Shown piece by piece: positions 1-64,000 of a stretch of DNA of 64,000 nt (positions within the stretch are counted from its first letter, which is position 1; every line of letters starts with the position of its first letter). The position numbers and the translations under genes are program-made. Origin of the DNA: Tepidisphaeraceae bacterium (GTDB taxonomy: Bacteria > Planctomycetota > Phycisphaerae > Tepidisphaerales > Tepidisphaeraceae). The notes under the pieces are model-generated. The model did no database searches. It saw only the letters and a list, made by a program, of their open reading frames with translations, and had not been told where the DNA came from. The stretch spans positions 1 to 64,000 of the forward strand of contig DASYHQ010000008.1 of assembly GCA_035998445.1 (NCBI GenBank), in the 5' to 3' direction.

Positions 1-291
1 TTTACCGCCGCGACCGCAGCCGAGGGGATGGAGGTACTTCAGGCCGAGCGGCCGGACGTGGTGGTGAGCGACATCGGCCTCCCGACGCGAGACGGCTACG
101 AGTTCATGAAGCAAGTGCGGGCGCTCGCCGAGGATCGCGGCGGTAAAACGCCCGCGCTGGCGTTGACCGCCTACGCCCGCGCGGAGGATCGGATGCGGGC
201 GATCCGCGCAGGCTTCCAGATGCACGTGCCGAAGCCGGTCGAACCGGCCGAGTTGATTACGATGGTCGCCAGCCTCGCGGGCCGAGCATAA
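1..291 (+). CDS. Response-regulator receiver domain, C-terminal end of a truncated gene
   Basis: The reading frame is open from base 1 and ends at 291, so the gene starts before the window. The visible part has the receiver-domain pattern: a phospho-acceptor aspartate in VVVSDIGLP followed by TRDGYEFM, the conserved Thr/Ala stretch ALALTAYA, and the conserved Lys-Pro in VPKPVEPAEL. In this position a receiver domain is either the end of a hybrid histidine kinase or a stand-alone regulator; the missing 5' part decides which. Phosphotransfer signalling is the family role; the partner cannot be seen. Confidence 0.85.
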   Translation, partial: FTAATAAEGMEVLQAERPDVVVSDIGLPTRDGYEFMKQVRALAEDRGGKTPALALTAYARAEDRMRAIRAGFQMHVPKPVEPAELITMVASLAGRA

Positions 292-476
292 GCGGACCTC
301 CTGCAAACCTCGGACGCCCCGCCGTGCAAAAGACCGCTGCAGCACCGGCGACGCGGCTGGCGGTATAGCCGCACTGCGACGGACCGGCCGGGCAGAACGG
401 TCCTTTTGACCGCGTCGCGGCTCGGCGCCCGGCCGGCCGCTGAACGTCGGTCCGTTATGCGGCGGGGGCACACCCT

Positions 477-902
477 ATGACAACCACAGGCCGACGCGTC
501 GTCTTTGGCCTAGTCGTCCTCGCCGTGGTGGCGGGGACCGTGTCCGAGGCGTACCGTTTTTTCGACCGACGCGCAATCGTGCGTGAGGCGGCGCAGGCCG
601 CCGATATCGCGTTGGCATCGGCATCGGCGTCAACGGCACCTGAGGACGCGCGGCGATGGTTGGAATTCCATGGCTTTCGCGTCATCGTTTGGAACCCGCA
701 CGACTCGCGTGGCTATGTCGGCATGCAGCAAAGCGGATCGAATGAAAGACGCGCCATCGTGCAAGGACAACGGCAGATGCGAGATGGGGCAGAACCGACG
801 TGGCTGGATCTGACGTTCCGATTCAACCACGACGGCACGTTTCACGACGTCCAGTCGCGTCCATCCCGGCTTGAAGTCCCGACCACTCGGCCCGCTGCGT
901 AG
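477..902 (+). CDS. Small membrane-anchored hypothetical protein
   Basis: 141 residues with one hydrophobic segment at about residues 8-22 (VVFGLVVLAVVAGTV) acting as an uncleaved anchor or signal, followed by a short soluble domain rich in charged and aromatic residues. The end is rich in Pro and Thr. I do not recognise the family. Codon use matches the surrounding high-GC genes, and the gene is separated by about 185 bases from the receiver-domain gene before it, so co-transcription is uncertain. Confidence 0.55.
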   Translation: MTTTGRRVVFGLVVLAVVAGTVSEAYRFFDRRAIVREAAQAADIALASASASTAPEDARRWLEFHGFRVIVWNPHDSRGYVGMQQSGSNERRAIVQGQRQMRDGAEPTWLDLTFRFNHDGTFHDVQSRPSRLEVPTTRPAA

Positions 903-1017
903 CCCGCTGGTGGCGCGATTCCCTGCCCCCTTCCCGGTCGAGGCGGTACGATGACGGGCGTGGCGTGGGGCCGGCGAACGTCGACCGTTACGTGCCCCCA
1001 CCAACGCGCCCCCTGCC

Positions 1018-1737
1018 TTACGCCCTGCGTCGGCGCAGCAGCGCAACGCCGCCAAGGGCCAGCAGCGACAGGCCCGCCGGCTCAGGGACGGCGACGATTG
1101 CGAAGTCGAACTGACCTCTGGCAGTCGAGCCGCCGTCCGCGTCGGGCGACGCGAATGTGAACGCCTGATGGAACAGCTCGTACGTGCGGCCCGCCACCAG
1201 CGCACCGCTGAGGCTGCCGCTAGAGAGGTTGACGTTATCGCCTGCGGTCCCACCAAACACGAACGTTTGATCGACGGTGTTGAGGCTTTCCTGCTGGGCC
1301 CGATACAAGTACGTGTTGGTCGTCTTGTCGAGCAGGTGGCCGTCGAAGCGCGTGCGGCCGGCGCTGGTCGCATCGTCCGCCACGTACTGGCCGCTCGCCG
1401 TGTATGTGGAGTCTGTCGTGACCTGAAATGTGACGATGCTGTAGGAGTCGGCAAAGTTGTATTGCGTGCCGTCCCGGGCATGGTCGAACGTGAACTTCAG
1501 GTCGGTCTGGGTCAGGTCGTAGGTGGTGGTGCTGGTCGCGCCGTTGGAAGTGGCGGTGTTCGTCTCAACGTAGGGCGACGCTGCGAGCGAACCCGTGGGA
1601 TACTTCTCGCTCCTCACGCTGGCGGCCTGCGATTTGAGCACGGTGGGCGGCGCGAGGATGACGTCCGCGACCGCGGTTGCCGCCGTGGGACCACACAGCG
1701 CCGCCGCAATCATCACCGTCTGCACGCACTGCTTCAT
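1018..1737 (-). CDS. PEP-CTERM sorting-domain exported protein
   Basis: 239 residues. I start it at MKQCVQTVMIAAALCG because this begins a clear signal peptide (cleavage near TAVA-DVIL); the frame is open further upstream but that stretch reads like non-coding sequence. The C-terminus is a textbook PEP-CTERM signal: VPEPAGLSLLALGGVALL followed by an RRRR stop-transfer cluster. The body is Thr/Ser/Gly-rich, resembling beta-rich secreted planctomycete proteins. By family knowledge exosortase removes the tail at the outer surface; no exosortase gene is in this window. Confidence 0.85.
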   Translation of the reverse strand: MKQCVQTVMIAAALCGPTAATAVADVILAPPTVLKSQAASVRSEKYPTGSLAASPYVETNTATSNGATSTTTYDLTQTDLKFTFDHARDGTQYNFADSYSIVTFQVTTDSTYTASGQYVADDATSAGRTRFDGHLLDKTTNTYLYRAQQESLNTVDQTFVFGGTAGDNVNLSSGSLSGALVAGRTYELFHQAFTFASPDADGGSTARGQFDFAIVAVPEPAGLSLLALGGVALLRRRRA

Positions 1738-2158
1738 CTGGAACCTCTTGGTGATCGATCGCACCCCGACCCGCCCCGCGCGGCCGGCTGCCGATAGAAG
1801 GTACACCGACAACTCCGACAAGCAAGCGCGGTGTGCCGGTGGCACCGTCGCGAGCGGGTTCGCAGTTGGCGGAGTAGGCAAATGGTGGCGCGATGGAGGG
1901 AAACGTGGCCCGCGATCCGTTCGTCGGCCGCGTGGCCGGGTTGGGAGTTGGAACAACACGCGGATTACGAAGAGCGTCAGCCGGAGGGTGCCGATCCCGA
2001 CACGGTTGTTAACTGGCAAGCGGAAATAGAGCGGAGAGTCCGAGAGTTCCGGGCCAGAGGAGGCCGGGACGGTTGGACCTGGCGCCAGTGCCCTGCTCTC
2101 TCCCCTTCCCGGCCGAGAGCACCCAATCCCAAAACCCGCAATTTCAGCCCGAAAACGA
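1738..2158. other. Intergenic stretch without a recognisable gene
   Basis: About 420 bases between the PEP-CTERM gene and the palindrome at 2159. Open frames here have the skewed Arg/Pro composition of random high-GC sequence, and none has a convincing ribosome-binding site. The part next to 1738 presumably carries the promoter of the PEP-CTERM gene, but I cannot place boxes. Confidence 0.5.
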
Positions 2159-2192
2159 GCGAACCCTGTTAACTGGAAGTAACAGGGTTCGC
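2159..2192. repeat. Perfect 13-bp inverted repeat (hairpin)
   Basis: Arms GCGAACCCTGTTA and TAACAGGGTTCGC pair perfectly around an 8-base loop. Read on the minus strand it lies about 45 bases after the tRNA-like fragment at 2237-2284 and is followed by TCGTTTT, so it could terminate that transcript. It is equally compatible with a protein-binding palindrome next to an integration site. Confidence 0.7.
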
Positions 2193-2236
2193 GGTAAACT
2201 ATATAACGCCTTGCCATACAAGAAGTTATGAAGCTC

Positions 2237-2284
2237 ACACTGCAGGACTCGAACCTGCAACCGGTGAGTTAACACCCAACTCAT
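2237..2284 (-). pseudogene. tRNA 3'-half fragment, tRNA-Asn-like
   Basis: On the minus strand this reads as an anticodon arm with GTT in the loop (U33 and A37 present), a 5-base variable loop CGGTT, and a perfect T arm GCAGG-TTCGAGT-CCTGC. There is no D arm and no 5' acceptor strand able to pair with AGTGTGA. The anticodon stem has one U-C mismatch. It is therefore a truncated tRNA, the usual scar of integration into a tRNA 3' end, or a tRNA-like element. An alternative fold puts GTG in the anticodon but lacks U33. Confidence 0.5.
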
Positions 2285-2461
2285 GACCGTGTTTGGACGA
2301 GGCAGCTATGCGCGACCACGGTTGTCGCCCGAAGGGGGTCGTTCGGGTCCACTCCACGCTGGGGCGCTCCCGCTCCGTCGCACACCTGCCCAGAAATCTG
2401 GTCGTGCCGACGTGAGGCCTTCGTATCGTCCGTCCCCCTTGCGACCGTGTACCGTACAGGC
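2283..2461. repeat. Segment homologous, in inverted orientation, to 17913-18075
   Basis: Read on the minus strand this shares with 17913-18075, in the same order and at nearly the same distance, the blocks CTGTAC(G/C)GTACACGGTCGC, GACCCCCTTCGG and GTGGTCGCGCAT. The blocks at the far end could also encode a short peptide starting MRDHGCRPKGVV (2308-2415), with a counterpart MRDHRLPPKGVT in the other copy. I cannot tell whether this is a non-coding element or a small gene. Confidence 0.5.
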
Positions 2462-2490
2462 CCCCACTCCGCCGCATCGAAGATCCGATC

Positions 2491-2545
2491 GCTTGACACG
2501 GAAACGGTGTCATCGCCACAATGCGTGACACGGAAACCGTGTCGA
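2491..2545 (+). promoter_or_regulatory. Twin palindromic operators with embedded -35 box
   Basis: Two 17-bp palindromes, GACACGGAAACGGTGTC at 2495-2511 and GACACGGAAACCGTGTC at 2527-2543, start 32 bases apart, about three helical turns. TTGACA at 2493-2498 overlaps the first; CACAAT at 2517-2522 is a weak -10 at 18-base spacing and lies between the two sites. A dimeric repressor binding here would block transcription towards the lipoprotein gene at 2600. No regulator gene is adjacent. Confidence 0.55.
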
Positions 2546-2599
2546 GCGTCCGCCGGCGTGTTGCGGGGCGACAGGGGTACCGTCTCGACGGGGACAACC

Positions 2600-3283
2600 A
2601 TGAGATCGATGTCGACCACGGAACACAGCGGTACTGCGCCGATGCCCGGCGGCCCGAACCGCCGACACCACGACCGGGCAGCAGCCCGACCAAACTGCTG
2701 CCAGCTCGGGACGCTGTTACTAACCGCGGCACTGGGGACGGTGGCCGGCTGCGAGGACCGTCAGGAGCAACGGGCCGCCGCAAGCACGCCCGCAGCCCCG
2801 CCGGTCGTGACCGTCTCGCTGGAGCAGCAGTCGTACGAGCGGTACCGCGCGACGATCGGGCCAATCGTCGAAGAGCTGATGCGCATGCGGGCGACCAACG
2901 GAGGGGCCGGCGTCGACGCCGACGCGTTCCGCCGCCAGCACCCCGAGGCGAAGCTCCGCCACCGCCAAGCGGACATGGCGCTGACGGCCGCGGACCGCGC
3001 GCGGCAGAGCTGGACCTACATCGAGACCGCGATGCGGTTAATGGAAGGGGCCGAGGAGCTGCTCCAGCGAATCGACCAGATCGAAGCCGAGGTTCGGGCC
3101 GAGTCGCCCCGACACGACGGCCCGGCGGCCACGGCCAGCCGCGAGGAGACCCACAAGTGGACGCTGAAGCTGATCGATTACGTGGCGGAGACCGAGGCCT
3201 CGAGTCGCACGGCGGCCCAGTCGATCGTCGCGGCCGGCACCGCGATCCAGCAAATGGAGCAGGCCCTGAAGGACGGAAAGTAG
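2600..3283 (+). CDS. Predicted lipoprotein with helical domain, function unknown
   Basis: 227 residues. I start at the ATG at 2600, preceded by GGGGA about six bases upstream; the upstream frame runs through the operator region and is unlikely to be translated. After a basic N-terminal stretch a hydrophobic segment ends in the lipobox-like TVAGC, so export and lipidation are predicted. The rest is strongly helical with many Glu, Arg and Ala (for example YERYRATIGPIVEELMRMR) and looks like an extended or coiled periplasmic domain. No family is recognised. Confidence 0.6.
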   Translation: MRSMSTTEHSGTAPMPGGPNRRHHDRAAARPNCCQLGTLLLTAALGTVAGCEDRQEQRAAASTPAAPPVVTVSLEQQSYERYRATIGPIVEELMRMRATNGGAGVDADAFRRQHPEAKLRHRQADMALTAADRARQSWTYIETAMRLMEGAEELLQRIDQIEAEVRAESPRHDGPAATASREETHKWTLKLIDYVAETEASSRTAAQSIVAAGTAIQQMEQALKDGK

Positions 3284-3383
3284 CGACCGGTCTCGCACGG
3301 TTCGCATCAACGCCGAGCTGAGGCATGAGCACGTACGGCGGCGTCGGTCGCATTCTGGAACGAACGGCTCAGCAGGAGAGGTC

Positions 3384-4283
3384 ATGGCCACGGCATCCTC
3401 GTCGCTGCCCGATGCCTACGCGGTCCTGAGCGTCGCCCGTACGGCGAAGCCCGAGGAGATCCGCGCCGCCCATCGCCGAATGGTGCGGGCGCATCATCCG
3501 GACGCCAACCAAGGGCAGGACGCCGCCGTCGCCCAGCGGCGGTTCCAGCAGGTGCAGGAGGCCTACGACCTGCTGCGCGATCCTGCGCGGCGGGCAGAGT
3601 TGGACCGGCAGTTGCAACGGCTCGACGAGCAACGGCAGCGGGCGGCAGCAGAGGCGGCGCGGGCGGCGGCCGCAGCAGCAGAAAAACGACGCGCGGCGCA
3701 GGCCCATGAGCGGGCCGCATCGTACGACACGGAGGAACTGGAGCGGGAACGGCTGCGGCGCGATGCTCCGAGCGACCGGCGTTCCGCGATGCCGCGGGAC
3801 CCCTACGCGACGCGATCGAGCGACAGGAAGGCCACGGCAGCATCGCGACCGTCACCAGGAGACGAACGCCATGCGGCGCCATCGCGGCGTGCGGTGAACC
3901 CGAAGTTCAAGGCCGAGCAGGACGCGATCGACCGGCTGATCCGGGAACTGGAGGAACTGCGTTCGTTTCCCGATCCTGAGGACGCCCCACCGCCGCCGCC
4001 TGAGGTCCGGAACGGCAGCGCGACCAGAGTGTGGTGGGCGGCGCGGGATTGGGTGCATTGGCTGTTCGACGGGTACAACGCGATGTGGACCGTCGGCGCT
4101 GTCGTCACTACGTTGATCGCCACTTCCCTGGCTATGTGGGGATTCGATCGGACGCGGGAACTCGTGGGCGTCGCGCTGGTCCTTTTGCTCGGGGGGATTT
4201 GCGTCATGATTGTCGCGGTACACCTATGGTTGTGGGCGACTTGGACACTGCGGCAGCTACTCGAGCGTCTGAGGTCGTCGTAG
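3384..4283 (+). CDS. J-domain (DnaJ-like) membrane protein
   Basis: 299 residues. The N-terminal J domain has DAYAVLSV, AHRRMVRAHHPD with the invariant HPD at residues 38-40, and the helix-IV-like QEAYDLLRDPARRAELD. A long Ala/Glu/Arg-rich linker (about residues 75-200) follows, then two hydrophobic segments near the end (AVVTTLIATSLAMWGF and VALVLLLGGICVMIVAVHL). J domains stimulate Hsp70 ATPase; the C-terminal membrane anchor suggests that this one recruits DnaK to the inner membrane. There is no Gly/Phe region or zinc finger, so it is not canonical DnaJ. Confidence 0.85.
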   Translation: MATASSSLPDAYAVLSVARTAKPEEIRAAHRRMVRAHHPDANQGQDAAVAQRRFQQVQEAYDLLRDPARRAELDRQLQRLDEQRQRAAAEAARAAAAAAEKRRAAQAHERAASYDTEELERERLRRDAPSDRRSAMPRDPYATRSSDRKATAASRPSPGDERHAAPSRRAVNPKFKAEQDAIDRLIRELEELRSFPDPEDAPPPPPEVRNGSATRVWWAARDWVHWLFDGYNAMWTVGAVVTTLIATSLAMWGFDRTRELVGVALVLLLGGICVMIVAVHLWLWATWTLRQLLERLRSS

Positions 4284-4684
4284 AGGCGATCGCGGCGGCG
4301 CACTTTTAGCGGCCGTGGCCTCGCAGGGTGCTCCACGCGCCGCTGAAGAGTGGTGCACTGGTCACGACGCCCGCGCAATCTGACAGCTTTCGTCTGCGCC
4401 TCCTTGGTCGTGCTGGCTCGCGGGCGTTCATCAGCCTACCGTGCTTCGCCTGCGCCCGTTCTTCCAGCCAACATTTCGCGTTGACCGTCTCACAATCACT
4501 CGCGCATCTTGGCCCCCGCGACGTCCCGAAGTGTGTGACGCCGCAGCAGGCCCGGCCGGTTGCACCGCGCCGGGCCAATTTCGTTTCTCGGTCGGCCGGC
4601 TTGGTGGTACGACGGCGACGCGTTTGCACGGTCAGGAAATGCTGGGCAAGTTTAAGGACGGGGGCAGTGTCTAATGGGCGCGGG
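4284..4684. other. Intergenic stretch, no gene seen
   Basis: About 400 bases between convergently read genes. Frames that are open on both strands are rich in Arg/Pro/Ser and lack ribosome-binding sites and any recognisable motif. I see no tRNA, array or strong hairpin. Confidence 0.5.
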
Positions 4685-4960
4685 CTATTCCGTGTGCACG
4701 GTGGGACGCCCGTCCTTCGACCGCGTCTGGACCGGAAACCCGGAAGCGACGTGGGTACTCGCTGGATTGTTCTGGGTGAACGCCCAGACGATGACCACGA
4801 GCCAGAGGGGCCAGAACACGGTGGACACCCGGCCGCAGACCGTGATGGCGGTGGCATCCGAGTGATTTCGCCTGCGGGCAATCCATCCGGGTATAGCTGC
4901 CATCAGAATGGCGAAGACCACCATCAGGACGAGGATTAAGACATTGCCGGCTTCATTCAT
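4685..4960 (-). CDS. Superinfection-immunity-like small membrane protein
   Basis: 91 residues with two membrane segments (VLILVLMVVFAILMAAIPGW and STVFWPLWLVVIVWAF). The pattern IPGWIARRRNHSDATAI, then a second helix ending in VVIVWAF, fits the T4-type superinfection immunity family (Pfam Imm_superinfect), whose members also occur widely as bacterial genes of unknown role. The start ATG has GGGGAG at good spacing. It may block phage DNA entry or simply be a small housekeeping membrane protein. The C-terminal 20 residues are extra to the family. Confidence 0.65.
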   Translation of the reverse strand: MNEAGNVLILVLMVVFAILMAAIPGWIARRRNHSDATAITVCGRVSTVFWPLWLVVIVWAFTQNNPASTHVASGFPVQTRSKDGRPTVHTE

Positions 4961-5458
4961 GCCCGACTCCCCGTTAGTGGATCCCGCTATTCTAACGTGC
5001 GGCGTCGTCTAGCTAATGCGCCGTTTCAAGTTGCGTCGATCGACCTCGAACCTAAAAAGGCTCCGTGTCAGGTCTCGGCCATCTAGCCGGCGCAGCCCGC
5101 CCGCCTACTGATCGATGTCGGACTTGCTACAGTCAGTTGTTCGCGATACTGTGCTCGTGTTCGCTAAAAGGGTGAGGCGTCTCCGGGGAATCTGCTTTAG
5201 GGGTATCCGTTGATAAATCTGCTGTTGTGTAAGTCGTCGGCCCGCGCCGTTGCCGATGACAGCGTTCACCCCGAGTGCTGGCGTCGCCGGACGCGCGATT
5301 GAGGCATTCTGACACTGCGTGCCTAGTTCCGCTGCGACAACGAGGCACGCGGTGTTGCTGGCCGAACCACGGGTGTCCCTAACCACCTTCGGCCTCCAGG
5401 TGCTGCGCATCTTCGCCTACCGGGAGAAAGCGATCGGCGAACTCCTGCTCAACTGACT
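4961..5458. other. Intergenic stretch, no gene seen
   Basis: About 500 bases of mixed composition with lower GC than its surroundings. Minus-strand frames between 5105 and 5410 exist but have no plausible ribosome-binding site, no domain and no hydrophobic pattern. No structured element stands out. Confidence 0.5.
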
Positions 5459-5707
5459 ATGCCTATGGACCTGCTCGACCTCATCCAGTGGCCCGCGATG
5501 GTGGTGACCGTGGCGGCAGCATGGCTGACCGGCTCTACGAAGAAACGGCGGCGCCACATCGGTTTTTACCTGTTTCTGCTGAGCAACGCGCTCTGGGTGG
5601 CGTGGGGGGTGCCGCAGGCGGCGTGGGCGCTCGTAGTGCTCCAACTCGCACTCGCGACGATGAACGTGCGCGGCGCTAAAAAGCAGGACCCGGAAGCAAC
5701 TTCGTGA
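5459..5707 (+). CDS. Small multi-pass membrane protein, unknown
   Basis: 82 residues with three hydrophobic stretches (LIQWPAMVVTVAAAWLTG, IGFYLFLLSNALWVAWGV, AWALVVLQLALATMNV) and a basic loop KKRRRH between the first two. The layout resembles small half-transporter proteins of the SWEET/PnuC-like kind, with a conserved-looking SNALWVAWG, but this is a composition-level similarity only. It ends in a charged tail. Confidence 0.6.
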   Translation: MPMDLLDLIQWPAMVVTVAAAWLTGSTKKRRRHIGFYLFLLSNALWVAWGVPQAAWALVVLQLALATMNVRGAKKQDPEATS

Positions 5708-5961
5708 ACGCCGCGCACCCGCGTTATCGCTTGCTGCATCGCCGCTGTCGGCGGAGGCCGATTACCGGTACGCGTGCGAGCTGGCGCAGACGGTGCCGAA
5801 GCCGCTGCCAAACGCGAGCGCCGACCGTCGCACCTGACCGCCCAAGGAACGACCTTGGCAAAGCGATTGAGATCATGGGGCAGGTGGGATGACCATTCTA
5901 CAGCGGGAATCATTGCTTGTGCGGTCGCGGGAGTCGCGCATTGCGCGAGAATGCCGCGAGG

Positions 5962-6498
5962 TCAGTGCGGGTCTTTATGCTGAGCGATCGCCATATTGAT
6001 CGTCTTCAGCAGGGCAAGGAACGAGGTCACTAGCAGTACTCCACCACCTACGACGCAGGCCACCCCTACACTGCCCGTCTTTATCGATTGCTCGAATAGT
6101 GTCAGTTCCGATGGGCCTTCGTCGTCTAGCGCCACCAACACAATGCCGGCGACCATCATGACGAGCGAGGCGAGGAGGATCATCGCGAAGAGGCCGATCA
6201 GGTACGGGGTGTATCGCTCGATGAATTTGCGATCTTGACGGGGTACGTTCATGGTCACTGCCTCTTCTTCCATTTCGCCACCAGCGGAATATTTCCGTGT
6301 GCGAACCAAGCCTCCGCCTCGACGCTCGACAATGGCGAGCATGCGCGCAGTATCGGTATCCGTAACCGCCTCGAGCGCAACGTTTCTGACCTCTTGGGGA
6401 TCGCGCGTGTCCGGCGCGAGGAGCGGTGTCTCAACCGCAGGATTATCTGGCGGATTGGAAATGCCGTGCCCCCGAAAAGAGTTCGGGCATAGCGTCAT
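5962..6498 (-). CDS. Hypothetical two-helix membrane protein
   Basis: Up to 178 residues. The C-terminal half has two membrane helices (YLIGLFAMILLASLVMMVAGIVLV and GVACVVGGGVLLVTSFLALL). The first ATG at 6498 lies inside the loop of a perfect hairpin, so translation more likely begins later, for example at MNVPRQD (6252), which has AAGAGG about nine bases upstream. The N-terminal part may therefore be untranslated. No family is recognised. Confidence 0.5.
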   Translation of the reverse strand: MTLCPNSFRGHGISNPPDNPAVETPLLAPDTRDPQEVRNVALEAVTDTDTARMLAIVERRGGGLVRTRKYSAGGEMEEEAVTMNVPRQDRKFIERYTPYLIGLFAMILLASLVMMVAGIVLVALDDEGPSELTLFEQSIKTGSVGVACVVGGGVLLVTSFLALLKTINMAIAQHKDPH

Positions 6499-6518
6499 CT
6501 AATACGACGCTATGCCCG
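6484..6518. terminator. Perfect 13-bp inverted repeat after the 6544 gene
   Basis: Arms CGGGCATAGCGTC and GACGCTATGCCCG with a 9-base loop lie 26 bases after the end of the minus-strand gene at 6544-7179. No T-run follows, so it could be a terminator-like stabilising hairpin or an operator for the next gene. Confidence 0.5.
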
Positions 6519-6543
6519 ATTTGGAACGCGGAACTCGATCGAC

Positions 6544-7179
6544 TTAGACGCTCGCCGTTAGCCGATTGTGGTCTTTTTGATCAGCCTTCCCTGCGGCGTC
6601 GAACAGATCGTTGAAGACTGTAAGCAGCGGGCGCCCATGCTCCTTCGCTTGGGCAGTATCGAAGAAAATCGCAGCTGGCACTTCGAACTCGCCGTTCTCG
6701 AACTGCTCAACAGTCATGCGAGGATGCGGCTGCTCGACACGCAGAATCCAACGCCCATCGTCACGGCTCTTGGCGATAATGAAGTGAGTGATCTTCTCCT
6801 CATCTTCATTCGTGCCACTGGAGCGAACGTCTAACGTCCCCCAAGTGGGACGCGGGTAGGCGTCCATTTCTTTGATGAGGCGATCGCACTCAGGCGAGTG
6901 CTTGCAATCCGCAGGATCTCCCCAAATGAAAATCGAGACGTTGCGTCCCTTTGACAAGACGCCGCGGAGCGAATCGGCAAACGTCCGCCCCGTCACCTTG
7001 CTGTAGAGGTCGTCACGTAGCTTCGCGCACAACGAACCACACAGCATGTAGACGTCGAGCTTCTCATCCGCAGCACGCGAGAAGATATCGTGGGTGTATT
7101 TCACGGCGCTGGCCGGCGTGCGATTGACGCCTTGCCCAACGCCCGCGTGTCCCAACTGCGTGAAATATTTTTGCGTCAT
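6544..7179 (-). CDS. Hypothetical cytoplasmic protein
   Basis: 211 residues. The start at MTQKYFTQLG is chosen because AAGGAG sits ten bases upstream; the longer frame to 7257 has no such site. The middle part (KLDVYMLCGSLCAKLRDDLY, then RNVSIFIWGDP) alternates beta-strand-like and helical segments, and WGTLDVRSSG and HFIIAKSRDDGRWILRVEQPHP are reminiscent of phospholipase-D-like or TIR-adjacent folds, but no HKD motif is present and I make no assignment. It lies 90 bases after a second unknown gene on the same strand (7270-7572). Confidence 0.65.
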   Translation of the reverse strand: MTQKYFTQLGHAGVGQGVNRTPASAVKYTHDIFSRAADEKLDVYMLCGSLCAKLRDDLYSKVTGRTFADSLRGVLSKGRNVSIFIWGDPADCKHSPECDRLIKEMDAYPRPTWGTLDVRSSGTNEDEEKITHFIIAKSRDDGRWILRVEQPHPRMTVEQFENGEFEVPAAIFFDTAQAKEHGRPLLTVFNDLFDAAGKADQKDHNRLTASV

Positions 7180-7269
7180 AAGTCCACTCCTTGGACTATG
7201 TCCCATAAGCACCAAAAGTCGATTGTAGGCCTTGTCTAAATACAACGCCACGGCCAAAAGACAAGTGCA

Positions 7270-7572
7270 TTATGCCCCAGTGCGGGAGGAACGGTAATCG
7301 ACGCGACCGTTAGTTTCCACTGCTTTGCGCCCTTTTTCGTTTACAAAATCGATGAAATTGACGGTCGCCTGGTGCACCTTTTCGCTGGTGTAAACGTTCT
7401 GTTCGGCTGGAATACGGTCAACTGAGTCGTCCGGGGCAGGGCTCAATTCGACAACGTCGACACCGCGCGCATGCTGCGTCGGAACGGCAGAAGTTGGCGC
7501 AACGGAAGAGGACGGGCTCGCCGCGGTGGCTATGAGAGTCGGTCGTAGGGGACTCGGTCCATCAACGGACAT
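7270..7572 (-). CDS. Small hypothetical protein
   Basis: 100 residues, start preceded by AAAGGGAAG at suitable spacing. The N-terminal half is Pro/Ser/Ala-rich and probably disordered; VDVVELSPAPDDSVDRI recalls the helix-capping segment of FlgM-type proteins, but no flagellar gene is near. The C-terminal half (VHQATVNFIDFVNEKG) is helical. It probably shares a transcript with the gene at 6544-7179. Confidence 0.5.
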   Translation of the reverse strand: MSVDGPSPLRPTLIATAASPSSSVAPTSAVPTQHARGVDVVELSPAPDDSVDRIPAEQNVYTSEKVHQATVNFIDFVNEKGRKAVETNGRVDYRSSRTGA

Positions 7573-7762
7573 CGTCGCACTTCCCTTTGCGAGCCGGAGG
7601 TTGTTAAGCGTAGACTAATACACGCATTGCTTAGGTTACGTGTAAGACGATTCGTATGTCAAATCACGAATTGCGGACACCATCTATAGGGTAGGGTATC
7701 GCGCACCGACTAAACACACGCGGTTTCTTCGACGTCAACATAGCGTCCAAACCGGAGAAGTA

Positions 7763-7793
7763 AATATAGGCTTATAACCTATAAGCCTATATT
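7763..7793. promoter_or_regulatory. Palindromic operator upstream of the HigA-like gene
   Basis: Perfect 13-bp arms AATATAGGCTTAT and ATAAGCCTATATT flank the loop AACCT, ending 34 bases before the start of the HTH gene at 7828. Its AT-rich content stands out in this GC-rich region. Antitoxin-type HTH proteins usually repress their own promoter through such a palindrome. Confidence 0.75.
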
Positions 7794-7827
7794 GACTCCG
7801 CAGAGGCAGGCGGTATGATTCCTTCCA

Positions 7828-8955
7828 ATGGCTGTAAGTCCTGGCGAAAAGATCAGAGAAGAACTGGACCGGCGAGGGTGGACCCAAGGCGACCTGGCCC
7901 ACATCCTCAACCGGCCGCTGCCCACCATCAACGAGATCATCGGCGGCAAGCGCGCGGTGATGCCTGAAACGGCTATCGCGTTGGAAAGTGCCTTCGGCAC
8001 CCCCGCGTCCGAGTGGATGCGGCTTGAGGCGGAATATCGGCTCTCGCTGACCAGCCGGGACGACTCGAACGCAGAGGCCGTCGCCCGTCGGGTGCGCCTC
8101 TACGACCTCGCGCCCGTCAAGGAGCTCGAGCGCCGTGGCTGGATCCAACCGGCCAAGGACGCATCGGCCCTCGAGAAGGAACTGTGTCGGTTCTTCGGGG
8201 TCACCAACCTCGACAGCGAGCCGCAGATCAACGTCGCTACCCGCCGGTCTGAACCGACCGAACACCTCTCGCCACCGCAGCGCGCTTGGTGCTTTCGCGC
8301 AAAGCAGATGGCGCGGGTGGTCCACGCGGAGAAATTCAAGCGCGAGTTGCTGCCTCAGTGCGAGGCGAGGTTGCGCGAGCTGGCCGCGTTCCCTGACGAG
8401 GCACGCCAGGCGCCAACGGTGCTCGCCGGCTTCGGCATACGCTTCGTTGTGATCGAACCGCTGAGCGCCAGCAAGATGGATGGCGCCGCCCTCTGGCTTT
8501 CGTCCCACGAGCCGGTCATCGCCATGTCGGTGAGGCACGATCGGATCGACGCGTTCTGGTTCACGCTCTTTCACGAGTTCGCGCACATCAAGAACGGCGA
8601 CGCGTCGGTCGACGTCGACCTGGTCGGCGAGAGCGCCTACCCGTCGGAGGCCAAACCGGACATCGAGCGGCTGGCGGACGCCGAGGCGTCGCGCATCCTC
8701 GTGCCGGCGGACAAGCTCCAATCCTTCATCACGCGCGTGGGGCCGCTTTACTCGAAGGTCCGCATCAACCAGTTCGCGCACCGAATGAAGATTCACCCTG
8801 GCATCATCGTGGGGCAGCTGCAGCACCGCGGCGAGGTCAAGTGGACCTCCAATCGCGAGATGCTGACGAAGGTCCGCTCGATCGTTCTCTCGACTGCCCT
8901 GACCGACGGGTGGGGCAAGTCCATTTCTGTCGACCTCTCCCAGGCGGGGAATTAA
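7828..8955 (+). CDS. HigA-type HTH regulator fused to ImmA/IrrE metallopeptidase
   Basis: 375 residues. Residues 1-90 form a HigA-like XRE HTH (GEKIREELDRRGWTQGDLAH, then PTINEIIGGKRAVMPETAIALESAFGT). The C-terminal half is an ImmA/IrrE-type zinc peptidase: FWFTLFHEFAHI supplies HExxH at about residue 250, with a downstream Glu in ERLADAEASRILVP as probable third ligand. Family members cleave or sense regulators, or act as antitoxins. No HigB toxin precedes it, so this is either an orphan or the sensor of the three-gene operon that continues at 8966 and 9557. Confidence 0.88.
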   Translation: MAVSPGEKIREELDRRGWTQGDLAHILNRPLPTINEIIGGKRAVMPETAIALESAFGTPASEWMRLEAEYRLSLTSRDDSNAEAVARRVRLYDLAPVKELERRGWIQPAKDASALEKELCRFFGVTNLDSEPQINVATRRSEPTEHLSPPQRAWCFRAKQMARVVHAEKFKRELLPQCEARLRELAAFPDEARQAPTVLAGFGIRFVVIEPLSASKMDGAALWLSSHEPVIAMSVRHDRIDAFWFTLFHEFAHIKNGDASVDVDLVGESAYPSEAKPDIERLADAEASRILVPADKLQSFITRVGPLYSKVRINQFAHRMKIHPGIIVGQLQHRGEVKWTSNREMLTKVRSIVLSTALTDGWGKSISVDLSQAGN

Positions 8956-8965
8956 GGTAAACGTT

Positions 8966-9493
8966 ATGCGTCAGAACTTCAAACGCACGGCCAGCGAGCA
9001 GCTGCAGGACATCCTCAACGACTACCTCAAGCGTCATCCCGATGTGCGCGAATGGGAGATGGATGACGTCGCAGCTTGGGCGCTTCGGGAAGGTCGCTGG
9101 CACCCGCCGACGCGCAGCGCGATTCGCATGTGCGCTAGCGAACTCGCTAAGGCGGCCCGAGAGGAATACACGACCGATCCGCAGGGGCGTCGGGTCCGCG
9201 TCAAGCATGCGCGGCGCGAGATGACGATGGTGGATGGCAAGCCGAAGCAGATGGTCTTCTGGGAAGACGCGCGCAACGCCTCTCCAGACCATATGCGCGT
9301 TTCGCTCCAGCAGCGACGCACGAGCATCCTGTTGGACAATGCTCAGCTCAAGCGCGACACCGACAGTTACAACGAGAACAACCCGCACGGCGCTCATATC
9401 CAGATGAGCTTCGACTACACGGAAGACTTGCTCGAACTGGAGGCGCCAGAGGATTACCCGGGCATGGAGGGTGATGACGGCGATGACGAATAG
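8966..9493 (+). CDS. Hypothetical protein with acidic C-terminus
   Basis: 175 residues, starting 10 bases after the HigA/IrrE gene, so surely the same operon. The N-terminus (RTASEQLQDILNDYLKRHPD, then EMDDVAAWALREGRW) looks like a helical DNA- or protein-binding domain; the middle includes HARREMTMVDGKPKQMVFWE, and the end is very acidic (EGDDGDDE). I do not recognise the family. Its position between a regulator-protease and a DUF6173 gene suggests that it is a substrate or effector partner. Confidence 0.75.
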   Translation: MRQNFKRTASEQLQDILNDYLKRHPDVREWEMDDVAAWALREGRWHPPTRSAIRMCASELAKAAREEYTTDPQGRRVRVKHARREMTMVDGKPKQMVFWEDARNASPDHMRVSLQQRRTSILLDNAQLKRDTDSYNENNPHGAHIQMSFDYTEDLLELEAPEDYPGMEGDDGDDE

Positions 9494-9556
9494 GAGGTGC
9501 CGGCCGCTCCTCGGCGTCAATGCACCAAAGGTGCCTTCCGTGACAAAGGACGAACG

Positions 9557-10006
9557 ATGACAGATGAGAATGACGATAAGTTTAGCGGTCCAACGTTCCG
9601 GCTCCCGGAGCTCAACTTCGGCGGGATACTCCCACATCCCGTCGAAATCCCGGCGGATCTACTGCGGGGGCCAAAGGACTACAACCTCGCCAGCGAGTTC
9701 CACTCCCGATTGATCAAGTGGATAAATGACTTCGACCAGAGCCTCGACAATGCTCACGAGGTCGGCGTGAAGCTTGTCAGCTTTGGGCAATCTGTCATCT
9801 TCCATCTGAAGGACATCGGCTACTGGAATCCGTCGTTAATATCGTTCAGCGGCGAAACCGAGGGCGGCGAGCCCGTCGAGCTGATCCAGCACGTAAGTCA
9901 GATCAGCATTTTGCTTATGAAGCTTCCCAGAAAGAACCCCGAAGCGCCGAAGCAACCGATCGGGTTTAGCTCTGAAGATGAGCGCGACGGGCAACCGCGC
10001 GACTAG
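9557..10006 (+). CDS. DUF6173-family protein
   Basis: 149 residues. The start at MTDENDD follows AAAGGA at reasonable spacing. The segment NAHEVGVKLVSFGQSVIFHL, then GYWNPSLISFSGETEGG and PVELIQHVSQISILLMKLPR fits, from memory, the DUF6173 family, which is usually 100-170 residues and of unknown function. It is the last gene of the operon starting at 7828. No membrane segment and no catalytic motif are evident. Confidence 0.75.
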   Translation: MTDENDDKFSGPTFRLPELNFGGILPHPVEIPADLLRGPKDYNLASEFHSRLIKWINDFDQSLDNAHEVGVKLVSFGQSVIFHLKDIGYWNPSLISFSGETEGGEPVELIQHVSQISILLMKLPRKNPEAPKQPIGFSSEDERDGQPRD

Positions 10007-10038
10007 GTCAGACGTCGCTGCGTCTCCTCACCACTAAT

Positions 10039-10213
10039 TCAGCGTGACGCACGACGCGCTCGATAGGCCCGCATCTTCATCGCACCCCGCGTGAGCCCCA
10101 CCCAATCGGCCGCCTCCCGATGCGTCCAGCCGGCACGCTGCATGCCTAGGGCGTATGCCTGCGTCGTGGTCTGCCCCCTTCGCTTTAGCGGCGGTCACTT
10201 CATGGTCGCACAT
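10039..10213 (-). pseudogene. Short HTH protein, frameshifted remnant
   Basis: From the ATG at 10213 the frame reads MCDHEVTAAKAKG and then loses sense at a run of five G; removing one G joins it to QTTTQAYALGMQRAGWTHRE and on through EAADWVGLTRGAMKMRAYRA to a stop at 10039. The joined product (about 57 residues) is a sigma-factor-region-4-like helix-turn-helix. Only 34 codons (10039-10143) are readable from an internal ATG without the repair. It sits between the DUF6173 gene and a broken ATPase gene. Confidence 0.4.
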
Positions 10214-10379
10214 ACTCACCGTGGCGGCGGCAACGTTTCCGCATCCCATCACGCGACACCCCGAGCGTCGCCCGCTGGCGAGCCCGCTTGAGCCGGCAAC
10301 GCATGGCTGCCACTGTGATGCCCAGCTGGTCGACAAAGTCCCGCCCGGACTACATAGGAAATATTCTCTTGTGACCTGC

Positions 10380-12194
10380 TTACCCGAGCCCCACTGCATA
10401 GAACAACGCCGTCGGCGTCACTTCCTCTTTCTTCAGCTCGACCAGCCCCATGCTGCTGAGCCGGTATAGCGGGTTTCGGAACCCGCTCGATTGCGGGTTC
10501 TGTACCCGGCCGCGGCTGCCAGTGAATCACGCGTCGTCGCCCCGCCGATCTTGTGCAGTTCCTCGAAGATCTTCTTCGTCGGCCCGTCCATGACCTTCGC
10601 CAACGCCTCGTGATATCCCTTCAGCGTCGTCGATTTCTCCGGCCAGTTGGCCCACGTCGCACCCTCGTCGGTGAGCGCGTCGTCCTTCACCAAGCCGGCG
10701 GCTTGGCAGGCGTACAGGGGATTGCGAAACCACTGCTGCGGATGTTCGAATAGCCGGCGATCGGCGCGATCATCTCGCGGCTGGGCTTGGCGACGCCGAT
10801 CGAGTGCCACCACGCGTACGAGTCCAGAATCTTCGACATCGGCGCGTCGATGGTCCGGCGCTCGCCCTCTCCCGACGTACCGGGAGAGGGTCGCGAGGTG
10901 GAAACCGTTTCCACGCGCGGCCGCGCTGGGGCAGGTGGAGCCACCCGACCCACCCCAGCGGCAACCGGCTGAATCGTGGCGGTTCTGACGTCACTCGAGC
11001 GGATGTTTCGGGCGACCGTCAAAATGCTGTGGATCTCATCCCGCTCCAGCTTCAGAGCCCCGTGCAGGCTTGGCACCAGATCACGGGCCTTATCACCGAC
11101 GGTCGCTAGACGTTCATTGGATCGCGTGAGCAACTTCTCCAGCCGCTCAATTTGCTTGTCGGTGATGATCGGCTTCTCGACCGTCTTCGTCTCGACCTTC
11201 CCCACGGGCGCCGGCGCGTTGCGCAACTTCGTCAGCTCGGCCTTTGCCTCGGCCAGTTCGCGACGCAGCGGCACCGGGTCGTTGGCCTTGGCCTGCTCGA
11301 TCACGCTGGCCAGCTTCTCCTTCACCACGTCGAGGTCGACGTCGGCCCATCCGGCGTTGCTGACCTTCCGCTGCAGCTGCGGCGGCGCGAACCAATCGAA
11401 CGCCGTGAACATCGGGAAGGCGATGCGCTTCGGCCTGAAGTTGACTTCCGGCGACCACACGTAAGCCTCGCCGCGCGGCAGTCCGGCCAGCGCGCCGAGC
11501 ACCTGCTTGCCCATCTCAGCGTCGCCCGCCCCATCGATCCAATCCTTGACCGCCCCACGGTCGGCCGCGTGGATCACCCGCATGGCGACGAGTGTCTCGC
11601 AGCTCGTCAGCGTGTCGTTGTGGACCTTCTGCGGCCGTTGTGACGCGATCAGGCAGACGAGTCCGAGCCCGCGGCCCTCGCTCAGCAGGCGGTTCGACCA
11701 GTGCAGCGACTCGCCGGCCTGGGGGCTCAGCACCTTGCCCTTGGGCGCGAAGTTGTGGAACTCGTCACCGACGACGTACAGCTCGCCCGCGTTCTTCGCG
11801 AAGAGCATCTCGGCGAAGTCGATCCAGAACTGCTGCATCTTCGCCGTCGACCAGCCGCGGAAGCCGTTGACGGCCGGGCGGTTGCCGGTCGCGATCAGCC
11901 CGGCGACGTGCTTGCCCGACTGCGGATTGATGGGCACGTCGTGGGCCTTGGGCTCCTTGAAGTCGCCGAACATGATGACGGGGAAGCCTGCCGCCCTACC
12001 GTCGCCCGACGACTTCAAACCCCACCAATCGCTTTCGGGTCGATGGTGACGACGCGCTTGTCCCGCGCCAGCAGGTGCTCGACGATGTGGCGCAGGGCCG
12101 ACGATTTGCCGGCGCCGGTCTTTTCCAGCACGACCAGGTGCTGATCGAGCACCTTCTCGGGCACGCAAAGTTTCACGGCGGTCGTGTTGCTCAT
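10380..12194 (-). pseudogene. HerA/DUF87-like ATPase, broken by three single-base deletions
   Basis: The start MSNTTAVKLCVPEK (12194) has GGAG five bases upstream. Walker A is VLEKTGAGKSSALRH; the frame then breaks at about 12031, where IDPK-G-DWWGLKSS would be restored by one extra base. The second piece carries the Walker B region (ELYVVGDEFHNFA) and SLIASQRPQ-type sensor CLIASQRPQKV. A second break at about 10725 and a third near 10500 each interrupt a repeated motif, SSGFRNPLYACQAAGLV and SSGFRNPLYRLSSMGLV, i.e. tandem winged-helix-like units. Repaired length is about 605 residues. The family are hexameric DNA-translocating ATPases. Either the gene is decaying or the assembly has base errors. 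Confidence 0.75.
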
Positions 12195-12290
12195 TTGCTC
12201 CGTCCCTTTCTCTTCGGCAGCACGCTGCTGGCCATAGTGTGTTTCCCTCATTCGTTTGGCTTTGCTGATTACTGGCGTATAGTTCGAGTG

Positions 12291-12345
12291 CCGGCGGTGA
12301 TCCCCGTAGAAGGTTCCCCCCCTCCTTCTACACCCGCCGGTTTTT
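12291..12345 (+). terminator. Nested hairpin followed by T-run
   Basis: Outer arms CCGGCGGTG and CACCCGCCGG (one bulged C) enclose an inner stem GTAGAAGG/CCTTCTAC, followed directly by TTTTT. It has the form of a plus-strand intrinsic terminator or attenuator, but no plus-strand gene ends just before it; it lies upstream of the minus-strand ATPase pseudogene and of the small gene at 12480. Confidence 0.5.
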
Positions 12346-12479
12346 CATGCGCACTCCGAACGAGCTTTTCCACGTCGATCTCCTGTTCATCGAACGCCAA
12401 ACGCGCCCGTCCGTTCAGTCCTGAACCAACTTCGCCGGCCGTCGTTGGCGCCGCCGATCCCGCTCCTTACCGTGCGCCC

Positions 12480-12773
12480 ATGGACCGCACGCCCCTTGAT
12501 CTCCAGCAGTGCCACCACGTCTGGCAGCGGACGCGCGAGATGGTCGCCTACATGAGCCGCCTGCGTTCGGCATTGGCGTCTCGTGGGCATGACCGCCGGC
12601 ACACGTACTACCGGATGGTCGACGACGCCTGGCGTGCGGCGGTCGCCGTGCAGACGGCGTCGTTGATCTGCGGGGGTGAGTACGGCTTCTCCGTCCCCCT
12701 CGGCACGCTGGCGACCGGGGACATACCACCCGTGTCGCACGACGTGCGGAACTGGCTTGGCGACGGGATTTGA
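12480..12773 (+). CDS. Small hypothetical protein
   Basis: 97 residues from MDRTPLDLQQCHH. The product has a protein-like helical pattern (VWQRTREMVAYMSRLRSALA, then YYRMVDDAWRAAVAVQTASL) and an orderly end. The frame is open upstream to 12075, but that part is antisense to the ATPase gene. I see no strong ribosome-binding site. A 25-codon frame starting MRTPNELFHVDLLF (about 12348) precedes it in another frame. No family is recognised. Confidence 0.45.
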   Translation: MDRTPLDLQQCHHVWQRTREMVAYMSRLRSALASRGHDRRHTYYRMVDDAWRAAVAVQTASLICGGEYGFSVPLGTLATGDIPPVSHDVRNWLGDGI

Positions 12774-12791
12774 GGGCGTGTCGAACATAGT

Positions 12792-12980
12792 TTAGTGCTC
12801 TTTCGTAGGAAGAACCGCCGTTGCCTGTATGAACGCGTCACGTGCCGTCGCCGGGTCCTCACCGGTGCGGATCCTGTCCAGCAGTCGATACGCTTCCTTT
12901 CGGAGCAGGCACGTCGCCGGCTCGCGAGCTAAGGCAGCCTAGTGGATCCTCTGCAGTTCTGCGGGCGTCAGGTCAGCCAT
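12792..12980 (-). pseudogene. Small gene overlapping DUF1643, interrupted by an in-frame TAG
   Basis: Translation from ATG at 12980 gives MADLTPAELQRIH, then TAG at 12939-12941, then in the same frame AALAREPATCLLRKEAYRLL and DRIRTGEDPATARDAFIQAT to TAA at 12792. The whole 62-codon frame reads as one natural helical protein, with the DUF1643 stop overlapping its start (translational coupling). The TAG is either a nonsense mutation (for example from CAG or GAG) or a read-through site. Confidence 0.45.
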
Positions 12981-13440
12981 CGTTAATCCTTAGTTCGTCC
13001 GTCCTCGGCACGGTCGAGCCAGCCACGTACAGCGGGTGCTTTGGGTAGCCGTCTTTCGTCACCGCCAGCGCTTCTACCATTCGATCTGACAGCAGCGTCA
13101 GCACCGCCCGATCACGCTGCAGGTGTGCACCGTGATAGCCCCAGGCAACGATGACCCGCCGCCCTGCTGTCGCGATGCCGATCGTCTCGTTGTACTTCGG
13201 CCCCACGGGATCCGCGCACTGGTAGAGCATCGCTGGGTCGGTCGATCGCAGCGCGAAAAGATTGGCGACGCAGATGCCGCCGGCGACCCACGAAGGCGAG
13301 AACCCCATGCAGCGGCGGATCGGCGGGTCGTCAACCTCGGCGTCCGCTGTCGACGGGTTGAGCATGATCCAGCAGGGCGTCAGCTTCTTCGGGTTTCACA
13401 CTCGGTTGAGCTTGAGCATAAAGCAGTACCGCCCGCACAT
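12973..13440 (-). pseudogene. DUF1643-family gene with an in-frame TGA near its start
   Basis: The main part (MLNPSTADAEVDDPPIRRCM, NLFALRSTDP, VAWGYHGAH) matches DUF1643, a family of about 150-170 residues found with restriction and mobile elements. The family's N-terminus is also here in the same frame (ATG at 13440, MCGRYCFMLKLNRV) but a TGA at 13396-13398 separates it from NPKKLTPCWIMLNPSTADA. A TGG-to-TGA change would explain it. The intact downstream frame from the internal ATG at 13365 (130 residues) could still be translated. Confidence 0.7.
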
Positions 13441-13489
13441 CGTGAGGTCGACAGTCGATTGCTGTCGGGCATGAGCATCGGATCAGACA

Positions 13490-14806
13490 TTATCCTAGTT
13501 CAGCCACCACCGCCGCGCTTTTGTTTCCGTCGGCTTGGGCGTACTCCAGCGTCTGCGCGAGCGTCCGGTGCCCCAACAATAGGCGCGCGGCTTCCAAGCC
13601 CTTCGTCCGCCGCAGGTCTGTCGCGTACCGATGGCGCAACTGGTGCGGGTGCCAGAACGCCTCCTTCGGCAGCGCCCCGGCTCGGTTCGCCGCCCGCATC
13701 GCGTACCGCAACGCTCGGTGGTAGCTGCGCGGACCGTACCTGCGAATCACTTCCGTGGTCGACATAGTCCTGGTGAGGTTATGGCTTCGCAGCTGCCGCC
13801 GCTCCTCGATCGCCCGCTGCGGCGAGAACAGGTAGGCTTCACGACACGCACCATCAAGCAACGCACCCAGGATCTCCTGCACGCGTGGCCCCAGCAGCAC
13901 CGCCCGGTCGTGCCCCCGGTACGCGGTCTTGTGCGACGCCGGCCGGTAAACCCACACCGCACCGCTCACGTCGATGTCGCAGGACCGCATGACACACAGC
14001 TCGCCGGAGCGCATGCCGGTCAACCGCTGCACCTGCACCATCGCCGCCAGCGTCGGCGGCAGGTACGGCAGCACCGCGTCCACGTGCTCGTGGGGCACCG
14101 GCCGCACCGGCGGCGTCTCCCGCGCCCCCGACCGCCCCCTGCGCAGCGGCTCGACCGCCGCCAGCGCCGCGATCACCTCCGCCGGCACCATCTCCTGGGC
14201 CACCGCCCAGCGGAACAGCCGCTTGACGCACGTCACGCGCTGGTTCACCACGTTGCGGCACAGGTTTGCCCGCACCATTGCCCCCTGCAGCGCCCGCAGG
14301 GCCAACGGCCCGAACGCAGCCGCCGGCGTTGAACCGTACAACGCGACGAGGCACTTCGCAGCCGCCTCGGCCGGCCCGATCCCGCTGCTGGGCCGCCCCG
14401 CCGGATCGAGGTAGTACGTGCGTGCCCACCGCAGGTACGCGGCGGCCACCTGAGCGACATCCGGTGCTGGCTTCGCCGTGTCGCTCGACGCCTGCGGCGG
14501 CTCCCCCGTCGCCAGCCAATGGGCGATCGTCCGGCGGTACTTCTCGTAGCTGGCGTCGGTGCCGGCCCGGCCAAGGTAGACCATTCGCCCGGCCAGACGC
14601 ACGTACCCCACCCCTTTCGCCTTGTGTACGCGGTAGGCGGGCAGCGCGACCTGACGCTCGTGGCCAAGGGCTTCGCCGCTCCGCACCTGCACTGAACTGG
14701 CATCGGCGACTCGCGGCCAGCCGCGCCGGTCCGTGCCGCGCCCGTGAGGGACGTCGGTCGTGGTGGAGATCATTGTCGTCGCCTTACGGCCGTGCAAGGT
14801 GCTCAT
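13490..14806 (-). CDS. Tyrosine recombinase (phage-type integrase)
   Basis: 438 residues. The core-binding domain (about 130-220) precedes a catalytic domain with LTGMRSGELCVM (Arg I), a Lys in ASHKTAYRGH, HPHQLRHRYAT (His-x-x-Arg), LLGHRTLAQTLEYAQ (second His and the nucleophilic Tyr). All catalytic residues are present. The gene starts 31 bases after the Gam-like gene and belongs to the minus-strand operon from 17535. It should mobilise the element that encodes it; its att site is not identified. Confidence 0.93.
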   Translation of the reverse strand: MSTLHGRKATTMISTTTDVPHGRGTDRRGWPRVADASSVQVRSGEALGHERQVALPAYRVHKAKGVGYVRLAGRMVYLGRAGTDASYEKYRRTIAHWLATGEPPQASSDTAKPAPDVAQVAAAYLRWARTYYLDPAGRPSSGIGPAEAAAKCLVALYGSTPAAAFGPLALRALQGAMVRANLCRNVVNQRVTCVKRLFRWAVAQEMVPAEVIAALAAVEPLRRGRSGARETPPVRPVPHEHVDAVLPYLPPTLAAMVQVQRLTGMRSGELCVMRSCDIDVSGAVWVYRPASHKTAYRGHDRAVLLGPRVQEILGALLDGACREAYLFSPQRAIEERRQLRSHNLTRTMSTTEVIRRYGPRSYHRALRYAMRAANRAGALPKEAFWHPHQLRHRYATDLRRTKGLEAARLLLGHRTLAQTLEYAQADGNKSAAVVAELG

Positions 14807-14837
14807 GTATCCTCTGTCCTGCTCTTCGGTGCCTCGT

Positions 14838-15494
14838 TCACTTCACGTACAGGCGGTCCTCGGCCGACGAGACCGTCACCCCGTCCGGCACCTCGCCCAG
14901 CTCGGCGACGTGGCGGTTGAGCGCCTCGCGCATCACCTGCTTGCGGACCCGCGCGTCCTCCTGCCGCGCCCGCTGCCACCGCGCCAGCTCCGCGGCCACG
15001 TCCCCCTCGGCGTCGACCGTCACCCGCAACGCCTCGCGCAGGTGTCGCTCGCACCAAGCCACCAAGGACGGCTCGTCGATCACCTCCAGCCGTCCCGGCT
15101 GCCGCCGCAGCCCGACCGTGCCGGCGGGCAACGGGACCGACCGGGCGCGACCGCCCCGCCGCCCCAGTTCGTCGCGGAGCCAGCCCTCCAGCTCCGCCCC
15201 GAACCGCCGCAGGAGCCACTGCTCGTCCCGCTCGGCCCGCCGCAGCTCCCGCTCGGCCCAGTCGCGGGCGCGGGCGGCGTAGGCCCGGCACTCGACGATC
15301 TTCCGCACGACCCAGGAGGCCGTCGCCTCGTCGACGACCCGGAACGCGTCGTCGACGATGGCCGCGACACCCGGGTCCGCGTCGTCGTCATCCCCACCGC
15401 GATGGAGCCGGTCCTCGCGGTCGGCCGCCTGTTCAACGGGCAGCCGCGTGGCCGGTCGCCGGCGACGCTGGATTATCTTGATCACCTTGCTCAT
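14838..15494 (-). CDS. Gam-like host-nuclease-inhibitor family protein
   Basis: 218 residues; start chosen at MSKVIKIIQRRRR because AAGGAG stands about seven bases upstream and the ATG overlaps the preceding stop (ATGA). After an acidic, disordered N-terminus, the centre (RDWAERELRRAERDEQWLLR) is a long helix, then SVPLPAGTVGLRRQPGRLEV and VIDEPSLVAWCERHLREALR form the strand-strand-helix part typical of Mu Gam (Pfam Gam), including the VGxR turn. Gam binds double-strand ends and protects them from RecBCD. Next to a recombinase and RadA-like ATPase this points to recombination-based replication or transfer. Confidence 0.72.
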   Translation of the reverse strand: MSKVIKIIQRRRRPATRLPVEQAADREDRLHRGGDDDDADPGVAAIVDDAFRVVDEATASWVVRKIVECRAYAARARDWAERELRRAERDEQWLLRRFGAELEGWLRDELGRRGGRARSVPLPAGTVGLRRQPGRLEVIDEPSLVAWCERHLREALRVTVDAEGDVAAELARWQRARQEDARVRKQVMREALNRHVAELGEVPDGVTVSSAEDRLYVK

Positions 15495-15748
15495 ATGGAT
15501 CTCCTTAATGACTCGATGCACGTGAGGGTCATCAGGACGGCCTCGCGGTGCAGGATCAACACCGTCGCGTGCGACGGGCACGCGGCGTCCAACGCGACGT
15601 ACAGTTCCGTCGACCGCTCCATTAGGTAACTCGCCAGCTCCGGCTCGGTCCGCTCGAGTTGCCGCAGCGCCCGACGCGTCCCCAGCCGTTTTACGTGCTG
15701 CTCGGCCTCCCGAAGGGCGGCAGGACGAACGGATCGGTTCGGTAACAT
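15491..15748 (-). CDS. Small helical hypothetical protein
   Basis: 85 residues from MLPNRSVRP, with GGTGGAG upstream. Its stop overlaps the start of the Gam-like gene by the ATGA motif, so the two are translationally coupled. The sequence (LREAEQHVKRLGTRRALRQL, then ERSTELYVALDAACPSHATV) is helical and basic. No family is recognised; the position suggests an accessory role to the Gam-like protein. Confidence 0.6.
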   Translation of the reverse strand: MLPNRSVRPAALREAEQHVKRLGTRRALRQLERTEPELASYLMERSTELYVALDAACPSHATVLILHREAVLMTLTCIESLRRSI

Positions 15749-15786
15749 GGCAAGCTCCACCTCGAAAGATCTTCCCCGTCTCCGCG

Positions 15787-16176
15787 TCAAGTGTTCGACG
15801 TTCCCTGCGCCCCACCGTCCTCGGACGCATCCTCACGACGATCGCCGGGCTCGCTCGCCTCGTCCTTCAGAAGCGACGGGTCGAGCCGGGCGAGCAGCGC
15901 GCCAAGCTCCGTGCCCCGCCAGAGGCGGTAGTGGGCGAGCCGGTAGGACTCCAGCGCCAGCAGCACCGCGTCCCACACCGCCCGGTAGGCCCGGTCGTGC
16001 GCCTCCAGCGGCAGGTCCTCCAGGTCGCCCAGCGCGTTGTTGGCGTACGCGCCGACGGCCAGCGCCAGGTCGCCGTCGCGCTGGAACATCGCCCGCATCG
16101 CCGCGACGTGGTCGGTCCCCGCCAGCCGTTCCCGCGCCGCCTCGATCGTCGCCTCCGTGATCAACCCGTCCGTCAT
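15787..16176 (-). CDS. Small acidic hypothetical protein
   Basis: 129 residues from MTDGLITEATIEAARERL, preceded by AAAGGTG; an ATG at 16191 is an alternative. The protein is helical (DHVAAMRAMFQRDGDLALAV, YRAVWDAVLLALESYRLAHY) with an acidic, Gly-rich tail that is probably disordered. It sits 42 bases after the RadA-like gene and 38 bases before the 85-residue gene in the same operon. No family is recognised. Confidence 0.6.
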   Translation of the reverse strand: MTDGLITEATIEAARERLAGTDHVAAMRAMFQRDGDLALAVGAYANNALGDLEDLPLEAHDRAYRAVWDAVLLALESYRLAHYRLWRGTELGALLARLDPSLLKDEASEPGDRREDASEDGGAQGTSNT

Positions 16177-16218
16177 CGCAACACCTTTCATCTTCGTTCC
16201 ATCTCTCCGGCCCGGCCC

Positions 16219-17535
16219 TTAGCAGTTCCACGCCAGCGCGTTCAGGTCCAGGGCCGGCCATAACCGCGCCATGGCCTCGGCCAGCGTGCCGACGCCCCAG
16301 ATCGGGCAGGAGCAGTTCGACGGCAATTGCTTCTTCGAGGCGGCCGGGACGAGCAGGAACAGCTCGCTCAGCTCATCCGTGTGGAGGGCGGTTCCCATCG
16401 AGCGGAGGACCGCGGGCGTGAACCCGCGCACGTGGCCGCTCAGGTCCAGCTCCCCCACCGCCGCCATGGATGGATCGACCGCGCGGCCCAGGCACGCCCC
16501 GGCGATCGCCAGGCACAGCGGCAACTGGAGCAGCGATCGCGCCGCTGCGCCGGCCGGTGCCCCGCGCTGGTCGGGCCAGCGGCAGGTGACGGTGAGGTCG
16601 AGGTCCGGCACGATCGCATCGAACCCCGGCAACCGCCGGAGGATCTCCGCCGCCATCCGCACCTCAGCCGCTGCGATGCCTCGGCAAGCGAGGATGCGGC
16701 CGCCGCCCGCGGTACCAACCGCCGGCAACGCGGCCGCCACCTGAAGTTCGACGGGACCGACGCCCGGGACAAACGACTTGGCCGTCGCGATCTGCGACGT
16801 CGCGTGGGGCGCGGCGACCAAACGGGTCGTGACCGGATCGACGATCAGATTGGTTGGGCGAAGGACTGCCGGGCCGAAACGGTTCTTCGGGACGGTCAGC
16901 GTGCGCCGGCCCCCGCGGCGGTCCAGGTGCAGGACGACGTCGACCGCGTGCTCGAGCGTCCGCGGGCCGCGGATCGCGTTCTGCTTGGTGACGTGGCCGA
17001 CCAGCAACGTGGCAATGCCGGCCGACTGCAAAAGCCGGGCGGCGTCCAGGGCCGCCCGGCAGGCCCGCGCGTCCGATCCGCCGGCGCCAGTTGTGCCTTG
17101 AATGCTGTCGAGCACGACGAGCGCCACGCCGGTGTGCGCGGCATCGGCGGCGATCACGTGCCGCGCGACGTACGCCGGCAGATCGGCCGGATCATCGGGG
17201 GCCGCGAGCAGCGCGAGGTTCCGAAGCGAGGCCTTCGCGTCGGCCTTCGGGCCGCCCGACACCATGCGTTCGGCACGGTCGCGTACCCGCGAGACGTGCT
17301 CTTCGCTGAGGAGGACGAGGGATTTTCGGCCCCGGGCACCCAGGTCCAATGCGGATTGCAGCGCCAAGCCGGATTTGCGGCTACCAGGCGGTCCGACAAG
17401 AAGGGAGATACCAACCCACCTATCCAGCCGAGGGAATGACCATCGCAACCGCTGGTCATTAGACACCGCGTCGGCTAGCGGCATGCCGGAGTTGGAAACG
17501 TTGTTTACGGCGGGACGAGCAACCATGCGTCCCAT
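16219..17535 (-). CDS. RadA/Sms-like recombination ATPase, lacking the zinc finger
   Basis: About 438 residues (start at MGRMVARP; earlier or slightly later starts are possible). The RecA-type core has a Walker A variant GPPGSRKS, Walker B VALVVLDSIQG, LLVGHVTKQNAIRGPRTLEH and the RadA signature PKNRFGPA. The C-terminal part (about 290-438) resembles the Lon-protease-like domain of RadA (GGRILACRGIAAAEVRMAAE, ELDLSGHVRGF). The N-terminal CxxC zinc finger of canonical RadA is absent. Bacterial RadA drives branch migration in D-loops. The Gly-to-Arg change in Walker A could impair ATP binding. Confidence 0.8.
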   Translation of the reverse strand: MGRMVARPAVNNVSNSGMPLADAVSNDQRLRWSFPRLDRWVGISLLVGPPGSRKSGLALQSALDLGARGRKSLVLLSEEHVSRVRDRAERMVSGGPKADAKASLRNLALLAAPDDPADLPAYVARHVIAADAAHTGVALVVLDSIQGTTGAGGSDARACRAALDAARLLQSAGIATLLVGHVTKQNAIRGPRTLEHAVDVVLHLDRRGGRRTLTVPKNRFGPAVLRPTNLIVDPVTTRLVAAPHATSQIATAKSFVPGVGPVELQVAAALPAVGTAGGGRILACRGIAAAEVRMAAEILRRLPGFDAIVPDLDLTVTCRWPDQRGAPAGAAARSLLQLPLCLAIAGACLGRAVDPSMAAVGELDLSGHVRGFTPAVLRSMGTALHTDELSELFLLVPAASKKQLPSNCSCPIWGVGTLAEAMARLWPALDLNALAWNC

Positions 17536-17554
17536 AATAATATTATATACGAGG

Positions 17555-17575
17555 ATGTCAAGTTTAAAACTTAAC
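17555..17575. promoter_or_regulatory. Palindrome in the divergent promoter region
   Basis: A 21-bp near-perfect palindrome, TGTCAAGTTT-A-AAACTTAACA, with one mismatch, lies between the divergent RadA-like and ribbon-helix-helix genes in an AT-rich stretch; a second short palindrome ATAATATTAT is at 17536-17545. It is the likely operator of the regulator at 17625, controlling both directions. Confidence 0.6.
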
Positions 17576-17624
17576 ATAGCCGATGTCGCTTGCTCGGAGG
17601 GAAATTTGACCGTCTAATCCTGCT

Positions 17625-17909
17625 GTGCCGAGACGCAAGCAAACCATTAGCTTTTCAATTGATCCGGTTCTGGCCGATCGCTTTCGGGAAGCTACCAGTG
17701 CTTATTTTGGAAAACTGGGCCTATGCTTTTCAGCGTGCATGCTGATGTGGTTAGAGGCGGATCCGGAGGTTCAAGCGAAGTACCTAAAGCGGATTTTCGG
17801 TGCCGAAGTCGATGAAGAGCTGCTTGAATTAATCGAGCAGGCCAAGGCCGAGCAACTGAAGCGGATCAAGGCCCGCGAAGACGGCTCGAAGCCAAAACGC
17901 GGCTCCTGA
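17625..17909 (+). CDS. Ribbon-helix-helix-type DNA-binding regulator
   Basis: 94 residues from a GTG. The start KQTISFSIDPVLADRFREA is a typical ribbon strand followed by helix 1, and KLGLCFSACMLMWLEADPEV would supply helix 2; a basic tail ends the protein. There is no good ribosome-binding site at the GTG; GGAGGG lies about 25 bases upstream. Divergent from the RadA-like operon across a palindromic region, so probably its regulator. Codon use is less GC-rich than in the neighbours. Confidence 0.65.
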   Translation: MPRRKQTISFSIDPVLADRFREATSAYFGKLGLCFSACMLMWLEADPEVQAKYLKRIFGAEVDEELLELIEQAKAEQLKRIKAREDGSKPKRGS

Positions 17910-17912
17910 GCC

Positions 17913-18075
17913 CTAAAGGCTCTGTACCGTACACGGTCGCGCACCCCCCTTCGCTCCCGCGGACACCAGCCCCCGCCCCCTTCGAAACACCCACGCTCGC
18001 CCTCTCGTGCAATGGCGGCGCTGCACACAGCCACGCGTGACCCCCTTCGGCGGAAGACGGTGGTCGCGCATGGCA
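17913..18075. repeat. Segment homologous, inverted, to 2283-2461
   Basis: Contains CTGTACCGTACACGGTCGC, GACCCCCTTCGG and GTGGTCGCGCAT in the same order and spacing as the reverse strand of 2283-2461. On the minus strand a 52-codon frame (18071 to 17913) begins MRDHRLPPKGVT, similar to MRDHGCRPKGVV of the other copy, but the two frames diverge afterwards. Confidence 0.5.
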
Positions 18076-18472
18076 CCGCTGGGCTGTCATTGGTCCCTGC
18101 CCCGCACGCGGGCCGCATCTGGCTTCTGCTTGACGACCGTGAGGGCGGTGCCGCTAGCCTCCGTCGAGGACGTGCGGGTTTCGACGACGTGTCCGGCGGC
18201 GGTTTAACGTGGTCGTAACCCATGCAAAACGTGCGCGGTAGTTGGCGAACCCCGCGTCTGTGCCGAGCGGCTTCGGGATAGGTTCGGCACGACAAAACCG
18301 ACGCACTATGCTTGTACGAATTTTCGTGAGGATACAACGCCGCGCGGGTATCATCATTCCTCGCTGTCCGACGTCCGATTGGCGGCGTTTGCGAATCCCG
18401 TATACGAACGGCAACCTTGGGTGGATCGCTGACTTCATAAGCTTCGGGTGATTTCCGGGACAACGGCGAGAT
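18076..18472. other. Intergenic region upstream of jetA
   Basis: About 400 bases without a recognisable gene. GC content falls towards jetA. The promoter of the Wadjet operon must lie here; I cannot identify clear -35/-10 boxes. Confidence 0.45.
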
Positions 18473-19963
18473 ATGAATTCGGAAGCATGTCAACGATTGA
18501 TCAAGCTCCGTCGAAATCACCCGGCGTGGCTATTGTTGGCTTCTCACAATGGCCCACTGATTCTCGTCAGCCTGCAGTCACTCATCGATGCCCTTCCCAA
18601 CGGAATTGATTTCGAAGCCGCAGTCGAGCACCTCGGTGGTTTGTTCGCCGACAACTCGAATGACGACAACTTTGACATCGGAGACGATCATGCCATGGCC
18701 GCCAGGCGGGAGTTGCGGCAGTGGCTGAAGCGCGGGTTGATTGTCGAACGCGAAGGCCAGCTGCTAGCCACCGACGCCTTGCAGCGGTCGTTCTACTTCC
18801 TGAACTCGTTGCAAGATCAGCCGATGACCTCGACCGCCTCGCGCCTGGCAACGGTGCAGCGAGAAATCGAGAATCTGGAGGCTCAGTTGAGCCACAGCCA
18901 GAGCAGTCGCGAAGAGTCGCTGAAGCAGCGCATCGCGACGATGCAGGATGAACTCGCAGCCGTGCAGTCCGGTGACTTTGAAGTGCTGACTGGCCCACAG
19001 GCGGCAGAAGGCATCCGCGAAGTGTATCAACTGGCGATCAGTCTGCGGGCCGATTTCCGCCGGGTGGAAGACTCGTATCGTGAAGCAGACAAAGCATTAA
19101 GGCAGCGAGTCATCAGCGAAAAGCGACACCGCGGGGAAATCGTCGATGATCTTCTGAACGGACACGACGCACTGATCAAAACTGGGGAAGGCCAGGTGTT
19201 CGAGGGCTTCTATCAGCAGCTGGTGAAGTCTGTCGAACTCGAGCAAATGAAACAGCGTTTACGCTTGATTCTGGAAAACGAGAATACGGATACAGCACTG
19301 GAACGGACACAGAAGGCCGACCTGCGATCGCTGGTGCCACGCCTGGTGCAGGAATCGCAGCGTGTCATTCAGGCCAGGGCTCGAAGCGAGCGTGATGTGC
19401 GCAGTTTCCTTAAATCGGGACTCGCGGACGAAGAGATTCGCGTAGGTGCGGTCCTGCAGGAATTGTTTCAAGTGGCGCTACGTGTGGACTGGCAGTCCGC
19501 CGGTGTGCGGCGCGCACCCGGGCCACTTCCACCCGTTGCCATCGCGGTGTCGAATCTACCGTTGGTGGAGAGACTGCTGTTCAAAGAAGTGAGTGACGGC
19601 GAATCCGACGATCTCGATCTGACCATTTCCCCTGCTGATCCGGCACAAATGGACGAGGAGTTCTGGCGAGCCTATCGCGCGTTGAATCGCACGCAGCTGT
19701 TTGACGCGACCATCGAAAAACTTCGGATAAGCGCCCAGCCGCTGACCATCGGCGCACTGGCAGCGACGCTTCCACCAACTCACGATCTGGAAACACTGGC
19801 GTACTGGCTGGCAATGGCCCGCGAAGCGGGTATCGCCGTCGAAAACAACACTGAGGTCATTCACCTGTTCGATGAAGGTGAAGGCTGGACGCGGTTCTTT
19901 GTACCGACGGTGGAACTGACCTTCGTAGCGGTGCATAAGCTGGCGCCGGGGAGCCTCGAATGA
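18473..19963 (+). CDS. jetA: Wadjet protein JetA (DUF3375)
   Basis: 496 residues. The N-terminus (LIKLRRNHPAWLLLASHNGP, then LILVSLQSL) and the segment MAARRELRQWLKRGLIVERE are characteristic of DUF3375, the MukF-like kleisin subunit of type I Wadjet. Helical middle (about 110-330) with coiled-coil pattern, winged-helix-like C-terminus (LRISAQPLTIGALAATLPPT). By established knowledge JetABC form an SMC complex that extrudes plasmid DNA, and JetD cleaves it. First gene of the operon; its stop overlaps the start of jetB by ATGA. GC is lower than in the flanking genes. Confidence 0.93.
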   Translation: MNSEACQRLIKLRRNHPAWLLLASHNGPLILVSLQSLIDALPNGIDFEAAVEHLGGLFADNSNDDNFDIGDDHAMAARRELRQWLKRGLIVEREGQLLATDALQRSFYFLNSLQDQPMTSTASRLATVQREIENLEAQLSHSQSSREESLKQRIATMQDELAAVQSGDFEVLTGPQAAEGIREVYQLAISLRADFRRVEDSYREADKALRQRVISEKRHRGEIVDDLLNGHDALIKTGEGQVFEGFYQQLVKSVELEQMKQRLRLILENENTDTALERTQKADLRSLVPRLVQESQRVIQARARSERDVRSFLKSGLADEEIRVGAVLQELFQVALRVDWQSAGVRRAPGPLPPVAIAVSNLPLVERLLFKEVSDGESDDLDLTISPADPAQMDEEFWRAYRALNRTQLFDATIEKLRISAQPLTIGALAATLPPTHDLETLAYWLAMAREAGIAVENNTEVIHLFDEGEGWTRFFVPTVELTFVAVHKLAPGSLE

Positions 19964-20673
19964 GTGATGAAGCCGACCCTAGCCCATTAGCGACAAGCGA
20001 GCAGGTTGAGGGACCCAAATTTGAATCCGAAGCGTACTCTGCAGCGAAGTCTGTCGCGGCGGATGCAGTGCCGTCGGAGGTAAAAGCCGTCACCCAGGAG
20101 TTGCTCCGGTATGGGTATATTGAGGAAGCAGCCAATCCCAAATTGTTTCAGACAGCTACGATCCACGAACGGGATGTCCGTCAAGCGTTGATGCCATTGG
20201 ATCTGGCCGTTCGGCTCGATGCGCATCGCGGCATCGCGCTGCTGGTGGTCGCGACCGCCGTGTCTGAATCTTCAGGAAGTGTTGAGGCATGGTCGCATCC
20301 CCTGGTAAGGCGACAGCGCCTTACGCTCGAACAATCGTTGCTTGTGGCGATTTTGCGACAGACGTTCTTGATTCACGAGCAGGAGTCGGGCGTCGGGCAT
20401 TCCGCGGCGAAGATTGCCGTCGATGACGTATCATCTCAATTTCTGACCTATTTTGACGATTCGGGAAGCGATGCCCGCAACCGAAGTCGGCTGTTGAATC
20501 TACTGGACCAGTTGAAGGTTCATGGCGTCGTTTCCGAGGTAGACAGCAATATGGAATTGACGATTCGTCCCATCATCGCGCATCTCGCGAACGCCGAGCC
20601 GCTTTCATCATTGCTTCGAGTGCTGAAAGAAAAGGCCAGCAAACCCGAGCAGCCAGAACCGGAGCACGGATGA
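19960..20673 (+). CDS. jetB: Wadjet protein JetB (DUF4194)
   Basis: 237 residues. Segments AVTQELLRYGYIEEAANPKL, VRLDAHRGIALLVV and QRLTLEQSLLVAILRQTFLI fit DUF4194, the MukE/KITE-type winged-helix partner of JetA and JetC. The C-terminal half (LLNLLDQLKVHGVV, then SNMELTIRPIIAHL) is a winged helix. ATGA overlaps on both sides couple it to jetA and jetC. Confidence 0.92.
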   Translation: MSDEADPSPLATSEQVEGPKFESEAYSAAKSVAADAVPSEVKAVTQELLRYGYIEEAANPKLFQTATIHERDVRQALMPLDLAVRLDAHRGIALLVVATAVSESSGSVEAWSHPLVRRQRLTLEQSLLVAILRQTFLIHEQESGVGHSAAKIAVDDVSSQFLTYFDDSGSDARNRSRLLNLLDQLKVHGVVSEVDSNMELTIRPIIAHLANAEPLSSLLRVLKEKASKPEQPEPEHG

Positions 20674-23600
20674 GCAATCAACAGGGGCTATTTGGTGCAG
20701 ATACCGCAAATTCCGACGGCAATGAAAGGCAACCGTCGTTTCGATTGTACCAGCTGGAAGTCTTCAACTGGGGACCGTTCAGGGGTTTGCACCGAGCCGA
20801 GTTTGACAATGGTGGCACCGCAATCATCGGTCCCACGGGCAGCGGGAAGACTACGTTGGTTGACGCGTTGATGACACTCCTTGTTGTATCACCCCGATAC
20901 AACCTCGCATCGACCGGTGGACATGAAAGTGACCGCACCCTGATCTCGTACGTCCGCGGCGTGTTGGGCGGCGACGGGTCCGACGGGCGCGAGGAAGTCG
21001 CCCGCCCGGGCAAGACGATCACCGGTATATGCGCAACGTATCGATCTGGGCCGGACGTTCTCCGGCTGGCTGCCCTGTTATGGACGGACGGTTCAGGCAA
21101 TACCGCAGAAGATCTCAAGAAGCGGTGGATCTTTTCACAGGCAGACGACCAGACGCTCGATAAGTGGCTGACATTGCTGCATGACGACGGTCTTCGAGAT
21201 CTGATGCGCGCGGGGCGTGAAACGCCAAAGCTCCGGATTTTCGACAACAAGAAAGCGTACCTTGCACACGCCCGCAAATTCTTCGATGTCGGAGAAAACG
21301 CCTTCACGCTGCTTAATCGCGCCGCTGGACTGAAGCAGCTGAATAGCATTGACGAAATCTTTCGAGATTTGGTGCTGGATGATCGAAACGCGTTTGAGCG
21401 CGCGATCGAAGTGGCGGGTGAATTCGACAACCTGGCTGGTATCCACACCGAACTCGAGACAGCCCGACGCCAACGGGATTCATTGCTCCCGATCGCGGAG
21501 GAACATCGAAAGTTGGGAAAGTCGCGTGTCAAACTATCCACTCTCGAATCATTGAAGCGGATCATCCCGGTCTTTTATGCGATTGCAGGCGAGCGACTTT
21601 GGAATCAACTTCTGAAAGAAATCGTCGCGGACACGGAAGATGCCCAATCGCGGCTCGATGTCGCACGAGGAAACGAGAAAGACTGTCAGAGTCGCGTCGA
21701 GACTTTTCGAGAGCGGTACCTCGAGCTTGGCGGCAATGTGATCGCTGAATTGCAGAGGACGATTAAAGCCCAGGAGGAACGCGTCAACGAGCGCAAGAAA
21801 CATGCGAACGATTACCAGCGAATGACAGTAAGCCTCGGGCTCGATCAGGACCTAAGCGAAGCGGCGTTGACGCGGAATCAGGCAGTGCTGGACCTCAAAC
21901 GCCAGAAGTCGGTTCAGCAACGCGATTCGAAGCACACGGAAACGCTGACGGTAATGTCGCAAAAGCTCGTCGCTGAAACCAAAGTCGGCGAGATCGAAGC
22001 GTCTTTACGGAAGGTTCAAGAGCGGCCCGGATCGAATATTCCGCCGCAGTATCAGGATTTCCGCAGCGAACTTTCACGCCAGCTTGGAACGCAGGAGACC
22101 GCTCTTCCCTTCCTGGCCGAACTCATCGAAGTGAGGCCTGAGGAGAATGTGTGGCGCGGCGCGATCGAGCGTGCCATCGGGTCAGAACGGCTACGAGTTC
22201 TCGTACCAGAAGACCGGCTTCAGGCCGCGCTGCACTGGGTTAATAGTCGAGACAATCGGCTACACGTAAGACTTCAACGCTCAAATATCCAAGATCAACC
22301 GCGGGAAGTTTTCCGCGACAGCTTCATTCACAAACTCAACTTTAAGCAGCACCAGCTCCTCCCGACGGCAAAGTTGCTACTGGCGAACCGCGATCTTCAT
22401 TGCGTCGAATCGGCGGATATGCTTCAGAATGTTGAACATGGGTTAACCGTCGAAGGCGCGATATCGGGTAGCCGCGGCAAGTTTGAGAAGCAGGATCAGC
22501 GCCGCCTTAACGAAGGTTGGGCGACCGGATTTAACAATAAAGATCAACTTGAAGCCTTGGCACACGAGTTGGGTTTCTTGCGTAAGCGCGCCGCTCAATT
22601 TGAATGCGAGTCAAAGACGCGTCGTCGCGAACTGGACAACCTGAACGCCCAGCTCGCCATGATCGATCACCTTTTAGCGATTGATTTCAGGACGATCGAT
22701 CTGCCCGGAGCTGAGGCTGAATTAGCTCGATCGAACGAACGACTTACGTCGCTTTTGCATCCGGAATCCGACGCCAGTCAGGCTAAAGCTAGCTATGACT
22801 TGGAGCAGAAAACGTTAGAGGGGATTCAGGGCGACATCAGAAAGTGCGACAGCAACCTCGCAGTTCTAAACCATAAGTACACCGAGGCAAACGCAGAGCG
22901 CGATGGATGTGTAAAGCGTCGAGCTAGCGGACTCACGCTGGAAGAGTCGGCGTTGGCGGAAAAGGAACTGACAATCCGGTCAACCATCGACGCGAAAGCA
23001 CTCAACGATGCAGAACGCGATGCCGCCCGTACGGTGGAGAACGATCTGAATGAACAGCAACGAAGAGTCGCCGAGCATGAAAAGCGACTAGTCCGACTCA
23101 TGGGCGAAGCGAAGCACGTCGATACTGGTGCGCTCGCTGATAGCGGGTCGGATCTGGTTGACGTTAACGACTATCTGGGTCGGCTTCGCGTCCTGAACGA
23201 AGAAGCCTTACCGGAGAAACTTAGTCGGTTCATTGAATACCTGAATCGGTCATCCGACCAAGGTGTCACGCAACTGCTGGCAGGAATTACCGAAGAAGTT
23301 GACGCAATCGAACAGCGCATCGGCGAGCTGAACCAGACGTTGGCTAGAGTCGACTTCCGGTTGGGCCGCTACCTTCAACTGCAGCCCCAGCGCATTAAGC
23401 ATGAACGTCTGCGGTCACTCGAAAACGTCTTACGGGAACTCCGAAGCGCTGCTCTGAAGGACGATGAGGGCAGTAGTCACTATAAGGCGCTTCGCGAAGT
23501 CGTCGCCATTCTTCGTGATGCCGGACAGAACAGCCGCCAGCAAGGTTCCCGGGCGCTTCTGGACCCTAGATATCGTCTGCAATTCTTCGTCGTCGAAGTA

Positions 23601-23975
23601 GACCGACACACCGGAGATCGGTCACCGCCTCGCACCGGTTCGCAAAGTGGCAGCGGTGGCGAAAAGGAACTGATGGCCAGCCACATATTGACTGCGTCAC
23701 TGAGCTACGCGCTCTGCCCCGCCGAGTCTAATTGCCCGCTTTATGCTACGGTTATTCTCGACGAAGCCTTCTCAAAAAGTTCGCCGTCGGCGGCTGGGCG
23801 GATTATTGAGGCCCTGAGAATCTTCCAACTGCATCCTGTCTTCGTCACGCCGAACAAGGAAATCGGTCTGTTAAAACAGCACACGCGACGAGTCATCTGT
23901 GTTCAAAGGCCCAAGAAGGAGGCCACCCTCGTCTCAATCTCTTGGGAGATGCTAGAAGCAATGGTAAATGCGTAA
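20670..23975 (+). CDS. jetC: Wadjet SMC-like ATPase JetC
   Basis: 1101 residues, normal for JetC. Walker A GPTGSGKTTLVDALM is at about residues 54-68 after the SMC-like EVFNWGPFRGLH. Two long coiled-coil arms (about 260-480 and 640-880) flank a hinge-like globular part. The ABC signature is SGSGGEKELMASH and Walker B is ATVILDEAFSKSS, so both ATPase halves are intact. It is the motor of the DNA-extruding complex. The start overlaps jetB by ATGA; jetD follows after 110 bases. Confidence 0.95.
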   Translation: MSNQQGLFGADTANSDGNERQPSFRLYQLEVFNWGPFRGLHRAEFDNGGTAIIGPTGSGKTTLVDALMTLLVVSPRYNLASTGGHESDRTLISYVRGVLGGDGSDGREEVARPGKTITGICATYRSGPDVLRLAALLWTDGSGNTAEDLKKRWIFSQADDQTLDKWLTLLHDDGLRDLMRAGRETPKLRIFDNKKAYLAHARKFFDVGENAFTLLNRAAGLKQLNSIDEIFRDLVLDDRNAFERAIEVAGEFDNLAGIHTELETARRQRDSLLPIAEEHRKLGKSRVKLSTLESLKRIIPVFYAIAGERLWNQLLKEIVADTEDAQSRLDVARGNEKDCQSRVETFRERYLELGGNVIAELQRTIKAQEERVNERKKHANDYQRMTVSLGLDQDLSEAALTRNQAVLDLKRQKSVQQRDSKHTETLTVMSQKLVAETKVGEIEASLRKVQERPGSNIPPQYQDFRSELSRQLGTQETALPFLAELIEVRPEENVWRGAIERAIGSERLRVLVPEDRLQAALHWVNSRDNRLHVRLQRSNIQDQPREVFRDSFIHKLNFKQHQLLPTAKLLLANRDLHCVESADMLQNVEHGLTVEGAISGSRGKFEKQDQRRLNEGWATGFNNKDQLEALAHELGFLRKRAAQFECESKTRRRELDNLNAQLAMIDHLLAIDFRTIDLPGAEAELARSNERLTSLLHPESDASQAKASYDLEQKTLEGIQGDIRKCDSNLAVLNHKYTEANAERDGCVKRRASGLTLEESALAEKELTIRSTIDAKALNDAERDAARTVENDLNEQQRRVAEHEKRLVRLMGEAKHVDTGALADSGSDLVDVNDYLGRLRVLNEEALPEKLSRFIEYLNRSSDQGVTQLLAGITEEVDAIEQRIGELNQTLARVDFRLGRYLQLQPQRIKHERLRSLENVLRELRSAALKDDEGSSHYKALREVVAILRDAGQNSRQQGSRALLDPRYRLQFFVVEVDRHTGDRSPPRTGSQSGSGGEKELMASHILTASLSYALCPAESNCPLYATVILDEAFSKSSPSAAGRIIEALRIFQLHPVFVTPNKEIGLLKQHTRRVICVQRPKKEATLVSISWEMLEAMVNA

Positions 23976-24085
23976 CGACCACTGTGTGTCCCGCGGCGCG
24001 GCGTCTGCCGAATCAGTGTTCCGCCCGTGCATGCTGTTACAGTGCTCAAAGCCAACGGGCTGAACGAAATTATCTCGGCGAAGCG

Positions 24086-25231
24086 ATGAAATCACCCGCT
24101 GAACTCAAAGCAAGTCTGCGTCGCCAATGGAGCGCCTCCGCGGTGCGAGAAGCTTGCCTGCTTGGCGGCGCCGACGCGTGGCCGATCGTCACACAGATTG
24201 GTCGACCTAAGCCGAAGGAAGTCGCGAGCGACTTCGATGCGGTTAAACGTCATGTTGAAGAATGGCGTCGTGTGAAGATCGGCGAAGTGATCTGGGGATC
24301 GACCAGCTACCGAGCCACATCAGGCCCCGTCGAAATTCCGCTTAACTGGAATATTCGGCAGCCTTCGGAATGGATCGCGGCTTGTGACGACCGCTCCGTT
24401 CGGGAAGAGTTCGAATCGATGTCCACATTTTGTGAGCACGCGGAAGCGTGCTTTCATCGTCTCCTAATTGGCAGGCCGTCATTGTGGCGCGAGAAGCCGG
24501 TGGATGAAGTGCTGCAAGCCGCTCGCCTTGCAGCGGCATTGCAGCCGCTGTGCGCAGACAACAAGCCGCTGCGCGCCTTGTCATTAGAGGGGATCGACAC
24601 AAAGTTTTTCGAGCGCAATTCGCGTCTGATCACTGCCCTGCTTGATGAGCGATTCGATGGCGAAGTTAGCCGTATCGGACTCGAGTCATTTCTTGGCGCG
24701 ATCTCGGATCAGGATCATTGGCTTCTGGTGATCGATCTCGATGGCTCACTACTTCCGTTTCACAAGCAACGTGTTCGCAGTTCCGAATTGAAAGACTCGC
24801 CTCTCCCCGGCCGACGGCTTTTGGTTGTCGAGAACGAAAGCTGTCAACACCACTTGGTAAACGTCCCCGAGACCATTGCCGTCCTCGGCGCGGGATTCGA
24901 CTTGGAATGGCTCAAAGGGCACTGGTTGCAATCCAAGCAAGTAGGCTACTGGGGCGACATCGACACATGGGGACTCCAGTTCCTGGCAACGGCTCGGCAG
25001 AGCGTGCCGCACGTTGTTGCACTCATGATGACCTCTGAGATCTACGAGCAAAATTCGGAAGGATCGGTTCCCGAACCAGTTGTTGCCGGAAGGGTTGCTC
25101 CGACGGGACTTACCGATATCGAACAATCACTCTACGAGCGGATCCTTAACGAACGTCGGGGCCGATTGGAGCAGGAGTTTTTACCCACTACCGTCGTACG
25201 CGATGCCGTTCAACGCTGGTGGAATTACTAG
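24086..25231 (+). CDS. jetD: Wadjet nuclease subunit JetD (DUF3322/DUF2220)
   Basis: 381 residues from MKSPAELKASLRRQW. The N-terminal DUF3322-like part (PIVTQIGRPKPKEVASDFDA, WRRVKIGEVIWGSTSYRATS) is followed by a Toprim-like C-terminal DUF2220 part: LLVVENESC supplies the catalytic Glu and YWGDIDTWGLQFLA the DxD metal site. Family knowledge: JetD nicks and cuts the circular DNA trapped by JetABC. Both active-site motifs are intact, so the system looks functional. The longer upstream frame overlaps jetC and is not used. Confidence 0.93.
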   Translation: MKSPAELKASLRRQWSASAVREACLLGGADAWPIVTQIGRPKPKEVASDFDAVKRHVEEWRRVKIGEVIWGSTSYRATSGPVEIPLNWNIRQPSEWIAACDDRSVREEFESMSTFCEHAEACFHRLLIGRPSLWREKPVDEVLQAARLAAALQPLCADNKPLRALSLEGIDTKFFERNSRLITALLDERFDGEVSRIGLESFLGAISDQDHWLLVIDLDGSLLPFHKQRVRSSELKDSPLPGRRLLVVENESCQHHLVNVPETIAVLGAGFDLEWLKGHWLQSKQVGYWGDIDTWGLQFLATARQSVPHVVALMMTSEIYEQNSEGSVPEPVVAGRVAPTGLTDIEQSLYERILNERRGRLEQEFLPTTVVRDAVQRWWNY

Positions 25232-25586
25232 CGCGTTGGCGCCACAAGCCGACCAGCAGAGCAGCCTGCGTGTCGACATCTGGTGCAATCGTGGACGCCG
25301 GAGCGTTCCCCGGAGGAAGCGGCGATTCCCCTCACGGGACCACTGCCCAGTGGACAAGCCGACACCTGCCGCTTCTCCCGGCACTACGCAGGCACCGCGG
25401 CGCGGAGGCGGTCTTTCCTTCGACATGCGCGTGGGTGCGCTACGTGTGGCGAACCCACGGCCCCGTCGTAAGCGTCCAATCGAACACCGCTCCGGTGCGG
25501 GCTCATCCCTCCTTGAGCTTTATCTGACCGCAGGATGGCCGACGCGTGCGGACGACGACCGATGCAGTAGTCCTAGACGCCACATT
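25232..25586. other. Intergenic region after jetD, no gene seen
   Basis: About 355 bases. Several frames are open but none combines a ribosome-binding site with protein-like composition. No clear terminator for the jet operon is visible. Confidence 0.45.
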
Positions 25587-25970
25587 CTAAAGCGAAATCA
25601 TCTCGGTTGAACCGTAGACGAACTCTGTCCGATTGATCGAGATTTTTTCCTTCGCCAGACTGATCGTGCCGAGTTTCTTTGTTGTCGAAGCGACGGTGCA
25701 GATTGAGATTGATGACCGGTCCCATTCACCTGGCTTACTAGCTCCGCGTGCAATGATCCGTCGGAAGAACTGCGACGGCATTCGGTTCCCACGGTCGCCT
25801 TCATTGATCTGCGCGGGATCAAGATGGTGGGATTCCGCTGGGGTTTCATACCTACGGCGAATGGACGCGATCCACTCGTCGTCTGGCAACATTTCGCGAA
25901 ACCGTCGCAGCGCACGCCTTTCGCCCACCTGCAATGACGAAACCAGCAGGCGACACGCATCCCGTGTCAT
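25587..25970 (-). CDS. Hypothetical protein
   Basis: Up to 127 residues. The C-terminal two thirds read like a real protein (RFREMLPDDEWIASIRRRYE, FFRRIIARGASKPGEWDRSS, ISLAKEKISINRTEFVYGST), with the lower GC typical of this island. The start is uncertain: the ATG at 25970 lies close to the divergent HTH gene. No family is recognised. It may be paired with the XRE regulator as a toxin-antitoxin-like unit, but the arrangement is divergent and this is speculation. Confidence 0.5.
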   Translation of the reverse strand: MTRDACRLLVSSLQVGERRALRRFREMLPDDEWIASIRRRYETPAESHHLDPAQINEGDRGNRMPSQFFRRIIARGASKPGEWDRSSISICTVASTTKKLGTISLAKEKISINRTEFVYGSTEMISL

Positions 25971-25984
25971 CCGCCTTGGCTCTC

Positions 25985-26239
25985 ATGATTGTCGCAATGG
26001 CCAAGGCCCAGCACGTTCCTACCTACCGCGCAGTGCCGACGCTCTTGAGGAAGCTTCGCGAGGACGCAGCGCTCTCCCAACGAGAGCTCGGCACGAAGCT
26101 GAAGAGACCGCAGAGTTGGATCTACAACTGCGAAACGGCGAACCGTCGGGTAGATATTACCGAGTTCGTCGCCTGGTGCCGTGCCTGCGCCGTCGACCCC
26201 CTCGCCGCGATGTCGGACCTACTTAAAAGCGGCAACTGA
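25985..26239 (+). CDS. XRE-family HTH regulator
   Basis: About 84 residues from MIVAMAKAQHV (MAKAQHV at 25997 is an alternative; the frame is open from 25934). The HTH is clear: TLLRKLREDAALSQRELGTK, then LKRPQSWIYNCETANRRVDI and TEFVAWCRACAVDPLAAMSD. It lies between the Wadjet operon and the tRNA-proximal recombinase, a usual place for an island regulator. Confidence 0.75.
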   Translation: MIVAMAKAQHVPTYRAVPTLLRKLREDAALSQRELGTKLKRPQSWIYNCETANRRVDITEFVAWCRACAVDPLAAMSDLLKSGN

Positions 26240-26483
26240 AACGCTGCCTGCGGATTGAACCACGTACACCAGCGCCGTCGCTCCATACGGCTACCGTCGA
26301 GCGCGACGCAGTGCTACCCCTGTACTCGACCGGTGTGCAATTCCGTCTGGCGGAAGGGTGTTTCTCGATTGCCTCGCGACCGCTAGCGGTACACGCAACG
26401 GGTGCCAAGTGGGGCCGTGGCAGACCTTCTATAATGATCACGTAACGCGGATAGTTGCGTCGAGTGCCGGCGTTCGAAATTAG

Positions 26484-27962
26484 TTACGTCCTAGGACGCT
26501 GCGTCGGCCGCTTGTTCTTCTCGGGCGGGACGTCGAACGTTCCTGCCCGCTGCAGTTCCGAGTACATCTTCTTCTGCAGCGTGTGAAAACGTTCGAACGC
26601 CCTGCTCTTGCTGTAGCTCTTGGCGAGCACGCTATGACGGGCGTGGGAGAGCATCACCTGCCCCATCTCGTCCCCATCGTTTCGTACCATCCAGTCGGCG
26701 CTGAACTTCCGCAGGTACTTGAAGGACAGCGCCTCGGGCACCTCGGCCTTCTCGCGTAGGTCATTCCACGATTGCTTGACGGCGTCCGAGAGCAGCCTAC
26801 CGTCGCGGAACGTCAAGAGGGCGCTCCCGTCTCGCGTGCGGAACGCGAGCGGATCATGGGTGCGGCAAGCGAACGCATTACGCAGCAGGGCGACCAGCTC
26901 CGGCGGCAACCAAAACTCGCCCCGCACCTTCGTCTTGTGCCGGACGTGGATCAGCGTCGCGGCGTCGAGGTCGAAATCGCCCTGCGCCATCACCGCCAGC
27001 TCCTGCTGCGTCGCGCCGGTGAACAGTGCCATCAGCATGAGCGTGCGTTGGTGCGGTGTACCGTGGCGGTAAAGCTTTACGAGCATGGACACTTCGAATT
27101 GCTCAATCGTGCCGGCGCTTCGAAGCTCGGTCTGCGTCATCAGGTCCGCAACGCGCACCTTGAAACACTTCGCCAGCTTCCGCGGCGCGGTCCACCCGCC
27201 GTATTCGACGTCATCGAGCCACGTGAAGAACAGCCGCAGGTAGGTGAGGATGTTCTTGACGCCGGCGGGCGTGAGCGGAGCGCCGTCGCGCAGGTTCTTC
27301 GGGCGGCCCTTATAATGGTTCGCGAGCGAATCGATCCACAGGTAATCGACCGTGGCGAGCGCACAATCGCTGCGTACGGCCTTGAGGTTCACTTCGACGA
27401 CCTGGGTGGCCCGCTCCCGATGGCGATCGCTCATCCGACGCGTCTTCAGGTGGGCGACGTACGCGGCGATCGCCGCGTACAGGGTGGAGGGTCGTGGCGG
27501 GGGCACCACAGCACTGCTTGCGTGCGGCGGTGCGACAAACGGAGCGACAACGGGGAAGTCGGGAATTGGTGGCAGACCGGCGACCGGCGGACGGCTGCTT
27601 AACCGATTGATCGAACCACCCACCTTGGCCGCGATCTTGCGCGTGCGGTCGTCTTCGACTTCGATCAAAAGCGACAGCAGTCGCGCGTGCTCGTCCGTCC
27701 AGATTCCACCGGCCGGAGAGACGAACCGCTTGAACGTCTCGTTGTGGACGTTGGCTAACCAGATCGCGCGCGCCTGGTTGTGACCGAGCCAGAATCGCTT
27801 TGGCGCCAAGGTGCCATTTGGCTTGGCATACTTGCCGATGTCCTTGCTGTACCCCTGCCGCCCACGGAACGTGATCTTGACCGGCGGCGCCGATGCGGAC
27901 AGATCGCGAACGGCATCGAGCAGCCCCGGGAAGTTAGCGTCGAAGAATTCCTTGTCCATCAC
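26484..27962 (-). CDS. Tyrosine recombinase-like protein with atypical active site
   Basis: 492 residues. An N-terminal arm-binding-like part (RGRQGYSKDIGKYAKPNGTL) precedes a core-binding domain (about 165-290, LYAAIAAYVAHLKTRRMSDR) and the catalytic domain. Box I reads ALFTGATQQELAVM, where TGxR would carry the first catalytic Arg; here it is Thr. The Lys-containing hairpin VRHKTKVRGEFWLP is present, box II is FKYLRKFSADWM (Lys instead of His, Arg kept), and the Tyr of LAKSYSKS is kept. It starts about 115 bases from the 3' end of tRNA-Arg, the usual integrase position. It may belong to a divergent recombinase family or be inactive. Confidence 0.85.
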   Translation of the reverse strand: MMDKEFFDANFPGLLDAVRDLSASAPPVKITFRGRQGYSKDIGKYAKPNGTLAPKRFWLGHNQARAIWLANVHNETFKRFVSPAGGIWTDEHARLLSLLIEVEDDRTRKIAAKVGGSINRLSSRPPVAGLPPIPDFPVVAPFVAPPHASSAVVPPPRPSTLYAAIAAYVAHLKTRRMSDRHRERATQVVEVNLKAVRSDCALATVDYLWIDSLANHYKGRPKNLRDGAPLTPAGVKNILTYLRLFFTWLDDVEYGGWTAPRKLAKCFKVRVADLMTQTELRSAGTIEQFEVSMLVKLYRHGTPHQRTLMLMALFTGATQQELAVMAQGDFDLDAATLIHVRHKTKVRGEFWLPPELVALLRNAFACRTHDPLAFRTRDGSALLTFRDGRLLSDAVKQSWNDLREKAEVPEALSFKYLRKFSADWMVRNDGDEMGQVMLSHARHSVLAKSYSKSRAFERFHTLQKKMYSELQRAGTFDVPPEKNKRPTQRPRT

Positions 27963-28017
27963 CCCATTGTAGGGCCAGTTTTCGAATTGATCGGATACAA
28001 GATCGGATACACCAACG

Positions 28018-28041
28018 AAAAACGCCTCTTTTCAGAGGCGT
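28018..28041 (-). terminator. Intrinsic terminator of tRNA-Arg
   Basis: On the minus strand an 8-bp stem ACGCCTCT/AGAGGCGT with a 4-base loop is followed by a run of five T. It lies 34 bases after the tRNA 3' end and before the recombinase gene. Confidence 0.8.
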
Positions 28042-28075
28042 CGTTCGATCGTTAAGTTATTGACTTACAAGGAAA

Positions 28076-28149
28076 TGCAGCCGGGAGGATTCGAACCTCC
28101 AACCCCCTGATCCGTAGTCAGGAGCTCTATCCAATTGAGCTACGGCTGC
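28076..28149 (-). tRNA. tRNA-Arg (anticodon ACG)
   Basis: Complete cloverleaf on the minus strand: acceptor GCAGCCG/CGGCTGC, D arm with TAGCTCAATTGGA, anticodon stem CCTGA/TCAGG around loop CTACGGA (anticodon ACG), T arm GGAGG-TTCGAAT-CCTCC, discriminator A. CCA is not encoded. A recombinase gene begins just past its 3' end, so it is the probable attachment site of the island to its left; I could not find a second copy of its 3' end in the window. Confidence 0.96.
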
Positions 28150-28286
28150 GTGCCGGTCGGCCGCTTTCGCGGACGGGTGGGAGAGTGTGCGGAGTTGCAT
28201 CGCATCTGTCAAGTTGAACGCATCTCCTGCGCGCAGGTTCGTGACCGGACGGGTGGTCGGGTAAGATCGGCCACGGGAGGCCTTGG

Positions 28287-29291
28287 GTGAAAGTGACGTT
28301 GAAAGAACTTGCTGAACGCATCGGCGCCGAGCTCATCGGTGACCCGGCGGTTCAGGTGGAATCGGTTGGCTCGATCGACGATGGCCGGCCGGGGCAGGTC
28401 GCGTTCCTGTCCAACCCACGCTACGCGAAACACTTGGAAACGACCACGGCGTCGGCGGTGATCGTCAAGCCGCAGGTGGTCAGCGACCACGTGCCGCTTT
28501 TGCGGATGAACGAGCCGTATTACGGTTACTCGTTGGCGGCCACGCTGCTGCACGGGTTCCGGCAGCATCCGCACGCGGGGGTGCATCCAAGAGCGGTCGT
28601 CGAAACGACTGCGACGGTTGGCGAAGGGTCGATCCTGTACGCCGGCGTTTACGTCGGGCCGAACGCGCGTGTGGGCCACGATTGCGTGCTGCATGCGAAT
28701 GTGGTCGTGTACGACGGCTGCGTGATCGGCAACCGCGTGGTCGTGCATGCCAACACCACGATCGGGGCCGACGGGTTTGGCTTCGCGACGTACAAGGGCG
28801 TGCATCATAAAATCCCACAGGTGGGGAACGTGGTGATCGAGGACGACGTAGAAATAGGAGCCAACTGCGCGATCGACCGCGCCGCCATGGGCAGCACGAC
28901 CGTTGGTGCCGGAAGCAAGCTCGACAAGCACGTGGCAATCGGTCATGGCGCGAAGATCGGCCAGCACGCGCTGCTGGTCGCGCAGACCGGCATCGCCGGC
29001 AGCACGACCATCGGCAACCACGTGACGATCGCCGGTCAGGCCGGCATCGGTGGGCACCTGCAAATCGGTGACAACGTGACGGTGGCGGCGCGGTCGATGG
29101 TCATCAACGACGTGCCCGACCAGACCGCGGTCATGGGCGTGCCGGCATTGCCTATCGCACAGGCCCGGCGGGTGTACGTCGTCTGGCAAAACCTGCCGGA
29201 ACTGCTCGACCGCGTGCGGCAGCTGGAACAACAGGTCAACGAACTGGCACACACTGAAGGCCGCCGCGACGACGTGGGGTTTCAGCCGTGA
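28287..29291 (+). CDS. lpxD: UDP-3-O-acylglucosamine N-acyltransferase LpxD
   Basis: 334 residues, the normal length. The N-terminal uridine-binding domain (GDPAVQVESVGSIDDGRPGQ) is followed by a left-handed beta-helix of hexapeptide repeats (VGEGSILYAGVYVGPNARVG, IGADGFGFATYKG) with the catalytic His in AIGHGAKIG (about residue 220), and a C-terminal helix. It adds the second acyl chain in lipid A synthesis, indicating a lipid-A-bearing outer membrane. No other lpx gene is adjacent. Confidence 0.96.
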   Translation: MKVTLKELAERIGAELIGDPAVQVESVGSIDDGRPGQVAFLSNPRYAKHLETTTASAVIVKPQVVSDHVPLLRMNEPYYGYSLAATLLHGFRQHPHAGVHPRAVVETTATVGEGSILYAGVYVGPNARVGHDCVLHANVVVYDGCVIGNRVVVHANTTIGADGFGFATYKGVHHKIPQVGNVVIEDDVEIGANCAIDRAAMGSTTVGAGSKLDKHVAIGHGAKIGQHALLVAQTGIAGSTTIGNHVTIAGQAGIGGHLQIGDNVTVAARSMVINDVPDQTAVMGVPALPIAQARRVYVVWQNLPELLDRVRQLEQQVNELAHTEGRRDDVGFQP

Positions 29292-29300
29292 TGCCTCCGC

Positions 29301-29435
29301 CGTGGCATGGGCGTCTCGCCCATGCTCGTCAGCAGAACAAGAGACTTTATCAGATCAGTTGCTTCGTCCGCGCAGCTGATCAAAATTCGAACTTCATCAA
29401 CTTCCCGCATGCATGGGCAAAATGCCCATGCCACG
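29301..29435. repeat. Paired palindromes of the CATGGGC family
   Basis: Left unit CGTGGCATGGGCGTCTCGCC begins the element and a mirror-image unit ending GCCCATGCCACG closes it; each unit is itself a small hairpin. It lies directly before the ABC-F start and shares its units with 34981-35115. Confidence 0.7.
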
Positions 29436-29453
29436 AAAAGAGACGCAGTACCC

Positions 29454-31403
29454 ATGGCCCTGGCAGCATTATCCAATATCGAGAAAACCTTCGGCGAGCG
29501 CGTGATCTTCAAGGACCTGAACCTCATCGTCGACCGCGGTGAACGTCTGGGCCTGATCGGCGACAACGGGGCAGGCAAGTCGACCATCTTCAAGATGCTC
29601 ACCGGGCAGTTGAAGCCCGACGTCGGCAGCGTCGCGATCAACAAGGGCACGAAGGTCGGCCACCTCACGCAGGACCCCCACTTCGACCACGAGAACACCG
29701 TGATGGACGAGGCCGAACTGGCCTTTGCCGAACTCCATCGCCTGGCGCACCTGCTGCGCGATCTCGAGCACAAGATGGCCGAGGTGGAAGGGGACGAACT
29801 CGACGCCGTGCTGGAGAAGTACACGCAGGTGCAAGGCGACTTCGACCTGGCCGGTGGGTACGCGTGGCAGCACAAGCTCGAGGCCACGCTGCAGGGCGTC
29901 GGCCTGCAGAAGGACACCTGGGAACAAAGCGTCGCCACGCTCAGCGGCGGTCAGAAGTCGCGGCTGGCGCTGGCGAAGATCCTGATCGCCGAGCCCGATC
30001 TGCTGCTGCTGGACGAACCGACGAACCACCTGGACCTGGCCGCCATCGAGTGGCTGGAAAACTACCTGCTGCAGTACGACGGCGCCGCGATCATCATCAG
30101 CCACGATCGCTACCTGCTCGACCGCCTTGCCACCCGTATCGCGTGGCTCACGCGCTCGCAGATCAACAGCTACCCCGGCAGCTACAGCGCCTTCGAAGTC
30201 CAGCGGGAGCTGCACGAGAAGTCGCAGCAGCGCGCCTACGAGAAGCAGCAGGCCGACATCGACAAGCAGGACGAGTTCGTCCGCCGATTCAAGGCTGGCC
30301 AGCGTGCCCGGCAGGCGAAGGGTCGCGAGAAGCGGTTGAACGCCCTGCTGTCGTCCGACCGCATGATCGACGCCGTCACGAAGTCGGCCCACATCCACGT
30401 CAGCATCCAGACCGACCAGCGGGCCGGCGACCGCGTGCTGGCGGTGAAGGAACTATCCAAGGGGTTCGAGAACAACAAGAAGCTCTGGGACAACCTGAAG
30501 TTCGAGGTCAAGCGCGGCGAGCGGATCGGCATCATTGGCCCCAACGGCGCCGGCAAGTCCACGCTGCTGAAGGTCCTGCTGGCCGAGATGGACGCTGACG
30601 GTGGTGAGATCAAGTGGGGCTCGAACCTGAACGTCGGCTACTACGATCAGACGCTCGGCAACTTCGACCCCGAACTGACCATCTTCGAAGAGGTGCAGGA
30701 GGAGAGCGGCGCCAAGGACAACGAGGTGCGCAGCGTCCTGGGCACCCTGCTCTTCACCGGCGACGATCACTTCAAGCAGATCAAGCTGCTTAGCGGTGGC
30801 GAGCGTGCCCGCGTGCGACTTGCGGAACTGCTGCTGGAGAAGCCCAACGTCCTCGTACTGGACGAACCGACGAACCATCTCGACATCGCCTCGTGCGGCG
30901 CGCTGGAAAAGACGCTGAAGGAATTCAACGGCACGATCATCTGCGTCAGCCACGACCGGTACTTCCTGGATCACGCGGTCGATCGGTTGTTCGTGATCAA
31001 CCCGCCGGACATGGAGGACTTCGACGGCAACTACACCAAGTGGGCCGCCGCCGAGCGCGCCAAGGCCCAGGCCGCCAAGGAAGCGAAGGCCGTGAAGGAC
31101 AAGGCTCAGGCCAAGAGCCAACCCAAAGCCGCCCCGAAGCCCGTTACGCCCCCACCACAGCAGAAGCCGGCTACGAAGAAGGCCGACAACCCCTACATGC
31201 GGCCGTTCGGCAAGCTGTCGATGAAGGACTTGGAAAAGCAGATCGCCGACACGGAGATCGCGCTCGGCCAGCACCAGCAACAACTCGCCGACGTCGCCAC
31301 CTTCAAGGACGCCGCTAAGGGGAAGCGCGTGCAGAACGAGTACGCGGAGTTGGAGAAGAAGCTGAAGGCGCTGGAAGAAGAGTACTACGCGCGGGAGACG
31401 TAG
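29454..31403 (+). CDS. ABC-F family ATPase (EttA/Uup-type)
   Basis: 649 residues from MALAALSNIEKTFG; the longer frame would translate the palindromic repeat. Two ABC domains without membrane segments: Walker A GDNGAGKSTIFKML and GPNGAGKSTLLKVL, signatures LSGGQKSRLALAK and LSGGERARVRLAE, Walker B LLLLDEPTNHLDL and VLVLDEPTNHLDI, joined by a basic linker (about 240-320). The C-terminus has a Lys/Ala/Pro linker and a coiled coil, as in Uup. ABC-F proteins act on ribosomes, or on branched DNA in the Uup case. Confidence 0.95.
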   Translation: MALAALSNIEKTFGERVIFKDLNLIVDRGERLGLIGDNGAGKSTIFKMLTGQLKPDVGSVAINKGTKVGHLTQDPHFDHENTVMDEAELAFAELHRLAHLLRDLEHKMAEVEGDELDAVLEKYTQVQGDFDLAGGYAWQHKLEATLQGVGLQKDTWEQSVATLSGGQKSRLALAKILIAEPDLLLLDEPTNHLDLAAIEWLENYLLQYDGAAIIISHDRYLLDRLATRIAWLTRSQINSYPGSYSAFEVQRELHEKSQQRAYEKQQADIDKQDEFVRRFKAGQRARQAKGREKRLNALLSSDRMIDAVTKSAHIHVSIQTDQRAGDRVLAVKELSKGFENNKKLWDNLKFEVKRGERIGIIGPNGAGKSTLLKVLLAEMDADGGEIKWGSNLNVGYYDQTLGNFDPELTIFEEVQEESGAKDNEVRSVLGTLLFTGDDHFKQIKLLSGGERARVRLAELLLEKPNVLVLDEPTNHLDIASCGALEKTLKEFNGTIICVSHDRYFLDHAVDRLFVINPPDMEDFDGNYTKWAAAERAKAQAAKEAKAVKDKAQAKSQPKAAPKPVTPPPQQKPATKKADNPYMRPFGKLSMKDLEKQIADTEIALGQHQQQLADVATFKDAAKGKRVQNEYAELEKKLKALEEEYYARET

Positions 31404-31422
31404 CGATTGGGAACACGAAGAA

Positions 31423-31638
31423 GTGACGCCACACACGGCCAACATCGCACGCTGGTACCAGCCGGACGGTGCCTTCGTCGTCGTTGATCAACCAGTCTGC
31501 GAGCTCGAGACGGACAATGCCTCGGCCGATGTTCCGGCATCGGCCACCGGGATCCTCCGGCATTTGGCGCAGGTTGGGGATGCTGTCACCTTGACCAGAC
31601 CGTTCATGCGCATCGATCCTGTCATCGGCAATAGTTAA
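31423..31638 (+). CDS. Lipoyl/biotinyl-like domain protein lacking the modified lysine
   Basis: 71 residues from a GTG, 19 bases after the ABC-F gene. The fold pattern IARWYQPDGAFVVVDQPVCE, LETDNASADVPASATGILRH and VGDAVTLTRPFMRID is that of a 2-oxo-acid-dehydrogenase lipoyl domain, but the lysine of the ETDKA hairpin is Asn. It therefore cannot be lipoylated at the normal place. No dehydrogenase genes are near. It could be a relic or a domain with another role. Confidence 0.6.
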   Translation: MTPHTANIARWYQPDGAFVVVDQPVCELETDNASADVPASATGILRHLAQVGDAVTLTRPFMRIDPVIGNS

Positions 31639-31649
31639 ACTGTATCCGC

Positions 31650-32234
31650 TTCTGTAGGACAGGCATTCCTGCCTGTCTCTCCCCCCGTATTCTGTGGCAC
31701 AGGCATTCTTGCCTGTGCCTCCTTTTTCTTCGCTTCCGGTGGGACGGACATTCTTGTCTGTCTCTATTTGCGCTTCCGTCGAAGAGAAAGAGACGCGAAG
31801 ACGCGAAGGCGCGAAGCGATCGCGAAGGGCATTCCATAAACCGATACCGCGGCGGCGATTTGGGTAAGCCGAAACGCGATTTCATGCACCATTGTGCAAC
31901 ATTGGCTGGTCGCGACGGGGGCACCGGTGTCCGCGTTGCCTGCTATTCGGTTGTCAAAGAACACGCTATCCATTTCTACGCTAGCGCTGCGCGATTCAGA
32001 TCGGTTCGGCGCAACGCCCGGGGAAATCCTTCGCGTCTTCCTTCGCGACCTTCGCGCCTTCGCGTCTGTTCTCCTTCAATCAGAGCGCAAGGAGAGACAG
32101 ACAAGAATGTCCGTCCCACCAAATGCAAAAGACAGAAGAGAGACAGGCAGGAATGCCTATGCCACAGAAGAGCGAATACGGGGGGAGAGTAAGACGGGGG
32201 AAGAGACAGGCAGGAATGCCTGTCCTACAGAAGA
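31650..32234. repeat. Nested-palindrome composite element, copy 1
   Basis: Outer arms begin TCTGTAGGACAGGCATTCCT and end AGGAATGCCTGTCCTACAGA. Inside them lie further mirrored units (CACAGGCATTCTTGCCTGTG, GGTGGGACGGACATTC) and a purine/pyrimidine stretch AGACGCGAAGACGCGAAGGC mirrored by CCTTCGCGCCTTCGCGTCT. The asymmetric centre carries TTGTCAAAGAACACGCTATC at about 31951. Copies 2 and 3 are at 46551 and 61495. Reading frames within it are by-products of the repeats. Confidence 0.85.
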
Positions 32235-32249
32235 GTTGTGCTATCGGGT

Positions 32250-33026
32250 TTAGCGGCCGATCAGGCGCATCAGGCGGTAGGCCCAGACAACCTTTTCGAC
32301 GTGGAAGCGGTGCACCGCGCGTCGCCAGGGGCTTGGGGTGTAGCGTTTCATGACGGCGTGCTGTTCGTCGAACTGGGCGCGGTTCAATTGGCCGCTCTTG
32401 CTCGTGGCGTGGTGGCGGAAATTCGCGAGCAGGTCGTCGATGACCAGCGGCGGAGACACCGTGGCCATGCGCAGCCACAGGTCGTAATCCATCGTGTAGT
32501 ACAGCGACAAGTCGAGCGGCCCCACGCGCTCGCCGAACGCGCGCCGCCAGAAGACGGCGGGCTGGGGGATGATGTTTTCCGTCAGCAGTTGCGACAGCGA
32601 ATACCGCTCCAGTCGCCGTCGCTTGTAGTTCACCACGCCTTGTCGCATCCGCGTGCCGTCGAGCGAGATCACCTCGTACCGCCCGACTAGCCATTGCGCG
32701 TCAGGATGATTCGCGAACGCGCCCGCGACGGCGGCCAATGCGCCGGGAACGTACAGATCATCGCAGTTCAGCCACGCCACGACGTCACCATCCGCGGCGG
32801 CCAAGCCTTTGTTGATCGCATCGGACTGGCCCTTATCCCGCTCGCTGGTGAACGTCATGCGCAGGTCGTTTAGTGATGACAACCACTCGACGGTGCCGTC
32901 GGTGCTGCCGCCATCAACAACGATCCACTGGAGATCGAAATCGCCCGCCTGCGACAGGATCGACTCGGCCGTCTGGCGCAACAGTGGCAGGCCGCTCAAC
33001 GTTGGCGTGACGATGCTGATCTTCAC
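32250..33026 (-). CDS. Family 2 glycosyltransferase
   Basis: 258 residues from a GTG at 33026, whose GTGA overlaps the stop of the upstream membrane glycosyltransferase. GT-A fold: MKISIVTPTLSGLPLLRQTA-like start, IVVDGGSTDGTVEWLSSL, the DxD-equivalent WLNCDDLYVPGAL, and YTMDYDLWLRMA near the acceptor site. It transfers a sugar from a nucleotide donor, probably to envelope polysaccharide or glycolipid. The coupled membrane protein suggests a shared pathway. Confidence 0.92.
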   Translation of the reverse strand: MKISIVTPTLSGLPLLRQTAESILSQAGDFDLQWIVVDGGSTDGTVEWLSSLNDLRMTFTSERDKGQSDAINKGLAAADGDVVAWLNCDDLYVPGALAAVAGAFANHPDAQWLVGRYEVISLDGTRMRQGVVNYKRRRLERYSLSQLLTENIIPQPAVFWRRAFGERVGPLDLSLYYTMDYDLWLRMATVSPPLVIDDLLANFRHHATSKSGQLNRAQFDEQHAVMKRYTPSPWRRAVHRFHVEKVVWAYRLMRLIGR

Positions 33027-34696
33027 CGTACCGCCCCACCGGCGGCCGGTGGCGAGGCAGCCTCGGTCGCCGGTGCTTCGGGTGACGGTAGCGCGCGTGC
33101 CGGGTTCTTCCACTGAATCGGGTGCAGCACCCAGCCGGTCGTTTCGGGGTCGCCAACCGTGGCGATTGGGGGGGCCAGTTGAAGTTGCGTGCTGTTCAAC
33201 CAGGGCGCGACCGTCTCGTCGGCCGGGTTCAGCACGTAGGCGCGGTCGACGTCGGCCAGTAACTGCAGCGACGGCGCGTCGATCAAGCCAACGCCGGTCA
33301 CGTTGCGCTCGCTGTAGAAGGTGAGGATGCGCTCCGTCTTGTACGGCGACACGATCCACGCGTTGTCCGGCAATCGGTCGTGCAGCACCCGCCCGATCTC
33401 CGGCCAATGGACGTACCGCCCATCGCGATACTTCACCAGGAACGGCCGTTGATGCTGATCGTAAATCCAGCGGACGATCTTGGCGAAGTTCGTGCCCGAC
33501 CCCAGCAGGAACAGCGCCACGAACGCGATGCGCCCCCAGTTGCCCGGCAGACGCTTCTCGACGTACACCAGAAACCGCCACCAGCCGTAGACCGTGAGCG
33601 GCAGCACGGGCAGGAAGTATCGGTCAAGCGGCAGCACGGCCAGCATCATCAGCACCATGAACAGGTACAGCAGGCCCCAGATGAAGCGATAGCGGAACAG
33701 CGACAGCCCGATGCCGATCGCGACGATGCTGCCGATCACGTTGAAGCTGAAGCGAACGCCACCGATAGTGAAGAAGCCCAGGTCCAGCCCGAACATCGCC
33801 TCTGACGCCGCCGGGTCGAACAGGCCGGGCAGGTTGACGGTCAGCATTCGGTTCAGGAACTCATCGGTGCGATCGCGCGCGACTTCCAGCAGCGCTTGTT
33901 CGTATTGGCCGAAGGTCGAGGTGCTTTGCACGCGGCGCGGGTCGAGTCGGAGGAAGCCGATCATGATGGCCGCCACCAGCACGATGCCCGCCAGCGCCCA
34001 GCGGGCACGGCCCATGAACATCAGGCGCACCGTCGCGAAGAACGCCGCCCCCACCAGCGCCCACATCGTCGGGCGCATCACCACCGCCAGCGCCAATCCC
34101 GCCAGCAGCAACAACCAGTCGTGCCAGCGCGGGCCGGCGCGCCGCGGCGCATCGACATCGTCATCAGCGCGTGCCCGGCTGTGATAGACGATGGCCTCGA
34201 AGCCGCACAGGAACGCCAGCACGCCGAGGAGGAACGGCATGTCCGACCGCAGCTCAAAGCTGTAGCGGTAGAACATCCGGCTGACCGCCAGCCCCAGCGT
34301 GATGAAGACCGCGGTCGGCCGGCCTGCGTGCAGCAGGAACAGGCGGTAGCACAGCGCCAGGCAGGCCAGCCCGGTCAGCAGCATGATCACGTGCCCCACC
34401 ACGATCGCGTGCTGCGGCGCCACCGTGTACACGCCCGCCCACAGCCAGGGTAGCCCCGGGTAGGCAAGGTGGTGCGGCTCGCCGTGGTAGGTGTAGCCGT
34501 TGCCCTCGGCGAGGTTACGCCCGATGGAAAGGTACAGCGCCGCGTCCGGCTCCGGCCGCCACTGGCCGTTGAAGCCCATCAGGTAGAGCAGCAGGATCGC
34601 GATGAAGATCGGCTTACGATATGCGTCGGCCAACGACAGCAACCGATCGGACCATGCGACGCGCGGGGAAAGCTCAGGAGAGATTGTCGTGGCCAT
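33023..34696 (-). CDS. ArnT/PMT-like membrane glycosyltransferase (GT39/GT83 type)
   Basis: 557 residues from the ATG at 34696. About ten membrane helices. The first periplasmic loop has the expected acidic motif in WRPEPDAALYLSIGRNLAEG; HHLAYPGLPWLWAGVY and YSFELRSDMPFLLGVLAFL are typical of the family. These enzymes use polyprenyl-phosphate sugars on the periplasmic side. The C-terminal part is a soluble domain (PYKTERILTFYSERNVTGVG). Coupled by 4-base overlap to the GT2 gene. Confidence 0.85.
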   Translation of the reverse strand: MATTISPELSPRVAWSDRLLSLADAYRKPIFIAILLLYLMGFNGQWRPEPDAALYLSIGRNLAEGNGYTYHGEPHHLAYPGLPWLWAGVYTVAPQHAIVVGHVIMLLTGLACLALCYRLFLLHAGRPTAVFITLGLAVSRMFYRYSFELRSDMPFLLGVLAFLCGFEAIVYHSRARADDDVDAPRRAGPRWHDWLLLLAGLALAVVMRPTMWALVGAAFFATVRLMFMGRARWALAGIVLVAAIMIGFLRLDPRRVQSTSTFGQYEQALLEVARDRTDEFLNRMLTVNLPGLFDPAASEAMFGLDLGFFTIGGVRFSFNVIGSIVAIGIGLSLFRYRFIWGLLYLFMVLMMLAVLPLDRYFLPVLPLTVYGWWRFLVYVEKRLPGNWGRIAFVALFLLGSGTNFAKIVRWIYDQHQRPFLVKYRDGRYVHWPEIGRVLHDRLPDNAWIVSPYKTERILTFYSERNVTGVGLIDAPSLQLLADVDRAYVLNPADETVAPWLNSTQLQLAPPIATVGDPETTGWVLHPIQWKNPARALPSPEAPATEAASPPAAGGAVR

Positions 34697-35342
34697 CAAT
34701 TTCGATCCGCTCGTTCGTCACTGCCAGAACCCGCGAGTATAGAGCGGGACCGACGCCCGGCAACTCTGTGGTGGGATCGGGAGGGTCGCCGCACGGGAAG
34801 ATTGACCGGTTCGCGTGCGGCAACGGCAGAAGTGGGAACCGTGGAGACGCGGAGAGCGCGGAGACAGAGGGAGAAGAGGAAAGGCACTTGTCCGCTCGTT
34901 CCGATCGTGGTGCTTACGCAATACGGCCGCAAGTCATCATCTTGAGGGCGCTGAAGAGGATGCGCAGGTGCGCTCTGGTCGTGGCATGGGCGTCTCGCCC
35001 ATGCGTGTGGACTGGAACAAGCGATGTGATTGGTTGGCTGTTGCGCTGACCAAGTCTTGGAACGGACTCGAATCGTCCGGCGTTATGACATGCATGGGCG
35101 AGACGCCCATGCCACGGCCGGAGCGGACGCGACCACATTTGTGCTTCAGTACTATGTGCAAGACGAAGAGATCCTTCGGAGTACCTCAGGATGACCGATT
35201 GGGCTGATGGTGCGTCGAAGCCGTGGTTCCAAAAGGAAGCGCTTACTGCTTTCGTCTCCTTCTGTCTCCTCGTCCTCCGCGTCCTCCGCGGTTAGTTTTT
35301 CCCGGTCGAGGTCCGGCAAGGCAATCCCACGGCACGACATCA
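34697..35342. other. Repeat-rich intergenic region
   Basis: About 640 bases between a minus-strand start and a minus-strand stop. It holds the palindromic pair at 34981-35115, a GAGACGCGGAGAGCGCGGAG purine stretch near 34842, the phrase ATCCTTCGGAGTACCTCAGG at 35171 (nearly repeated near 47312), and a pyrimidine-rich CTCCGCGTCCTCCGCGGTTA near 35277. No gene is supported. Confidence 0.6.
34981..35115. repeat. Paired palindromes of the CATGGGC family
   Basis: Left unit GTGGCATGGGCGTCTCGCCC and right unit GGGCGAGACGCCCATGCCAC are exact mirror images about 90 bases apart. The left unit is shared with 29301-29435, so the family is dispersed. Confidence 0.75.
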
Positions 35343-37376
35343 TCACGTCGCCGCCAGCGCCAGCTCGGCTTTTACTTCGTCCTGGCGCGTGCCGAACTGC
35401 TGGCGGACCAGCTTGGCGTAGAGGCCGCCCTTTTCGATCAGTTCGCGGTGGTTGCCGACTTCGACGATCTGACCGGCCTCGATGACGAGGATGCGGTCGG
35501 CGTTGCGGATCGTGCTGAGGCGGTGGGCGATGATGAAGCAGGTGCGGCCCTGCATGAGCTGGTCGAGCGCGCTCTGCACGAGCGATTCACTCTCAGTGTC
35601 GAGGGCGCTCGTCGCTTCGTCCAGGATGAGGATGCGCGGGTCCTTCAGGATCGCGCGGGCGATCGACAGACGCTGACGCTGGCCACCGGACAGATTCACG
35701 CCGCGTTCACCGAGTGGGGTCTGGTAGGTCTTGGGCAGACGCGAGATGAACTCGTGCGCGTTGGCGGCCTTGGCGGCTTCGATCACCTCGTCGTCGGTGG
35801 CGTCGGGCTTGCCGTAGGCGAGGTTGTCGCGAATGGTGCCGGAGAAGACGAACGAGTCCTGCTGCACAATGCCGATCGCCTGGCGCAGCGGGCGCAGGCT
35901 GTAGTCGCGCACGTCGATGCCGTCGATGACGATGCGGCCGTCGGTGACGTCGTACAAACGCGGGATGAGCGAGACGATCGTGCTCTTGCCCGACCCGCTC
36001 GGGCCCACCAGGGCCACGCGCTCGCCGGCGCTGACGTTGAACGAGAGGTTGTCCAGCACGTAGCGCCGGGTGGCGTCGCCCTCGTTGCAACCGGCCCCAC
36101 CCGCTTGGCGGGCGGTGGGTTCGTCGAGTTGGGCGCGGGATTCCTCGCTGTCGTCGTGGTAGCAGAAGCGCACGTTCTCGAAGGCCACGACGCCCTTGGT
36201 GGGGCTCGTCTGCACGCTGCCGGGCCGGTCGGCGATCTTGGGCGTGATGTCGAACACGCGGTAGACGCGGTCGAGGGCTGCCATGCTGGTCTGGTAGACG
36301 ACGTTCAGCTCGGCGAAGCGGCGCACGGGGCCGTACATAATGCCCAGCCAACCCAAGAAGCGCGTCACGTCGCCGGCGGTTAGCGGTGGGTTGCCGTACA
36401 GCGTGAGGTAGCCGCCGTAGCCGATGACGATCATCGTGCCGCAGTGGACCAGCCCCTCGCTAATGGCGCCAACCATGTGGGCGATCTTGCTCTGCCGCAC
36501 CACGCGGCCGTAATGCTCCTCGGTGTCCAGATCGAACGCGCGCTTCTCGCGATCCTCGGCGGCGTGCGTCTTCACCAGCGCGATGCCGCTGAGCCGCTCC
36601 TGCACGTTGCCCGACAGCTTGCTGATCTGCACCTGCACGCGGTCGCTGGCCTCGCGCACGTGGCGGTCGAAGACCTTGAACGTGATCGCGTAGAACGGCA
36701 GGATTGCCAGGCACGCCAGCGTGAGTTGCCACGACACGCTGAACAGCAGCACGACGGCAATCAGCGTTTGAACGAAATCCATGCAGACGACGATCACGCC
36801 ACCGTTGATGATCTGCCCGGCCTGCTGAATGTCGTTGATCAACCGGCTGACGATGCTGCCGGTGCGCTCGCGCGAGTAGAAGTGCAGCGAGAGCCGCTGC
36901 AGGTGGTCGAACAAGTCGCGGCGGGTATCGGTGATGATGCGGTTACCGAGCTTAACCGTGTAGTGCCCGCGGCAGTACGTGATGATCGCGAACATCAGCG
37001 CGGTGCCGAGGCCGATGCCCACCAGCACGGTGAGCCATTCCAACCGTTCCTCCCGCGGCGGCGCGTTCTCACCGCGCACGCCGGGCACGATCACCTCGTC
37101 GATCGCACTACCGATGAGCCATGGGATCACGAACGTCAACGAGATGTTGACGAGCCCGGCGATCACGGTCAGCGCTAGCAGTCCGCGGTGGTGCGTCGCC
37201 TGGCGTAACAGCCGGCGGAAGGATTTGTCGCGCAGCAACCCCATGAGGTACTCCAGCGCGGATGTTAGTAACGCCGGGAAGCGGTGACTGCGCCGGAAAT
37301 CGGGTTTGCCCCAACTTTCGTGCAATCCTAACGTCGGCAGCGTCGAACCGGTGGCGGTGTTGGGCGTCAGGCTCAT
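35343..37376 (-). CDS. MsbA-like ABC exporter, fused membrane and ATPase domains
   Basis: 677 residues as written; MGLLRDKSFRRLL (37244) may be the true start. Six-helix ABC membrane domain (about 60-360), then an ATPase domain with Walker A GPSGSGKSTIVSLI, Q-loop IVQQDSFVF, signature NLSGGQRQRLSIAR, Walker B ILILDEATSALD, and H-loop IIAHRLSTI. Likely exports lipid or drug substrates as a homodimer. A charged 30-residue insertion (DDSEESRAQLDEPTARQ and on) lies just before the ATPase core, in the beta hairpin after FENVRFCYH. Confidence 0.93.
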   Translation of the reverse strand: MSLTPNTATGSTLPTLGLHESWGKPDFRRSHRFPALLTSALEYLMGLLRDKSFRRLLRQATHHRGLLALTVIAGLVNISLTFVIPWLIGSAIDEVIVPGVRGENAPPREERLEWLTVLVGIGLGTALMFAIITYCRGHYTVKLGNRIITDTRRDLFDHLQRLSLHFYSRERTGSIVSRLINDIQQAGQIINGGVIVVCMDFVQTLIAVVLLFSVSWQLTLACLAILPFYAITFKVFDRHVREASDRVQVQISKLSGNVQERLSGIALVKTHAAEDREKRAFDLDTEEHYGRVVRQSKIAHMVGAISEGLVHCGTMIVIGYGGYLTLYGNPPLTAGDVTRFLGWLGIMYGPVRRFAELNVVYQTSMAALDRVYRVFDITPKIADRPGSVQTSPTKGVVAFENVRFCYHDDSEESRAQLDEPTARQAGGAGCNEGDATRRYVLDNLSFNVSAGERVALVGPSGSGKSTIVSLIPRLYDVTDGRIVIDGIDVRDYSLRPLRQAIGIVQQDSFVFSGTIRDNLAYGKPDATDDEVIEAAKAANAHEFISRLPKTYQTPLGERGVNLSGGQRQRLSIARAILKDPRILILDEATSALDTESESLVQSALDQLMQGRTCFIIAHRLSTIRNADRILVIEAGQIVEVGNHRELIEKGGLYAKLVRQQFGTRQDEVKAELALAAT

Positions 37377-37522
37377 GGAAGTCGGGCAGAAGGTGCGGAG
37401 TGCGGTGGTGATGGTCAGGTCAGACCTGCCGGGCCCGGCCCAGGGTTGGGCTCGCGTAGAACGATGGTCTACCTAACGGCGATTCCGCCGTCGTTCATCA
37501 GACACGGGGACACACACTTTGG

Positions 37523-37909
37523 TTAGGAGGCTGACGACGTGGGAGCTTCGAGGTTACGATGGACGACGCCCAGCAGGTGCTCCGGCGAGAATGCGGCCTT
37601 CAGCAGGTAGTCCTTCACGCCCAATTCTTGTGCCCGCTGCATGGTGTGTTCGTCGGACACGCCCGTGAGCATGACGACCGGCACGTCGCGGAATTTGCGT
37701 TCCTCTCGGAACAGCATCAGGAACGTCAGCCCGTCGAGCTGCGGGATCATGACGTCCAGCAGCACCAGGTCCGGCCGATGGTGACGCGCAGCGGCAAGTG
37801 CCTCCCAGGCGTTGGCAGCACCGGCGACCTCGTACCCCTCGAGCTTTAACAGCTTCATGAGTGGCTTGCGCGCTTCAATCTGATCTTCTACCACAAGAAT
37901 CGTTGACAT
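37523..37909 (-). CDS. Stand-alone receiver-domain response regulator
   Basis: 128 residues from MSTILVVEDQIEARKPLMKL. Acidic pocket VVEDQ, phospho-acceptor Asp in LVLLDVMIP, Thr in VVMLTGVSDE, Lys in DYLLKAAFSPEHL. There is no output domain, so it is CheY/Spo0F-like. The longer frame to 38017 has no support. No kinase gene is adjacent. Confidence 0.9.
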   Translation of the reverse strand: MSTILVVEDQIEARKPLMKLLKLEGYEVAGAANAWEALAAARHHRPDLVLLDVMIPQLDGLTFLMLFREERKFRDVPVVMLTGVSDEHTMQRAQELGVKDYLLKAAFSPEHLLGVVHRNLEAPTSSAS

Positions 37910-38278
37910 CCGGCAGTCACTATCGCGTGACTGCAAAAATCGCGATAGAGGGAAAATCTCAAAATGATCTAGTGGGTAAAGGAATTGGTGGAGACGAAGG
38001 GTTGCCCAGACTAACAAAGAGTGTTCAAAGGACCTGCCGAAACGTTGTCATCCTGATTGTGTGCAGGGATGTGACAGCAACTCTCTTATGGACCCATGGG
38101 AGAAGTTCGGTGAGGGCGATTTCAAATTGTTAGCGATTAAGAACGAAAAATGCACCCTCACCTAGCCTCTCCCGGAGTACCGGGAGAGGGACCGGAGCGA
38201 CGTCGTCTGACTGAGTAAACACCGTCTCAGGGTGACGCAGTGTGCAGAAATTAATGCCTTGAAATGATGCGAGGAAAA
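37910..38278. other. Intergenic region with a short hairpin repeat
   Basis: About 370 bases. CCTCTCCCGGAGTACCGGGA near 38167 forms a small hairpin of a type also present near 10866 (CCTCTCCCGACGTACCGGGA). No gene is supported; the 37861-38133 frame is not protein-like. Confidence 0.5.
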
Positions 38279-39802
38279 TCAGCGCTGCGCCGGTGCCGGA
38301 TTCGATTGCGCAGGCACGGGGTCGACATTAAGCGACACGATCTGGTTCTCGGGCAGATGCAGTTGGCCCGACTGTCGCAACAGGCTGAGGTAGAGGAACT
38401 TGCGTTCGTATTCAGCACTAGCCAGTTGCAGCTCTGCGGACAACACCTGATCCTGTGCGGTCAGACGTTCCAGGTTGGTGGCAAGGCCCGCACGGTACGA
38501 CTCGTCCGCTTGGCGCAGCGCTTCCCGGGCTGCGGTGGCTTGGACGCGCAATTCGGCTAAACGGGCCAACGTCGACGTGAGGTTCTCCATCGCGATGCGC
38601 ACGTCGCTGTCGATCAGGCGGCGGAGTTGGTTCTCGCTGAATACCGCCTGGCGATACCGGCTCCACGCGGTGCGCACGTCGGCATGAATGAGGCCGGCGG
38701 TGAAGATGGGGATATCCAGGCTGAGCAGGCCGTTCCAGTCGCTGTCGGTGGGCGTGCTGTCGCGGGTCAGGAAGTAGTTCACGTTGAGGTTGAGCGACGG
38801 GTAGTACTGGTTGAACGCCCCGGCAACCTCCTGCCGCGCCGCCCGAACCGCGGCCTGAGCGGCCGAGAAATCGCGACGTGCGGCCAGCGCGCTGCGCAGC
38901 ACGGCTTCCAAAGCGGGCAAATCGATCGATGGGTCGAAACCGTCCGGCAGCGCCACCGAATGCACCGGTGCATCGATCAGGAACGCCAGCGTGCTGCGGC
39001 CGTTGATCACGTCGGCACGCGCCTGAAGTAGCTGCACCCGCGTCTGCGATGCCTGCGCTTGCGACTGCGCCACGTCCAACGGCCGGGCGAGCCCCGCACG
39101 CTGACGGCCTGTGGTGTCGCGCAGGCGCTCTTCCTGCACCTTCAGCGCATTCTCCAGTACGCGCACCGACTGCTCGCTGCGCAACACCTCGTAGTACACG
39201 CGGGCCACGTCCAGCAGCAGCGCCGCCTGCAGGTCCAGCAACAGGTCGCGTTGCTGCTCGGCCGTCGCGTTGGCCCGTCGGCGGTTTGCGACGTCGCGGA
39301 AGCTGTTGAACAGGTTCCAACTGCCGGTGACCGGCACGTCAAACCGCTCGTTCCGCTGGCCGCTGCCCCCGGAGACGACGATCGTGCCGCTCCCACCACC
39401 CGTGCCGCCACCGGTCACGATGGTGCTGCCACCGGCACCACTGACCTTGTCTTGGAAAAAGTAGGTTGGCGCCAGCGAGATCGTCGGGAAGAACGCCGCC
39501 GCGGCGCGGTCCTTATCGATCAGGGACTGCAGGTAGTCCTCACCACTGATGGAGAGCTGTTCGTTGTTGGAATTGGCCAGCTGCAGCGCCCGCACGAGCG
39601 TCAACGGCTTGCCCTGCTCGTGAATCGGACGCGTCGTCGGCGCGCTGATCACGTCGCGGTAGATCGAGACTTCCTTCTCCTGGTCGACCGCGCAACCGGT
39701 GAGACCGGCCCCTCCCACCAGCAGCGCAATCGATGGCAGCAGCCGGTGCACCGGCAGGTTCGTTCGAGCAGAGTTCGATCCAACGTTAGCGGCCTGTGCC
39801 AT
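38279..39802 (-). CDS. TolC-family outer-membrane efflux lipoprotein
   Basis: 507 residues. Signal region ends in the lipobox GLTGC. Two homologous TolC/OEP repeats (about 70-280 and 290-490) with long helices, e.g. LLLDLQAALLLDVARVYYEV and LIDSDVRIAMENLTSTLARL. It forms the outer-membrane channel of a tripartite pump. It follows the TetR gene after 2 bases, so both are one transcript. A Gly/Ser-rich insert (GAGGSTIVTGGGTGGGSG) replaces the first loop. Confidence 0.92.
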   Translation of the reverse strand: MAQAANVGSNSARTNLPVHRLLPSIALLVGGAGLTGCAVDQEKEVSIYRDVISAPTTRPIHEQGKPLTLVRALQLANSNNEQLSISGEDYLQSLIDKDRAAAAFFPTISLAPTYFFQDKVSGAGGSTIVTGGGTGGGSGTIVVSGGSGQRNERFDVPVTGSWNLFNSFRDVANRRRANATAEQQRDLLLDLQAALLLDVARVYYEVLRSEQSVRVLENALKVQEERLRDTTGRQRAGLARPLDVAQSQAQASQTRVQLLQARADVINGRSTLAFLIDAPVHSVALPDGFDPSIDLPALEAVLRSALAARRDFSAAQAAVRAARQEVAGAFNQYYPSLNLNVNYFLTRDSTPTDSDWNGLLSLDIPIFTAGLIHADVRTAWSRYRQAVFSENQLRRLIDSDVRIAMENLTSTLARLAELRVQATAAREALRQADESYRAGLATNLERLTAQDQVLSAELQLASAEYERKFLYLSLLRQSGQLHLPENQIVSLNVDPVPAQSNPAPAQR

Positions 39803-39804
39803 GG

Positions 39805-40386
39805 TTATGGGTTCCTCTGGCAGATGCCACCGCGAAGCAGCGACATGATGTGGTCGACGACACCCTGCTGTGTGAGTTCCTTTGGTCCAAACAGCATCGC
39901 CGACCGCACGAAGCTGGGGATGTACGCCGCCGTCAGTTGCGGCTGCGCGTCGCAGAACTCCCCTTTCGCGTTGCCGTCGCGAATGACCTGTTCGATCAGC
40001 GTCGCCAGCTCGTGGCGCTTCTCGTCCCAGTCGGTTTCAGCCTTGCAGACGCCTTGGTTACGCATGAGCTCGAACATCGGTGGATGCTGGTACGCGAAGC
40101 GGGCCAACTCATTCACGAGCGTCTCGATGCGCACCATGGCGCCGCTTCCACTGTCAGAGAGCGGCCCGCGCAACCGCGCGACCATCTCGGCAAAGCCATC
40201 GTAGATGATCGAGAAGTAGAGGTCTTCTTTGCTGTCGAAGTAAACGTAGAGCGTCCCCTTGCCCACACCGGCGGCGGCGGCGACGTCGTCCAGGCGCACC
40301 TTGTGGAAGGGCTCGCTGGCGAACAGCTCGGCCGCGACGGCGGTGATGTGTTTTCGCTTGTTGTCGTCCCGCAGTCGCATTCGCAA
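39805..40386 (-). CDS. TetR-family transcriptional repressor
   Basis: 193 residues. N-terminal HTH: HITAVAAELFASEPFHKVRL, DDVAAAAGVGKGTLYVYFDS and KEDLYF, a canonical TetR DNA-binding domain; the helical C-terminal domain binds an unknown ligand. It is the first gene of the TolC operon and divergent from the MFP gene, with a palindromic operator between, so it probably controls both. Confidence 0.93.
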   Translation of the reverse strand: MRMRLRDDNKRKHITAVAAELFASEPFHKVRLDDVAAAAGVGKGTLYVYFDSKEDLYFSIIYDGFAEMVARLRGPLSDSGSGAMVRIETLVNELARFAYQHPPMFELMRNQGVCKAETDWDEKRHELATLIEQVIRDGNAKGEFCDAQPQLTAAYIPSFVRSAMLFGPKELTQQGVVDHIMSLLRGGICQRNP

Positions 40387-40439
40387 ATCCCGTGTTGCCC
40401 GACGGATGAGAGGGTTCTATAGTCCGACAGACGAGTAAA

Positions 40440-40472
40440 ACTGACCGGTCGGTATTCTAGGTCGTTCGGTCA
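40440..40472. promoter_or_regulatory. Probable TetR operator between tetR and the MFP gene
   Basis: ACTGACCGGTCGGT at 40440-40453 is a 14-bp palindrome with a single mismatch; the outer halves TGACCG and CGGTCA (40442 and 40467) form a second, wider inverted repeat. The site lies in the divergent promoter region. Confidence 0.65.
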
Positions 40473-40515
40473 TCGCCAGCAACGCGAAAACACGGCAATC
40501 CCTGTGGAGAAACCC

Positions 40516-41832
40516 ATGTTCGACCATCAGCCTCGTTCCACTTTCGCCCGCTTGTCCGGCGCTGCCCGTGCCGTCGGTGTGGCGACCGCGACGCTCAGCC
40601 TCGCGCTCATTATAGGATGCGAAGAACCCGAGGCGCGGGGTGGACCGAAAAAGGCCGAGCCGATCCCGGTGAAGGTCGCCAAGGCTGAGGCCCGCACGGT
40701 AACGCGGAACGTCGAGATCACCGGCACGCTCTGGGGCGATCAGGACGTGACGATCAGCGCCAAGGTGCCCGGCCGCATCGCCGACATCTTCAAGGACGTC
40801 GGTGATCGCGTCACCGCCGACGAGCCGCTCGTGCAGATCGACAAGACCGACTACGAACTGGAACAGCGATCGAAGCAGATGGCCGTCAACGAGTTGCTGG
40901 CGCGGCTGGGGCTCGAAAAGATGCCCCCCCGCGACTTCAACCCCGTCGACGTGCCCACCGTGCGGCGAGCGAAGCTGCAAGCGGCGAACGCTGAGGCCCG
41001 CTATAACCGTGGCAAGCAACTGCACGATCAGGCGCAACCGCTCATCAGCGATCAGGACTTCGCCGACCTGCGCACCGCGTTCGACGTGGCGCAGAGCGGC
41101 TACGACGTGGAACTGCTGACGGCCCGCGCCCTGGTGAGCGAGGCGTACTCGCGGCAAGCCGAATTGGCGATCGCGACCCAGCGACTGACCGACACGACGC
41201 TCCGAGCGCCGGTGGTGGCCGTGCCGCGCTCGGCGCATGTACAGGCGACGACGAACCCGGCGAACGTGTCGTTCGGCGTGGCGAATCGGATGGTTTCGGT
41301 GGGTGAATACGTGCAGGCCGGCACGCCGCTGTACCGGTTGATCGCCGACGATCCGATCAAGCTGCGCGCCAGCGTGCCCGAGCGCTTCGTCGGTCAGATC
41401 AAGCCCGGCCAAGCGGTCACAATGCACGTCGAGGCTTACCCCAAGCAATTCACCGGCACGCTCTCGCGAATCAACCCGCAGATCGACCCGGCCAACCGCA
41501 CGTTCCAGATCGAGGCATTGTTCCACAACCCCGACCGTCAACTGCAACCCGGCGCGTTCGCCCGTGGCGCGATCGCGACGCACGAGCAAGAAGGCGTGAT
41601 CTTCGTCCCGCGCGACGCCGTCACTACCTTCGCCGGCGCCAGCAAGGTCTTTTCCGTCGCGGACGGTAAAGCCAAAGAACATCGCATACAAACCGCGCCT
41701 GGCAACGAGGGCGCGTTCGTCGAGCTGACGTCCGGCCTCACCGAACCGCTGGAAGTGATCGTTGGCGGCGTTGGCCGACTGGCCAACGACATGCCGGTGA
41801 CGGTCGCGCCGGCAACCCAGCCGGCGCAGTAA
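40516..41832 (+). CDS. Membrane-fusion (adaptor) lipoprotein of an RND-type efflux pump
   Basis: 438 residues from the ATG at 40516 with GGAG seven bases upstream. Lipobox LIIGC. Barrel-sandwich half-motifs VTISAKVPGRIADIFKDVGD and TTLRAPVV-like TDTTLRAPVVAV flank a helical hairpin; the beta-barrel (LRASVPERFVGQIKPGQAVT) and membrane-proximal domain follow. Divergent from tetR-tolC. No inner-membrane RND transporter follows, which is unusual; the pump must be encoded elsewhere or a different transporter is used. Confidence 0.92.
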   Translation: MFDHQPRSTFARLSGAARAVGVATATLSLALIIGCEEPEARGGPKKAEPIPVKVAKAEARTVTRNVEITGTLWGDQDVTISAKVPGRIADIFKDVGDRVTADEPLVQIDKTDYELEQRSKQMAVNELLARLGLEKMPPRDFNPVDVPTVRRAKLQAANAEARYNRGKQLHDQAQPLISDQDFADLRTAFDVAQSGYDVELLTARALVSEAYSRQAELAIATQRLTDTTLRAPVVAVPRSAHVQATTNPANVSFGVANRMVSVGEYVQAGTPLYRLIADDPIKLRASVPERFVGQIKPGQAVTMHVEAYPKQFTGTLSRINPQIDPANRTFQIEALFHNPDRQLQPGAFARGAIATHEQEGVIFVPRDAVTTFAGASKVFSVADGKAKEHRIQTAPGNEGAFVELTSGLTEPLEVIVGGVGRLANDMPVTVAPATQPAQ

Positions 41833-42186
41833 GCCCGGACAGCCGCCCGGGTTGTTGGGGCGATCAGTTACGAGGATCCGTTCGACTGTGACTCGATCCC
41901 GCGGCCTATCCAGACCCGCGGCAGCACGAGCCAAAGTCACAGTAGCGATAGCCAGAATCCGTCATCACCCCTACAGGACGCAAGTCCCGCACAACCGCTA
42001 CGCTTTTTCCATCTTCACGTTCAGGATCTTTTGACGTTTGCCTCCACACCCCTGCAGATTACCATCGGGTTCGGTTGAGCGATAAGTCGTCATTCTGGCA
42101 CGATTTATTGTGCTCTACGGCCGATGTTTTGCCCATGTGAACATGGGCATTATGTGTAACCTGTAACGAGCCGATATACTTCGTAA
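41833..42186. other. Intergenic region upstream of asnB
   Basis: About 350 bases with lower GC than its neighbours. GCCCATGTGAACATGGGC at 42131-42148 is an 8-bp palindrome with a 2-base loop, 38 bases before the asnB start, and may be an operator. A weak hairpin (CCCGG/CCGGG near 41835) follows the MFP gene. Confidence 0.55.
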
Positions 42187-44100
42187 ATGTGTGGAATTGC
42201 AGGCATCATCGCGTGGGATGAACGATATCGGACCTCGCGCCATACGCTGGCGCGGATGAGCGACGCCATTGCCCATCGCGGGCCAGATGGCGAGCGGCTC
42301 TGGTTCAACGACGAGGCGTCGGAGATCTCCCTCGACACGCCCCAGGTCGCGTTCGCCTTCCGCAGGCTCGCGGTCATCGACCCCGATCCGCGGTCGATGC
42401 AACCGTTCACGATCGACTTCAAGACGATGATCTTCAACGGTGAGATCTACAACTACCGCGAGCTGCGCGAGGAGCTGACCAGCGCCCGCCCCGACTACGA
42501 GTGGCGCACCAACGGCGACGCCGAGGTGCTGCTGGTCGCCTACGACACGTGGAAGGACGGCTTCATCAAGAAGCTGAACGGCATGTTCGCGCTGGCGATC
42601 TGGGACGAAGACCAGCAGTCGCTGTTGCTCGCCCGCGACCGCATGGGGCAAAAGCCGTTGTACTGGACGGCGTCCAACGCGGGCACGGCGACCGTGGTCG
42701 CGTTCGCATCTGAACTTGGGGCGCTGCGCCGGTTGCCCTGGTTCGATGCCACGCTGAGCCGGCCATCGCTCGAGCACTACTTGCGCTACGGATACATGGA
42801 AGGGTCGGCCGGTCACACGATTTTCACTTCCACCGCGATTCTGCCGCCGGCCACCATGGCCAAGTGGCAGTACGGCCGGCAGGTATGGAAGAAGGAATAC
42901 TACGACCCGAACCTGCGCTCGAGCGACGCCAGCCCCGCCAAGACCGTCGACCGGACGCGAGAACTGGTGGCGGCAGCCGTCCGGCGGCAGTTGGTCAGCG
43001 ATGCGCCGCTGGGCGTGTTCCTGTCGGGTGGGATCGACTCAGCCGTCATCGCCGCCTGCGCCCAGGCCGACGCGCCGACGCAGACGTTCTCCATCGGCTT
43101 CGAAAACAAGCAGTACGACGAGACCCCCTACGCCCGCGAGATCGCGGCCCACCTGGGCACCACGCACCACGAGTTCATGGTAAAGCCCGACGCCGTCAAC
43201 GACCTACCCATGCTGGCGACGGTGTTCGGCGAGCCCTTCGCGGACTCATCCGCGCTGCCCACGCATTACCTGGCGCGCGAGACGCGCCAGCTGGTGACCG
43301 TCGCGCTCAGTGGTGATGGTGGCGATGAACTGTTCGGCGGATACGCGCGGTACCGCGCCATGAAGTACGACTCGACCGTGCGCAGACTGCCCCGCTGGGT
43401 GCGGCGGCACCTGGCGACGCGCGGCGCTGAGATGGTGGCGTCGGCACACCCGAAGTCGCGCAAGTCGAAGATTGCGCGCTTCCTGCAGACGATCGACCAG
43501 GACGCCGGCAAACGATACGCCAGTTACCACCGCCTGTTCGACCCGCACATGATCGCAGACCTGTTCCGCGAGCACGCCGTCGACATGCACTACGTCGACT
43601 ACATCGCCGGCTCACTGGACGCCTGGATGGGCGACCGCGACGCCGTGCAGGCGGCGCTGGCGCTGGACCGCATTTCGTACCTGCCGAACGATCTGCTGAC
43701 GAAGGTCGATCGCGCCACGATGCTGCACGCCTTGGAAGTGCGCAGCCCGTTCCTCGACCCCGACCTCGTCACCTTCGCTGCTGGATTGGAGACGCAGGAA
43801 CTGATCGGTGGCGGCCCGAAGCGCATGCTGCGCGAGGCCTTCGGCAAGTTCCTGCCCGGCTGGGTCTTCACCCGCCAAAAGCAGGGCTTCGCCTTGCCGA
43901 TTGCCGACTGGTTCCGCAACGACGCGGCCGCCAAGGCGATGCTGAACGACTGCCTATTCGCCTCCGACTCGTTCGCCAGCACGTACTTCAACGGGAACGT
44001 GGTGCGGTACTTAGTTGAAGAACACGCGTCAGGCCGGGCCAATCATGCGGCTCGGTTGTATGCGCTGTTGATGCTGGAACTGTGGTGGCGTCAGCAGTAA
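42187..44100 (+). CDS. asnB: Glutamine-hydrolysing asparagine synthase (or AsnB-like amidotransferase)
   Basis: 637 residues, usual length. Starts MCGIAGI with the catalytic Cys2; the glutaminase domain has AHRGPDGE, FAFRRLAVID, MIFNGEIYNYRELR and a TNGDAEVLLVAY segment. The synthetase domain has the PP-loop LSGGIDSAVIAA (about residue 280) and SGDGGDELFGGYARY. It makes Asn from Asp, Gln and ATP, but many planctomycete homologues sit in polysaccharide clusters and amidate sugars; two glycosyltransferases lie 8 kb away, not adjacent. Confidence 0.94.
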   Translation: MCGIAGIIAWDERYRTSRHTLARMSDAIAHRGPDGERLWFNDEASEISLDTPQVAFAFRRLAVIDPDPRSMQPFTIDFKTMIFNGEIYNYRELREELTSARPDYEWRTNGDAEVLLVAYDTWKDGFIKKLNGMFALAIWDEDQQSLLLARDRMGQKPLYWTASNAGTATVVAFASELGALRRLPWFDATLSRPSLEHYLRYGYMEGSAGHTIFTSTAILPPATMAKWQYGRQVWKKEYYDPNLRSSDASPAKTVDRTRELVAAAVRRQLVSDAPLGVFLSGGIDSAVIAACAQADAPTQTFSIGFENKQYDETPYAREIAAHLGTTHHEFMVKPDAVNDLPMLATVFGEPFADSSALPTHYLARETRQLVTVALSGDGGDELFGGYARYRAMKYDSTVRRLPRWVRRHLATRGAEMVASAHPKSRKSKIARFLQTIDQDAGKRYASYHRLFDPHMIADLFREHAVDMHYVDYIAGSLDAWMGDRDAVQAALALDRISYLPNDLLTKVDRATMLHALEVRSPFLDPDLVTFAAGLETQELIGGGPKRMLREAFGKFLPGWVFTRQKQGFALPIADWFRNDAAAKAMLNDCLFASDSFASTYFNGNVVRYLVEEHASGRANHAARLYALLMLELWWRQQ

Positions 44101-44130
44101 GGTTGGCTCGATAGACAAGTGAAAAGAAAC

Positions 44131-44160
44131 TGGCCTGGTTGCTGAAGCAACCAGGCCAGT
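44131..44160 (+). terminator. Hairpin after asnB
   Basis: CTGGCCTGGTTGCT and AGCAACCAGGCCAG pair perfectly over 14 bp with a 2-base loop, 30 bases after asnB. The following sequence is ATTACGTTTT, a weak T-rich tail. Half of it (AAGCAACCAGGCCAGT) recurs just beyond the insertion sequence at 45074-45089. Confidence 0.65.
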
Positions 44161-44175
44161 ATTACGTTTTGACTA

Positions 44176-45072
44176 AGAGCCTGTTTCACAACCGGTGCGT
44201 GCCTACCATTGTGGAACGACACGGAGGTCATGATGAAGGAGCTGTTGCCCGACGTGGTGTGGGAGGACGTGCGGACGCTGTTGCCGTCCCACGCGGCGCA
44301 CCCCAAGGGGGGGCGCGGCTGGTGCGACGACCGCCAGTGCCTGCGTGGCATCCCGTTCGTCAAGCAGACCGGCATCCCCTGGCAGTACCTGCCAGCCGAG
44401 GCGTTCGGCGTCAGCGGCAGTACCTGCTGGCGACGCCTGCGCGACTGGACGGCCGCGGGCGTCTGGCCCGCGCTGCACCGCCGGGCGCTGGACCGCCTGG
44501 CGGCGGTCGGCGCGGTCGACCACAGCCTTGGCATCGTCGACGCCGCCAACGTGCGGGCCGTTTTTGGGGGGCGCACACCGGGCCCAACGCGGTCGACCGC
44601 GGCAAGCGTGGGTGCAAGCGTCACCTGATCGTCGACGCGTGCGGCACGACGCTGGCCGTCTGCACGACCGCGGCGAACGTGCGCGACGAGCAGGCGGTGC
44701 CGACGCTGCTGCACCGGCTGGCGGCCATGGGGCTGCGCGTGGGCAGCCTGCACGGCGACCGGGGCTACGGCTTCCCGGCCACGCGTCGATTGGTCGCCGA
44801 TGCGGGCATCGAGCCCGTGCTCGCCGAACGCGCCGACCCCGGCCGACCGCGCAAGGACGGTCGGCCGCGTCGCGTCGCCGACCACGGCAGCGGCCTGGGC
44901 GTGATCCGCCGCGTCGTCGAGCAGACGCTGGCGAACTTCGGCCACAGCCGGCGCATCAAACTGTGCTACGAGAAGTGCCACGCGCACTTCCAGGCGTTCC
45001 ACGACCTGACCGCCGCGATGCTCTGTTACACCCGCCTCCGCCACTACCGAAGCGGGTTGTGAAACAGGCTCT
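44176..45072 (+). mobile_element. IS5-family insertion sequence, complete
   Basis: Perfect 18-bp terminal inverted repeats AGAGCCTGTTTCACAACC and GGTTGTGAAACAGGCTCT bound an 897-bp element flanked by TA on both sides, a probable target duplication. It holds one transposase gene in two frames. Both ends and the coding content look intact. Confidence 0.92.
44233..45062 (+). CDS. IS5-family (IS427/IS1031-like) transposase, expressed by -1 frameshift
   Basis: First frame from MKELLPDVVWEDVRTLLPSH, with GGAGG upstream, contains the DUF4096-type DNA-binding part and the first catalytic Asp in IVDAANVRAVFGG. The second frame carries KRHLIVDACGTTLAVCTT, LHGDRGYGFPATRRLV (second Asp) and the Glu region QTLANFGHSRRIKLCYEK. 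The switch is at TTTTTGGGGGG (about 44569): reading back one base yields FGG-AHTGPNAVDRG. Without the shift the first frame stops at 44628. Confidence 0.9.
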
Positions 45073-45119
45073 TAAGCAACCAGGCCAGTTTCAATCCATC
45101 GAATTCAAGGAAGCCTACC

Positions 45120-45773
45120 CTACAGCGCGTGCAAGTGCCGGATGATCAACCCCGTGTGTACGTAGATGACGTCCTCGGCAATGTTCGTGCAGTGGTCGCC
45201 GATGCGCTCCAGATTCTTGGCCATCATGATGTTGCCGAAGTTCACTTCGGTGTCGCTGCCCTGCATGTTCGAGAGCATGTCCTGGACGATCTGTGCGTAG
45301 AGCGCGTCGACGACGTCGTCGCTGCGGACGACTTCCTTGGCCAGGTTCTGGTCGCCGAGGTTTAGGGCCTTCAGGGTGCTGCGGAGCAGGTTGACGACGC
45401 TGTTGCCCATCAGCTTCAGGTCGGCCGGGGCGCGGTAGTTGTGCTCCAGCACAAGCGGGCGGACGCGCTGGGCGCAGTTCACGGCACAGTCGGCGATGCG
45501 TTCGAGGTCGGAGTTGGCCTTGATCACCGTCATGATGATGCGAAGGTCGATCGCGGTGGGCTGGTGCAGCGCCAGGAGGTTGATCGCGAGCTTCTCGATC
45601 TCCACCTCCTCGTCGTCCACGCGCTTGTCGGTCGCGATCGTCTGCTCGGCGAGGCGCTCGTTGCAGGACACGATGGAGTCGACCGACTGTTCGACCACCT
45701 GTTGCACGAGTGCGCTCATGCGGGCCAGGCGGTTCTGGAGGGTCTCAAGCTGATCGGTGAAGTTGATGGCCAT
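45120..45773 (-). CDS. phoU: Phosphate-signalling protein PhoU
   Basis: 217 residues from MAINFTDQLETLQNRL. Two PhoU repeats of three helices, each with the metal-binding motif: IKANSDLERIADCAVNCAQR and MMAKNLERIGDHCTNIAEDV. PhoU restrains the PhoR kinase via the Pst transporter. pstSCAB and phoBR are not in the window, so this is a separate copy or a dispersed regulon. Confidence 0.94.
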   Translation of the reverse strand: MAINFTDQLETLQNRLARMSALVQQVVEQSVDSIVSCNERLAEQTIATDKRVDDEEVEIEKLAINLLALHQPTAIDLRIIMTVIKANSDLERIADCAVNCAQRVRPLVLEHNYRAPADLKLMGNSVVNLLRSTLKALNLGDQNLAKEVVRSDDVVDALYAQIVQDMLSNMQGSDTEVNFGNIMMAKNLERIGDHCTNIAEDVIYVHTGLIIRHLHAL

Positions 45774-45958
45774 GGGTGAACGCCTGCCGTGACCGCGTCG
45801 CGCGGGAACTGTCGTCCCATCGCGGCGGCATACCTGTTTCGGGCGGCAAGGAAATCTTGCCACCATCGCGCCAGTTTAACGCATCGGCTGAAGATTCATA
45901 GCGCTTAACAGGGGCAAGATTCGGAATTAACGCGCCCCTAGCGAACGCCCCCGTGTCA

Positions 45959-46474
45959 CTACACTGGTTTGGCCGCCTCAGTGAGCAGGTTCCCCGCCCC
46001 TTCCAATGGGCCGCTCACCGCATCCGACGACTGGACCGCCGGCGTGTCATCCCGCAGGTTTGAAACGGTCGCCGTGCGCACCCAGTCGAGGTATCCGAAG
46101 CGCCAGAGGTATGCGAACCCGATGAGGATCACGCCGAAGAAGAAGAGCATGTCGACGATCGCCACCTGCCGCACCGCGAACGCGTCGGGCAGGCCCGATT
46201 CTTTGGCAATGCGCACCGCGTCGCCCCAGGCCACCGCCCAGGGGTAGAACAGCGCGATCTCGACGGCGAACACGAGGTACACGAGCGCAACGATGTAGAA
46301 GCGCAGATCGAACTGCACCCAGTTGCTGCCGATCGACGGCTCGCCGCACTCGTACGCTTCGAGCTTCTGCGCATTGGGCAGCTTCGGTCGCGCCAGCGAC
46401 CCGATGGTCAGGTTCGCGAAGACGAACACCCCGCCAAGCACGACGAAGAGGACGATGGAGAGCAGGACTTCCAT
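45959..46474 (-). CDS. nuoA: NADH-quinone oxidoreductase subunit A
   Basis: 171 residues. Three helices with the family signature KLEAYECGEPSIGSNWVQFD, then LRFYIVALVYLVFAVEIALF YPW in the second helix region. NuoA is a membrane subunit of complex I. The normal family length is about 120-150; the extra C-terminal part is Ser/Asp-rich. In this window no nuoB or other nuo gene follows, so the subunit is isolated from its operon. Confidence 0.93.
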   Translation of the reverse strand: MEVLLSIVLFVVLGGVFVFANLTIGSLARPKLPNAQKLEAYECGEPSIGSNWVQFDLRFYIVALVYLVFAVEIALFYPWAVAWGDAVRIAKESGLPDAFAVRQVAIVDMLFFFGVILIGFAYLWRFGYLDWVRTATVSNLRDDTPAVQSSDAVSGPLEGAGNLLTEAAKPV

Positions 46475-46550
46475 GGCGACCTCGGAGTATAGGATTGCAC
46501 GCTCGACGAAGAAAGCCCGCGGCCCCCGCCTAGTTTAGCCCCACCCCGCC

Positions 46551-47270
46551 CTCTTCTGTAGGACGGGCATTCCTGCCTGTCTTTCCCCCCGTCTGCTTCT
46601 CCCCCCGTATTCAATCTAGAAGAGTTAGACGCGAAGGCCGCGAAGGAGTCGCGAAGGTGGCGCGAAGAAGAGGTTGAACCACAGAGGACACAGAGCGCAC
46701 AGAGGCAGACACGGAGCAGGAAATGCCTTTGATTGGGATTTGGTGCTTGGTCATTTGTTTGGCATTGGGGCTTGGGATTTGGCTTTATTGCAGAATACGG
46801 GAGAACCCCGAAGGCACAACGGCGCGAAGGAGGACCCGAAGAAAAAGCCGATGGCGTTGCGCTCAATCGAGGTCAATCGCGCAGCGCGACCGTAGAGATG
46901 GATAGCGTGCTCTTTGACAACCGAACAGTGTGTGTACGAGACGTCGCGGCGACGTTCACGCCCCAACCGATGGTGCAAAATGGTGCAGAATGGTGCACGA
47001 ATTCGCGAATCGCCTTACCCAAACCGCCGTCGAGAGCCGCGGTGGTCCGAAGTTTTTGTGTCCTCCTTCGCGTCTGCTTCGCGACTTCGCGCCTTCGCGT
47101 CTCTTTTGACTTCATGGAAGCGCAACACAAGAGAGACGGACAAGAATGTCCGTCCCACCGGCGGAGAGACACAGGCAAGAATGCCTGTGACGCAGAAGAG
47201 AGGCAGAGAGTACGGGGGGACAGGCAGACGGGGGGAGAGACAGGCAGGAATGCCTGTCCTACAGAAGACA
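46551..47270. repeat. Nested-palindrome composite element, copy 2 (inverted)
   Basis: Begins CTTCTGTAGGACGGGCATTC and ends GCAGGAATGCCTGTCCTACA. Its core is reversed relative to the other two copies: GATAGCGTGCTCTTTGACAA at 46901, preceded by CGTAGAGATG, with three phased ATGGTGCA units at about 46969-46998. A stretch ACCACAGAGGACACAGAGCG near 46678 and mirrored C/T-rich stretches near 47060-47105 fill the arms. Confidence 0.85.
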
Positions 47271-47384
47271 GAAACGGATCTCTTTCTTCTCGTGAATACG
47301 GGGGGAGATCCTTCGGACTACCTCAGGATGACGATCTGTGCGGCCGTTTCGTCAAGTGCATGGCGCGGGGAAGGCGGCGACGGC

Positions 47385-50081
47385 CTACTGCACCGGCACT
47401 TCCTCGTTCAGGATGCGGGTGCCGATCTGTTCCTTCACACCGCTGCGGATGCGGCCGTTGGGGGGCAGGTTGACGTTGCTGAACTTGTAGCGCTTCAGCA
47501 TCGTGCGGCCGGGGCCAAGATCCGTCACCAGCCGTTCCTGGCGCGCCTGGCCGGGGCAGATCGCGAAGGCGTTGTAGTCGATCGCCTCGTTGCCGTAGTT
47601 CGTGATCATCTGCTGCACGAGGATGTCGTTGCCCTCGCGGAGCGCGATCGTCTGGATGCCCACGTCGCTCAGGCCCAGCGTGACGGTGATCGGCACGGTG
47701 AAGTTGACGTTCTTGTCGGCCTGCACGGCGAACTCGGCGTCCAGCGTCTTGGGGCCGGCGAAGCTGTTGTATGGGAACTCGATCGCGATCTCGCGGTCGA
47801 ACGTCTCGCCGGGGTTCAGGCTGAACGTGAAGGTCGGCGGGTTCAGCGTCCAACCGTTGGGCGCCCGCAGCTTCACCTGACCGGAGATCGCCTGCCGGTA
47901 CGGGTTGCTGAATCGCAGGTGCCGCTCGTGCGGCTTGAAACTGCTTTCGAGCAGCGGGTTGTCGATCGACACGCTGGCGCGCATCTGGGCCAGCGGCGCG
48001 TCGACGTTCACCAGGATCGTCGGCATCGCGCCGACGCTCAGCAGCATCTTCCCGTCGGCGGCGCCGGGGTTGGCCAGCAGTGGCGTGGTGTTGCCCCACA
48101 AATCGATGCGGGCCGGCCGTTCACCCAGGTCGATCGTCAGCTGCTTGACCGTCTCACCGCTGGCCTTGCCCGGCACGGCCGATCGGTCCCACAGCACCAC
48201 GATGCCCTGCCCGGCGCGGTCAAACAGAAACGCCTCGATGCCCTCGGCCATCGGCATCTTGCCCTTGTACGTGGCGCCGCTCAGCGTGGTCATGAGCGTG
48301 CGCACGATCATCAGCAATTCTTGCGGCTGCTTGCTGAAGCCCTGCCCATGGCGCTTCACCGTGAACGGGAGCGGCACGTCGATGCGGGCGGCGCCACCGG
48401 CCAGCGCGTAGACGATGCGCTCGGCGAAGTCGCGGATCTGCATCTGCCGGCCGTACTGCTTGGCGTCCAGCAACTGAAGCGACACCGACAACGCCGGTGG
48501 CGCACCGGTCGCCCCGCCCGACGCCTGCGCGGTTCGTTGGGCGGTCAGGTCGTCCATGTACAACGGCAACTGGCTCGGCAGCACGCTGGGCGGCACCGAG
48601 AGCGCCACCGTCGCCGGCATTTCCCCATCCAGCTCGTACCAGGCCGGCCAGGGCATCGCCAGGTCGGGCTTCATCAGCAGATTGGCGAACTCGGCATAGA
48701 CGGCGTGATACACCTGCCGCATCGCAGGATCGGTGACGAACGCGTCGGTGCCGTCGGCCCCAAGCTGCCAGCGATCGAGGTGATTTGCATGCCGGGCCAG
48801 CAGGTAAGACAGCTGAGGCTGCCATGCTTCCTTCGGCGCTTTCAGCAGGCCGGGCCAGCCCAGACCACCCAGCCGCTGGTTCATCTCCGGTGGCGGTTCG
48901 GTGAGGCAGGCGGTGGGCGCGACGCCCATGGCCTGCAGTTGTTCGAGCAGCGTGTCGAAGCGGATCGAGTCGACGCTCTCGATGTCGCCCGAGGCGCTCC
49001 AGACCGCCAGCTTCACCCGCCCCACCGACAGGTAGGGCAGCAGTTCCGGCAGTTCGTCCCAGCCGTCGAACGGCAGGTCGAGGGCCGTCACGCCAAACCG
49101 CGCATCGGGCATCGAGCCGCGCAACGGCCAACGGTCGGCAAGCTGGATGAACGCCAGTTCCTGTTCACCCACGTAATGGCCGCCACTGCTCATCACGAGG
49201 TGCGCCTCGTACCACCCCGCGGGCAGTTCGGGCAGCGACATCGTGACGTGCTTGCGGTTGGGGCCGAGCACTTGGGCGCCGGTCATGTCGAGCACGCCAC
49301 TGCGCTGGTAGACGGACTTGCCGTCGGCGTCGGTGATGACCAGCTGGGCCGAGAGGTCGTCGGTAAACTTGTCGTTCACCAGCACGCCGACCCGTCGCGA
49401 GTCACCGGGGCGGAAGATGTTGCCTGGGCGGTCGGTGCTAAGGGTGACCTGCGGCACCTGCGAGACCTTGATGTCGTCAAACCACGCGCTGCCGCGAATG
49501 TCCTGCGGGAACAGCGCCTGTTTGCCAAGGGTGGTCGGCCGGTAGATCGCCGGTTGCAGCAGGCTTAGTTCCACGACGAGGTAGGTGGCGTCTGGGTCGG
49601 TCGCGGTCAGCTCGACGGCGATCTTCTGCCAATCGCGGTTGCCAGCGGGGGAAACGAACGGCTCGGACCGGACGATGCTGGCTTCAACGGGGCGATGGTC
49701 GAGATCGGTAAAGTAGGCGGTCATCCGCACCCGCGCGTGAGCCATTGGTGTGGTCTGGCAGAACCCCTCGACGCGGTAGTGGGCGTCCCGTTCAATCTTG
49801 ATCCGACCCGATTCGTACCGGTAGACGAGGCTGCCACCGTTGAGGTCGTATCGAAAGCTGTACTTGCCACTTCGGGCGCGGTCGGAGGCAAGCTGGCCGT
49901 TGACGTAGTGCGGCTGGGCGTCCCCTTCCACCTTCACCCAGTTCATGGGCAGCGGTTCGACGTTGCCAAGCTGGCGCTCCTCGAAATCAAAGCTGCGCAA
50001 CACCCGCCGGGCGTCGGTGGTCTGACCGTGCGCCAGGGACGCCAATGAGAGCAGGAGGATGAGGGCGGAGAGGGCGCGCAT
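47385..50081 (-). CDS. Large secreted protein with beta-sandwich and glycosidase-like regions, unknown
   Basis: 898 residues with a signal peptide (MRALSALILLLSLASLAHGQ). The N-terminal third resembles a carbohydrate-binding beta-sandwich (SFDFEERQLG, HYRVEGFCQTTPMAHARVRM, GSAWFDDIKVSQVP). The centre (about 320-560) has a barrel-like pattern (LPFDGWDELPELLPYLSVGR, LDRWQLGADGTDAF) as in glycoside hydrolases, but the catalytic pair is not identifiable. The end has NEW3-like beta domains (PNGWTLNPPTFTFSLNPGET). Probably cell-surface or periplasmic polysaccharide-related; inference only. Confidence 0.7.
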   Translation of the reverse strand: MRALSALILLLSLASLAHGQTTDARRVLRSFDFEERQLGNVEPLPMNWVKVEGDAQPHYVNGQLASDRARSGKYSFRYDLNGGSLVYRYESGRIKIERDAHYRVEGFCQTTPMAHARVRMTAYFTDLDHRPVEASIVRSEPFVSPAGNRDWQKIAVELTATDPDATYLVVELSLLQPAIYRPTTLGKQALFPQDIRGSAWFDDIKVSQVPQVTLSTDRPGNIFRPGDSRRVGVLVNDKFTDDLSAQLVITDADGKSVYQRSGVLDMTGAQVLGPNRKHVTMSLPELPAGWYEAHLVMSSGGHYVGEQELAFIQLADRWPLRGSMPDARFGVTALDLPFDGWDELPELLPYLSVGRVKLAVWSASGDIESVDSIRFDTLLEQLQAMGVAPTACLTEPPPEMNQRLGGLGWPGLLKAPKEAWQPQLSYLLARHANHLDRWQLGADGTDAFVTDPAMRQVYHAVYAEFANLLMKPDLAMPWPAWYELDGEMPATVALSVPPSVLPSQLPLYMDDLTAQRTAQASGGATGAPPALSVSLQLLDAKQYGRQMQIRDFAERIVYALAGGAARIDVPLPFTVKRHGQGFSKQPQELLMIVRTLMTTLSGATYKGKMPMAEGIEAFLFDRAGQGIVVLWDRSAVPGKASGETVKQLTIDLGERPARIDLWGNTTPLLANPGAADGKMLLSVGAMPTILVNVDAPLAQMRASVSIDNPLLESSFKPHERHLRFSNPYRQAISGQVKLRAPNGWTLNPPTFTFSLNPGETFDREIAIEFPYNSFAGPKTLDAEFAVQADKNVNFTVPITVTLGLSDVGIQTIALREGNDILVQQMITNYGNEAIDYNAFAICPGQARQERLVTDLGPGRTMLKRYKFSNVNLPPNGRIRSGVKEQIGTRILNEEVPVQ

Positions 50082-50167
50082 GGTCCGTATGAGCGTTATC
50101 GGACCGACGGCGCGTAGAACTTTGATTTACAAAGGGAATTTTTTCGGACGCGTCAGAATTGCCCCAC

Positions 50168-50234
50168 ATAGCCCCAGGCTTGCCCGGGTTCTTCTTCGTT
50201 CATCGATAAGACCCCCGGGCAAGCCCGGGGCTAT
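50168..50234. repeat. Palindromic intergenic repeat
   Basis: Arms ATAGCCCCAGGCTTGCCCGG and CCGGGCAAGCCCGGGGCTAT, nearly perfect, about 28 bases apart, between the promoter side of the secreted-protein gene and the end of the small gene at 50254. Confidence 0.8.
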
Positions 50235-50253
50235 AGGAGAAGCAACACGACCG

Positions 50254-50448
50254 TCACGCTTTCGACTTGCTCGCGCTTTTGCGTCCACTGCCGGACTTCT
50301 TCCCACCCCCGGACTGTTTGTTGACGGTGGCCCAGGCGCGGCGTTCGGCTTCCTTCTTCGACGTGCCGCGCTTCTCGTAGCCTTCCTCGATGTGCTCGGC
50401 CTTTCGCTTCTGCTTATCCGTGTAACTGGACTTGTCGCCTTGTGGCAT
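50254..50448 (-). CDS. Small basic protein annotated elsewhere as plasmid-stabilisation-like
   Basis: 64 residues, MPQGDKSSYTDKQKRKAEHI then EEGYEKRGTSKKEAERRAWA and a Lys/Ser/Gly tail. This pattern (KQKRKAEHIEEGYE, AERRAWATVNK) is a widespread small family often named plasmid stabilisation protein, without good functional evidence. A strong candidate for a nucleic-acid-associated or stress-related small protein. The start has GGAGGTGCC upstream. Confidence 0.8.
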   Translation of the reverse strand: MPQGDKSSYTDKQKRKAEHIEEGYEKRGTSKKEAERRAWATVNKQSGGGKKSGSGRKSASKSKA

Positions 50449-50605
50449 GGCACCTCCGGGTTAGAGATGCCCGGTCACGAGCAAACGCCGCACCAGCTCA
50501 CCACCAGTCGCTGTTTCAGAACTTCACTGAGACCACGCACGCGACGGCTGGCACCCGCTTTGTTACCGACCACAGAGCAACTTGAAGCCTTAACGGAGGT
50601 TCGGA

Positions 50606-51385
50606 ATGACGCAGGCGATAATGGACACGATCAGGCCCGCACAGGAAAAAATCAGCTCGGCGATGTCGCAGGTGTCGGCCGGGCCGAGGGTGAACGTGGC
50701 GGCGCCGGAGCGACTCGCCAGCGTCGCAGTTGGCGCCGTGCTGGCGGGCTTAGGCCTTAAACGCCGGGATCCGCTCGGCGTGGCCATGCTGGCGGTGGCG
50801 GCGGGATTGACCTACCGCGCGACGACCGGCTACTGCCACGCGTACGGTGTACTGGGCATGCGCTCGGCCGAACGCCCCGCGGCGCCGGAAGAGTACGACG
50901 AGTCGGGCATCCACGTCACACATTCTGTCACCATCGCCCGCCCGCGCACCGAACTGTTCGCGTTCTGGCGTCAATTCGAAAATCTCCCGCGCTTCATGGA
51001 CCACCTGAAGGAGGTCCGCACGCTCGCCGGCAACCGCTCGCACTGGGTCGCCAAGGCCCCCGCGGGTCGCAGCGTGGAATGGGACGCGGAGATCATCAAC
51101 GAGGTCCAAGATGAGGTGATCGCCTGGCGGTCGCTGGCCAACGCAGACGTCGACAACGCCGGCAGCGTCCGCTTCATCCAGGCCCCAGCCGGCCGCGGCA
51201 CGGTCGTGAAGGTGACGATCGACTATATCCCCCCGGCCGGCGTGGTCGGCAAGTGGGTCGCGACGCTGTTCGGTGAGGAACCCAAGCAGCAAATCCGTGA
51301 GGATTTGCGCCGCTTCAAACGCCTTATGGAGACCGGGGAGATCCCGACGATCGAAGGCCAGTCCAAAGGCAGTTGCGGCGCCTGA
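50606..51385 (+). CDS. Membrane-anchored SRPBCC (polyketide-cyclase-like) protein
   Basis: 259 residues with GGAGG seven bases before the ATG. The N-terminal part has two short membrane stretches as in DUF2892 (RLASVAVGAVLAGLGL, LGVAMLAVAAGLTYRATTGY). The C-terminal part (about 105-240) is an SRPBCC domain: VTHSVTIARPRTELFAFWRQ, FENLPRFMDHLKEV and VKVTIDYIPPAGVVGKWVAT. Such proteins bind hydrophobic ligands or affect cell-surface stress; the ligand is unknown. It is followed by an alcohol dehydrogenase gene, a pairing often seen in soil bacteria. Confidence 0.85.
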   Translation: MTQAIMDTIRPAQEKISSAMSQVSAGPRVNVAAPERLASVAVGAVLAGLGLKRRDPLGVAMLAVAAGLTYRATTGYCHAYGVLGMRSAERPAAPEEYDESGIHVTHSVTIARPRTELFAFWRQFENLPRFMDHLKEVRTLAGNRSHWVAKAPAGRSVEWDAEIINEVQDEVIAWRSLANADVDNAGSVRFIQAPAGRGTVVKVTIDYIPPAGVVGKWVATLFGEEPKQQIREDLRRFKRLMETGEIPTIEGQSKGSCGA

Positions 51386-51404
51386 ATGCCACGCGCGTGA
51401 ACCG

Positions 51405-51428
51405 GGCTGGTCGCTTTAGCAACCAGCC
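51405..51428 (+). terminator. Hairpin after the SRPBCC gene
   Basis: GGCTGGTCGC and GCAACCAGCC pair with one mismatch around TTTA. No T-run follows, so it may slow rather than end transcription towards the dehydrogenase. Confidence 0.45.
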
Positions 51429-51469
51429 ATCCCCCACATAGATAACACGACAAGACCACGGAGCCCGTC

Positions 51470-52642
51470 ATGAAAGCAGTCACTTGGTGCGGTAAGTACG
51501 ACGTTCGCGTGAGCAACGTGCCCGACCCGAAAATCCTGAACCCGCGCGACGCGATCATCAAGGTCACCAGCACCTGCATCTGCGGGTCCGACCTTCACCT
51601 GTACGACGGTTACATCCCCGGCATGCAGGCCGGCGACATCATCGGGCACGAGTTCATGGGTGAGGTGGTCGAACTCGGGCACGGCGTGAACAAGGACAAG
51701 CTGAAGATCGGCGACCGCATCGTCGTGCCGTTCACCATCTGCTGCGGCTCGTGCTTCTTCTGCCACAACAACCTCTGGAGCTGCTGCGAGAACACCAACC
51801 CCAACGCCGTTGTGCCCGAACAGGTATACGGCAGCACGACCGCGGGCCTGTTCGGTTACAGCCATCTCACCGGTGGCTACGCCGGCGGGCAGGCCGAGTA
51901 CGTGCGCGTGCCGTATGCCGACGTCGCGCCCATGAAGGTGCCCGAAGGTTTGACCGACGATCAGGTCATCTTCCTGACCGACATCTTCCCCACCGGTTAC
52001 ATGGCGGCCGAGAACTGCAACATCAAGCCCGGCGATACCGTCGCCGTATGGGGTTGCGGCCCGGTGGCGCAGTTCGCGATCCGCAGCGCCCTCCTGCTGG
52101 GCGCCGAACAGGTCGTGGCGATGGACGACGTCCCCGAACGCCTCGAGATGGCCGCCCAGGGCGGCGCGACGACGATCAACATTCACGATGAGTACGTCTA
52201 CGAGCGCCTGCGCGACCTCACCGGTGGCCGCGGGCCCGACGCCTGCATCGACGCCGTCGGCATGGAGGCCCACGGCCTCACGGTCGACGCCTTCGTCGAC
52301 AAGGCCAAGGCCGCGCTCTACCTGGGCACCGACCGTACCCACGCCCTGCGTCAAGCGATCAACTGCTGCCGCGCCGGTGGCACCGTCTCGGTCCCAGGTG
52401 TGTACGGCGGCATGATGGACAAGTTCCCGATCGGCGCCTTCATGCAAAAGGGCCTGACGATGAAGACCGGTCAGACCCACGTGCCGGCCTACCTCGACCG
52501 CCTGATGGGCCACATCCAGCGCGGCGACATCGACCCCAGCTTCGTCGTCACCCACCGCCTGCCCCTGGACCAGGCCCCGCACGCCTACGAGATCTTCCAG
52601 AAGAAGGCGGACAACTGCATCAAGGTGGTGCTGAAGCCTTGA
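51470..52642 (+). CDS. Zinc-dependent alcohol dehydrogenase (formaldehyde dehydrogenase-like)
   Basis: 390 residues. Catalytic zinc ligands in [12 protein letters not shown] and [12 protein letters not shown]; structural zinc cysteines in [16 protein letters not shown]; Rossmann motif [20 protein letters not shown]. The long form with a [20 protein letters not shown] segment matches the glutathione-independent formaldehyde dehydrogenase-like MDR group. Substrate unknown. GGAG precedes the ATG. Confidence 0.9.
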
Positions 52643-52676
52643 AGATTAGCGGACAAAACCTGTCGTCTCGCGCACT

Positions 52677-52777
52677 TGTCATCCCGATGGGAGGCTTGCC
52701 GACCGGAGGGATCTCGACCCGCGGACGGTTCGCGAACGTGGGAGATCCCTCAGGTTGCCAAGCCCATCGGGATGACA
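52677..52777. repeat. Palindromic intergenic repeat
   Basis: Arms TGTCATCCCGATGGGAGGCT and (mirrored) AGCCCATCGGGATGACA enclose a second mirrored unit GGAGGGATCTC/GAGATCCCTC. It separates convergent genes and may work as a two-way terminator. Confidence 0.75.
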
Positions 52778-52812
52778 TTGCCTTGACCCGCTACAAAGGA
52801 AGTGAAATTGCT

Positions 52813-55023
52813 CTAGACGATGCGAATCGCCAAATCGTTGAACGTGAAGCCGGTCGCGGCCAGCGTGTCATCGATCGTCGCCGGGTCGTCCAGGCGACGC
52901 AGGCTGAGCCTCTGGCCCTGCTCGTTCGTCGCGGTTAGCGAGCCGATCTGATCGGCCGCCAGGCCGAACGCCTCGCCGCCGTTGGGGGTGACGACCGAGC
53001 CCAGGCGAATCGAGCGGAGCGTGCTGGCGGCGATGACCGAGTCGCCGAACGTCGATGGCGTCACGCGGTTCATCGTGCGGATGGCGACCGAGGTGATCGT
53101 CGCCCCGCCGGCCAAGTCGGGCAGCGTGTCGGGGAAGGCGTCGGAGCCGACCCGGCCGGCGTAGATCTGCGAGTCGCTCATCGCATGCACGAGAATGCTG
53201 CCGATGTTACCGGTGGTGTCGATGGTCGTGCCGGTCATCTGGTCGCGCACAGTCAGGCTGCGCAGGGCCGCCACCCGGCCGACGGGGGCGTAGGCGTCCA
53301 ACGTCGAATTCACCATCGAACCGGTGACGGTCATGACGCCGAATGACAGCGCAGAGAACGACGAATCATTGAAGGCGTTGCCGGTGATGTTGCCAATCGC
53401 GCCGGCGGCGGCCACGTTTAGTTGGGTCGCGGGCGCGCGGAACGTCACCCGTCCCACGGTTGGCCGGGCGCCGGCCGCGTCGCTGGCCCTGATCTCGGTG
53501 TCGTTCACCGCTCCGTACACCAGCACGCTGCCGATCGAACCGGCCGCGAGGGACGCGCCGCTCATCGTGTTGAACGTCGCCGAGCGCAGCGCGCCACCGA
53601 CCAGCACCTCGCCGGTCAGGTTGATGTTGCGCGCGCCAAGCGTCGACAGGCCGCCGGGGGCGTTAACGTCACCGACGTTCACGAACCCATCGCCGCGCGA
53701 TCCACTGATGACCAGGCGGGTGGCGCTCGTGCTGCCGGCGATGTCGATCGACTTCAGTTCGGCCGCCCCACCGGCGGTCAGGCGGGCGCGGCTGACGTCG
53801 TGGCTCTCCACGCCGGCGAACGTCACGGTCGCGACGCCCGGGCCGCTGAGGCTCATGCGGACGAGGGAGCCGTCGGTGTCGGTGTAGATGATCGATCGGT
53901 TGGCGGTCGCGCCCAGCTCGATCACGTTCGGGTTCCACACCTTGATCGTGCTGGTCGTCGCGTAGCCGTCGCCCTGGCCGTCGTTCAACACGATGCTGAC
54001 GACGCGGTCGGAGAAGGTGGCGTTCGCGTCGCTGTTGGCGTAGGTCAGCGTGCGCAGCACCTGCTGGTATTGCGCAACGGTCGCGTTGCCGCTGAGGGTG
54101 AGCGCGCCGATCGTCGCGTCGTAGCTAGCGGTGATCGGCGTGCCGCTGGTCGCGACGGCGAGCGATTCGGCGCCACCGTCGGCCAGGTTCGTCAGCGTGA
54201 CGACGCCACCGGCGAGCGAGCCGCTGTTGGTGTCGACGACGGTCAACCCCGCGTCCACGGCGGGCACGGTGGCGTCGGTGCCGACGATGAACTGCGTGTC
54301 GTAGCGCGCGCCGGCCACGTCGGGCCCGTTGGCGTCCACGTACGGGCGGTCGCCGGACGAGGTCGCGACGATCGTGCCGCTCAGCGTAAGCTTGGCGACG
54401 CTCGAATAGCGGTAGCTGATCTTCACCGGGATCGTCAGCACGGTCAGCCCGTCGACGACCGCCACGCTCGCGGCACCACCACTGTTGTTGACGCTGTTGT
54501 CGGCCAGATCTTCTGAGCCCTCCTGACCGACGATGTCGTAGTCGAGGCGTCCCGAGACGACGTGGACGTCGACGTTGCCGGTGGAAAACTTGCCGGCCGA
54601 GTCGATCGATACCGCGTTCGAGTCGATCACGAACGCCAGGTCGCGGACGGCGGCGTCACCGAGGTCGATGCCGAACGGACCATCGGCCTGCCCGCCGTAG
54701 TTGCCCGGGCCGCTGCCAGGGTCGTAATCGCGCGTGGAATTGCGCGCCCGCACGACCTCTCCGTTGGCGAGGTCGCCCGCGCTCACGTTGCCGTCGAGCA
54801 GGTCATCGTCGCCCAAGAACTCGATCGAGTCGCCGTCGAGGTCGACCGTGAACTGCCCCTCGTACGACGCGCGCAGCCCGTTACTGCCCTGGCCCTCAAG
54901 GTCCTCCCCAAGCGCCTCGGCCGACAGGCGGATGATGCTCTGGGCCGGGTCGACCTGGAACACCATCTGCGAAAACAGCGTGCGCGACTCGAGCGGTTCA
55001 ACGGAAATCGGGCGATACAGCAT
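52813..55023 (-). CDS. Planctomycete-type surface protein with VEPLESR signature
   Basis: 736 residues; start at MLYRPISVEPLESRTLFS with GGAG eight bases upstream. The VEPLESRTLFS opening matches the planctomycete LEPR-type N-terminal signature that marks exported proteins. The body is an acidic, Gly/Ala/Thr/Val-rich, Cys-free beta protein with cadherin- and haemagglutinin-like repeats (LSGNATVAQYQQVLRTLTYA, VSIVLNDGQGDGYATTSTI). Likely cell-surface or extracellular structural protein; ligand unknown. Confidence 0.82.
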   Translation of the reverse strand: MLYRPISVEPLESRTLFSQMVFQVDPAQSIIRLSAEALGEDLEGQGSNGLRASYEGQFTVDLDGDSIEFLGDDDLLDGNVSAGDLANGEVVRARNSTRDYDPGSGPGNYGGQADGPFGIDLGDAAVRDLAFVIDSNAVSIDSAGKFSTGNVDVHVVSGRLDYDIVGQEGSEDLADNSVNNSGGAASVAVVDGLTVLTIPVKISYRYSSVAKLTLSGTIVATSSGDRPYVDANGPDVAGARYDTQFIVGTDATVPAVDAGLTVVDTNSGSLAGGVVTLTNLADGGAESLAVATSGTPITASYDATIGALTLSGNATVAQYQQVLRTLTYANSDANATFSDRVVSIVLNDGQGDGYATTSTIKVWNPNVIELGATANRSIIYTDTDGSLVRMSLSGPGVATVTFAGVESHDVSRARLTAGGAAELKSIDIAGSTSATRLVISGSRGDGFVNVGDVNAPGGLSTLGARNINLTGEVLVGGALRSATFNTMSGASLAAGSIGSVLVYGAVNDTEIRASDAAGARPTVGRVTFRAPATQLNVAAAGAIGNITGNAFNDSSFSALSFGVMTVTGSMVNSTLDAYAPVGRVAALRSLTVRDQMTGTTIDTTGNIGSILVHAMSDSQIYAGRVGSDAFPDTLPDLAGGATITSVAIRTMNRVTPSTFGDSVIAASTLRSIRLGSVVTPNGGEAFGLAADQIGSLTATNEQGQRLSLRRLDDPATIDDTLAATGFTFNDLAIRIV

Positions 55024-55163
55024 GTTCAAGCTCTCCAAGGGGGCAAAACGCTAACAACGACTGTCGTGCGGCGCGATCGCTCATGCGATCACGCCACGTA
55101 AAGTAACGTGAGCAAATCCATTTGACGAATCGCTCGCGCCTGCCATGATGAGTTCGCAAACTC

Positions 55164-55946
55164 ATGCGTACGCAGGCGCCATCCAACTTATCGGCCATCG
55201 AGGTCATCCTTCAGGATGTGGAAAAGACGTTCCCGACCGGCGTGCAGGCCGTGTCACCGATCTCACTAACGGTGCCGCAGGGGCAGTTCCTGGCGATGCT
55301 CGGGCCGTCCGGTTGCGGCAAGTCGACGCTGCTGCGGATGATCGCGGGGTTGGAGTCGGCCACCGCGGGAACCTTGCAGGTCGGCAACACCGCGGACTCG
55401 CCCGGGGCGGGCGTGGCGTTCGTGTTTCAAGATGCCCACCTACTGCCCTGGCGAACCGTGCTGCAGAACGTCGTGCTGCCGTTGGAGTTGCGCCACGACG
55501 AGCGCGCAGAGCGCGTCGACCGGGCAATGGAACAGTTGGAGCGTGTCGGCCTTGCCGATGCCGCTATGCGATACCCTGCCCAATTGTCCGGCGGCATGCG
55601 CATGCGCGTGTCGCTGGCACGAGCAATGGTCACCCGGCCTCGACTGTTGCTGTTGGACGAACCGTTTGCGGCGCTCGATGAGATCACCCGGCAGAACCTT
55701 GACGAACAGCTGCGCTCGCTATGGCAATCGCAGCGGATGACCGTGCTGTTCGTAACGCATTCGATCATGGAAGCCGCGTATCTGGCCGAGCGCGCGATCG
55801 TGCTGTCGGCCAGACCGGGGCGCGTGGTACTCGATCACGAGATCGCGCTGCCCACCGATCGCCCCGGGGCCATTCGCGGTGAACCGGCGTTCGCCAAGCA
55901 GATGCGGGTGCTGTACGAGGCGTTGGAAGGTGGGACACGGCGATGA
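55164..55946 (+). CDS. ABC importer ATPase, ThiZ/SsuB-type
   Basis: 260 residues. Walker A GPSGCGKSTLLRMI, Q-loop FVFQDAHLLPWRTV, signature QLSGGMRMRVSLARA, Walker B LLLLDEPFAALDEI, H-loop FVTHSIMEA. The PWRTV loop is typical of the nitrate/sulfonate/taurine/HMP group. The stop overlaps the start of the permease gene by ATGA. Powers the importer encoded by the next two genes. Confidence 0.93.
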   Translation: MRTQAPSNLSAIEVILQDVEKTFPTGVQAVSPISLTVPQGQFLAMLGPSGCGKSTLLRMIAGLESATAGTLQVGNTADSPGAGVAFVFQDAHLLPWRTVLQNVVLPLELRHDERAERVDRAMEQLERVGLADAAMRYPAQLSGGMRMRVSLARAMVTRPRLLLLDEPFAALDEITRQNLDEQLRSLWQSQRMTVLFVTHSIMEAAYLAERAIVLSARPGRVVLDHEIALPTDRPGAIRGEPAFAKQMRVLYEALEGGTRR

Positions 55947-56710
55947 ATGCCTCCCATTGGCTCAACCAGGCGATGCTGCCGATCCTCCCCGCGATCTTGG
56001 TCGCGGGCGCATTGGAAGTGCTGGTGCGCTCCGGCGTGGTGCCGTCGTTCCTCGTGCCGGCGCCGAGCACCGTCGCGCGTACACTGGCGACCGCCGACGA
56101 CCTCTGGCGCGTCGCCGGTGAAACCGCGGTGGCCGCGGGACTGGGGTTCCTTGCCAGCGCGGTGATTGGTGTGATTCTGGCGGTGGGGTTGGCGTCGGCG
56201 CAGTGGGTCCAGCGGATGTTTTACCCGTACGCGGTCATCTTCCAGACCGTGCCGATCGTCGCGATCGCGCCGCTGCTGGTCATCTGGCTGGGCTTTGGGT
56301 TGGAGACGATCGTGGCGTCGGCGTTCATCGTGTCGGTCTTCCCGATCATCGCCAACACGCTCACCGGCCTGCGGTCGACCGACCCGGCGCTGCGCGATTT
56401 GTTCCAACTCTACGGCGCTCGCCCGATGGCTACCCTGCTGAAGCTTCGCCTGCCCGCGGCGCTGCCCGCGATGATGACCGGCCTGCGCGTGGCGGGCGGA
56501 CTGGCGGTGATCGGCGCGATCGTCGGGGAGTTCATAACCGGCTCGGGCATTGGCGGTGAGATCGTCGTCGCCCGGCAACAGCAGAAGATCGACCGCGTCT
56601 TCGCCGGCCTACTATTGGCGGCTGGGCTCGGTATCGCATTGTTCGGCCTGATTAACGCGATAAGCTATGGGCTGCTGCGCCACTGGCACGCGTCGGAGCG
56701 GAAGACCTAA
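55943..56710 (+). CDS. ABC importer permease, ThiX/SsuC-type
   Basis: 255 residues, six predicted helices, BPD_transp_1 family. The cytoplasmic coupling loop is ALRDLFQLYGARPMATLLKL, followed by RLPAALPAMMTGLRVAGG (EAA-like motif). Forms a homodimer with the ATPase of 55164. Coupled on both sides. Confidence 0.92.
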   Translation: MNASHWLNQAMLPILPAILVAGALEVLVRSGVVPSFLVPAPSTVARTLATADDLWRVAGETAVAAGLGFLASAVIGVILAVGLASAQWVQRMFYPYAVIFQTVPIVAIAPLLVIWLGFGLETIVASAFIVSVFPIIANTLTGLRSTDPALRDLFQLYGARPMATLLKLRLPAALPAMMTGLRVAGGLAVIGAIVGEFITGSGIGGEIVVARQQQKIDRVFAGLLLAAGLGIALFGLINAISYGLLRHWHASERKT

Positions 56711-56727
56711 GTCACGAGAGATATCGT

Positions 56728-57744
56728 ATGAAAATGTTCCCACTGTTCGCCATGCTGCTTGCGGTTGTTCCTCTGATCGGGTGTGAGCGAGAGGAACAGA
56801 AGATCGTCCCCGACGCCGCGGTGGTCGAGGGCGAGATGGCCGACGTCACGCTGCAATTGAACTGGAAGCCCGAACCGCAGTTCGGTGGGTTCTACGCCGC
56901 CCAACGGGCGGGCAGCTATCGGAAGCATGGGGTGGACGTGGCCATTCAGCCGGGCGGCGCCGGCGCCCCGACGGTGGACATGCTGGGCGCGGGTCGCGTG
57001 GAATTCGCAATCGTCAGCGCCGACGAGATCGTCCGCGCCCGCGCCAACGGCAACATGCTCGTGGCGCTGATGGCGGTCTACCAGATCAACCCGCAGGGCA
57101 TCATGACCCGCGCCTCGCGCGGCTTCGAGGACATCGGTGACGTCTTCAAGAACAGCGGCACCCTCGCGATGGAACGCGGCCTGCCCTACTCCGACTTCCT
57201 GAAGCAAAAGTACGGCTTCGACAAGCTCACGATCGTCCCCAGCCCGTTCGGCGACCTCTCGATGTACCGCACAAAGGAGGACTACGCGATGCAGGTCTTC
57301 GTCACCAGCGAACCACTGGCGGCCAAGAAGATCGGCATCGAGCCCAAAACGTTCCTGATCGCCGACGCCGGCTACAACCCGTACACGACGGTGCTGGCGA
57401 CGTCCGAGTCGTACCTGAAAGCCCAGCCGGCCGTGGTCGCTAGCATGGTGCAGGCGGTGCGGGAAGGCTGGACCGCCTACCTGGCCGACCCAATCGAGAC
57501 CAACAGCGACATGGGCAAGCTGAACCCCACCATGGACGCCGAAACCTTGGCTGCCAGCGCCGCGGCGCAGCTGGAACTGATCCAGACGGCCGAGACGAAG
57601 TCGAACGGTTTGGGCTCGATGACGCTGCAGCGCTGGCAAACCCTCGTGCAGCAGCTGAAGGAACTTGGCACCATCACCACCGATGTTGACCCCGCCAAGT
57701 GCTTCGTGACAACCGAGGAACTTCAGGGGATGGCCAAGAAGTAG
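56728..57744 (+). CDS. NMT1/THI5-like substrate-binding lipoprotein
   Basis: 338 residues; lipobox LIGC after a short signal. NMT1/THI5 pattern: VTLQLNWKPEPQFGGFYAAQ, PGGAGAPTVDMLGAGRVEFA and VSADEIVRARANG. Members bind pyrimidine thiamine precursors (ThiY), riboflavin (RibY) or sulfonates; the FGGFYAAQ motif fits the first two. Third gene of the importer operon. No thiamine or riboflavin riboswitch was recognised upstream. Confidence 0.88.
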   Translation: MKMFPLFAMLLAVVPLIGCEREEQKIVPDAAVVEGEMADVTLQLNWKPEPQFGGFYAAQRAGSYRKHGVDVAIQPGGAGAPTVDMLGAGRVEFAIVSADEIVRARANGNMLVALMAVYQINPQGIMTRASRGFEDIGDVFKNSGTLAMERGLPYSDFLKQKYGFDKLTIVPSPFGDLSMYRTKEDYAMQVFVTSEPLAAKKIGIEPKTFLIADAGYNPYTTVLATSESYLKAQPAVVASMVQAVREGWTAYLADPIETNSDMGKLNPTMDAETLAASAAAQLELIQTAETKSNGLGSMTLQRWQTLVQQLKELGTITTDVDPAKCFVTTEELQGMAKK

Positions 57745-57756
57745 AAGTTCAACCCA

Positions 57757-57811
57757 ATAGCCCCCGGTTTACCAGGGGGACAATCGCACCCCCCGGTAAA
57801 CCGAGGGCTAT
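57757..57811. repeat. Palindromic repeat between convergent genes
   Basis: Arms ATAGCCCCCGGTTTACCAGG and (mirrored) CCGGTAAACCGAGGGCTAT with small mismatches, loop about 15 bases. It lies 12 bases after each of the two convergent stop codons and is likely to act as a shared terminator. Confidence 0.75.
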
Positions 57812-57823
57812 ATCGGTCCAACC

Positions 57824-58546
57824 TCAAACCAGCGTCTTCTTCCGCTTCTCCCGGCGTACCGGGCGAGATTGGCGCTTCGACTCCGCGTGGCGTTGCGCCA
57901 AGGCGTGCAGTTCGATCAGTTCCTCTTCACTTACGTTGGCCAGTGATTCGACCTGTCCCAGCGCATGGGCCCAGTCTTCGCGCGATGGCGAGCCGGCCTT
58001 GCGGTGAGCCGGGTGAAGGGCCGCCGGGTATTGCCGCCAAGGGAACAGCGCGTTGAACGCCACCGCGATCAGCAGCATGACCGCGACGTTTACAGCGACC
58101 GGGGTCAGCAGGTACGTGTAGCCGATCGATCGCAGCGCCTCGCCCCCCAGCACCGCCGTCAGGGCGGTCGCGCCACCGGGCGGGTGGATGCACCGGCCGT
58201 AGTACATCGCCGTCACCGATAAGCCCACCGCCAGCGCGGCCGCCACGGGGGCGTTGGGAACGAACCGGGCACACGTCACCCCAATGGTCGCCGAGACCAA
58301 ATGCCCCATGACCAGCGGCCACGGCTGTGACAACGGCCCGTGCGGCGCCGCGAACAGCAGCACGGCCGACGCCCCCATCGAGGCTACCACCGGCATGACC
58401 GCCAGCGGCCCCAGCTGCCACTGCGTCAACAGCGCCACCGCCGCGATCGCAAGGAACGCGCCGAGGCCCGAGATCAGCTTTTCACGATGGTTGTTGGGGG
58501 TAAGCTCCAACCCCACGAGCGACATCAGACGGGTACGACGGTTCAT
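57824..58546 (-). CDS. HPP-family integral membrane protein
   Basis: 240 residues from MNRRTRLMSLVGLELTPNNH; the longer frame to 58621 is not needed. Four membrane helices and the name-giving HPP motif in GRCIHPPGGATALTAVLGGE. Some HPP proteins have been linked to nitrite transport; the general function is unknown. The C-terminal 70 residues are soluble and basic. Confidence 0.88.
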   Translation of the reverse strand: MNRRTRLMSLVGLELTPNNHREKLISGLGAFLAIAAVALLTQWQLGPLAVMPVVASMGASAVLLFAAPHGPLSQPWPLVMGHLVSATIGVTCARFVPNAPVAAALAVGLSVTAMYYGRCIHPPGGATALTAVLGGEALRSIGYTYLLTPVAVNVAVMLLIAVAFNALFPWRQYPAALHPAHRKAGSPSREDWAHALGQVESLANVSEEELIELHALAQRHAESKRQSRPVRREKRKKTLV

Positions 58547-58747
58547 GAGATCATGCTCCCCCAAACGATCGCGTGCGAACGCAGCGCGTCCGAATTCGCC
58601 GGCGGTTTCGCAGACGGACACGCTCGCGTTCCGCCAAACCGCAAGCGACCATCGATCGCGTAGCCGTGCGTCCGTCGCAAGCGCACCTCAAGTCCGGTGA
58701 CCCTTGCGGTCACCAAACCCAGCAGGTTCCCTGAGTAGAACCGACCC

Positions 58748-59158
58748 TTACCAGCCGCTGCGCGTCGGCCCGCTACCACCGCGCGGTGGACCGCTGCGGG
58801 GTGGGCCACTGCGAGGCGGTGGGCCACCGGGTCGGCGGAAGTTGCCCGATTGCGGGCGGTCGCCCCCGCGATCGCCACCTCGGCCACCACCGTAACCTCC
58901 TCCACCACCATAGCCACCCCCACCGCGTGGCGGTGGGCTGGTACGCTTCGGCATAGGGGTCGCGGCGCGGCGCTTGCCCGGGCTTAAGGGGGGAATTGGG
59001 AACTTGATCTCACCGGCCTTCTGAAGCTTCAGGCCGGTCTCCCACAGTTTCTTGAGGGCCGCATTGGCGTAGGGATTCTTCGCCAGACTGTCCGTAGCGG
59101 CACGGCGGCCTTCGTCAAACGCCTTGCGGCGACGGGCCAGGGACACACGAGAGGGCAT
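58748..59158 (-). CDS. RMF-like N-terminal domain with Gly/Arg-rich tail
   Basis: 136 residues from MPSRVSLARRRKAFDEGRRA. The N-terminus (KAFDEGRRAATDSLAKNPYA, then LKKLWETGL) follows the pattern G-x-x-A, C/NPY, W-x-x-G of ribosome modulation factor and CrpP-like proteins. The C-terminal half is low-complexity RGG/YGGG/PP(R), as in RNA-binding proteins. Ribosome or RNA association is a reasonable inference, not shown. Confidence 0.65.
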   Translation of the reverse strand: MPSRVSLARRRKAFDEGRRAATDSLAKNPYANAALKKLWETGLKLQKAGEIKFPIPPLSPGKRRAATPMPKRTSPPPRGGGGYGGGGGYGGGRGGDRGGDRPQSGNFRRPGGPPPRSGPPRSGPPRGGSGPTRSGW

Positions 59159-59260
59159 CGACAAACTCCACCCGCCCCTGCTCAACTTTCAACCCCTGCT
59201 TCTACACCCGGCGCCCGGGCCCATTCCGCCCGACCACCGGTAACCGTACTTAAATGTGAC

Positions 59261-59333
59261 TGAGCCGGGTGGGGATCGAACCCACGACCCACAGATTAAA
59301 AGTCTGTTGCTCTACCAACTGAGCTACCGGCTC
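59261..59333 (-). tRNA. tRNA-Lys (anticodon TTT)
   Basis: Complete cloverleaf on the minus strand: acceptor GAGCCGG/CCGGCTC, D arm TAGCTCAGTTGGTAGAGCA, anticodon stem CAGA/TCTG around CTTTTAA (TTT), T arm GTGGG-TTCGATC-CCCAC, discriminator A. CCA is not encoded. Confidence 0.97.
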
Positions 59334-59459
59334 GCACGCGCTCCAACGCCACGATCGCGAGGTCCGGAATCATAATCGCTTCGATAGCGTCACTCAAACT
59401 TTACGTGATGATTTATAGCCTAACAGGTATTTCGTCCGCGGTCGCCTATAATTCATCGC

Positions 59460-60254
59460 ATGCCGCTCGTCAGTGATCGCTGCATCTGCCTGCGCAAGGT
59501 CGAGTTCAGCGAGACCTCACAAATCCTCCACCTTTACACGCGCCGCCACGGCCTGCTGCGCGTGATCGCAAAGGGTGCGCACCGGCGGACCAAGGCTGGC
59601 GCCAGCAAGTTCGACGGGGGTGTCGACCTTTTGGACATCGGTGACGCCGTCTTCACCCACGACCTCGTCCGCGACCTGCAGACCCTGACCGAGTGGCATT
59701 TGGCCGACGGGCACCCCCAGTTGCGATCGAACCTGCGTGGCCTGCATTTGGCGATGTTCACCGGCGAACTGTGCGCTAACCTGTTCGAGGAACACGACCC
59801 CCACCCACCGCTGTTCGACCGGTTTCAGTCCGCATTGTCGGACTTCGGCACGCCGAAACAGGAAGAAACCTTCCTGGCGCTGCTCCTCGACCTTCTACGC
59901 GAAAGCGGTTATCTGCCGGAGCTTTCGAACTGCGTAGAGTGCGGCGCCGGCGGGGTCGATCGTGGGCCGGCGTTCATGTCGGCGTCGCGCGGGGGCCTGA
60001 TCTGCCGTAACTGCGAGGCCGCCACGCCCGACCGGGCGTCGCTGGACGTGCGCCTGCTGCGGTTGGCCCAGTCGATCCTCAAACTCCCCCGCACCAACGG
60101 CACCGCGTTGCGCCTGCCCCGTTTAACCCGCCACCAGACCGACCCGCTGAACCACATCCTGATCGACCACGTCGAGCATCAGCTTGGGCGTCGGTTCCGC
60201 ATGCCCCGGTACGTGCTGGGCCCGACCGTGCCCAGCGCGATTGTGGGTCGATAG
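59460..60254 (+). CDS. recO: DNA repair protein RecO
   Basis: 264 residues. N-terminal OB fold: VSDRCICLRKVEFSETSQIL, HLYTRRHGLLRVIAKGAHRR. A helical C-terminal domain contains the zinc-binding CVECGAG and CRNCEAA cysteine pairs. RecO loads RecA on SSB-coated DNA with RecR and RecF. Divergent from tRNA-Lys. Confidence 0.93.
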   Translation: MPLVSDRCICLRKVEFSETSQILHLYTRRHGLLRVIAKGAHRRTKAGASKFDGGVDLLDIGDAVFTHDLVRDLQTLTEWHLADGHPQLRSNLRGLHLAMFTGELCANLFEEHDPHPPLFDRFQSALSDFGTPKQEETFLALLLDLLRESGYLPELSNCVECGAGGVDRGPAFMSASRGGLICRNCEAATPDRASLDVRLLRLAQSILKLPRTNGTALRLPRLTRHQTDPLNHILIDHVEHQLGRRFRMPRYVLGPTVPSAIVGR

Positions 60255-60276
60255 CGCGAAACGGATGGTCCGAATG

Positions 60277-60369
60277 CCGTTTAGCCGCGAGCTTGCTCGC
60301 GATCGATCTGGAATCCATGGTCGCGCAGTTGATGAGAAACCCATCGCGAGCAAGCTCGCGGCTAAACGG
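60277..60369. repeat. Perfect 27-bp inverted repeat
   Basis: Arms at 60277-60303 and 60343-60369 are exact reverse complements over 27 bases; each contains the smaller palindrome CGCGAGCTTGCTCGCG. The spacer is 39 bases. It lies between recO and the sugar-binding protein gene. Confidence 0.9.
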
Positions 60370-60441
60370 TTAAGCAATCCACCCCTATGCGCCATGGGCA
60401 CCCCGCGGTAATAATGCCGCAAACCTTTGGGAGGCTTTGCC

Positions 60442-61431
60442 ATGTCGATTCGCGCTCGCGTTCGTTCGATTTGTACGACCATCCTGGCCGCGTTGGCCTT
60501 CACGTTATTCACTGCCAGTCCCGCGATGGCGCAGGACGCCGGCAAGAAGCTGCGCATCGGCGTTTCCATCCCCGCGGCCGACCACGGTTGGACCGCGGGC
60601 ATCGGCTGGTGGGCCAAGCGGGCGATGGCGTTGCACCCGGAGGTCGAGTGGACCTACGCCACCGCCGCCGACCCCGCCAAGCAGATCGCCGACGTGGAAG
60701 ACATGATGGCCAAGGGGATCGACGCCCTGGTTATTCTGGCGACGGAATCCGCCCCGCTGACGCCGGTGGCCGAGGAGGCCCACAAGCGCGGCATCTACAT
60801 CGTGAACGTCGATCGCGGCTTCCTGAAGCCGGTCGCCGACGTCTTCATCGAAGGGGACAACGCCGCCTTCGGGCGCAAGAGCGCCCAGTTCATCGTCGAG
60901 AAGATGAAGGCCGAGGGGAAGACGAACCTCGTCATCCTCGAGGGCATCCCCAGCACCGTGAACACCGCCCGCGTGAACGCCGCCATGGAGGTCTTCAAGG
61001 CGCACCCCGAGATCAAGGTGCTCGGCCAACAGCCGGCGATGTGGAACCGCGAGAAGGGGCTGTCGGTCATGCAGAACCTGCTGACGCAGCACGTGAAGAT
61101 CGACACCGTCTGGGCCGGCGACGACGACGTCGCGCTGGGCGCGATCCAGGCGATCAAGGAAGCCGGCCGCGAGGGTGAGATGTGGGTCTTCCCCGGCGCC
61201 GGGATGAAGGAGGTCGTGAAGATGGTGATGGACAAGGACCCGATGATCCCCGCCAACATCACCTACCCCCCCAGCATGATCGCCGCCGGCATCCACATCG
61301 CGGTCTCCAACTTGCGTGACGGCAAGGCCAAGGCGATCGGCGAGTTCATGCCGCGTCACATGATGATCGACGTGGAATTGATCACGCCGGAGAACGCGGA
61401 GGAGCATTACTTCCCCGAATCGGTGTATTGA
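60442..61431 (+). CDS. Periplasmic sugar-binding protein (ribose/xylose type)
   Basis: 329 residues from MSIRARVRSICTTILAALAF with GGGAGG nine bases upstream; signal peptide cleavage near SPAMA-QDAG. Peripla_BP_4 pattern: LRIGVSIPAADHGWTAGIGW, MMAKGIDALVILATESAPLT, HKRGIYIVNVDRGF and TVWAGDDDVALGAIQAIKEA. Binds a pentose or related sugar for an ABC importer, but no permease or ATPase of that type is adjacent. Followed by a strong terminator. Confidence 0.9.
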   Translation: MSIRARVRSICTTILAALAFTLFTASPAMAQDAGKKLRIGVSIPAADHGWTAGIGWWAKRAMALHPEVEWTYATAADPAKQIADVEDMMAKGIDALVILATESAPLTPVAEEAHKRGIYIVNVDRGFLKPVADVFIEGDNAAFGRKSAQFIVEKMKAEGKTNLVILEGIPSTVNTARVNAAMEVFKAHPEIKVLGQQPAMWNREKGLSVMQNLLTQHVKIDTVWAGDDDVALGAIQAIKEAGREGEMWVFPGAGMKEVVKMVMDKDPMIPANITYPPSMIAAGIHIAVSNLRDGKAKAIGEFMPRHMMIDVELITPENAEEHYFPESVY

Positions 61432-61462
61432 GCGGTCAGGGCAGACATTAGTGGTCAGATAA

Positions 61463-61490
61463 GAAGGCGGCGAAAGCCGCCTTCTTTTTT
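61463..61490 (+). terminator. Intrinsic terminator after the sugar-binding protein gene
   Basis: GAAGGCGGC and GCCGCCTTC around GAAA form a 9-bp stem followed by TTTTTT. It lies 32 bases after the stop codon. Confidence 0.93.
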
Positions 61491-61494
61491 GGTC

Positions 61495-62140
<646 letters not shown>

Positions 62141-62192
62141 AAAAAGCCACGGCGTTCGGATGTTTGTTCGACCGCTAGCGACTGCCCACCGC

Positions 62193-63185
62193 CTACGCCG
62201 ACATCGCAAGATCCTCGCACCGCATCACGCGATTCCGTCCTGCTTCCTTTGCCCGATAGAGGCCGTTGTCGGCCATGGTCAGCAGTTGGGCGGCGGTCGT
62301 TGGGCGGTTCTCGGCCAGGGACGCGATGCCGACGGACATGTTCACGCCGACCTCGCGGTTCAGGATGGCCGCCGACTCGGTGCGGAACTCGTCGCGCACG
62401 CGGTCGATGACGCTCGTCGCCTCGTCGGCGGTTGCGTGGGGCAACAGCAGGATGAACTCGTCACCGCCGTAGCGGGCGGCGACGTCCATCTTGCGCATGT
62501 TGCTGCCGATCACCCGCCCCGCCAGTTGCAGCAGCTGGTCGCCAACGCCGTGCCCAAAACTGTCGTTGAGCTGCTTGTAGCCGTCCAAATCGATCATGAT
62601 GCACGACAAATCGTGCCCGTACCGCTGCGACTCGGCGAACAGCTGCTCGCTGACCTTGCCGAAGTGCCGGCGGTTGTACAAACCGGTCAGTGGGTCGGTC
62701 GCCGCCATCTCCTCGACGCGCGTCAGCGATTCTTCCAGCTGCGCGTTCTTGAACTGCACCTGCAGCAGCGCGGCCTCTAAATCGTGGCGCAGCGACTCGT
62801 TCTCGCGCTTCACCTTGGCGACGATCAGGTTCTTCTCGATGACCAGCGGGATCGTGAACAAATAGTCGCCGACCTTCACCACGTAATCGGTCGCGCCGCG
62901 GCGAATGGCCTCGGCGGCGATGTGGCCGACGTTCTCGCCGGTCACCATGATGACCGGGGTATGGCAGCGGGCGCGGATCGCGTCCAGCACGTCCATGCCG
63001 TTGGCGTCGGGCAGGTTGTAGTCGGTCAGGATCAGGTCGAACGTGACCAGGTTCTGCTCGAGCGCGGCCCGCGAGGTGCCGACCGCCGTCACCGTGCCGG
63101 CGCCAAAGTGGTCGTCGAGCGTCTCGCGCATCAGGTCGCGCTGGTCGGCATCGTCCTCGATGATCAGCAGTCGGATCGGTTCCAC
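62193..63185 (-). CDS. Receiver-GGDEF response regulator (PleD-like diguanylate cyclase)
   Basis: 330 residues. Receiver domain (1-125) with IIEDDADQRDLM, Asp in LILTDYNLP and VMVTGENVG. A coiled-coil linker (about 130-165) leads to a GGDEF domain with DPLTGLYNRRHF, MIDLDGYKQLNDSFGH and the active site RYGGDEFILLLPHA. Makes cyclic di-GMP on phosphorylation. An inhibitory RxxD site is not evident. The gene lies 157 bases after another receiver gene on the same strand. Confidence 0.95.
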   Translation of the reverse strand: MEPIRLLIIEDDADQRDLMRETLDDHFGAGTVTAVGTSRAALEQNLVTFDLILTDYNLPDANGMDVLDAIRARCHTPVIMVTGENVGHIAAEAIRRGATDYVVKVGDYLFTIPLVIEKNLIVAKVKRENESLRHDLEAALLQVQFKNAQLEESLTRVEEMAATDPLTGLYNRRHFGKVSEQLFAESQRYGHDLSCIMIDLDGYKQLNDSFGHGVGDQLLQLAGRVIGSNMRKMDVAARYGGDEFILLLPHATADEATSVIDRVRDEFRTESAAILNREVGVNMSVGIASLAENRPTTAAQLLTMADNGLYRAKEAGRNRVMRCEDLAMSA

Positions 63186-63342
63186 AAACGTCGCCTTTCG
63201 CAGTCGCTACTGCGCCTTCCGTATTCCAGGCCACACACGAGAGCCGTACTTCATTGAGTTACAATTCGATCCGCGGCCAGACAAATGGAATTCCTTAACA
63301 TTCGCCTCGGGTCGCGACCGAACCGGCACGACGCATCGCACC

Positions 63343-63849
63343 CTACCGCCTGCACGCCTCCGGTGGGAGGTGCCGTTGGGGGTACTGGTGGATCGTCAGC
63401 CAGTAGTTCGTGCTGGCCAGTACCGTTCGTAGGAACTGTTCCGCATTTGCCGGTTTTATCGTGTAGCTGTTGGCGCCGTTGGCGGCGGCGCGGCGCATCT
63501 CGGCCTCGTCGCTGACGCCGGTCATCATCACGATTGGAATGTCCTTGAACGCCGCGTTCGACCGAATGCGCTGCAGGCATTCCTGGCCACCCATGCCGGG
63601 CATCTCAATGTCCAGGAAGATCAGCCCCGGCCGCGGGGCGCGCTCGTAGTGACCGGACTGGCTGAGGAACTCCAGCGCTTCCATGCCGTTGCGCACCTCG
63701 TAGACGCGGTTGGCGACCTTGCTCTCGGCGATCGCGTCGCGCACGAGCAGGCGGCAGTCCGGGTCGTCGTCGACCAGCAGGATCGTGAACGGTTCGGCCA
63801 CCTCGCTCGACGGACGATGTTCGCGTGCGTTTGGCATGTCTTTGTACAT
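63343..63849 (-). CDS. Receiver-domain response regulator (Rcp1-like)
   Basis: 168 residues; GAGG six bases before the ATG at 63849. Receiver motif ILLVDDDPDCRLLVRDAI, Asp in LIFLDIEMPGMGGQECL, VMMTGVSDE, and Lys in YTIKPANAEQFL. The long beta3-alpha3 segment (SQSGHYERAPRPGLI) is typical of Rcp1-type receivers that pair with phytochrome-like kinases. No output domain. Confidence 0.92.
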   Translation of the reverse strand: MYKDMPNAREHRPSSEVAEPFTILLVDDDPDCRLLVRDAIAESKVANRVYEVRNGMEALEFLSQSGHYERAPRPGLIFLDIEMPGMGGQECLQRIRSNAAFKDIPIVMMTGVSDEAEMRRAAANGANSYTIKPANAEQFLRTVLASTNYWLTIHQYPQRHLPPEACRR

Positions 63850-63870
63850 CTCGACCTCACTTCAACATCT

Positions 63871-63950
63871 GTAGGGGCAGGCCTCCGTGCCTGCCCTCCT
63901 GTCTATTTCCGCCGGAACAGAGGCGGGCAGGCACGGAGGCCTGCCCCTAC
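63871..63950. repeat. Palindromic intergenic repeat
   Basis: Arms GTAGGGGCAGGCCTCCGTGC and GCACGGAGGCCTGCCCCTAC are exact mirror images about 40 bases apart, directly upstream of the Rcp1-like gene. Confidence 0.88.
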
Positions 63951-64000
63951 GGCGCGACGGCGCATTCAAGCCGCGGCGAACAAACCTTTACCACCGGTGG

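Follow-up and report, generated by a model that had tools for sequence, protein, structure and literature searches.

Among previously described integrative systems, SEs constitute the closest class that we found for the element analysed here. In the available portions of two reports, SEs have four core genes (IntA, Tfp, IntB and Srap) with two tyrosine recombinases, come from Gammaproteobacteria, are regarded as non-mobilizable with few target locations, and show a median size of 15,688 bp for 37 elements (PMC9345347; PMC10214605). According to the same portions, inverted repeats flank a 6-bp spacer at the circle junction, and circularization leaves no empty site (PMC9345347; PMC10214605). As far as these portions go, our element shares with SEs a tyrosine recombinase, short inverted end motifs, cargo and a similar size. 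Unlike SEs so described, it carries one recombinase together with RHH-like, RadA-like and Gam-like genes, is accompanied by site arrays, and does not contain the four-gene, two-recombinase core. Furthermore, the inner arms of its end sites would give an inverted repeat with a 7-bp middle, as against the 6-bp spacer given there for SEs. RIT elements (RitA-C), GInts (GinA-D) and Tn554-related elements (TnpA-C) are set apart from our module, which has one recombinase per copy, by their descriptions in the portion of the source available (PMC10214605).

Integrons provide a second comparison. As in integrons and CALIN, on the part of the source available (PMC11389934), like-oriented sites separate exchangeable blocks, also away from the recombinase gene. 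An array of like-oriented sites, an integron trait, is present here as eight left-type sites on contig C20 of the same genome, at which recombination may take place. In contrast to integron cassettes, the blocks are multi-gene and 1 to 13 kb long, and the sites consist of a 29-bp double-arm core plus a palindrome. The recombinase matched the integron integrase model TIGR02249 at E 0.003 with 17 bits (cut-off 265), and VchIntI ranked below lambda and Tn1549 Int in a fold search. By model score and fold ranking, the recombinase is thus not IntI-like.

With its N-terminal arm-like domain, the fold of the recombinase resembles those of the Tn916/Tn1549- and lambda-type integrases. Tn916 has unlike coupling sequences at its two ends, and its recombinase tolerates heterology in them. 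Such tolerance would explain why the two ends of our element have unlike middles, which is unexpected for a lambda-like integrase. Unlike Tn916/Tn1549- and lambda-type elements, ours has no recognised conjugation genes among the proteins scanned, a mostly fixed inner palindrome and site arrays. Like the Gamma-mobile-trio islands, as far as their description was available, it appears to be a mobile element rich in defence genes. The tyrosine-recombinase-type module of those islands comprises GmtX, GmtY and GmtZ, proteins that presumably differ from those of our module. Paper searches, which covered the published texts in part, did not find this gene set. We classify the element as a tyrosine-recombinase integrative element and file it apart from SEs and integrons.

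The gene module, its copies and its relatives

The window, that is, the whole stretch of 64,000 nucleotides analysed, is the start of contig C8 in a draft genome of 5.84 Mb and 64 contigs. The preliminary description had proposed five packed minus-strand genes, and these ORFs were found at the coordinates claimed, with the short gaps and the ATGA overlap. They encode a RadA-like ATPase (16219..17535), a 129-aa protein (15787..16176), an 85-aa protein (15491..15748), a Mu-Gam-like protein (14838..15494) and a tyrosine recombinase (13490..14806), separated in this order by 42 bases, 38 bases, a 4-base ATGA overlap and 31 bases. The cluster forms a single operon opposite a divergent plus-strand gene for an RHH-like regulator (17625..17909). 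The operon had also been thought to run on into the minus-strand DUF1643 gene (12973..13365; Pfam 6.7e-29). That gene is treated here as cargo instead, because it lies 124 bases beyond the recombinase gene, its N-terminus seems short, and no such gene was seen at the other copies of the module.

The ATPase was predicted to be RadA-like without a zinc finger, and this held. It matches Pfam AAA_25 (6e-14), keeps the KNRFG motif and a Lon-like domain, and lacks the N-terminal zinc finger; its profile (A5) matches the PDB structure of RadA, 5lkm, at 6.7e-32. The match to TIGR00416 (3.8e-22) scores 78.7 bits, with an equivalog cut-off of 403. By this score and the missing zinc finger, the protein appears to be kin to RadA but outside the RadA equivalog. 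The recombinase matches Pfam Phage_integrase (3.4e-12). Its model, built from a four-sequence alignment (mean pLDDT 70, pTM 0.49), has an N-terminal beta-beta-beta-alpha unit followed by core-binding and catalytic domains, and its best fold matches were lambda Int (1z1b, 1e-11) and Tn1549 Int.

The other proteins could be classified to differing degrees. The proposed Gam kinship is clear for the L056 homologue, which exceeds the Phage_Mu_Gam cut-off (2.1e-12, 47.7 bits), whereas the window protein itself stays below it (6e-05, 23.5 bits against 28.3). The divergent regulator gene is present as described, but its product has no Pfam match and its match to a PHROG repressor is at 0.022; the RHH class was assigned from the look of the sequence and is best read as RHH-like. 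Neither small protein has a Pfam match. The 129-aa protein is predicted to be all-helical (pLDDT 78.8), with no usable match in the PDB (best E 3.7), and the 85-aa protein is perhaps its paralogue, at a weak identity of 16 to 19%. The palindromic operator proposed for the divergent promoter region survived in part. Its 13 bases GTCAAGTTTAAAA (17557..17569), a possible operator, are identical in all three copies of the module, whereas the full palindrome AAGTTTAAAACTT occurs in the window copy only.

Those three copies, alike in module order and in the divergent position of the RHH-like gene, are the one in the window and two on contig C20: a complete copy at 51.7-56.4 kb, and one at 19.5-23.0 kb with the recombinase cut to 132 aa. 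Protein identity between copies is about 42-67%, with the RHH-like protein at 94% and 67%. Since the cluster recurs twice more in the genome at such identities, its arrangement goes beyond chance. Four further proteins of the module show about 53-62% identity between the window and C20 copy B. The RHH-like protein is 94% identical there, and 42 of the 88 identical codons differ synonymously, which points to strong constraint on this protein rather than recent copying.

The preliminary description had suggested a conserved, mobile-looking unit and a gene-order search of planctomycete genomes. Such a search gave the two further copies on C20, but the whole module was found in one of the 26 family genomes, namely this one, and in no other genome among 392 sampled across the phylum. 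Among the genomes searched, only this one has the module in its exact order. The ATPase query matches 25 of the 26 family genomes. Besides this genome only G003 (1.2e-57) and G025 (7.8e-57) stand out, the next-best matches (~2e-13) looking like ordinary RadA. Five of the 392 genomes have ATPase matches at E up to 1e-22, and the other four lack a Gam match in the stretches fetched. We did not count G260 and G109 as carrying the module for that reason, nor G405 and G320, in which the RadA zinc finger is present. A single-sequence ATPase scan of the contig database confirmed none of 50 candidates, with our own genome perhaps not covered. Phage records matched the ATPase at less than 27% identity among the matches listed (15 of 25), and two of them are annotated as RadA.

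The Gam query is more selective, with matches in 6 of the 26 family genomes (this one included) and, in a contig database of 84,980 species, at five loci, all titled Phycisphaerales or Humisphaera. Within the phylum sample it matched this genome and G222, the latter too weakly (4.3e-6) to be kept. Six looser loci retain Gam, two of them also the ATPase, and wherever a recombinase is seen it is a serine or a different tyrosine recombinase. Two of these loci, in other family genomes, combine Gam and ATPase with a large serine recombinase: tRNA-Ser, tyrosine recombinase, two small genes, Gam, ATPase and the serine recombinase in G003, and ATPase, one small gene, Gam and the serine recombinase in G025. 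The others are Gam and what looks by eye like a serine recombinase gene, in the vicinity of type I restriction genes (G014), a small gene and Gam on the strand opposite to an RHH-like gene (G022), Gam on a 4.9-kb contig (G019), and, on contig C52 of our genome, Gam and an RHH-like match, in a region whose first genes are those for tRNA-Arg and a different tyrosine recombinase and which also contains an MmeI-like enzyme. The recurrence of Gam beside serine recombinases hints that the helper genes can be swapped from one type of recombinase to another.

End sites, cargo and extent of the element

Similarity between the copies extends past the RHH-like stop through a palindrome and a 29-bp motif, beyond which it ends. 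In the window the palindrome TGTACNGTACA lies at 17923..17933 and the 29-bp core at 18038..18066, both on the plus strand; the core starts 129-144 bases beyond the RHH-like stop in all three copies. The same pair was recovered inverted at 2313-2458, with the left core at 2313..2341 and the palindrome at 2448..2458 (minus strand), 117 bp inside the core, and also at several places on C20. The motif is an 11+7+11 bp arrangement, CGACCMCBTTC-N7-GACSGTGGTCG, of two inverted arms around a weakly conserved middle, and the left and right middles of the window element differ. Such a motif has the shape expected of a tyrosine-recombinase core site. The left core scores 31.1 by PWM, as compared with at most 18.3 in five shuffles of the window and C20.

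In this genome the core pattern, with up to three mismatches allowed, gave 26 strand-hits spread over 20 places, versus 3 in the control; 40 shuffled sequences (20 of the window, 20 of C20) gave none. The sum over the 25 other family genomes, 31 versus 23 in the control, is background. Our table of 15 sites omits five of the 20 places (C17:202241, C41:64948, C50:53530, C61:47980 and C61:95851), all with three mismatches, a level at which chance matches are expected (control 3). Besides those on C8 and C20, it keeps three places, on contigs C63 and C24. The palindrome lies 115-118 bp inside the core at 10 of the 15 sites (seven exact, two with one mismatch, one with two); at the other five, the best match lies 58-130 bp inside, with one or two mismatches. 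The 282,715 bases examined contain seven exact palindromes (0.10 expected from base composition), each of them at a core site. At the seven core-only sites, a palindrome 12-140 bp inside is present with at most one mismatch in four (control 1.05%) and with at most two in all seven (control 2.7%), though five of the seven lack it at the usual 115-118 bp. An exact palindrome followed by GTGGTC at 118-127 bases, a range that the left end of the window misses by one base, occurs five times in the genome, always at these elements, and neither in a reversed control nor in the 25 other family genomes.

The two arms are not equivalent. Position 9 is T in the inner arm of 14 of the 15 sites and G in the outer arm of all 15. 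The core pattern at up to three mismatches itself demands this inner T and outer G, so the difference is independent of the search for the eight sites that were scanned without the inner arm, all of which have T there. Several sites are near-symmetric and also match in the opposite orientation with more mismatches; some orientations were therefore assigned by which match scored better and on which side the palindrome lies. All of the evidence for the element ends comes from one draft genome. That these sites form a dispersed repeat or regulatory sequence unconnected with movement, in a genome that does have another dispersed repeat, seems to us very improbable, given their orientation, their spacing and their placement directly after the RHH-like gene in every one of the three copies.

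The end sites place the element at about 2313-18066, predicting a unit of ~15.8 kb with 11 kb of cargo instead of the 12792-17909 unit originally proposed. Its first cargo block (2447..4283, plus strand) encodes a 278-aa protein and a DnaJ-domain protein (1.3e-17). By blastp the former is 37% identical over 155 aa to a 276-aa protein behind site 43294 on C20, and the DnaJ-domain proteins of the two blocks, each of which opens with this pair of genes, are 55% identical over 71 aa within the J domain. Further inside are a plus-strand HTH and M78 protein like PD-Lambda-2_B (7828..8955; PADLOC 6.5e-39; Pfam HTH_3 and Peptidase_M78) and a minus-strand HerA-like ATPase whose coding sequence seems to be divided between two frames (10687..12251; PADLOC HerA 4.9e-13). 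The P-loop part of the latter, at 12018-12251, matches DUF87 (4.2e-07), with TrwB_AAD_bind below cut-off. Wadjet genes (18473-25231; PADLOC E 6.9e-206, 1e-80, 0 and 5.6e-156 for JetA, B, C and D) lie outside the element, as do a second tyrosine recombinase (26484-27962) and a tRNA-Arg. A tRNA-Arg 3' repeat was considered as a far border for the second island and rejected, its best score being 13 as against 9-13 in 12 shuffles. One of the two 17/19 matches in that search led to a tRNA-Asn remnant.

The module could instead be what is left of a phage or phage satellite, with Gam and the integrase as remains of a degraded prophage. Both proteins match PHROGs, a recombinase of the same family borders a region on contig C18 that looks prophage-like by eye, and the HerA-like cargo protein also matches a PHROG terminase large subunit (2.7e-10). 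The last match qualifies the original claim that structural and conjugation genes are missing, which otherwise stands for the proteins scanned. We consider a phage origin unlikely, since no Gam relative was confirmed among viral contigs or plasmids, the right ends of the three copies carry the same sites, and the 10 window and 10 C20 proteins scanned gave no other head-and-packaging PHROG match (nearest, a transglycosylase at 0.0018).

Another reading would make a tRNA-Asn gene the real attachment site, the 29-bp sites and palindromes being accessory or arm-binding protein sites near the ends of tRNA islands. The 3' half of the tRNA-Asn starts about 36 bp outside the left core, another such half lies 1.26 kb outside the C20 array, and the same-family recombinase on C18 adjoins a tRNA-Val. 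The 3' side of the window remnant belongs to a dispersed repeat, of which the genome holds about a dozen further copies, and the remnant has no Rfam tRNA match at E up to 5. This reading also appears improbable, as 5' tRNA halves at the right flanks amount to short matches, the stretches of C20, C63 and C24 hold no tRNA at the Rfam gathering score (which can miss partial tRNAs), and the two-arm, variable-middle shape is that of a core site.

Site arrays and proposed block movement

Contig C20 has eight left-type sites (7131, 12935, 18098, 27052, 28249, 33759, 36644 and 43294; one of them symmetric) and two right-type sites (23146 and 56553). Since there is one right site per module and there are several left sites, C20 is not a simple tandem insertion of whole elements. 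The sites separate blocks of 1-13 kb, some of them paralogous and reordered. A 687/796-aa protein is common to the blocks behind 7131 and 28249 (44% over 700 aa) and a 428/470-aa protein to those behind 12935 and 36644 (71%), and a further paralogue pair (35%, 40%) lies to the right of the 428/470-aa protein in one array and to its left in the other. At site 18098, position 9 is of the outer type in both arms, as might be the case in an unoccupied target. Contig C63 has two sites 7 kb apart, read as like-oriented, and C24 has one; genome searches found no match to the module on either contig. The C20 cargo includes a kinase-HD protein and a type I methyltransferase with its specificity subunit, and that of C63 a UvrD_C protein (just over cut-off) and a DUF6036 protein. 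Many cargo proteins have no match at all.

These arrays could also have arisen by one-ended capture, in which the right end moves with ever more distant left-like sites and carries flanking DNA along; the nested left sites would then be successive captures, and the blocks would not be cassettes. This is a less likely account but a serious one. It fits the single right site per module, the five left sites beyond the second C20 module and the failure to find a right-type site between those blocks. On the other hand, it does not readily fit the changed order of paralogous blocks across the two C20 arrays, or the two like-oriented sites on C63, a contig with no module match.

We consider that the locus is probably a non-conjugative tyrosine-recombinase integrative element whose sites double as cassette boundaries. 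The recurrence of the module, the sites, their orientation and inner/outer arm difference, the paralogy of blocks and the defence-like cargo are directly supported; to these we add, by inference, that the recombinase acts at the sites, that circles form, that cassettes move and that each helper has the role given below. The recombinase would bind the inverted core sites at both ends, and it or an accessory protein would bind the palindrome ~115-117 bp inside as an arm or accessory site. The ends would be joined into a circle with a symmetric junction, followed by insertion at a symmetric target. The RHH-like protein may repress the operon through the divergent promoter. From what is known of their families, the Gam-like protein could keep nucleases away from DNA ends or nicked intermediates, and branches in the recombination intermediate could be moved by the RadA-like ATPase. 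The "end-protected recombination machine" of the preliminary description is thus plausible. Where like-oriented sites occur, as on C20 and C63, the recombinase may excise and reinsert the intervening blocks, released blocks being circles with one site, and cargo arrays would grow and reshuffle through such excision and reinsertion.

More tentatively, the locus may represent a second, non-integron route of array building, in which a lambda-type recombinase with RHH-, RadA- and Gam-like helpers takes up and shuffles multi-gene blocks, some of them defence blocks, at palindrome-marked double-arm sites, and also acts in trans on blocks located elsewhere in the genome. This broader proposal is on balance doubtful. 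If true, a nuclease-shielding protein and a branch-migration ATPase would be linked to site-specific recombination, and the 29-bp core with a palindrome at about 116 bp would provide a searchable signature of such islands. It would then be possible for defence-rich islands of planctomycetes to be assembled without phage, plasmid or integron machinery.

A tRNA-Arg island and the Wadjet set beyond the right end

Just outside the right end of the element lies a Wadjet type I-like JetABCD set (window 18473-25231), flanked by the element on one side and by a second tyrosine recombinase beside a tRNA-Arg on the other. This recombinase, which belongs to a family other than that of the module recombinase, and the adjoining tRNA-Arg(acg) (26484-28149) constitute a tRNA island distinct from the element; the far border of this island was looked for and not found. 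The recombinase shares 44% identity with one beside tRNA-Arg(tcg) on contig C52 of the same genome.

Gam loci and module-like recombinases elsewhere

By eye, the Gam loci of two other genomes of the family (G022, L069 7036-8056; G014, L071 6510-7715) and of C52 (L020 4939-6740) have in common a small XRE-type gene and a protein with a CxxC-type motif at its start. Window 25985-26240 resembles, also by eye, this XRE-type gene.

On contig C18, a region that by eye looks prophage-like (L021 9200-10711 and L022) has a tRNA-Val adjoining a recombinase 41% identical to that of the module, and another module-like recombinase (39% identity) lies ~26 kb further along.

The tRNA-Asn border, its repeat and contig C23

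The 3′ half of a tRNA-Asn(GTT), with a dispersed repeat after it, stands at the border of the window element (at 1991-2277) and at that of the C20 array (at L023 5581-5871). On C23 (L134 9466-9756) a complete tRNA-Asn is accompanied by this repeat as well. The repeat, of roughly 250-300 bp with a hairpin inside, occupies ~16 places in this genome (stretches L135-L151, from C53, C49, C48, C36, C24, C32, C31, C3, C38 and others), and one common short sequence often stands ahead of its copies.

The C23 stretch matching the start of C20 is near a gene with the look of a serine recombinase. The C20 start (L023 1-1285) is 85% identical to this stretch (L134 14617-15911), which points to a segmental duplication.
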